From a virus: a DNA stretch of 28,779 bases. Position numbers and translations under genes: made by a program. The stretch covers positions 1-28,779 of IMG/VR virus record IMGVR_UViG_3300047586_000001, one strand, 5' to 3'. The notes beneath the pieces were generated by a model that did no database searches, was not told the origin of the DNA, and saw only the letters and a list, made by a program, of their open reading frames with translations. Numbering within the stretch: the stretch's first letter is position 1; every line of letters begins with the position of its first letter. Below, piece after piece: positions 1 to 28,779 of this stretch.

Positions 1-1
1 T

Positions 2-949
2 AATCCTGGTGGTTACACAGTTAAACCACAGAATTGGGCAGATATAGTTAATGGTTTTGGTCAAGATCAATATAAAGTCAATTTTAATTTACCAGCATTT
101 AATGCAGGTAATCAAAAGAAGGTAGCTTTACCAGTTAGTAACCAATCTCCTAATAATCCGTGGGCAAATAATCCATTTTCAGATCTTAAATATAATGCTC
201 CAAATGCTGATATGAATATACCACAAGCAGACATGGGGTCATTAAATAATTGGCAGAATAATAATGTTAAATTTAGCAATCCTGCAGACAATCCTTTATT
301 AGGTGGTGGTCGTAGAGGTTTACAAAGACCTGGCAATAGTGGTTCAGCAATGGATTGGCTTGGTATGTTACCGGGTATATTTAATTTAGGTGCTGGTTTA
401 ATGGCTCCTAAAGCACAACGTCTTAATCCAAATCAATTTTATAATCAAGATGCCAATAGAGCGTTATCAATGATGCCAACACAGTTTAGGATAGATCCTC
501 AACTAGCAGAAGTTAGAAATGCAATGGCTAATAACTATAGGAATATAAATAATCAAGCTAATTCTCGTGGTGAACGGATGGCTAATTACGGTTCTGCTAC
601 AAATCAATATAATTCTGCTGTTGGTAATCTATATGCTGAAAAGAATAATCAGGAGAATACATATGCTAGGGAAAGAGCTGGTATGTTAAATGAGCAAGGT
701 CAACAACGTGCTAATGTTAATATGGGTGTACAGAATATGAACGATGAAAATAGAGCAGCAGCTCTTAGATATCGTATGGGTTATCTTGGTGCAGGTGTAT
801 CTGATGTACAAAAGAATTATTTAGTTAATAAACAGATGGTTAACCAGCAAGCAGCACAAATGGCTTGGATTAGAGCAATAACTCAAAGACCTTATTGGGG
901 TAATTGGACAGGTTTAGATCCTAATAGTCCAACAGGTATAAAACAATAA
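2..949 (+). CDS. Putative virion cargo/ejection protein, partial at 5' end
   Basis: The reading frame is open from the first complete codon at position 2 through the TAA at 947-949, so the gene starts outside the window. The first in-window ATG (212) is only an internal methionine; the upstream part (NPGGYTVKPQNW...) has the same composition. About 315 residues are visible. The protein is rich in Asn, Gln, Ala and Met and I saw no cysteine. It has one hydrophobic Gly-rich segment (GMLPGIFNLGAGLM, just after position 360), then a long helical, charged Q/N-rich C-terminal half ending PTGIKQ. Such composition next to virion RNA polymerase genes suits an internal virion protein that is packaged and ejected, but I recognise no specific family. 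A tandem TAA TAA ends the gene, and the next ATG follows 4 nt after the first stop, so the two are co-transcribed. Confidence 0.75.
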   Translation, partial: NPGGYTVKPQNWADIVNGFGQDQYKVNFNLPAFNAGNQKKVALPVSNQSPNNPWANNPFSDLKYNAPNADMNIPQADMGSLNNWQNNNVKFSNPADNPLLGGGRRGLQRPGNSGSAMDWLGMLPGIFNLGAGLMAPKAQRLNPNQFYNQDANRALSMMPTQFRIDPQLAEVRNAMANNYRNINNQANSRGERMANYGSATNQYNSAVGNLYAEKNNQENTYARERAGMLNEQGQQRANVNMGVQNMNDENRAAALRYRMGYLGAGVSDVQKNYLVNKQMVNQQAAQMAWIRAITQRPYWGNWTGLDPNSPTGIKQ

Positions 950-953
950 TAAT

Positions 954-2822
954 ATGGCAATAGGTAGATACGATCAAGCCGAACCGGCACAGGACAATTA
1001 TTTTAATACATTCGTTCCGCTTCCAATGCAGGAGTTGACAGCTCTTGGTATGTCTAGACAACAAGACTTAGAGAGAAATCAATCAATGATAGATAAAGCT
1101 CAAAATGATGTATTGAATATACGAACGATGCCTGGAGCAGATGAGACTACATTAAAAACTCAAGTTATCCCTGCAATGAATGATTTAGCAATGAAATTTG
1201 CTGGTACAGATTTAAGTGATCCTACACAAATACAAAATTTTAGACGTGAATTTAGACAGAAAATAGATCCCAACGTTGTAAAAAATTTAGAACAGTCTTA
1301 TCAAGGGTATCAATCATATTTGAAAGCAGTTACTACAATGAAAGAAGCTGGTTCCTATCATCCTATGTTAGATGATGCTAATATAGCTAACTGGGATACT
1401 GCTAAAAAGGGTACTCCTTTTAGTTACATACCAGAATCTTATAAAGGAATAGATTCGTTATTAGCTCCTATTTTGAAAGATTTGAAATCAAAGGATACGG
1501 TAGATTTGCAACATGGAGTTATTCGTTCAAGTGTAGATCCTCATGAATTGGCAAATCTTGCTACATTAAATGCTCCGGATGTAGCTTTATCGGAAGCAGG
1601 TCAACAGGAAATAAGAATATTTAAAAGGATGCATCCAGATATTGCTAAGGATGTATATGGTAATGATGATTCTCAAATAATGCGTCATCTTATAATTGAT
1701 CATGGTTATGGGATGCTTGGTGGTGAAAAAATAACTCCATTAGGAGAAGGGTTCTTAAAATATATGGATTCATTAAAAGAACAAGAACCAGTAAAACAAC
1801 ATTTAACTTCCACTGGTCCTGGAAACGTACAAAGTTTTAATAGTTTTGATCAATATAAAGATCATATCTTAAATTTAAAAGATGCTGGTGATACAGAAGG
1901 TGCAAAAGATGCACAGATTAAATTAAACACAATTCTTAAAAAATACGACTTGCCAACAGAATCTAATGATCCAGCATATAAGAGTGGTTTACCTAGATTT
2001 CTTGAAAAAACATTACCAGAGTTTGTAGAGAATGTTGGCGAATGGCCACGTAAATCAACTGTTAAAGAAAGTGATTTTGATACAAAAGTAAAACAAGCTC
2101 TTGGCGAACTTAGTAGTACAGTATCTACTAAAACTTCTTTTGGTTCTCCTAATTTTCCGAGCAAAAGTTTAATGGATGAAGATTTGGCTACAGGACAAAA
2201 AAAAGGACCGTCTGAAATGATAGATATATCTAATAATATAATATCTCATCCTAATGATAATGAAATTATTTCAATAAATAATGCACCACCACCAGATAAG
2301 AAAAAACTTCCTGGAGTAATGGGTGCATTAGATACAAAAAATATGATAGATTTATCATTGGATAAAATGCCAGATAAAACACATGATTATAAACCAATTG
2401 TAACATTTAGTTATCAAGATAAAAAAGGAGGAACTATTCCAGTAAGGGTCGCTATAACCGATGATAACGAAAGAAGAGCTTTTGCTAATCTTGCTGCCAA
2501 ACGTGGAGATTATGAAGCAGAAGCATCTATGAATAATCCTTTGGTTGCAGCTACCATAGAAAAGGCAAATTTAGATAAACCTCAAACTTATTATATATAT
2601 GGTAACCAAAAAGAAGCAGATGGAAAAACTACAAAACCTATTCCTATTAAAATAGAAAGAGACGGTGGCGGTTTTAAATTAACTGCTCCAGGTAACGATG
2701 TTATGCAAATAAAAACTAGGAAAGAAGCCATATCTACAATATATCAATATATGGCCAATAATAGAAATAAAAACGTTAAGGAAGGTGAACCAAGTAGTTG
2801 GTTCTCAGAAACACAAAGATAA
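954..2822 (+). CDS. Putative virion cargo protein, 622 aa
   Basis: A 622-residue soluble protein with no signal peptide or membrane segment. The N-terminal half is predominantly helical and charged (about residues 25-190). The middle is rich in Pro, Asp and Lys and looks flexible. The C-terminal third (about 480-600) alternates beta-strand-like and charged stretches (KPIVTFSYQDKKGG, TYYIYGNQKEADG). The ATG at 954 lies 4 nt after the upstream TAA and no other start is needed. The leader is AT-rich without a Shine-Dalgarno sequence, as usual for Bacteroidetes and their phages. It sits between an Asn/Gln-rich protein and the giant RNA polymerase ORF, 6 nt from the latter. In cultured crAss-like phages this position holds proteins packaged in the capsid and ejected with the genome, so the same role is inferred from position, not from a recognised domain. 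Confidence 0.75.
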   Translation: MAIGRYDQAEPAQDNYFNTFVPLPMQELTALGMSRQQDLERNQSMIDKAQNDVLNIRTMPGADETTLKTQVIPAMNDLAMKFAGTDLSDPTQIQNFRREFRQKIDPNVVKNLEQSYQGYQSYLKAVTTMKEAGSYHPMLDDANIANWDTAKKGTPFSYIPESYKGIDSLLAPILKDLKSKDTVDLQHGVIRSSVDPHELANLATLNAPDVALSEAGQQEIRIFKRMHPDIAKDVYGNDDSQIMRHLIIDHGYGMLGGEKITPLGEGFLKYMDSLKEQEPVKQHLTSTGPGNVQSFNSFDQYKDHILNLKDAGDTEGAKDAQIKLNTILKKYDLPTESNDPAYKSGLPRFLEKTLPEFVENVGEWPRKSTVKESDFDTKVKQALGELSSTVSTKTSFGSPNFPSKSLMDEDLATGQKKGPSEMIDISNNIISHPNDNEIISINNAPPPDKKKLPGVMGALDTKNMIDLSLDKMPDKTHDYKPIVTFSYQDKKGGTIPVRVAITDDNERRAFANLAAKRGDYEAEASMNNPLVAATIEKANLDKPQTYYIYGNQKEADGKTTKPIPIKIERDGGGFKLTAPGNDVMQIKTRKEAISTIYQYMANNRNKNVKEGEPSSWFSETQR

Positions 2823-2828
2823 TATACA

Positions 2829-5800
2829 ATGGCTTTAGAAAATATTTTAGACGGAGATGGCGTTAAGAATGCTCCTCTAATTGGTTTGAAAGGGGTTGAC
2901 CCCCTAACGAACTTAGATCAAGGGGATACTAAAAACATCCCCTTAATTGGTTTAAGGGGTGATCAAGGTTTAATGCAAACTCAAGAAGGTCAGGTACCGT
3001 CGTCTTATAGTAGGATATTAAAAGATAGTTATCACCCAGAATTTTCACCATCAACTATTCAGAGACAATTGGCTACTAATCAGACAGCTGGTGGTCAATT
3101 AGTAAATACTTTGGCTGGTGCTGCTATGGGCGAGATAGGTGGTGGTTTTCTAAAGGATATAGGATATCTTATGGGTGGCCCTGCAATGCTTAGTAGAGAC
3201 GCAGAAGATAGTTTAGGTAAAGATTTTATAAATGCTGGGTCTGCACTTCAAGAAAAATCTAATGAATTATTTCCGGTCTACCGTGATCCTAGCGCTCCTA
3301 AGTTTGATCCATCGAGTTGGTCTTGGTGGTTAGATAATGCTAAAGGAATGGCTTCGATTATTCCTGCTGCTGCATTAGCATATACTGGCGTTGGTGCAGT
3401 TGGTAGTATAGCCGAAGTTCTTGGCATACCCTCCGCTTTAGGTTTGAGTGCTATAGAACAAGCTGGTGTTAGTGCTGTTGGTAAAGGTATTATGCAAAGG
3501 CAAGTATATAACATGATGTTTGCTCATAGTACTTATGAAGATATTTATCAAAAAGCGCTTCAGAGTGGTATGAAGGAACCTGATGCTAATAAGAAAGCAT
3601 CTATAGCCGCTTCAGATAGTTATAAAAAAGATTGGGCTTTATTGCCATTAGATATAGTTCAATATGGATTAGTTACTAAAGCTTTACTTAATCCAGAGCA
3701 ACCGTATAGTTTTTCTTTTGGTAAGTTCATGAAGAAACCAATCGAGGAATTAGCGACTGCTCCATTAAAGAGATTAGGTAGTGAAATTGCTATCGGAGGT
3801 GGTCAATTAGGTTTCCAATGGATGATGTCCGAAGAGGGTAAATATACTGCAGAGAAGGCATTTGATCCTAGTATAAAAAGTGACTTTAGTGAAAGGGTCG
3901 GTAAATATCTTCAAAATGGTGAATTTTGGTCTAGTGCTGTTATGGGCGGCATGGGTGGTGCTGTATTTACTGGTATAGGTAGTTTACTAGATAGAGCATT
4001 TCATGGTGATCCACAAATGAACGAAGCTAAATATTGGGCTACAACTTTCAAAGAAGCTCATGAAAAATCAAGGGTAGCAGAAGAAACAGGAGATACGCAA
4101 TTAGCAAAAGATGCTCAACATGATCATGAGATACAGTTAGGTACTCGTATGGCCCAAAATGGTTTACTAGAACCAGGGATAGATTTTTTTAAGAAGGTAG
4201 CAAAAGGTGAGTTTACATCAGATGAAGGTAAAAAGATAGGTTTGACAGATGAAGATATTCAAAAACTTAAAAATGTTAATCCGGCAGATATAGATGAATC
4301 TGTTAAAAATATACGTGAAGCTGGTGAAAAGTATCAAACTAGACTTAAGGAAACATTAACAGATGGTACAGAATTAAACAAAGCAGTTAATAAATTATAT
4401 GAAGATAGACCTAAAGATTACCAACGTGCTACATTACCAGATTATGCTAGAATGTATGCGTCTCTTGTATCTCAGACTGAAACTAAGATCAATAGGTTAA
4501 ATGAATCTAGGATACAATTAGAGACCGATCTAAAAAACACTGAAGGTAAGATAGTTAATTGGTCTTCGTTATCAGCAAATAAACAAAATCAATGGTTAGA
4601 AGAATCACATAGATCTGCTATTGCAGCTCAACAATTAATTATTGAAAATGCTTATGATGCTGTCAAAGATAGAGAAGATATAGATGATAATTATAAGAAT
4701 GATCTTAAATTTCAACTTAATACTGCCAATCAATTACTTAAGAAACATGAAACCGCTTTAAAACAATATCAAAAGGATTATACAGAAGAAGACAAAGAGA
4801 ACGATAAAGGTATAGATATCACTAGTGATGCAATGCATGAATATCTTGATCAAGATTATAGTCATGCTGCTACACTATTAAAAATAGCAAGTTTACAAGC
4901 TGCATCAGATAGATATCGCAAAGGCCAAATATCTACTCCAGAGCAACGTTTAGAGTATAATACTAATGTTGATGAGCAGACTCCAAAAGATCTCATACCT
5001 GAAGAGAATGATTTAGTAGGTTGGACCGATGAGCAAGGACAACGTCATGCTGGTACAGTTACTGCTATTGATAACAAAGATCCAGATAGTTATACTGTTC
5101 AGGAATTAGGACGTGATTATAAAGATATAGGTGAATCTATAGTTAAGAATAAGGTTGATTTAGAAGTATTAAACAAATTAAGTGATAATGCTGCAAATAA
5201 TTGGGATGTAGATACTTCCGATGAAAATCCAAATGTAGTTGAACAGAATGAAATGCTTAGAGATGGTACTAATCATGCTCTAGCAGATCCTAGTTCATTA
5301 AGTACATCTAATATTAATAAAGCATTTTCTGGTGGTATAGAATATAGGGATCAAAAATTATATAATTGGTCTAATCAACCAAATAATACTTTCACTCCAT
5401 CGGATAGAGCCACTTATACTATAGATTGGGATAATTCATTCTGGGATACTCGTCAGGGTATAAAGACAGCATTACAAAATAAAAAGGGAATAAATGAATT
5501 ATTAGAAGAAGATCTTAAGAGATCATTTAGGTACACATCATTAATAGATAAGATACCAATTAAAGTATCTCTTGGTGTAGGTAAAGATACATTTGATACT
5601 AGATTATATCTCCATGATTCAGATTTTTGGAATGTACGTAAACCAGGAAACGTATTAGCAGACCCAGAAGTATTTGTCAAAGAATGGCGTGAATCATTAC
5701 GTTCAACAAGACGTCAAATATTAATTCAATTACTCAATGATCAAACTGTAGAAACTACCGGTCTTAAAAAAGCAAGTAGCGGTCCATTTAATGTTATCAA

Positions 5801-8800
5801 AACAAATGGTAATATACATCAAAGATTCAATATTAAACCTAATGAATTTAAGACGTATATTGGGGTAGATGGTTTATTAGGTAGTACAAATGCTGTGGCT
5901 GGTCCAAACGATTTAACATCTATTGATGGTTTAAGTCGTGGTTCTGTCTATTTAAAGATGAACAAGACAGCCAATGGTGAATACAGATTTGTCAAACTTA
6001 ATCCTGGTAAATTATCAGATGAACATGCGGATATATTATTTGATGCAATTGTTCAACGTCAACGTAATGGTTCAAAGTTTGTATTAAAAGATTCTCGTAT
6101 CAAGGGAGATCTAACTACCAATGAAATAATTCAATTGTTAGCGTACACGGGTGATAGAAACACTAATCCTGATCATCCAAACAATGCAGGTAAGGATATT
6201 CCAGCAAACAAAGCATTATATATACGTCACAAGAATGGCACAGCAGTATTATACTTTGGTGACGATAGTTTAGATCTATATAATTATTCAACTGGAGATA
6301 AACAGAAATTCAAAGATTGGGCTACTGCTAATAAGAATTATCGCATTCCTATTAGTATAGATAAAATGGGTCTTAGTCTCAACGATGTCTATAAGAAAGA
6401 ATTTAGTATTGGTTCTCTTAAGAATGATCCTAAGAACAATAAAACTTGGGTTGCAACTCTTATGGATACTAATGTTGCTCCAGAAGGAGAGGAACCAAGG
6501 TATGTGCTGTCAACTAATATTGATAGAGTTAAAGATACAACTACAGGAGAATATATTGAATCAATTACACATTCACCATTGATAGACATTAATACTAGAT
6601 CTCTAGAAGTTAAGGAACCAAAGTATACGGCTAAAATAGAAGAGGAAGTTAAACCTAAGAGATATCAAAAACCTCCTGCTGAATATCCTAAGCCAGAATC
6701 AATTACTGATGAAAAGGATATAGTATCTAAATCACATATTGGTACATTAAAACAATTAAATGTTGGTACCGAACTATCATATACTGATGTAGAAGGAACC
6801 CATCCTTTTGGTGTTATAGAAGTTGCTGGTAATGGTGTCAAATCTATTAAGTTAACAAATGGTTATGACAATATAGACGAATTACATAATAAGAAGAATC
6901 TTAGAATAGTTGTTGCTAATCAAAATGATATTAATGATCTATTTAAATATGTGTTAACCGGTGCAAAATCAATTGATTTCAACGAAGTAAAGTTACCAGA
7001 AGTCAAAGAAGAACAACCAATCAAAAAGTTTACTTTAGGCGATATGAAACCTTTGGGTTCAACTGAGTTAGGCAAACAGTTGTACATTCCAAAAGAACCT
7101 ATTGAACCAATATCTTCAAAAGAATTAGATTGGCTTAGAGATAAATTAGGTAAGCAAAATGTTCAAATAACCAATCGTTTAATTGATATAGCAGGTCGCA
7201 CTGGTCAGAAGTATTTTGGTTCATTTCAGTCAGATCTTATTAAAGTGTTTGAAGCAGCCCCAGGAACTGTATTATACCATGAAGCCTTCCATAGGGTTTC
7301 TAAGGGCTATTTAAGCGACTTTGAACGTCGGGCGGTATATGATGAGGCCCGACAGAGATATGGTCTTAAAGGTGCCTCAAATGAAGCCGTAGAGGAATTC
7401 CTGGCTGATAAATTCATGGAGTACAAATCTACTGGCGCTAAACCTGAAACTAGGGGTGTTATTCAATACATTAAAGATCTATATGATTTTATTAAATCTA
7501 TATTTACTGGTGAATCACGTCTTAGGTCTTATGATATAGATAAGTTATTTGATTCCATAGAACGTGGTAAATTTAGGTATAGTAAGATATCAGTTGATAA
7601 TTTAAGGCAATTAAATGGTAAAGCATTTGGTTACGAAATAGGTAATAAAGATATACCTACAATTGAGTCGTTTGATGATCTAAAAGATTTAACTAAAGGT
7701 TTGGCTAGCATTCTCATTACAGAAAATCATGTACAGGATGTTAATGATGCATTAACTATTGGTGCAGGGTTTTTTAAACCATTAATAGATTATATTAGAC
7801 ATGATCCAGATCCAAATAAACCTGATGATAATGGCGGTCTTATTCAGCAATTCAAATCAGTTATTGCATATGATCAACATGAATTGATTCGTGCTGATTT
7901 AGATCCTAAGGAATCAGAGAAGTTACAAGCAGAATTACAGCAGGTAACTAAGTTAAAGGATCTCTATGAATCAATCCTTGATCCTCAATATTTCCCAATA
8001 TTTGTAGATAAGATTAATACTGCTCTTGCAAGTTACAATATTGCAAAACGAGTAGTAGATAAAGAATATACAGATGATGAGTATATCAATGAAAATAATG
8101 ATCGTGATCTGTTTATGGATTATATTACTAAAGCACCATATGAAGTAAATATTAAAGATACTGTTAATGCCGCTATCAAATTTCTAGTTGCTACGTTACC
8201 AGATAGTCCTGAAGTTAATCCTCGTACATTTACCATAAGACATGTTGATTTCAATGATACATGGTCTAAATTATTGAATGATTGTCACAATGCAGACACA
8301 CCAGAAGAGGGATTAGATATCTTAGATGGTAAATCTGATATATATTCATACAAAGTTCTAGCACAAAGACTAAGGGCAGGAGATGATTTGTTAAGGAATC
8401 AATTTAAAGTAGCCATGAATAAGCAAAGGAATTTGTTTATCAATTGGTTATTTACATTAGATAGGGACGGTAAACCTACATTTGATGCATCTGATGCTAG
8501 TTATAGATCCGCTATTGCTACAGAGATTGCATCGTGGAATGATATCTTATTTAGTTCAAATCTAATAGACAGAGTAGGTAAACCCAAACTCGATATGTCT
8601 AAGATTAATCCTATATTAAAAGATTATAATACATTCAAGAATAACTTCTCTAAGGATTATGAAACAAATGACAGAACTTTAACTGACGAACAAGTAGATA
8701 AGCATATCAACAATTTCTTACCATTAGTAAATAAGATAGGTATAGATGTAGACAGATCTACTGTTGATGAGGCCATAAACAAATTTTCTAGGGAATCAAA

Positions 8801-11800
8801 GTTAACTAAATCTGAAGCATTAAATAAATTCTTTCTTGACGATTTTCAACGTATATTAAAAAAGATTGAAGATCAAGGAAATGGAGTCGGTAAAACTGTG
8901 TCATTACGTACTTTACTTAGTGATGAGAAGTTAATCAGGGATCTAGCTCAAACCAAATATGAAGTTAAACCAGAATTGTTAAGTGATACAGTACTTGGTC
9001 CAGGTAATAATCAATATTTTACATATTCCCAGAATACATATTTATCTGATGTATTTAGGGGATTCATGAAAGATCCTAGGATTGTATTAAATAAATTAAC
9101 TAAAGTATATAATAAACATTCTGATTTCCTTGGTCAATTAACAGATGATAATGTTAGACAGGGAGTTGGTATATTAACCAATAGTGCTTTAATACAACAG
9201 GGTATAGGGGATAGTGGTAGAGATTATCTTAGTCTTAATAGGATGGAAGATTATCTCATGAAGATGTATGCGTTTGAACGTAACATTATTCCATTGCCGA
9301 CATTGGGTGATAAGACATCGTATTATTTCATTAAAGGTTTAAAACCAATTGATTTTGATCTTTCGTGGGGAGATGATGGCAAACCTATAATACCAAAAAA
9401 TGTTATAGATCTATTTTACAATTATGCTTTAGATGAAAAGGAACGCCGTGAGAAAGCAGATGTTGTAATAAAAGATTATGAAGCAGAGAAGGATGAAGCC
9501 ATTAAAAGGGATAAACTTAAAAAGTTATATGCTAACTATCATTATGTTCAACGTGGGGATAATCCACCTGCTACTAAACAAGCCAATGCTTTAAGGTGGT
9601 TACTATTTCCAGAATTTGGCGAGAAAAAGGATTTCAACTTTGAACAAGACGCTAGACCAATTATTGAAAAAGTATTATCAGATAGGTTAAATGATGAGCT
9701 AAAGATTGCTAATCAAAAGGGTTTAATATCTGGTAGACTAATGGAAGATGGTCGATTTAGACCTGACGCCAATGCTAAGTTAGATGCCGGTATATTAGCT
9801 AGAAACATAGAACAACATGGTACAGAGCAGCATGCCATAGAAAATATGATGGCTAGATTTGTTATTCGTAATATACAATCTGCCATTGAGTATAGTAAAT
9901 TAATAACTGGTGATCCAGCATTTAAGAAATGGAATCCTGAAAAAGGATCAATAGATGATGACTATACTAAACGCATGGGGGCAGCTATTTCTACAGGCGA
10001 TGTCACAAATAATTCATCAAAAGATTATGGCGTAGATGCTACAAATTATTCTGTAGCTACAATGTATACCCAGAGAGTTAAACTCGATAGATTACTCAAA
10101 GAGAATTATGAGAATATATTTAGTGCTCAATTAAGAGAGTTAGCGAAAGAATATTCATTAACTGATCTTACTCGTTCAAAGCAATTAGATGCTTTAAAGT
10201 CTAAGGGTATCAATCTTGTAGATATGTTAAAGGGATATAACGATATAGATTCTACAGATGGTCAAGTTTATATACGTCCCGATATGTATAGATCTTTCTC
10301 TATAAGCGTTGGGGAATGGTCACCTAAGAAGGAAGAAGCATTTAAACTATTGCAATCAGATAGACCATTAACTCAAGGAGAATATGAGAATTCAATGAAT
10401 GTTGTTATGCAACCATTGAAAGTTCTGTCATATGGTTTAATGGCAGATGGTGAATTAGAAGTACCTATAATGAATAAGATGTCCCTTGCTACTATATTTA
10501 GACAAATGGGGCAGTTTGGTCATACTAAAGGAACTCGTATAGAACTGATGAATCTTCTTGATAGGATGGAATCTAAAGGTGATTATAAAGATTTTAAACC
10601 AATAGACATGATCAAAATGGATACTGCTGTCAAGAGTGGTGGTAAGATTGGTTTTAATTTTTATAAGGATGCAGACTTATCTCAAACTGGTGATTTTAGT
10701 GATATTCCTGTATTTGAAGAACCATACGCTTTGAATAGGAAACAGTTGAATACTGATCCTCATGATCAGGAAGATATCAAAGTAACCAGTCAAATGATTA
10801 AGATAAGTATGTCCAATTTAAGGTTGGGTGATGCTATCTATGATAACCCAAGAAGTGGTGAGAAACTTAAAGGTTCTGATATAGCAAATAATATATTTAA
10901 ATCTACCAGTGCAATTAGCGATCATGGTAGGGAACGTATTGAGAAGAAACTCGATATACAAAATGGTGTGTTAAATAAAGAGAAGTTAACCGCTATGATT
11001 AGAGATAATGCGCTTAAGGCTGGCTCGCCAGATCTTATTGTAGATGCCCTTAGAATGGATGATAATGGTAAAGATCCATATCTAGAAATAGATGCATTAC
11101 CTAATAGAAAACAAATTCAAGCTGGTCTTATATCAAGTTTTGGTAAACAAACAGTAGATCTCAAATTTCCTGGTATGCAGGCTGTACAAATGTCAAATAT
11201 GGGTATTCGTGTCAATAAAGACGATGAACTCAAATATACTACGGCTAGCGAGATTAGTGTTAATAGTATGGAATGTTATGTTTCATTAAATCTATTTAAA
11301 CACATAATTCCAAATTATGATAATTTAAGTTATGCTGAGAAACGGAAATTTGTCTTAGTTAACAAAGATACTATAATGGGTTATCGTGTTCCAGCTCAGG
11401 GTCAGAGTTCTGTATGGCAACTTAAAGTCAAAGACGTATATCCAGAGACAATTGGAGATGTTGTAACTTTACCAGCAGCATTTACTACATTGACTGGTTC
11501 AGACTTTGATATAGATAAGGCTTATCTTATTAGACATAATTATACTATTATAGACGGCAAACCACATAAAATAGGATTCTATGATACTCCACAAGAAGTA
11601 TGGGATAATGAATATCAACCTAAATATGAAGTGTTACAACGAGCATTAACTAGATTAGATCAAATACATGATAATGATTTTGCACCAACTGGTGGAAAGA
11701 TTTCAACAGAAAATTTATTAAATAGTATTGATAAGATACTAACTCCAGATATTGTTGATGAGAGTAAAAAAGAGAATACTTTAAAAAGTTTATTATACAA

Positions 11801-14800
11801 CATATTCAATGATAAATTTGTTGATGAGGAATATGATAAACTTAAATCTCTCATTGGTAAGATGGAAGATAGAAAGAAAGAGTTCTTTGATAAATATGGC
11901 GATGAAACAGATCCATACAAATTTAATAGTGAGGAAGCTGTACAGAATTTATTAATGGATTCATATAAATCAATTTTTACTAATCTTGCTCATGTTGTTG
12001 ATACTACTACTCCTTTAGGTGCATATGATAGTATGATCAATAATTTAGCAGATGAGATACATAAATATGATCCAACCAAATATAGTTCTAAAGACTTAAC
12101 TCTCTATTTGCCGAGTAGACAATCTGATATCAAATTTGAACAAACTGGTGGTAAAGGTGGTATGGCTCCTGCTGCATTAAATAATGTACATCATGTGTTA
12201 TCGCAGATAGCTGGTCTTAAAATGAAAGATTATAGACCAGTTGAAGGTGTTCTTAATACAGATGAAAATGGTAGACTTGATCTATCACAAATCAATGGTA
12301 AGGACAATTTGCCTATCTCTAGTTGGTTATCATCATTGATTAACATACATATTGATGCATCGAAAGATCCACGATTTATGTACCTTAACATTAATCCTAC
12401 TACATGGGATGTTGCTTATTTCCTGGTACGTAGTGGTTTTGGTCTAGATACATTTAGATTGACTTCTCAACCTATAATTAAAGAATACTCTGACTTGATG
12501 TTAGATTCCCAGAATGGTAATCGTATATCAAGATTTACTGATAGAAGAACTGTTCTGCAACATTTGAGGGCAGAATGGGCAAATAAATTAGAGAAGGGTG
12601 TTACTAGAGAAAGTACTGATAACGCTAAGTTGTTAAGTACAGAAGAGATGACAAAGAATATCGCTAGTCAAGGTAAAGATATATCAAAGCAATTACAATA
12701 CTTAGATTTATTTGATGAGTTCCAGAAACAAGGTAAAATATTGAATGGTCTTGTACAGGCTAGTCAGTTGGACATCAAACGTAAAGTGGGTAATAGTATT
12801 ATATCTTTACTAGATACTAGAGATAAGATTGATCAATTGTTCAAAGATGATAACTTTATTGGTCTAGATAAAATGTTTGAGGAAGGATCGTTTCTTGGTG
12901 CATACTATAAGAATTTTCTAGATTTCACCTTGAAATCATTATCTGATGTTAGTATATATTCTACACCAGTATTTACCAAATTGTTTAGAGAAGTACAAAG
13001 ATTAACTCACACTAATTTTGGTGGGGATAAGAGATTAGCAGACAATATAGCAGATGAGTTAATGAATACTGTCTATGCTGGATTCTGGAATGATAAGGAT
13101 TATGTTGGTTTAGATTTTAAACGAGTTAGTGTTATATTTAAACGTGTAGTAGAATCATTGCAATCAATTAAAACTTCTCCTGAATATAAAGAGTTATCAA
13201 AGAATCCATTGATCAAGATATTAAATAAGACTCCATTAGAGAATATACCAGATGAATTACCATTTGATTCATTTCTTACTGTGCCTAGTAAGAACTTAAA
13301 AGATAAGTTTAGTTCTGACGGATTAATGTACGGCTGGCGTGATTTATTTCAGTCAAAGGATGAAAAGGTACGTAATTTGGCTAGATACTTATTATATTAT
13401 TCATACATAACATCTGGCTTTAGAAATAGAATATTCAGTTTCCATAACTATATTCCACCGTCAATAATGAAAGAGTTTGATGGTGTAGATCCTGTTAGTG
13501 GTGAATCGAAACCTTTTAGTTTCAATGAATATATTAAGAAGACCAGAGATTTAATGTCTGATCCAGATAATGTACCAATGTTTAGTTATCTGGTGGATGA
13601 AACTATAATTAATAATTGGTCTAATAGTAAGATACAACCAACAGCAATTGCTAGAAATATTATTAGTCCAATTAATATGATTGGTGATAAGATTACTGAT
13701 AAACCAACTGCGTTTGTAACTAATCTATGGGGTACATGGTTAGGTAAAAATGCTAGTGGTCAACCAATATGGACTAAATATATAACTGAATTAGTTCCTG
13801 GCGAAGGTAAACAAGAAGCACAATATATAGGTTATGTTAAAACTGTTGGTAGAACTGGTAATGATATTAATTTGCCTGTATATAAGATTATACCTAAGAA
13901 ATCATATGAACGAGGTGGTGTAGTTATTAAAGAAGCATTATTTGATAAATCTATTTTACCATCAAATAATGTTGACTATATTAAAGATGGTGATGAATTT
14001 AATACTTTGACATCGAAAAAGGTGATCGAAGATCAGCCAATATATAAGGAATTTACACCAGTTACAGATTATCAGACAGTTAATCCTAGAGATATACAAT
14101 CAGATGATGTTCCAGATGTATCTGTTGAACCTAAAGTAGATGTTATTAAAGAACAGTTAGATCAACAAATATCAGAGAATAAGGAGCCAGAAGAACCATT
14201 GGCTGTTAAAAAAGAAGCAGGTGATAAAAGATCATATTCTCCAAGGGAAGTCTTAGATAGATTTAAGACTGCTAAAACTATTAAAGATGCAGAAGATATT
14301 ATATTAGGTTATAAATATGTTATTAATCCAAAACGTTATAATGATAAGTTATATATTGCTAAAGAAACAGTTAAATCAAATATTAGCAATTATGAGTTAA
14401 CAAAAGATATGGTTGATAAAGTCAATATTGAAATACCAAATTTATTGTCTATAAATCCATCTTTAGCAGAGAATGGTCGTCCTATATATGATATACGTAT
14501 AAATGAGCATGTATGGAATGAATACGTTAATCGTGACCCACAACTTGCATTACCTATGAAATCTATAGATGAGCAGGTTGCAGAAGCTAAACTTACTGAT
14601 CGAGATGATATATTAAACGTATTTGCTCAAACTAAAGGTATTAAAAATGCCTATCAATGGTTAGATAGAACTGTAGAATTAATACCAGATTTATCTACAG
14701 AACACAGAGATTTTATTAATACTATTAAAGCATATGGTGAATCAAACCCAGATATTGGTATACTTCAAATTAATAAATGGGAAATTGATAAATATTTTGC

Positions 14801-17800
14801 TCCACCAAAAGATGATCCTACATATTATCATGATGCATTAGGTTCATATAAGAATGGTACAATTTATTTAATTAAGGGACCATTGGCAAAAGAGACTAAG
14901 AGTACACTAGTTGGTACATTTTTACATGAAATGACACATGCTCGGACTTTAGATGTATATAGGAGATGGGAGAAAGGTGAAACTTTGACAGATGTTGAAT
15001 CAAAATTTATGACAGATGTTGATAAGATATACAAGGATGCTAGGAAAGTAACTAAATTTGAAGATGATCCATCATATAAAGATCTTAAGGAATTCTTAGC
15101 AGATGGTATAACTGATCAACAGATAATTGATGAGTTAAAAACCAAAATGGGTCTATGGGAAAGGATTAAATCTGCAATATGTAAATTATTTGGTTGGGAA
15201 TATACCCCAAAATCATATCATTATAAATTACTTAGTTCTATCATGGACTATGCATATAAGGACAAACGTCCAAATACTGGTGTAGAAGGGATGGAGGCTG
15301 CTAAGATAGCAAATAATGTAAAAGTAAATAAAGATAATCCAAAACACGTTGAGATCAAAGATGCACTGTTGAAGTCTGAAGATGCATACGATAAGATGAC
15401 ACCATTTGAACCAACTTACATAATGATGGACAGACTTTATATGGGTGGTAAACCATACGATTTATTTGATGAAAAGAGTAGGGGTAATATAGATAGGTAT
15501 TACGGTACAGATCTTGCAACTAGAATGCAACTTGAGAAATCATTTCAAGATGTACAGGATAAGATACAAACGAAATATAAGTTATCTGGTGAAGCAGCCA
15601 ATGATTTATCTAAGATATTTAAACAGATTCAAGATAAAGTTGGTCCAGGAGCATCTATATTTTCAAATGTTACATTAGCAGATTTTACCGAAAAATTGGC
15701 TAGTAAGGCAGACCTTATTGTTATTAGTAAAGATAATAAAGTTCATATATTTAAGTTTAAATCTAGGGAAATAGGATTTGAAAGCTATGATAGAGACTTT
15801 GCTACTAAACCTAGTAGATTTAAGTTTTCAGAATATAAACGAGATCAGGTGGATCTTACGATCCTTAGTAATATGTTTAAAGCAATTACTAATATAGATG
15901 TAGAGAGAGATGGTTTACATATTATACCTTTGAAACCTATTGTTAATGATCAAACTAAAACTATTGATAGATATGTAATTGACAAATCATTTGATAACAG
16001 GGATGTTATAGATATGCCAACTACCAATAACGCTGCTTTATTGTATTTGAACAAAACAAAGTCTATGAATCCTATGGACAATCAAGATGTCTTGAGTCAA
16101 GATGAAATGGATGCTGTCAAGTCTGCTAATGAAAAATGGCAGAATAAGATTGAAAAAGTAGAGGTTCAAACACCAGAACAGGAAGTATTAAAAAGAGTTG
16201 TTAATTCTCTTGAGAAACAGATGGCTATAACATTCAAACGTGGTACAGCCAAAACGTTTAGGGAACAGATGGATTATATTAATAAGATTAAAAAGGAAGA
16301 TGATACACAAAAAGCATTATCATATGTTATAGATGTAGCTAATCATATTACTAAACGTGCATATAATGATTTAAATAAACTTAAACTAGAAGGGCAACCA
16401 ACTTTGCAGCAATTATATAGATTCAAAGATGCAGTATCAGCTTTTGATATCTTAGATCAATATGATGCATTTTTAACAGAGAAATATGGTCTTACAGCTC
16501 CTAAATCTATGCAACAGAGTGATCCAGATTCCTTTGGCAAGTTAATGGCATTAAGGGAAAAGTTATCAGACGCCATTAAACATAAGAACTCAGTCAAACT
16601 TGATTATGAAAGAATTGGTTTAGATGTATTAGCAGATAAAATATTACCATACTTTACTAAAATAGTATCGGAGTTTAAAAATAAATATATATCCGAATAT
16701 AAGGTCGCTAGATATGATAAGGAACATGGTATAGTTAAACAACGTACAGGACAGACCGATGCTCAATATAGAGATTATGTAAATATGGTTGAAAACTTCA
16801 ATCCAAATTTAACAGAACAGGAATATGTTAATAGTAAAATGGATGAAAATGGCGATACCATACAAGAGAAATCAAAACTTATTATACGTAAGGAATTAAA
16901 AAAGGCTTCCCAAGATATATCAACATTGGCTAGATGGATAGACAATATCTTAGATAGTCCAGACCCAGTTGTTGGGGCATTAGTTAAATCATTTGTTGCA
17001 AAGGATGATGAGGCTAGAATAGAGATAGAAGATCATAGATTAAGGGCTCTTCCAATAACCGAGGAGTTTATGGAAGCTACTAAACAATATGGTAATAATT
17101 ATCAAAAGAGGTATGATTATTTGGCAGAAAGAGATCTTAAAACTGGTAAGTTAAGTGGTCATGTAATATCTAAATTTCATTCATCTCTAATAGCAGAGAT
17201 GCGTAATATACGTGCTATAGCAGATGCTACAATAGAAGATGAATCGCAGAGAGATGCTTTTGTTAATGCATGGAAAGAAACTAATATGCCTTTGAATAGA
17301 CTTGTTCGTGATGCAGCATATCAAAAATATCTTGATCAATTAGTAGCCGATAAGGAAATTAGTTCTGCTGAATATAATATATTAAAGATAAGTAAAGATA
17401 GAATATCAGATTTAAAGAATCAGGAAGGTAGTCCTATAACGGATAATACAGAAGATTTAATACTTCAATGGTATCAAGATAATAGTTTAAACTATAGAGA
17501 ACCTGCTGCGAAATGGATTAATCCTCAATGGGCTAAATTACAAAAGATATTATCAAATCCTAATGATCCTAGGACTAAGATGTATAATTTAATCTTAGAA
17601 TGGCAGGATTTAGCTGATAGTATGGTTCCATCATCCGTTAAATTGGGGACTAGATTACCAGGTGTTATAAAAGATAAAATAGAACGTTTGGGTAGTGGCC
17701 AAAATTTGGCAGAGATGTCAAAGGGAGCATTTAGCAAAGCATTAAATTTTAAGGTTGATGATACTCATAGAGTTCAAACTGATCTGGTTGATAATGAAAA

Positions 17801-19472
17801 TAATGCTAGGTATTTTGTACCAACCCACTATACTGGTTTTGTTAGTAAACTGGTGAAAGACGAAATTGGTAACGAATATAAAGAGTTTGATCCAGATGAA
17901 CAATCATGGAATTTAGCTAATATATATTTTCATTACCTAGGTTCAGCCATAGAATTTGAATGGAAAAATGATATATTACCAGAAATGGAAATGGCAAGAT
18001 TTCTATTTAATAATAGAGATGTTGTTAAACGAGATTCTAAGGGTAATATCCTATATCAGGCAAATAGGTGGTTTGGTCCAACCGAAGAGGAAGGTATACC
18101 GCAAGTTACTAAAGGTGGTAATATTGCCAAACAATTTGATGATTGGTTATTATATGCTTTGTATGGTCAAGGTACAAAAGATTTAGGTACTATACCTGGC
18201 ACTAACATAGATGCAGGTAAATTTGTTAATGTGTTACAGAGATTTACAGGTTTGAATTTATTAGGTCTAAACTATGTGGCTGGTACAGCGTCTACTGTTT
18301 TAACAGAAACTATTATGGGCATTGATGCATTGGCTAATGCTGAAATTGGTAAACATGAATGGAAGGTAGCACAAGGTACATTCTTTAAGAATTTAGGGGG
18401 TATATTGGCTGATATAGGTTCAAAACAACCTTCTAATTTAGTTAGTTTACTACTTAAAGAGTTTAATGTTATACATGCTGGTAAGTTTGCTAATTTAACA
18501 GATAGTAAATTTAGGATTTTGGCTAATACAGATGCTTTATATTTTGTTGGTACATTTGGTTGGTATACAATGCAGGTCAAAAGTATGTTAGGTATGTTAG
18601 AGAAGCGTAAGGCATTTGATTCAGAAGGTAAAGATATAGGTTCTATATTAAGTCATTATAAAGTTGTAGATGGTAAATTGGCATTAGACAAAGAAGTAGA
18701 TGAATCAAGAAGTCATTGGACTAATATAGATCGAAGAGTATATGAACATAATATACGTGGTGTTATTAGTTCAATCCACGGTGATCAGTCAGATTTAGGT
18801 AGGGTTGCAGCACAAGGTAATGCTCTGTTAGGTATGGCAATGCAGTTCCGTAGATTTATTGTACCTACATTTAAACGTAGATGGGGTGGCGCTAGGTACG
18901 ATGAACGTACAGCAGATAATCAAATGGGTATGTATACCAATACTGCTAAATTTGCTCGTCAACTATTAAAGAATATGTCAGAAGCAAAATCATTTATGTT
19001 ATCAAGGGAATGGGCTATTGCTGATCATTTAACTAAGGTTAATGTAATACGTACATTTGGTGATGTGATAACAGTTTTATCTGCTGTCATATTAGCAAAT
19101 GCTGCAATATCAATGGCTAAGAATGCTCAACAAGAGAAAGACAGGGATGCTGAAATGAAGATGTGGAATTTTATGGCTTATCAAGCATTGAGATTGAAAG
19201 CCGAGTTCTTATTTTATACATCGCCAACTCAAGCGATGCAAATATTAAGGTCGCCGGCAGCTTCAATGTCAATGTTTGAAAATACTATTAAGTTAGCAAC
19301 ACAGATATTAGGACCAGGTTGGCAGGAATATCAACAAGGGCCGTTTAAGAATCAACTTAAGATTAAGAAGACTTTAATTGACATGACAGTTGGTGTTAAA
19401 CAATACTATAGGTTAAGAGAAATGGGTCAACAGGTTAGTCTTATGAAATCTAATGTAGTCAAGGTTCAGTAG
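2829..19472 (+). CDS. Giant crAss-type virion RNA polymerase fused to two zincin peptidase domains, 5547 aa
   Basis: One uninterrupted frame of 5547 codons (about 630 kDa at 113 Da per residue) that fills 58% of the window. Approximate order: tandem KNxPLIGLxG repeat (13-44); hydrophobic Gly/Ala segments (163-222, 270-287, 367-391); helical region (400-650); SH3-like stretch (725-770); zincin 1 HEAFH (1484-1488) with EEFLAD (1522-1527); RNA polymerase core with DTAVKSG (2598-2604), YRVPAQGQSS just before DPBB2, and DFDID (2892-2896); charged linker (3720-3800); zincin 2 HEMTH (4033-4037) with EFLAD (E4088); PD-(D/E)XK-like segment (4295-4311); helical region (4400-5050); hydrophobic C-terminal module (5140-5547). 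Known family: the DxDxD motif and double-psi barrels match the single-chain crAss polymerase (phi14:2 gp66), which is injected with the DNA and transcribes early genes. The fusion into one chain is seen directly; packaging, ejection and self-cleavage are inferred. It ends TAG, with an in-frame TAA seven codons later. Confidence 0.93.
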   Translation: MALENILDGDGVKNAPLIGLKGVDPLTNLDQGDTKNIPLIGLRGDQGLMQTQEGQVPSSYSRILKDSYHPEFSPSTIQRQLATNQTAGGQLVNTLAGAAMGEIGGGFLKDIGYLMGGPAMLSRDAEDSLGKDFINAGSALQEKSNELFPVYRDPSAPKFDPSSWSWWLDNAKGMASIIPAAALAYTGVGAVGSIAEVLGIPSALGLSAIEQAGVSAVGKGIMQRQVYNMMFAHSTYEDIYQKALQSGMKEPDANKKASIAASDSYKKDWALLPLDIVQYGLVTKALLNPEQPYSFSFGKFMKKPIEELATAPLKRLGSEIAIGGGQLGFQWMMSEEGKYTAEKAFDPSIKSDFSERVGKYLQNGEFWSSAVMGGMGGAVFTGIGSLLDRAFHGDPQMNEAKYWATTFKEAHEKSRVAEETGDTQLAKDAQHDHEIQLGTRMAQNGLLEPGIDFFKKVAKGEFTSDEGKKIGLTDEDIQKLKNVNPADIDESVKNIREAGEKYQTRLKETLTDGTELNKAVNKLYEDRPKDYQRATLPDYARMYASLVSQTETKINRLNESRIQLETDLKNTEGKIVNWSSLSANKQNQWLEESHRSAIAAQQLIIENAYDAVKDREDIDDNYKNDLKFQLNTANQLLKKHETALKQYQKDYTEEDKENDKGIDITSDAMHEYLDQDYSHAATLLKIASLQAASDRYRKGQISTPEQRLEYNTNVDEQTPKDLIPEENDLVGWTDEQGQRHAGTVTAIDNKDPDSYTVQELGRDYKDIGESIVKNKVDLEVLNKLSDNAANNWDVDTSDENPNVVEQNEMLRDGTNHALADPSSLSTSNINKAFSGGIEYRDQKLYNWSNQPNNTFTPSDRATYTIDWDNSFWDTRQGIKTALQNKKGINELLEEDLKRSFRYTSLIDKIPIKVSLGVGKDTFDTRLYLHDSDFWNVRKPGNVLADPEVFVKEWRESLRSTRRQILIQLLNDQTVETTGLKKASSGPFNVIKTNGNIHQRFNIKPNEFKTYIGVDGLLGSTNAVAGPNDLTSIDGLSRGSVYLKMNKTANGEYRFVKLNPGKLSDEHADILFDAIVQRQRNGSKFVLKDSRIKGDLTTNEIIQLLAYTGDRNTNPDHPNNAGKDIPANKALYIRHKNGTAVLYFGDDSLDLYNYSTGDKQKFKDWATANKNYRIPISIDKMGLSLNDVYKKEFSIGSLKNDPKNNKTWVATLMDTNVAPEGEEPRYVLSTNIDRVKDTTTGEYIESITHSPLIDINTRSLEVKEPKYTAKIEEEVKPKRYQKPPAEYPKPESITDEKDIVSKSHIGTLKQLNVGTELSYTDVEGTHPFGVIEVAGNGVKSIKLTNGYDNIDELHNKKNLRIVVANQNDINDLFKYVLTGAKSIDFNEVKLPEVKEEQPIKKFTLGDMKPLGSTELGKQLYIPKEPIEPISSKELDWLRDKLGKQNVQITNRLIDIAGRTGQKYFGSFQSDLIKVFEAAPGTVLYHEAFHRVSKGYLSDFERRAVYDEARQRYGLKGASNEAVEEFLADKFMEYKSTGAKPETRGVIQYIKDLYDFIKSIFTGESRLRSYDIDKLFDSIERGKFRYSKISVDNLRQLNGKAFGYEIGNKDIPTIESFDDLKDLTKGLASILITENHVQDVNDALTIGAGFFKPLIDYIRHDPDPNKPDDNGGLIQQFKSVIAYDQHELIRADLDPKESEKLQAELQQVTKLKDLYESILDPQYFPIFVDKINTALASYNIAKRVVDKEYTDDEYINENNDRDLFMDYITKAPYEVNIKDTVNAAIKFLVATLPDSPEVNPRTFTIRHVDFNDTWSKLLNDCHNADTPEEGLDILDGKSDIYSYKVLAQRLRAGDDLLRNQFKVAMNKQRNLFINWLFTLDRDGKPTFDASDASYRSAIATEIASWNDILFSSNLIDRVGKPKLDMSKINPILKDYNTFKNNFSKDYETNDRTLTDEQVDKHINNFLPLVNKIGIDVDRSTVDEAINKFSRESKLTKSEALNKFFLDDFQRILKKIEDQGNGVGKTVSLRTLLSDEKLIRDLAQTKYEVKPELLSDTVLGPGNNQYFTYSQNTYLSDVFRGFMKDPRIVLNKLTKVYNKHSDFLGQLTDDNVRQGVGILTNSALIQQGIGDSGRDYLSLNRMEDYLMKMYAFERNIIPLPTLGDKTSYYFIKGLKPIDFDLSWGDDGKPIIPKNVIDLFYNYALDEKERREKADVVIKDYEAEKDEAIKRDKLKKLYANYHYVQRGDNPPATKQANALRWLLFPEFGEKKDFNFEQDARPIIEKVLSDRLNDELKIANQKGLISGRLMEDGRFRPDANAKLDAGILARNIEQHGTEQHAIENMMARFVIRNIQSAIEYSKLITGDPAFKKWNPEKGSIDDDYTKRMGAAISTGDVTNNSSKDYGVDATNYSVATMYTQRVKLDRLLKENYENIFSAQLRELAKEYSLTDLTRSKQLDALKSKGINLVDMLKGYNDIDSTDGQVYIRPDMYRSFSISVGEWSPKKEEAFKLLQSDRPLTQGEYENSMNVVMQPLKVLSYGLMADGELEVPIMNKMSLATIFRQMGQFGHTKGTRIELMNLLDRMESKGDYKDFKPIDMIKMDTAVKSGGKIGFNFYKDADLSQTGDFSDIPVFEEPYALNRKQLNTDPHDQEDIKVTSQMIKISMSNLRLGDAIYDNPRSGEKLKGSDIANNIFKSTSAISDHGRERIEKKLDIQNGVLNKEKLTAMIRDNALKAGSPDLIVDALRMDDNGKDPYLEIDALPNRKQIQAGLISSFGKQTVDLKFPGMQAVQMSNMGIRVNKDDELKYTTASEISVNSMECYVSLNLFKHIIPNYDNLSYAEKRKFVLVNKDTIMGYRVPAQGQSSVWQLKVKDVYPETIGDVVTLPAAFTTLTGSDFDIDKAYLIRHNYTIIDGKPHKIGFYDTPQEVWDNEYQPKYEVLQRALTRLDQIHDNDFAPTGGKISTENLLNSIDKILTPDIVDESKKENTLKSLLYNIFNDKFVDEEYDKLKSLIGKMEDRKKEFFDKYGDETDPYKFNSEEAVQNLLMDSYKSIFTNLAHVVDTTTPLGAYDSMINNLADEIHKYDPTKYSSKDLTLYLPSRQSDIKFEQTGGKGGMAPAALNNVHHVLSQIAGLKMKDYRPVEGVLNTDENGRLDLSQINGKDNLPISSWLSSLINIHIDASKDPRFMYLNINPTTWDVAYFLVRSGFGLDTFRLTSQPIIKEYSDLMLDSQNGNRISRFTDRRTVLQHLRAEWANKLEKGVTRESTDNAKLLSTEEMTKNIASQGKDISKQLQYLDLFDEFQKQGKILNGLVQASQLDIKRKVGNSIISLLDTRDKIDQLFKDDNFIGLDKMFEEGSFLGAYYKNFLDFTLKSLSDVSIYSTPVFTKLFREVQRLTHTNFGGDKRLADNIADELMNTVYAGFWNDKDYVGLDFKRVSVIFKRVVESLQSIKTSPEYKELSKNPLIKILNKTPLENIPDELPFDSFLTVPSKNLKDKFSSDGLMYGWRDLFQSKDEKVRNLARYLLYYSYITSGFRNRIFSFHNYIPPSIMKEFDGVDPVSGESKPFSFNEYIKKTRDLMSDPDNVPMFSYLVDETIINNWSNSKIQPTAIARNIISPINMIGDKITDKPTAFVTNLWGTWLGKNASGQPIWTKYITELVPGEGKQEAQYIGYVKTVGRTGNDINLPVYKIIPKKSYERGGVVIKEALFDKSILPSNNVDYIKDGDEFNTLTSKKVIEDQPIYKEFTPVTDYQTVNPRDIQSDDVPDVSVEPKVDVIKEQLDQQISENKEPEEPLAVKKEAGDKRSYSPREVLDRFKTAKTIKDAEDIILGYKYVINPKRYNDKLYIAKETVKSNISNYELTKDMVDKVNIEIPNLLSINPSLAENGRPIYDIRINEHVWNEYVNRDPQLALPMKSIDEQVAEAKLTDRDDILNVFAQTKGIKNAYQWLDRTVELIPDLSTEHRDFINTIKAYGESNPDIGILQINKWEIDKYFAPPKDDPTYYHDALGSYKNGTIYLIKGPLAKETKSTLVGTFLHEMTHARTLDVYRRWEKGETLTDVESKFMTDVDKIYKDARKVTKFEDDPSYKDLKEFLADGITDQQIIDELKTKMGLWERIKSAICKLFGWEYTPKSYHYKLLSSIMDYAYKDKRPNTGVEGMEAAKIANNVKVNKDNPKHVEIKDALLKSEDAYDKMTPFEPTYIMMDRLYMGGKPYDLFDEKSRGNIDRYYGTDLATRMQLEKSFQDVQDKIQTKYKLSGEAANDLSKIFKQIQDKVGPGASIFSNVTLADFTEKLASKADLIVISKDNKVHIFKFKSREIGFESYDRDFATKPSRFKFSEYKRDQVDLTILSNMFKAITNIDVERDGLHIIPLKPIVNDQTKTIDRYVIDKSFDNRDVIDMPTTNNAALLYLNKTKSMNPMDNQDVLSQDEMDAVKSANEKWQNKIEKVEVQTPEQEVLKRVVNSLEKQMAITFKRGTAKTFREQMDYINKIKKEDDTQKALSYVIDVANHITKRAYNDLNKLKLEGQPTLQQLYRFKDAVSAFDILDQYDAFLTEKYGLTAPKSMQQSDPDSFGKLMALREKLSDAIKHKNSVKLDYERIGLDVLADKILPYFTKIVSEFKNKYISEYKVARYDKEHGIVKQRTGQTDAQYRDYVNMVENFNPNLTEQEYVNSKMDENGDTIQEKSKLIIRKELKKASQDISTLARWIDNILDSPDPVVGALVKSFVAKDDEARIEIEDHRLRALPITEEFMEATKQYGNNYQKRYDYLAERDLKTGKLSGHVISKFHSSLIAEMRNIRAIADATIEDESQRDAFVNAWKETNMPLNRLVRDAAYQKYLDQLVADKEISSAEYNILKISKDRISDLKNQEGSPITDNTEDLILQWYQDNSLNYREPAAKWINPQWAKLQKILSNPNDPRTKMYNLILEWQDLADSMVPSSVKLGTRLPGVIKDKIERLGSGQNLAEMSKGAFSKALNFKVDDTHRVQTDLVDNENNARYFVPTHYTGFVSKLVKDEIGNEYKEFDPDEQSWNLANIYFHYLGSAIEFEWKNDILPEMEMARFLFNNRDVVKRDSKGNILYQANRWFGPTEEEGIPQVTKGGNIAKQFDDWLLYALYGQGTKDLGTIPGTNIDAGKFVNVLQRFTGLNLLGLNYVAGTASTVLTETIMGIDALANAEIGKHEWKVAQGTFFKNLGGILADIGSKQPSNLVSLLLKEFNVIHAGKFANLTDSKFRILANTDALYFVGTFGWYTMQVKSMLGMLEKRKAFDSEGKDIGSILSHYKVVDGKLALDKEVDESRSHWTNIDRRVYEHNIRGVISSIHGDQSDLGRVAAQGNALLGMAMQFRRFIVPTFKRRWGGARYDERTADNQMGMYTNTAKFARQLLKNMSEAKSFMLSREWAIADHLTKVNVIRTFGDVITVLSAVILANAAISMAKNAQQEKDRDAEMKMWNFMAYQALRLKAEFLFYTSPTQAMQILRSPAASMSMFENTIKLATQILGPGWQEYQQGPFKNQLKIKKTLIDMTVGVKQYYRLREMGQQVSLMKSNVVKVQ
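2865..2960 (+). repeat. Two-copy 22-residue repeat with overlapping GC hairpins at the start of the giant gene
   Basis: At protein level KN(A/I)PLIGL(K/R)G occurs at residues 13-22 and 35-44, a 66-nt period; DQG follows at 31 and again at 46. At DNA level the segment packs five runs of four or more G or C into about 70 bp of an otherwise AT-rich gene: G 2892-2895, C 2900-2904, G 2922-2925, C 2939-2942, G 2956-2959. AAGGGGAT (2920-2927) pairs perfectly with ATCCCCTT (2937-2944). The same C run also pairs as CCCCTTAA (2939-2946) with TTAAGGGG (2952-2959). The two hairpins cannot form together. Confidence 0.8.
3306..4005 (+). other. Giant protein: N-terminal hydrophobic Gly/Ala-rich region
   Basis: Residues about 163-222 (WSWWLDNAKGMASIIPAAAL onward, then GVGAVGSIAEVLGIPSALGL) and 367-391 (SSAVMGGMGGAVFTGIGSLL) are Gly/Ala-rich and hydrophobic enough for membrane contact, with a shorter stretch near 270-287 (LLPLDIVQYGLVTKALL). 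There is no N-terminal signal peptide, so this is not an exported host-type protein. In phage ejection proteins, segments of this type insert in or cross the cell envelope during DNA delivery; that role here is inferred. A second hydrophobic module lies at the C-terminus. Confidence 0.5.
7245..7610 (+). other. Giant protein: zincin metallopeptidase domain 1 (HEAFH)
   Basis: VLYHEAFHRVSKGYLSDFER carries HExxH at residues 1484-1488, with a likely third zinc ligand in EEFLADKF (E1522/E1523), 34-35 residues after the second His. An amphipathic segment (IKDLYDFIKSIFTGESRLRS) and LFDSIERGKFRY follow, an arrangement I associate with metallopeptidase modules in very large phage polyproteins. Zinc binding and peptidase activity follow from the motif and are untested. 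The DNA from about 7246 to 7410 is clearly more GC-rich than its flanks and holds a 7-bp inverted repeat, GTCGGGC (7327-7333) with GCCCGAC (7347-7353). Confidence 0.7.
10450..11560 (+). other. Giant protein: double-psi beta-barrel RNA polymerase catalytic region
   Basis: The metal-binding loop is SDFDIDKAYL (Asp2892, Asp2894, Asp2896), corresponding to NADFDGDQM of cellular beta' subunits and the DxDxD of single-chain crAss and YonO-type polymerases. Upstream, GYRVPAQGQSS aligns with the beta' NRAPTLHR segment, and the spacing to the Asp loop resembles that of beta'. Earlier conserved blocks are EVPIMNKMSLATIF (about 2540), DTAVKSG (2598-2604) and LKFPGMQAVQMS (about 2778), likely from the first barrel, which supplies basic active-site residues. 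The full polymerase probably spans roughly residues 1600-3600, similar in size to phi14:2 gp66. Confidence 0.85.
14850..15140 (+). other. Giant protein: zincin metallopeptidase domain 2 (HEMTH)
   Basis: GTFLHEMTHARTLDVYRRWE holds HExxH at residues 4033-4037, preceded by KNGTIYLI, the beta strand typical of zincin edges, and followed by LKEFLADG, where E4088 is the likely third zinc ligand. The helix after the first His motif is longer than in domain 1, so the copies are diverged, but both share the ...EFLAD signature. Catalytic activity and substrate are unknown. Confidence 0.7.
15640..15990 (+). other. Giant protein: PD-(D/E)XK-like domain, probably degenerate
   Basis: ADLIVISKDNKVHIFKFKSR (Asp4295 to Lys4311 and beyond) has the beta-hairpin pattern of PD-(D/E)XK nucleases, normally DLIV...hhhDxK. 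The first Asp and the final Lys are present, but the acidic residue of the D/E-x-K pair is Lys4309 (KFK instead of DFK). The following RDQVDLTILSNMF helix resembles the Q-motif helix of RecB-like members, then comes GLHIIPL. A fold without catalysis is the most likely reading; a chance resemblance is possible. Confidence 0.4.
18240..19472 (+). other. Giant protein: hydrophobic C-terminal module
   Basis: Residues about 5140-5171 (FTGLNLLGLNYVAGTASTVL onward) and 5413-5434 (VITVLSAVILANAAISMAKN) are hydrophobic. Between them is a conserved-looking basic block, AAQGNALLGMAMQFRRFIVP followed by TFKRRWGG. The pattern (hydrophobic helix, basic FRR...KRRWG, amphipathic end) recalls C-termini of other very large phage virion polyproteins; membrane or envelope contact during ejection is inferred. 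Confidence 0.45.
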
Positions 19473-19502
19473 ATTTTATTGGACGTCTTTTAAAAAATAA
19501 AT

Positions 19503-19532
19503 AAGGGCCGGTGTATTTCTACATCGACCCTT
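19503..19532. terminator. Bidirectional intrinsic terminator between converging blocks
   Basis: A hairpin with arms 19503-19514 (AAGGGCCGGTGT) and 19521-19532 (ACATCGACCCTT) around a 6-nt loop ATTTCT. It has ten Watson-Crick pairs, one G-T pair and one C-A mismatch. Downstream on the plus strand is TACTATTTTAT; on the minus strand it is TTATTTATTTTTT, so it can end transcripts from both sides. It is the only notable structure in the 88-bp gap between the giant gene and the minus-strand operon. Confidence 0.75.
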
Positions 19533-19560
19533 TACTATTTTATATCAACAGTATTAACTA

Positions 19561-20445
19561 TTAATAATCTTCGTCGTTATAATAATTATTAGTTACATAT
19601 GTTGGTTGGGGTGTTCCATAAAATATACTGTTACATATATTTGACGGTTGTACCACAATTTCTTTCTTTTCTATTCTACCAACGTTCTTCAGTAATTGAA
19701 CAAAGTTTTCAACTTTTTCAACTGCACTACGAGTTCTCGTATATAATTTATCAATCCAAGGATTAAATGCTTTAAAATTCTGTGCATTCTTGTAGCTATT
19801 TAGAAATGTCCTAAGTTTCCACGGATTAGTTTCATTAATGATATTACTTTGGAATTCACTCAAGGAATCAACTTTCTCATTTAATTGAGCAAGTTCTTCT
19901 TGATGTGCTAGTTCGATTTGTTCCTGAGTTTTATTCTTCTTAAGGTCTGATAATGCTTTTGCTAATGTATCTTTATCTTCATTTAATTCATTGATACTAT
20001 CTTCATAACCTTTCTTAAGTTTGTGAATTTTAGTTTCAATATCAGATGCGGTATCACGAGTATATCTTATAGATTCTCTACGTTCGTTTTGTAAAGTATC
20101 TTTTATTTCTTCAACCTCAGACATTAATTTTTTAATTTCAGTTTCTTTCTCTACAATTTTAGTAGACAATTCTGCTGTTTCAACTTTAGATATAGTATCA
20201 AGGATTACACTTGCTGTTTTTGGATCCTCGATATCCAGCTCAAGTTTGCTAACTGTTTTGTAACCTCCTGTAAAAGGATTGCCTTCTTTCTTTTCTAAAA
20301 CAACTATTTTATTCTCTTTAGGTGTTTGTTCTTTTCTAATAGTTTCTACTTCTGTTAATGCCTTTGCTAGTAAGTCTCTGGTACTATTTAAGGCGTTGTA
20401 TTCTGATAATGAAATGTTAACACTGTTAACGGTATTATTTTCCAT
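19561..20445 (-). CDS. Coiled-coil protein, 294 aa, last gene of replication block
   Basis: A Lys/Glu-rich protein. Residues about 90-205 form a long predicted coiled coil with heptad-like spacing (KIVEKETEIKKLMSEVEEIK, then QEELAQLNEKVDSLSEF). A globular helical part follows at 210-265 (NPWKLRTFLNSYKNAQNFKA), then a tail rich in Asn and Tyr (PTYVTNNYYNDEDY). There is no enzymatic motif, membrane segment or cysteine pair. It is the last gene transcribed before the bidirectional terminator. The family is not recognised; a scaffold, tether or host-interaction role is possible but unsupported. The ATG at 20445 is preceded by an A-rich leader, and 21 nt separate it from the upstream gene. Confidence 0.75.
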   Translation of the reverse strand: MENNTVNSVNISLSEYNALNSTRDLLAKALTEVETIRKEQTPKENKIVVLEKKEGNPFTGGYKTVSKLELDIEDPKTASVILDTISKVETAELSTKIVEKETEIKKLMSEVEEIKDTLQNERRESIRYTRDTASDIETKIHKLKKGYEDSINELNEDKDTLAKALSDLKKNKTQEQIELAHQEELAQLNEKVDSLSEFQSNIINETNPWKLRTFLNSYKNAQNFKAFNPWIDKLYTRTRSAVEKVENFVQLLKNVGRIEKKEIVVQPSNICNSIFYGTPQPTYVTNNYYNDEDY

Positions 20446-20466
20446 AATTTATTGTTTGTGTATTTG

Positions 20467-20736
20467 TTAATTAAGATATTTTTGTCTATTATCAAATAAA
20501 TCATCAAGGTTTAGTTTATCACGAACTACCTTAACGATATTTTCATATGTATCATTAGTTAATGTACATAATATTGCTTTGATCTTGTTTAATATTGCAA
20601 TTTCAAAGTCTTCTAAATCTTCTAATTCTTGATCATCATCTATTAATTCTTTTAATTTTATTAAAGAGTCTGTTAATATATCTGTAGATAGTATTTCTAC
20701 TTGAGAATTAGTTAATATATTGTTTATTGCGTCCAT
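20467..20736 (-). CDS. Small acidic helical protein, 89 aa, unknown function
   Basis: Eighty-nine residues, strongly acidic and leucine/isoleucine-rich (SLIKLKELIDDDQELEDLED), almost certainly all helical, with one Cys and no known motif. It starts 2 nt after the stop of the 179-aa gene, so translational coupling is likely. Its compact size and position suggest a phage accessory or adaptor protein, but no function can be assigned. Confidence 0.7.
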   Translation of the reverse strand: MDAINNILTNSQVEILSTDILTDSLIKLKELIDDDQELEDLEDFEIAILNKIKAILCTLTNDTYENIVKVVRDKLNLDDLFDNRQKYLN

Positions 20737-20738
20737 AT

Positions 20739-21278
20739 TTATGTACCGTATATTTCTTTATTTAAAGATGGTTCAACCCATAACTCCTCATTAGGATTGA
20801 CCCATTTTTTACTTAATGTTTTATTAAAATGTCCTTTGTAGAATTTATGTATTGCATCATTGACTTCTTTGTACAATGCTGCATACAGTAACGTAGTTTC
20901 GTCACATTCCCAAAAGTACAGTATTATTTTCTTTGCTCTATCTGTAAACATAGAATATTTACCCATTAACCAAAATGTATAATTTTCATTTAGATCATCG
21001 GGTATATCATATACATAGGCGTAGACTTCTTTGTCTAATTCACCATCCTTGATTTGTTTTGTATATTTATCTGTTCTATTTAATTCAGGTAGGTCTTTTT
21101 GTTTCTTATTGAAAACCAATATGATTTTATTATCATTTAATGGTTTATCAAAGTCAGCTATGTATGCATTAATAAATGTATCATAGTCTGGTATTATTTT
21201 GTTAAATTGTTTATTTTCAAATAGTAATGGCATTAAGAACTGACTCGCTGAAGTTTTATTCTTCGTGAGTATGTCCAT
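20739..21278 (-). CDS. Conserved phage protein of unknown function, 179 aa
   Basis: A mixed alpha/beta protein. Features I associate with a phage-wide uncharacterised family are the N-terminal SASQFLMPLLF block, DTFINAYIADFD (about residues 32-43), YAYVYDIPDDL (about 86-96) and the GKYSMFTDRAKKIIL helix (about 106-120). No catalytic signature is evident. It is packed 2 nt from its neighbours on both sides, in a run of small early genes. The family resemblance is from memory of sequence style and is only moderately certain. Confidence 0.7.
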   Translation of the reverse strand: MDILTKNKTSASQFLMPLLFENKQFNKIIPDYDTFINAYIADFDKPLNDNKIILVFNKKQKDLPELNRTDKYTKQIKDGELDKEVYAYVYDIPDDLNENYTFWLMGKYSMFTDRAKKIILYFWECDETTLLYAALYKEVNDAIHKFYKGHFNKTLSKKWVNPNEELWVEPSLNKEIYGT

Positions 21279-21280
21279 TA

Positions 21281-21760
21281 TTATTTATTTATTTGCCTTT
21301 CTATCAACACTCCTGTTGTTAATAGTTTGTTCTTTATTCGTTCAATGCACAAGTCAATGTGTCCTTGGTTCTTTGGTAAGTATAGGTCTAATGTTAGACC
21401 ATTTGTATTAAGTAGATACTTAAATAATTTCCATTTAGTATTCCAAACATCGTTAGGATAACCTTTACATTCTATTAACCAACCATCTGCTAAATTTAGG
21501 AAGTCTGGTTTATATGTTATTCCTCTAATTGCTTTATTTTTCTCACCAATGCCCCATTTACCTTTCTTACTATATGATTCAAATGATTCTGCATCATACT
21601 TAAAATCAGGTAATAGACAGAATTTAGTGCTTTCGTATTCAAATTCGATATTATTCTCTTTTAGTTTTTGGTAGCAATATACTTCTAATTTGCTCCTAAA
21701 CGTTTTTCCATCAACTACTAGTTTCTGCGCATTCTTTATTTTGCGGTTTTCTGTAGTCAT
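21281..21760 (-). CDS. PD-(D/E)XK endonuclease, DUF1064/T7 endonuclease I-like, 159 aa
   Basis: The N-terminus has VVDGKTFRSKLEVYCYQKLK (Glu26, the early acidic ligand). The core has YKPDF (Asp86) and WLIECKG (Glu97 and Lys99), giving the full E...D...ExK set of PD-(D/E)XK phage nucleases. The size (159 aa) and the order 'GxxFxSKLE - PDF - ExKG' match DUF1064 and T7 endonuclease I-like Holliday-junction or branched-DNA nucleases. The likely role is resolving branched replication or recombination intermediates in the host cytoplasm, which fits the neighbouring primase, SSB and Sak4-like ATPase. All active-site residues appear intact. It might instead have another structure-specific role. Confidence 0.82.
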   Translation of the reverse strand: MTTENRKIKNAQKLVVDGKTFRSKLEVYCYQKLKENNIEFEYESTKFCLLPDFKYDAESFESYSKKGKWGIGEKNKAIRGITYKPDFLNLADGWLIECKGYPNDVWNTKWKLFKYLLNTNGLTLDLYLPKNQGHIDLCIERIKNKLLTTGVLIERQINK

Positions 21761-21797
21761 TTCTTATATTTCAATGTAGAGGCCATTTCTAGCCCTT

Positions 21798-22820
21798 TTA
21801 AGACACTATCATCTCTGACCATACCAAACTATCAATTAATGATTTAAGTTGCTTAGAAGTCTTCGTACGACCCCACACAGCGAAATAATCACTTATGTCC
21901 TTAATTTGATATATAGTTTGTAGAGATGAGTCTAATGTTATTTGTTTGAGATTGTGCTTTATACACAACTTCTCACTTGCTTCGATACCAGGTCGATCAT
22001 TGTCAAAAAATACTACTATATGTTTAAACCTATTTTGTAAGTCTGTTAGTATTGTTTTACTTAAATTATCATTTTCACACTGTAGTGCAATTGATGTGTA
22101 ACCTAATTCATGTAGTACCATGACATCTTTTAATGATTTTGTTATAATCAATAGATCACCTGATTGTTGTAATTGTTCATACCCTTGCAAGTCTATAGTT
22201 GAACAATTTGTACGCCATTTATCTCGTTTTAACTTTGATAGTGGACGATATATTTTAAATTTGTCAAAAATTTTATATGCATACATTGGACAATCTTTCG
22301 TGTACTGAAAATTCTGTTGCATATCATTTATCCAAAAAAATTGTATTGGTGATACTTCATACAAATCTAGTGTATCTCTCGACACACCATATTTACCCCA
22401 GTATACGTAATCTGTCTCACTAAAGTTACGTCTTTTAACAGATATTATTGTCCTTACCGAACGATATATTTCAGTTATCTCTTTACCACGTTTAGTTGTT
22501 TCAAGTTTTCCCAGTATTACATTAGTCCATATTTGTTTTAGGGCTTGTTTGGTATGATATAATTCTTTTACCTTTTTTACAAATGTGATAACATTCCCTG
22601 TTTCACCAGTTGCCTGGTCTTTCCACAATAATGCAGGACTAGATTTGTCCTTGAATATACCAAATGATGGTTTTAAGTCTTGTCTGAATGGGGAAGACAT
22701 AATCTTCCCCACATCAAACTTAGATCCTAGATAGTATGAATATATATCATACTCTGTTGTGTGTTTTAATATTTCGTCTAAACTTAAAACGTCTATAACT
22801 TTATTTGTATCATATATCAT
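21798..22820 (-). CDS. dnaG: DnaG/TOPRIM primase-like protein, 340 aa
   Basis: The N-terminus has the shape of a DnaG zinc-binding domain (SSPFRQDLKPSF, residues 42-53; TGNVITFVKKV, 74-84), but the usual cysteines and histidine are absent. The C-terminal half is a TOPRIM domain: LLIITKSLKDVMVL (223-236), then IVVFFDNDRPG (268-278) with the DxD pair, and IKDISDYF. The TOPRIM Glu is replaced by Lys228, a substitution I believe also occurs in other phage primase-like proteins. It would make RNA primers with the DnaB-like helicase encoded upstream. The start codon lies within an inverted repeat (22808-22826), and a perfect 9-bp hairpin (22689-22711) lies in codons 37-44. Primase is the best call; a TOPRIM protein of another kind is possible. 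Confidence 0.85.
   Translation of the reverse strand: MIYDTNKVIDVLSLDEILKHTTEYDIYSYYLGSKFDVGKIMSSPFRQDLKPSFGIFKDKSSPALLWKDQATGETGNVITFVKKVKELYHTKQALKQIWTNVILGKLETTKRGKEITEIYRSVRTIISVKRRNFSETDYVYWGKYGVSRDTLDLYEVSPIQFFWINDMQQNFQYTKDCPMYAYKIFDKFKIYRPLSKLKRDKWRTNCSTIDLQGYEQLQQSGDLLIITKSLKDVMVLHELGYTSIALQCENDNLSKTILTDLQNRFKHIVVFFDNDRPGIEASEKLCIKHNLKQITLDSSLQTIYQIKDISDYFAVWGRTKTSKQLKSLIDSLVWSEMIVS
22689..22711 (-). repeat. Perfect 9-bp hairpin inside the primase gene
   Basis: TGGGGAAGA (22689-22697) and TCTTCCCCA (22703-22711) are perfectly complementary with a 5-nt loop. The hairpin covers codons about 37-44, near the 5' end of the message. No U tract follows, so it is not a terminator. Confidence 0.65.
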
Positions 22821-22826
22821 ATGATA
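22808..22826 (-). repeat. Inverted repeat over the primase start codon
   Basis: TATCATAT (22808-22815) and ATATGATA (22819-22826) form a perfect 8-bp inverted repeat with a 3-nt spacer, covering the ATG at 22820-22818. In the mRNA it could partly mask the start. It is mostly A-T pairs, so stability is low and it may be chance. Confidence 0.4.
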
Positions 22827-22834
22827 AAATGATT

Positions 22835-23518
22835 TTAAGCGAACGGTAGATCGTCTACATTTTCAATTTCATTGTTGTTCCATGCATCACTTAATGGTAT
22901 AGTAGCCCTTAGATCATCGAGATCTTTCTTGGCCGCTACTGGATTAAGTACTGCGAATGGATTAGTTGACGTTGAAATTTCAACATCAGGACGATCTTTC
23001 ATCATCTTGTCCATTGCTGTATTAATAGATAAAAATGAGTCTGCTTTCGGTACAGACATCAATTCTATAAATGGTATGTAATTTGGCAATGAAGTAAAAT
23101 TAGCGTTATTTAATGTGACTTTAAGTCGCACTTTTACACCAACATACGTCTTACCTAAAATTTTAATTGTTTTATTTACAAAATCTTCAAACCCATTTGC
23201 GGTAAATCCTTCAAATTTCTCTTTAGGCACATACTTTGTAATTATGTGTTTGAATCTCTTGATTTGATTATTGGTCTTATTTGCCAATTTCTCTTCATTT
23301 TCATCGAATGGTTCCCATTCAGTATGAATTAAGGTCTCATTTTTGTCGTTAATAAAGTGAAATGCTGCAAACTTTTTGCCTTTTGGTGATTCTCCATATA
23401 CAATTGGATATGTTTCACCATCTTTATGTTTTAATTCACAATTATCATGAATCCCCGGACTCATAAAATTGTTAGATCGAACTTCAGAGTCGATCTTATC
23501 TGTTACGTTATATATCAT
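22835..23518 (-). CDS. ssb: Single-stranded DNA-binding protein, 227 aa
   Basis: The protein ends NVDDLPFA, an acidic tail with terminal D-D-x-P-F, the signature by which SSBs recruit replication and repair partners. The N-terminal and central parts alternate beta strands (YPIVYGESPKGKKFAAFHFI, then VGVKVRLKVTLNN), compatible with an OB fold. A low-complexity, charged segment (about 165-215) links core and tail. Its family seems distinct from bacterial SSB; the call rests on the tail, the size and its place next to the Sak4-like ATPase and the primase. It starts 12 nt after the ATPase stop, and a rare GGAG site lies 4 nt upstream of its ATG. Confidence 0.72.
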   Translation of the reverse strand: MIYNVTDKIDSEVRSNNFMSPGIHDNCELKHKDGETYPIVYGESPKGKKFAAFHFINDKNETLIHTEWEPFDENEEKLANKTNNQIKRFKHIITKYVPKEKFEGFTANGFEDFVNKTIKILGKTYVGVKVRLKVTLNNANFTSLPNYIPFIELMSVPKADSFLSINTAMDKMMKDRPDVEISTSTNPFAVLNPVAAKKDLDDLRATIPLSDAWNNNEIENVDDLPFA

Positions 23519-23522
23519 GTTA

Positions 23523-23526
23523 CTCC
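23523..23526 (-). promoter_or_regulatory. Shine-Dalgarno-like GGAG before the SSB gene
   Basis: On the minus strand, GGAG is followed by TAAC and then the ATG at 23518. Nearly all other genes here have only AT-rich leaders, as is usual for Bacteroidetes translation, so this site is the exception. It could support high SSB expression. A GGG just before the helicase ATG (25936) is the closest other case. Confidence 0.4.
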
Positions 23527-23530
23527 GTTA

Positions 23531-24190
23531 TTATTTATTGTCATTAGACAATATTATTCTCAAATTGGTTAAGAATTCGTTACAATCATTTGGTACGATT
23601 TCTTTACCATCAGGTAAGAATATTGGTGGAGTTTTAGCTGAAGTTGTGCCATCAGATAATAAATTGAATATATAATTCCTTTTACCGTCTTTAAACATAA
23701 CGTCGGCAAAGACTACAATTGTGAAGTCTTTCTCAACACCAGTTTTGTTCCATTCGTTACCCTTTACAGCCATTCGTCTCTCTAAGACGCCTGTCTCGGT
23801 TTCAACATTGGCTGAATGACCAGTTACAAGGATGTCCTTTGGAAATTTCTTTATCATGAACATAAGTTTCCCTATTTCTTCGTTATAAAGATTCCATATA
23901 TCAAATCCTTTCTTGGTCTCTCTTGCTGTTTTTAGTAAACTGTCTATGTAGGCAGAAAAACTATCTAACACTACCTCAGTAATGTCATTGTTTTTACCAT
24001 ATTCGATAAGTTTCTGATAAGTTTCTTGCCAACTATTGGGAGTACAATAGTATTTAAATTTGTTAATGAAAGGCAATGGTTTGCTTTCACAATTTATGAA
24101 CCCACATGTTTCTGGATTCATATTTCTGAAAGACATAGTTTTTCCTTTACCGCTAGCGCTTACTACTGCTATTTGGTAAGGTTGTGTCAT
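23531..24190 (-). CDS. Sak4-like RecA-fold ATPase (strand-annealing module), 219 aa
   Basis: A P-loop begins 11 residues in (SASGKGKT, residues 11-18; the first Gly of the usual GxxxxGKT is Ser), then a Walker B-like VVLDSFSAYID (about residue 75-85), a sensor-like ILVTGHS (about 125) and DFTIVVFADV. Small phage ATPases of this length and order are Sak4/AAA_24-type RecA-like proteins, which work with SSB in single-strand annealing recombination. The next gene downstream is the SSB, which supports this. It is the first gene after the 251-bp structured gap and may have its own promoter. Another phage nucleotide-binding protein is the alternative. Confidence 0.78.
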   Translation of the reverse strand: MTQPYQIAVVSASGKGKTMSFRNMNPETCGFINCESKPLPFINKFKYYCTPNSWQETYQKLIEYGKNNDITEVVLDSFSAYIDSLLKTARETKKGFDIWNLYNEEIGKLMFMIKKFPKDILVTGHSANVETETGVLERRMAVKGNEWNKTGVEKDFTIVVFADVMFKDGKRNYIFNLLSDGTTSAKTPPIFLPDGKEIVPNDCNEFLTNLRIILSNDNK

Positions 24191-24218
24191 TTATTTCTTT
24201 TAATAATATTTTGTTGTA

Positions 24219-24297
24219 TAAAGAAGTTAGATTATTATTAGATATCTTTAAAAGATATATTAACAATTGTTTTTGTATATGTTTTTTTACTTCTTTA
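24219..24297. repeat. Nested AT-rich inverted repeats upstream of the Sak4-like gene
   Basis: An outer pair TAAAGAAGT (24219-24227) and ACTTCTTTA (24289-24297) encloses a perfect 8-bp pair ATATCTTT (24242-24249) / AAAGATAT (24251-24258) separated by one base, and the 10-bp palindrome AACAATTGTT (24262-24271). Such nested symmetry in a non-coding AT-rich gap may be a protein-binding site, promoter or replication origin; no iterons or DnaA boxes are evident. Confidence 0.5.
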
Positions 24298-24330
24298 GTT
24301 GCAATTATATGCATTTATTTGTTATTAATT

Positions 24331-24431
24331 AAAAAAGGTGTGGGTTAGTTTTAAAGTGGTATTACCACCTAAGCCACATCATACATTTGGACTGTACAAG
24401 TACTAACCCTAGCTGTTTATTTTATTACACC
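24331..24431 (-). terminator. Structured terminator/attenuator-like RNA element with alternative folds
   Basis: On the minus-strand transcript, fold A uses the pairs ACACC 24427-24431 / GGTGT 24337-24341 and ACTAACCC 24402-24409 / GGGTTAGT 24342-24349. Fold B is a local hairpin: arm 24339-24348 (TGTGG, G, TTAG) against 24369-24378 (CTAA, G, CCACA), with one mismatch and an inner hairpin GTGGT 24356-24360 / ACCAC 24364-24368. Bases 24342-24348 are shared, so the folds exclude each other. Both end next to A 24331-24336, which is a U6 tract in the transcript. It lies 10 nt after the stop of the 174-aa gene. Termination is likely; a switch is speculative. Confidence 0.6.
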
Positions 24432-24441
24432 CTAATGGTTA

Positions 24442-24966
24442 CTATTTCAAGTACTCTTTACCGTAACGGTCACGCCTAATATCATAGGTGTCACCATCGA
24501 CAATAATATACTCTTCCCCAGTCCAGGGGTCAGAATGTTTACGATACATGTCATAACCAATCTTTACCCAACGTTCTAGGATAGTAACTTTGTCATAGAC
24601 AGTTACTTTCCGTAATTTCTTACGTTTAGGTAATTCAATGGTTATTTCATAGTCTTTACCATCATGACGTCTATCACCTCTGCAGGTGCACTCGTCATCA
24701 CAGAATTCCTGTATCAACCGCACGATATTTTCAAAATCTCTCATAAGAAAGTATTTATTTTCGCTTTTTTGATCGCCTACATGTATTATGCCTTCATACT
24801 CAAAATCCTCATTCTCTAATAAATACTGTAGTCTATCTTCTAATGGATGTCTCCGTTGAAATTTCCCTTTGATAGATGCAATAAGTCTTTGAAATAATGA
24901 CTTATTGACCTTCTTCTCCTCATTATCCAATACAATAGCGAAATGTTTAAAATATTGTTGTGTCAT
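24442..24966 (-). CDS. Unknown early protein, 174 aa
   Basis: A charged protein with no membrane segment. The N-terminal part is basic (SLFQRLIASIKGKFQRRHPL, about 23-42), the centre is acidic with a Cys pair CTC (about residue 93-95, DDECTCRGDRRHDG) and the C-terminus alternates Tyr, Asp and Arg (IIVDGDTYDIRRDRYGKEYL). The single C-x-C does not make a zinc site on its own. It ends with tandem TAG TAA. It starts 4 nt after the helicase stop and so is co-translated with it; a replication accessory role is possible. No family recognised. Confidence 0.72.
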   Translation of the reverse strand: MTQQYFKHFAIVLDNEEKKVNKSLFQRLIASIKGKFQRRHPLEDRLQYLLENEDFEYEGIIHVGDQKSENKYFLMRDFENIVRLIQEFCDDECTCRGDRRHDGKDYEITIELPKRKKLRKVTVYDKVTILERWVKIGYDMYRKHSDPWTGEEYIIVDGDTYDIRRDRYGKEYLK

Positions 24967-24970
24967 GTAA

Positions 24971-25936
24971 TTATGTTATATTAATCGGATTATATTCGTC
25001 AATTCTGTTAAATCTTAAATTGTTAATAAAACTTAATATTTTAGGCTCGCCTTCTCGGTTCTTCAAAATATGCATATAGATCTTATCTTTAACGGGCCAG
25101 TTATTGATACCATACGCTTTTATACCTAGAAGTTCCGGGCGATGGATCACTACTACATAATCTGATGCTTGAAATAAAGAATCACTTCCAAAGATATCCC
25201 TACGTGTGGGAAAGTGCAATGATTGGTTATTAATCCTTTCAATGTTCTCAATCTCCCTATTCATTTGACTAAGTTGTATGATAGTATTCCTGTTATATTT
25301 TTTAATCTCCATGAATAATCTTTGTAAATGTGTTAGTATCTCTCGCTCTGATTCCCCAGTTTTACCTTTTGTTAACAAGGTGTGATCTAAGATAATTACT
25401 AACCATTTATCTTTGACCTGGGGTAATTCAGAAAATTGCATTATAGTCTCCCTTATTTCATCAACGGTTCCTGGACTATCCACGTAGTAGATGGGGTACC
25501 ATTTGATTTTATCAGACTCTTTTACGATACTGTCATACTCTTGATCTGTTATAGTACCCCCTTCGGGGGATGCACTATACAATTCGGCTGTTGTTTTGGT
25601 TAACTTATAACTAAGTTTCCGACCAACTTGCCGACTTGCTAACATTTCAAAGTTAAATGATAATACAACAATATCTTCTTTTGGATTCAAATCTATTAAA
25701 TCTGTTTCCAAGCTATTCGCTAGGCTACTCTTGCCGCTGCCACTTATTCCTGCTATGGAAATTATGACGTTTGGCTCGATCCCACCCATACATACTTTAT
25801 TAAATTTCTCCCAACGTGTCTTTAATGATTTTACAATTCCTTTTCGTCTATTGTCAATATATGTTAATATATCATCAGTTGAACGTGAGATATGTTTGTA
25901 CGTTAATGATTTCGCATTAGATGAGTTCTGTTCCAT
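24971..25936 (-). CDS. dnaB: DnaB-like replicative helicase (SF4), 321 aa
   Basis: Walker A GISGSGKS (63-70), H1a-like FNFEM (94-98), Walker B LVIILDH (179-185), the H3 loop IIQLSQMNR (219-227; sensor Gln) and SDYVVVIHRPE (258-268) follow the order of the DnaB/SF4 RecA core. The chain is shorter than full DnaB, with only about 50 residues before the core, so the N-terminal primase-interaction domain is missing or replaced. A hexameric 5'-3' fork helicase working with the TOPRIM primase is expected. The ATG at 25936 overlaps the previous gene by 20 nt and is preceded by GGGT, suggesting translational coupling. A strong hairpin sits inside the gene (25550-25579, codons 120-129). Confidence 0.88.
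   Translation of the reverse strand: MEQNSSNAKSLTYKHISRSTDDILTYIDNRRKGIVKSLKTRWEKFNKVCMGGIEPNVIISIAGISGSGKSSLANSLETDLIDLNPKEDIVVLSFNFEMLASRQVGRKLSYKLTKTTAELYSASPEGGTITDQEYDSIVKESDKIKWYPIYYVDSPGTVDEIRETIMQFSELPQVKDKWLVIILDHTLLTKGKTGESEREILTHLQRLFMEIKKYNRNTIIQLSQMNREIENIERINNQSLHFPTRRDIFGSDSLFQASDYVVVIHRPELLGIKAYGINNWPVKDKIYMHILKNREGEPKILSFINNLRFNRIDEYNPINIT
25550..25579 (-). repeat. Strong hairpin inside the helicase gene
   Basis: Outer arms TATAGT (25550-25555) and ACTATA (25574-25579) plus inner arms CCCCC (25557-25561) and GGGGG (25565-25569) around a 3-nt loop; unpaired A on one side, ATGC on the other. Eleven base pairs with five contiguous G-C pairs are exceptional in this AT-rich genome. 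It lies in codons about 120-129 (YSASPEGGTI). Confidence 0.7.
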
Positions 25937-26504
25937 ACCCTAGATCATTATCTTTATATGTCAATTCGCCCAGATCGTCTATCTGGTCCTCGAATGCTTC
26001 CCATTCCTGGGCATTAAGCCACGATGTCATTCGTTTCATGAACTTCATCGTTCCATTCCTCTCTCTGTAAAGTATTTCTTGTTTGAGACATTTTAAAATA
26101 TGATCATGAATAGATTTCTTTGCCTTGGTATACCCAAGATAAAGCATTTTGGCCTTAGATTTGTCCGTCCGCAAATAGTCGACGGTTCCATCTGACCTTA
26201 TTACTTTCAATGGATATGTGAACTCGAATTCTTTAAAGAAGTCTGTATCTACAAACAATCTCTTTATAAAATTCGTTGCCTTCAAATTATTGAAGTCATA
26301 TGTACCTATCACAAATCCTTCTATAAAACCCTTATCATGCAATGTTTTAATGTCCCCACTAATTTGAGCAACATCTACTCCATTCATCAGATAATAGTCT
26401 TTTAATGTACTTTGTTTATCAGCTAGAATCAATGAAAGTAACAAAAATTGATCTGCTGTGATTTTATTATTAATTAAAAAATCTGTGTTTATTTCTACTA
26501 TCAT
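25917..26504 (-). CDS. Putative helicase loader or replication accessory protein, 195 aa
   Basis: The N-terminal third (residues about 15-60: ITADQFLLLSLILADKQSTL, then QISGDIKTLHDKGFIEGF) has the helix pattern of a winged-helix DNA-binding domain, as in replication initiators and DnaD/helicase-loader proteins. The rest is basic and helical, with a Trp-containing acidic end (MTSWLNAQEWEAFEDQIDDL). It has no P-loop. It directly precedes the helicase gene and overlaps its start by 20 nt, as loaders often do. Because the helicase has a short N-terminus, this protein may supply a missing loading function. This is context plus a fold impression only; it could instead be a regulator. Confidence 0.6.
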   Translation of the reverse strand: MIVEINTDFLINNKITADQFLLLSLILADKQSTLKDYYLMNGVDVAQISGDIKTLHDKGFIEGFVIGTYDFNNLKATNFIKRLFVDTDFFKEFEFTYPLKVIRSDGTVDYLRTDKSKAKMLYLGYTKAKKSIHDHILKCLKQEILYRERNGTMKFMKRMTSWLNAQEWEAFEDQIDDLGELTYKDNDLGYGTELI

Positions 26505-26540
26505 ATTGTGTTATTTTATAGTAGAAGTAAGTTTATAACA

Positions 26541-26909
26541 TTAGACATGAATGTAATTTTTGCTAACTTTGGTCTTACTTCTCCATCGTATACGTTTAAT
26601 TACTTTTACATCATTATCTTTCATAGTTATCACTTTTTTAATTGTTATGTCTTTAAATGATCTTAGATTGTTTAAATCATCTTTGGTACATTTACATTTA
26701 AAAACTTCTTTGATGAGATCTGCTTTTGTTTCATTATTTGCTAATTCTGCTAATGGATAACATTGTTCTATTAATTCTAGATACAATCTTAACTCTTTTC
26801 GTGAAACTTTATTAAATCTGATAGATATTAATGGTAAATCCACATGTAGAAACATTTGCATCTTTTCATCTAAGTTCTTATGTTGTCGATTTGATATCAT
26901 TTTGTTCAT
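26541..26909 (-). CDS. Unknown basic protein, 122 aa
   Basis: A small Lys/Arg-rich protein (pI clearly basic; KRIRWRSKTKVSKNYI at the C-terminus) that suggests nucleic-acid binding. A short CKCT sequence (about residue 72-75) is present but there is no second metal pair. The ATG at 26909 overlaps the zinc-ribbon gene by 32 nt; a second Met (residue 17, about 26861) would remove the overlap, so the true start is uncertain. No family recognised. Confidence 0.6.
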   Translation of the reverse strand: MNKMISNRQHKNLDEKMQMFLHVDLPLISIRFNKVSRKELRLYLELIEQCYPLAELANNETKADLIKEVFKCKCTKDDLNNLRSFKDITIKKVITMKDNDVKVIKRIRWRSKTKVSKNYIHV

Positions 26910-27510
26910 CTTCTAATAGTTTCCAATTTGGATCTGGAAAAGCACACCCTTTACATAATGTCTTAATCCAACCCTTTGTCCTACCTATATTTTTCATAGT
27001 ACCACATTTTTCACATACATGATATGATAATGATTCAACAAATGATATTACTGCATATTGTTGGTCTGATGCTCCCTCTACATAAAATCTTAAACCACCA
27101 AATTTCTCCTTTATTTGTGCTGCTATAATTTGTGGATATCTATTAGATTCTATGTAAATAAATTTTTGTTTACTCCTCCATTCATGAATTAATCCTAATA
27201 GACTTCTTCTAATTATAGTTAGTGGATTTATTTGTTTTTTATGTTTAAGATTGTAGTGACACGGTATTTTATAGGATAGATTCTGTAGAAGTGATATAAA
27301 ATTCCTTAAAAGTTTATTCTCAATTACATAATCTTTATTATTATGATCTGTATTCCATTGTAAATTACTACATAATAGATCTATTATATTATACCACCCG
27401 TCGTCACAATCGAATCCCCAACACATGGCGGTAGTTTTCATATCACCATATCTATTTACAAATATCTTTGGATATTTCTGACATAATCTGTCATCTAATT
27501 CTTGTGTCAT
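26878..27510 (-). CDS. Zinc-ribbon phage protein, 210 aa
   Basis: The C-terminal domain carries two CxxC pairs (C166/C169 and C186/C189), a treble-clef or ribbon zinc site. Immediately before it is a conserved-looking block, AQIKEKFGGLRFYVEGASD (about 131-149), which I recall from uncharacterised phage proteins. The N-terminal half is helical (DGWYNIIDLLCSNLQWNT, NFISLLQNLSYKIPCHYN). It follows the polymerase stop by 1 nt. DNA or RNA binding is plausible from the zinc ribbon and context; the function is unknown. Confidence 0.75.
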   Translation of the reverse strand: MTQELDDRLCQKYPKIFVNRYGDMKTTAMCWGFDCDDGWYNIIDLLCSNLQWNTDHNNKDYVIENKLLRNFISLLQNLSYKIPCHYNLKHKKQINPLTIIRRSLLGLIHEWRSKQKFIYIESNRYPQIIAAQIKEKFGGLRFYVEGASDQQYAVISFVESLSYHVCEKCGTMKNIGRTKGWIKTLCKGCAFPDPNWKLLEDEQNDIKSTT

Positions 27511-27511
27511 A

Positions 27512-28779
27512 TTAAAATAGTGTTAATTGTTTTGTTTCAATTAGGTTAATTACTTTATTACATTCCTTAATATAATAATTATAATTTATACTATAATCTT
27601 TTATATTTTTTTTAGTTCCTTCATTTAATATTGCGACAGAACTACCAGCGCAATAAGTTATTAATTTGTTATCCTTTGGATTTTTTTTGTACAGGTATCC
27701 ACCATTAGTATTCATATAAAAACGTAAAGTTTTCTGTAAAACAACTACCTTTTTATCATGATCTACGATATGATGGAACTCATTTATAAATTTGTCATCT
27801 GTCCTCTTAGCGATACAGAACTCTAGAATATTATCTGATTGTCTGATCGTTACTTCGGGATCTGTGCCATTTATAAAATGCCTGTACAATGCTTTAGATA
27901 TTATTGGTTTATCTACACCTTGTTGTAATGTATTATCTATAACAAATACACCTTTCTCTTTAGTTTTGTTATCCTTTTTTAGTGTAATATAATTATTTAC
28001 ATCACGTCTAATATATTTTTTGTATTCTGTAAATTCTAAATTGAAATTTGTTTGTTCACACCATTGTTTACAACATAGTTCATATTTTGCACGATCTATT
28101 TTAGGTACGATTGTTACAATACCATCTGTATTAGCTGATATTACTTTGAATCCATACAGACTTAATTTCTCAATTAACATCATGATATATAATTGACCAT
28201 TAATAGTTGTTCTTAAACCAACTAATGGATCATATAACCAATGATGATCATTTAACGTCTTACCAAATACTGAATTAACCGTTATTTTTAATGTATCTGC
28301 TTCACTGATATTACCTTCACGTTTAACTTTAATTCTGCGTTGTATTAAATCTCTATAGATATTGATAAAATCAAATGTTAAATGACTTGGTTTCAAATTA
28401 TGATTGACAATTATGTTTGGATACATTGATGTTATGTCTGCATCTATTATATCATCTGTTTCAGATGACTCGAATATACCTGGTTCATCATTACTATGAA
28501 TACCACCTACACCCATTTGGTATATTTTGCCATCAAATGTAATCTTTTTCTTAAAAAATGGTTGAGATTTAAACCACTTATGTCCTTGTAATTCATCTAA
28601 CATAATTTGTAGTTCTTTTGTCTCAAATTTAATATCTTCAAATACTACATTCTCAAAATGGATTATCTCTCTTGGTGTCCTTAATTTCTTAAGATCACTT
28701 ATCTCAATACCTGTTTTCTCACTATATAATTTCTCTAGTAATCTATTAGCCATTCCACTATCAGACTCAGATATTACAT
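27512..28779 (-). CDS. polB: Family B DNA polymerase, C-terminal part (5' end outside the window)
   Basis: The frame stays open to the window edge beyond the internal ATG at 28753 (upstream residues VISESDSG), so the gene continues to the right. Counting from that Met: GVGGIHS (81-87, the exo/pol transition), motif A DADITSMYPN (104-113, Asp106), motif B LKITVNSVFGK (155-165), motif C ISANTDGI (205-212, Asp210) and the thumb block YKKYIRRDVNNYI (244-256). Motif C is NTD instead of the usual DTD, but the second Asp, the metal ligand, is kept. Only a short remnant precedes the palm, so the proofreading exonuclease domain is off the window. This is the replicative polymerase, at the upstream end of the visible early operon. 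Stop TAA. Confidence 0.9.
   Translation of the reverse strand, partial: VISESDSGMANRLLEKLYSEKTGIEISDLKKLRTPREIIHFENVVFEDIKFETKELQIMLDELQGHKWFKSQPFFKKKITFDGKIYQMGVGGIHSNDEPGIFESSETDDIIDADITSMYPNIIVNHNLKPSHLTFDFINIYRDLIQRRIKVKREGNISEADTLKITVNSVFGKTLNDHHWLYDPLVGLRTTINGQLYIMMLIEKLSLYGFKVISANTDGIVTIVPKIDRAKYELCCKQWCEQTNFNLEFTEYKKYIRRDVNNYITLKKDNKTKEKGVFVIDNTLQQGVDKPIISKALYRHFINGTDPEVTIRQSDNILEFCIAKRTDDKFINEFHHIVDHDKKVVVLQKTLRFYMNTNGGYLYKKNPKDNKLITYCAGSSVAILNEGTKKNIKDYSINYNYYIKECNKVINLIETKQLTLF

Follow-up and report, generated by a model that had tools for sequence, protein, structure and literature searches.

A single open reading frame for the virion RNA polymerase cargo of a crassvirus-like phage, and terminal cysteines at the points where relatives break the same chain

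How crassviruses, N4 and T7 push megadaltons of protein down the narrow channel of the tail is an open question, and it is raised again by one ORF in a single IMG/VR metagenomic viral contig, which has 28,779 bases, is probably a fragment and is called the window here. The ORF (2829-19472, + strand) has 5547 codons with zero interruption, and the calculated mass of its product is 631.0 kDa. About 471 stops are expected by chance at the base composition of the ORF, and the other forward frames contain 432 and 926, so the unbroken frame described by an earlier sequence-only reading is real in this respect. That reading had also proposed that the chain joins a virion RNA polymerase (RNAP) with zincins and delivery modules; this is what we found, and phage phi14:2 makes these parts as separate proteins. 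The features of the window are listed below.

2829..19472, + strand: giant ORF, 5547 aa, with the module order A, zincin 1, RNAP, zincin 2, degenerate PD-(D/E)XK, C-terminal module
3006..4337, + strand: N-terminal module A, aa 60-503; HMM matches at the same position in many relatives; weak hydrophobic stretch at aa 177-209 (hydropathy)
7089..7670, + strand: zincin-like domain 1, aa 1421-1614; HEAFH at 7278-7292 (aa 1484); homologous to the C-terminal region of crAss001 gp47
9015..13784, + strand: virion RNA polymerase region, aa 2063-3652, which aligns with residues 540-2060 of phi14:2 gp66; the metal-binding loop, DFDID, is at 11502-11516 (aa 2892)
14070..14858, + strand: RNAP/C-part fusion region, aa 3748-4010; locus L008 has stop/start here; coding in frame throughout
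14733..15245, + strand: zincin-like domain 2, aa 3969-4139; HEMTH at 14925-14939 (aa 4033); homologous to the zincin of phi14:2 gp65 and cr1_1 gp77
15525..15881, + strand: PD-(D/E)XK-like domain, aa 4233-4351; predicted inactive (VHIFKFKSRE, second catalytic Asp replaced by Lys)
17556..19415, + strand: conserved C-terminal module, aa 4910-5529, equivalent to crAss001 gp49 and the C-terminal part of phi14:2 gp65; hydrophobic segment at 19038-19118
954..2822, + strand: upstream ORF, 622 aa, no Cys; its N-terminal third resembles cr1_1 gp75; at the position of crAss001 cargo protein C2/gp46
2..949, + strand: partial upstream ORF, open at the contig end, no Cys; weak similarity to cr4_1 gp24; at the position of cargo protein C1/gp45

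Downstream, the opposite strand encodes a resolvase, a primase, a Sak4-like protein, a DnaB-like helicase and a DNA polymerase in an order near that of cr4_1 and cr1_1, and the RNAP, cargo and replication genes of the contig are consistent with crass gene order. No TerL, portal or MCP signature gene was found within this 28.8-kb contig, which is probably a fragment. Rfam and tRNA scans of the stretch were empty, and Pfam and PHROGs scans of the 5547-aa chain gave no informative match.

The polymerase was identified by homology. Residues 2677-3545 of the chain (~870 residues) match 6VR4, the solved vRNAP of phi14:2 (gp66), with E=1.1e-20, and blastp of aa 2063-3652 against gp66 gave E=6e-45. 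The RNAP core was matched by 105 phage records, nearly all of them crass-type. The DxDxD pattern alone is not above chance in the chain (3.6 expected); the DFDID loop noticed earlier is borne out by its place, in TGSDFDIDK inside the region homologous to 6VR4 and in invariant columns of the relatives' alignment. PDB sequence searches with the chain gave no match to the N4 vRNAP, and homology to T7-like single-subunit polymerases was not encountered. N4 gp50 resembles the chain in being an ejected RNAP of giant size, made as one polypeptide and bearing a zincin-like HExxH domain, and it is Cys-free over the 3342 residues covered, but its polymerase is of the unrelated T7 type.

Two HExxH motifs were found in the chain against 0.06 expected by chance, and both of the active sites proposed earlier, HEAFH and HEMTH, are conserved in relatives. 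The HExxH and a downstream Glu ligand are conserved in 93 and 54 aligned rows for the first and second domain; the active-site residues are kept in the chain and are 92-100% conserved among relatives, with the HExxH and EF motif of zincin 2 at 98-100%. A comparison by hhalign links the two zincin families (probability 95.5). The zincin 2 profile matches the PDB ejection proteins 8vb2 (9e-7) and 9sfn (2e-6), and SprT-like Pfam matches were obtained for 7 of 35 members, with matches to lethal-factor-type families too. AlphaFold2 models of both domains show strands, then the HExxH helix and a Glu-bearing helix (zincin 1 at pLDDT 77, with a zincin-like order of elements). Fold searches with both models gave zero significant PDB matches, and the BFVD matches of zincin 1 were crass relatives and polyvalent proteins. 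Structure prediction by fragment, suggested by the earlier reading, has given the zincin-like order of elements and no significant fold match, and the models are consistent with a zincin fold for both domains without proving it.

Two other claims of the sequence-only reading stand in part. The PD-(D/E)XK-like segment has an intact domain of the family as its homologue and keeps the first Asp and the Lys, but the intact catalytic D...(D/E)xK is lost, as the second catalytic Asp, 96% conserved in the family, is Lys in the chain; judged from this residue, the domain is probably not an active nuclease. As for the hydrophobic modules said to lie at both ends, the C-terminal segment (aa ~5404-5430) is a family trait, found in 77% of 146 relatives versus 3% for RNAP-core windows, while the N-terminal stretch (aa ~177-209) is weak and found in 23% of relatives.

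Parts of the chain match three crAss001 proteins, namely the zincin of gp47 (aa 1431-1562), gp50 (aa 2466-3622) and gp49 (aa 4912-5517). These are found in crAss001 virions, with masses of 262.5, 276.9 and 154.5 kDa, respectively (PMC10172136), so the chain is a fusion of three virion cargo proteins. Packaging of the 5547-aa chain itself is assumed by analogy with its homologues; packaging and ejection are known for those of crAss001 and phi14:2 (PMC10172136 and record annotation). In crAss001, gp47 with its C-terminal zincin similar to zincin 1 is encoded on one strand, and gp50 (the RNAP) and gp49 (the C-terminal module) on the other. It differs from the chain in having three genes on two strands with Cys-capped inner ends, and in carrying the PD-(D/E)XK domain in gp47. 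In phi14:2 the order on one strand is gp67 (1797 aa), gp66 (2180) and gp65 (1421), and gp65 matches aa 4590-5516 of the chain; the polymerase is indeed a separate protein with its own gene, as the earlier reading had stated. The RNAP core, the DFDID loop and the module order are the same, with a zincin in gp65, but zincin 1 was undetected in gp67, and three genes with Cys-capped inner ends stand against one gene with no junction Cys. The first two cargo parts are fused (~4500 aa) and the third is separate in cr4_1, cr1_1 and cr55_1. The giant RNAP genes of cr4_1, cr1_1 and cr10_1 (PMC10136315) share with the chain A, zincin and RNAP in one ~4500-aa gene, and differ in that the C part is a second gene (1803-2007 aa), with a Cys-capped junction in cr4_1 and cr1_1. 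Comparison of ORF boundaries, also proposed earlier, thus showed the same cargo made from one to four genes.

Crass RNAP genes have been reported to reach ~6000 aa (PMC10136315), and large multidomain crass transcription proteins with PD-(D/E)XK domains are published (PMC7886860), so the size of the chain alone is not new. Gp96 of P23-45 (5002 aa) also has a two-barrel RNAP inside a giant virion protein, but this is fused to the tape measure of a long-tailed phage, and no zincin-cargo architecture was found reported in the available text of that paper (PMC10770324). Polyvalent proteins of phages and conjugative elements are alike in their many unrelated domains, zincin-like MPTase hub and co-delivery, with ART in crass relatives; they differ in that the available text of the source does not contain the word crAss, and no Cys-capping rule was found in it (PMC5512222). 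The candidates in the chain for such co-delivered domains are the RNAP and the two zincins, and ART-PolyVal is present in relatives only.

A single-sequence search of IMG/VR with the RNAP core found no relatives, and therefore alignments were used for searching. Three profile scans of IMG/VR gave 236 loci, the named phages and the source stretch were added, and dereplication at 90% identity around the DFDID loop left 179 loci. The first ATG was taken as the start codon, and the upstream fused or split status was inferred from the distance to DFDID. RNAP and C module are split in 139 loci and fused in 15. On a FastTree tree of 174 RNAP regions (HMM-column alignment, deep nodes weakly supported), the fused state is found in seven separate groups, which suggests at least seven independent RNAP/C-module fusions; changes between upstream protein and RNAP would number at least nine. 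The sister locus of the chain, L008 (support 1.0), is split: its RNAP gene terminates with ...WKNCL and the following gene starts with MAKCVN. Between the homologous parts there are ~680 residues in L008 versus ~260 in the chain, and because the stretch in L008 is longer, the chain likely arose through deletion of the inner ends.

The RNAP C-terminus of L008 (L008:13133-14032, +) looks SLOG/DprA-type by eye (GIGSRQTPPE...GADKSF), with no Pfam match, and accessory domains seem to have been inserted preferentially at the RNAP-C junction. A zincin-2-type domain lies N-terminal to the RNAP in L070, L071, L072, L087 and L101, which means that zincins change position in the chain.

A lone metagenomic contig of 28,779 bases with a split sister locus, in a family where fusions are in the minority (15 of 154 scored loci), might be thought to owe its fusion to faulty assembly or sequencing, or to a neutral accident. 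We find this hardly credible, since the fusion region (263 aa) is in frame and codon-biased, homology is in frame on both sides of the junction, and the same architecture occurs in other, independent fusions. Coding periodicity is also unbroken through the region, with frame 0 top in each 50-codon window. The earlier reading had named homologues in separate genes together with an assembly error as a possible outcome; the alignment confirms the first, and the codon-biased in-frame junction speaks against the second.

The first sighting of a rule at the breaks was that separate RNAP proteins terminate with Cys and separate C-terminal proteins start with one. The first 79 dereplicated loci were the discovery set, and 100 loci fetched later were the held-out test. 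At held-out splits between RNAP and C module, Cys was present in the last 12 residues upstream in 79/79 and in the first 12 residues downstream in 78/79 (both in 78/79), and in the sole miss, L221, a second in-frame ATG gives MVC. At held-out splits between the upstream protein and the RNAP, Cys was present at the RNAP N-terminus in 48/48 and at the upstream C-terminus in 41/43. The outer C-termini of the same set had Cys in 0/83. The last 6 aa of RNAP proteins contained Cys in 96% (0.5% expected) and the first 8 aa of C proteins in 97% (0.6% expected), and no other residue was similarly enriched at the termini. Upstream C-terminal Cys and RNAP N-terminal Cys also occur together: both in 57 cases, neither in 17, the N-terminal one only in 4 and the C-terminal one only in 0 (p=1e-13).

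Fused chains have no Cys at the RNAP-C junction (0/15), and in L110, L145 and L234, which are partly fused, the one and only Cys is N-terminal. The modal number of Cys per protein matches the count of inner ends, as it is 0 in fully fused chains, 1 in those with one cut end (A-RNAP fusions, C proteins) and 2 in separate RNAPs. Because Cys is present at breaks and absent at fused junctions, the rule follows chain connectivity. Interior Cys makes up 0.076% of residues versus 1.0% in other ORFs of the same loci. The rule is valid in three families and at no fewer than four breakpoint positions, and it is obeyed by phi14:2, crAss001, tikkala, cr1_1, cr4_1 and three Intestiviridae, two of which apparently have N-termini annotated some codons too long. 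Gp67, gp66 and gp65 of phi14:2 have four Cys in 5398 aa, one for each of the four inner ends and none elsewhere, and in crAss001 the only Cys of gp47, whose gene lies on the opposite strand, is at -3. Breaks in module A (L084, L101, L132, L134, L145) are Cys-capped too. A short N-terminal module with a consensus around CPN...W..L, common to many C proteins and some RNAPs, carries the Cys. Cys avoidance is not absolute, however: three Cys lie inside the 5547-aa chain itself (aa 1819, 2816, 4118), and there are as many as 23 in the interior of gut members, some of which read TAG as Gln.

Several loci are of interest in their own right. In L240 (9713-14755, +) two genes encode the RNAP, one its N-terminal part and the other the part with DFDID, and both inner ends are Cys-capped. 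L161 (13938-16037, +) has an extra 705-aa protein between RNAP and C protein, which starts with MATCPN, ends with ..KCS and, Cys-capped in this way at both ends, adds a further link; a similar protein (~700-880 aa, MATCPN start) is found in L163 (13992-16640), and neither has a Pfam match. The annotated starts of crAss002 gp33 (L247:6243-18980) and of the Carjivirus C0531BW4 RNAP (L248:1-11633, -) are apparently ~20-32 codons too far upstream, and an internal MSC fits the rule. The Carjivirus protein at the C1 position (L248:20137-24051, -, 1304 aa) has its sole Cys at -2, unlike crAss001 gp45. In other phages, gp50 (over the 3342 aa covered), gp51 and gp52 of N4 (L088) are all without Cys, and in T7 (L246) gp15 and gp16 have none, while the sole Cys of gp14 is at position 2. 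Proteins ejected across the periplasm may avoid Cys in general.

Some simpler causes were considered and rejected. L021 and L040, which looked like exceptions, are apparently recoded genomes translated with the wrong code. Codon or nucleotide context does not explain the Cys, as some of the genes are at least hundreds of bases apart and crAss001 gp47 is on the other strand; it means that the rule concerns protein ends and not DNA. Intein remnants are contradicted by breaks at several different places and by Cys away from the exact terminus, native chemical ligation by Cys at position 3-6 rather than 1, and a tether to C1/C2 by the cr1_1 and cr4_1 copies of these proteins, which lack Cys.

Paired terminal Cys wherever the chain breaks suggest that selection holds the pieces together. 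They are most simply explained as a staple linking each protein to the next, most likely a disulfide, as far as the sequences can tell. Tail and portal-vertex proteins of crAss001 do have disulfides in the virion, and in the published ejection model the cargo exits through the tail partly unfolded (PMC10172136). With one Cys per end, the pairing partner is ambiguous from sequence, and R-R or U-C pairs (R, RNAP; U, upstream protein) are possible. Virions assemble in a reducing cytoplasm, so the bonds would form late. We consider it probable that the ORF is the whole vRNAP-associated cargo as one chain, and that what is conserved is the continuity, kept through peptide bonds in this phage and through Cys staples in split relatives; we infer that the 5547-aa chain is the peptide-bonded form of a string that is stapled in other crassviruses. 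More broadly, we lean towards the view that, however the genes are arranged, crassviruses always eject their cargo as a single covalent string, with breaks healed by disulfides, threaded as one and parted by host reduction.

The proposed course of events is as follows. The ORF would encode all vRNAP-associated cargo of a gut-type, Crassvirales-like phage except two smaller channel proteins. Where the string is cut, the Cys at each upstream C-terminus and downstream N-terminus would form the staple, a disulfide made in the virion. The string would be stored near the portal, thread the tail partly unfolded and in fixed order after the gp45/gp46-like channel proteins, and refold in the host, where the RNAP would begin early transcription and, in split versions, reduction in the cytoplasm would free the pieces. 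A nearly Cys-free interior would avoid wrong bonds during unfolded passage of the oxidising periplasm. The zincins would work after packaging, in late autoprocessing or on a host target. A covalent string would also set the order and number of the cargo proteins.

The terminal Cys might instead serve another purpose, such as binding a metal between two termini, forming homodimers or anchoring the cargo to portal or capsid proteins, and the facts that the partner is unidentifiable by sequence alone and that interior Cys is more frequent in some gut members leave some room for this. We judge it unlikely, however: each end has one Cys without the co-conserved His or second Cys of a metal site, outer C-terminal ends never bear Cys, a Cys for anchoring or dimer contact would persist at the junction of fused chains, where it is absent, and the channel proteins C1 and C2 of cr1_1 and cr4_1, without any Cys, are not the partner.

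The proposed covalent string also bears on the role of the zincins. The earlier model made the giant chain a precursor that its own zincins may cleave, once assembled or ejected, into a polymerase and the parts for delivery. Its two zincin active sites are intact and conserved, and according to the available text of PMC5512222, zincin-like MPTases were proposed to autoprocess polyvalent proteins, and P1 DdrB, which has a zincin-like domain at its C-terminus, undergoes processing ahead of packaging. The same text has the N4 vRNAP, also zincin-bearing, packaged uncut. Moreover, zincins are also conserved in relatives that encode the parts separately (crAss001 gp47, phi14:2 gp65, cr1_1 gp77), so their purpose is not the cutting of a fusion, and the Cys-capped breaks imply selection for joining. 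Reducing gels of crAss001 virions gave bands of 150, 270 and >300 kDa in the available text of PMC6235969. These are compatible with whole gp49 (154.5 kDa), gp47 (262.5) and gp50 (276.9), a band assignment that is inferred, and they argue against cutting before packaging. Self-cleavage after delivery into the host is possible, nothing here favours self-cleavage, and we regard the precursor model as improbable.

Alternatively, the zincins, with ART and the other variable domains of relatives, could be effectors injected against host proteins, and the fusion mere co-delivery. ART-PolyVal was identified near the N-terminus of C-module proteins, in cr1_1 gp77 (E=6e-10) and cr4_1 gp27 (5e-9), variable domains lie near the RNAP-C junction of relatives, and polyvalent proteins are a precedent as far as the available text describes them (PMC5512222). 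These ART-PolyVal loci are L003:8825-14848 (-) in cr1_1 and L002:18001-23412 (+) in cr4_1, and the domain is absent from the 5547-aa chain. Zincin 1 is however widely conserved and fixed in position, unlike a typical fast-changing effector, and no zincin substrate is known. We keep this as a tentative alternative, with somewhat less than an even chance, and it is compatible with the covalent-string explanation.

In the crass-phage literature on cysteine and disulfide, searched without Drobysheva 2020 and Yutin 2018, no report of the terminal-Cys pattern was found. What is new is the terminal-Cys rule at breaks, and what was known before is the giant fused crass polymerase genes. The rule explains how, in the cargo module, fused and split genes can stand in for each other, it is a sequence signature for locating further links of the string, and it leads to a cheap direct test of whether the cargo moves as one string. 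The question raised earlier, how a chain of 630 kDa fits through the tail, is then reversed, and the long chain may be the normal state and not the exception.
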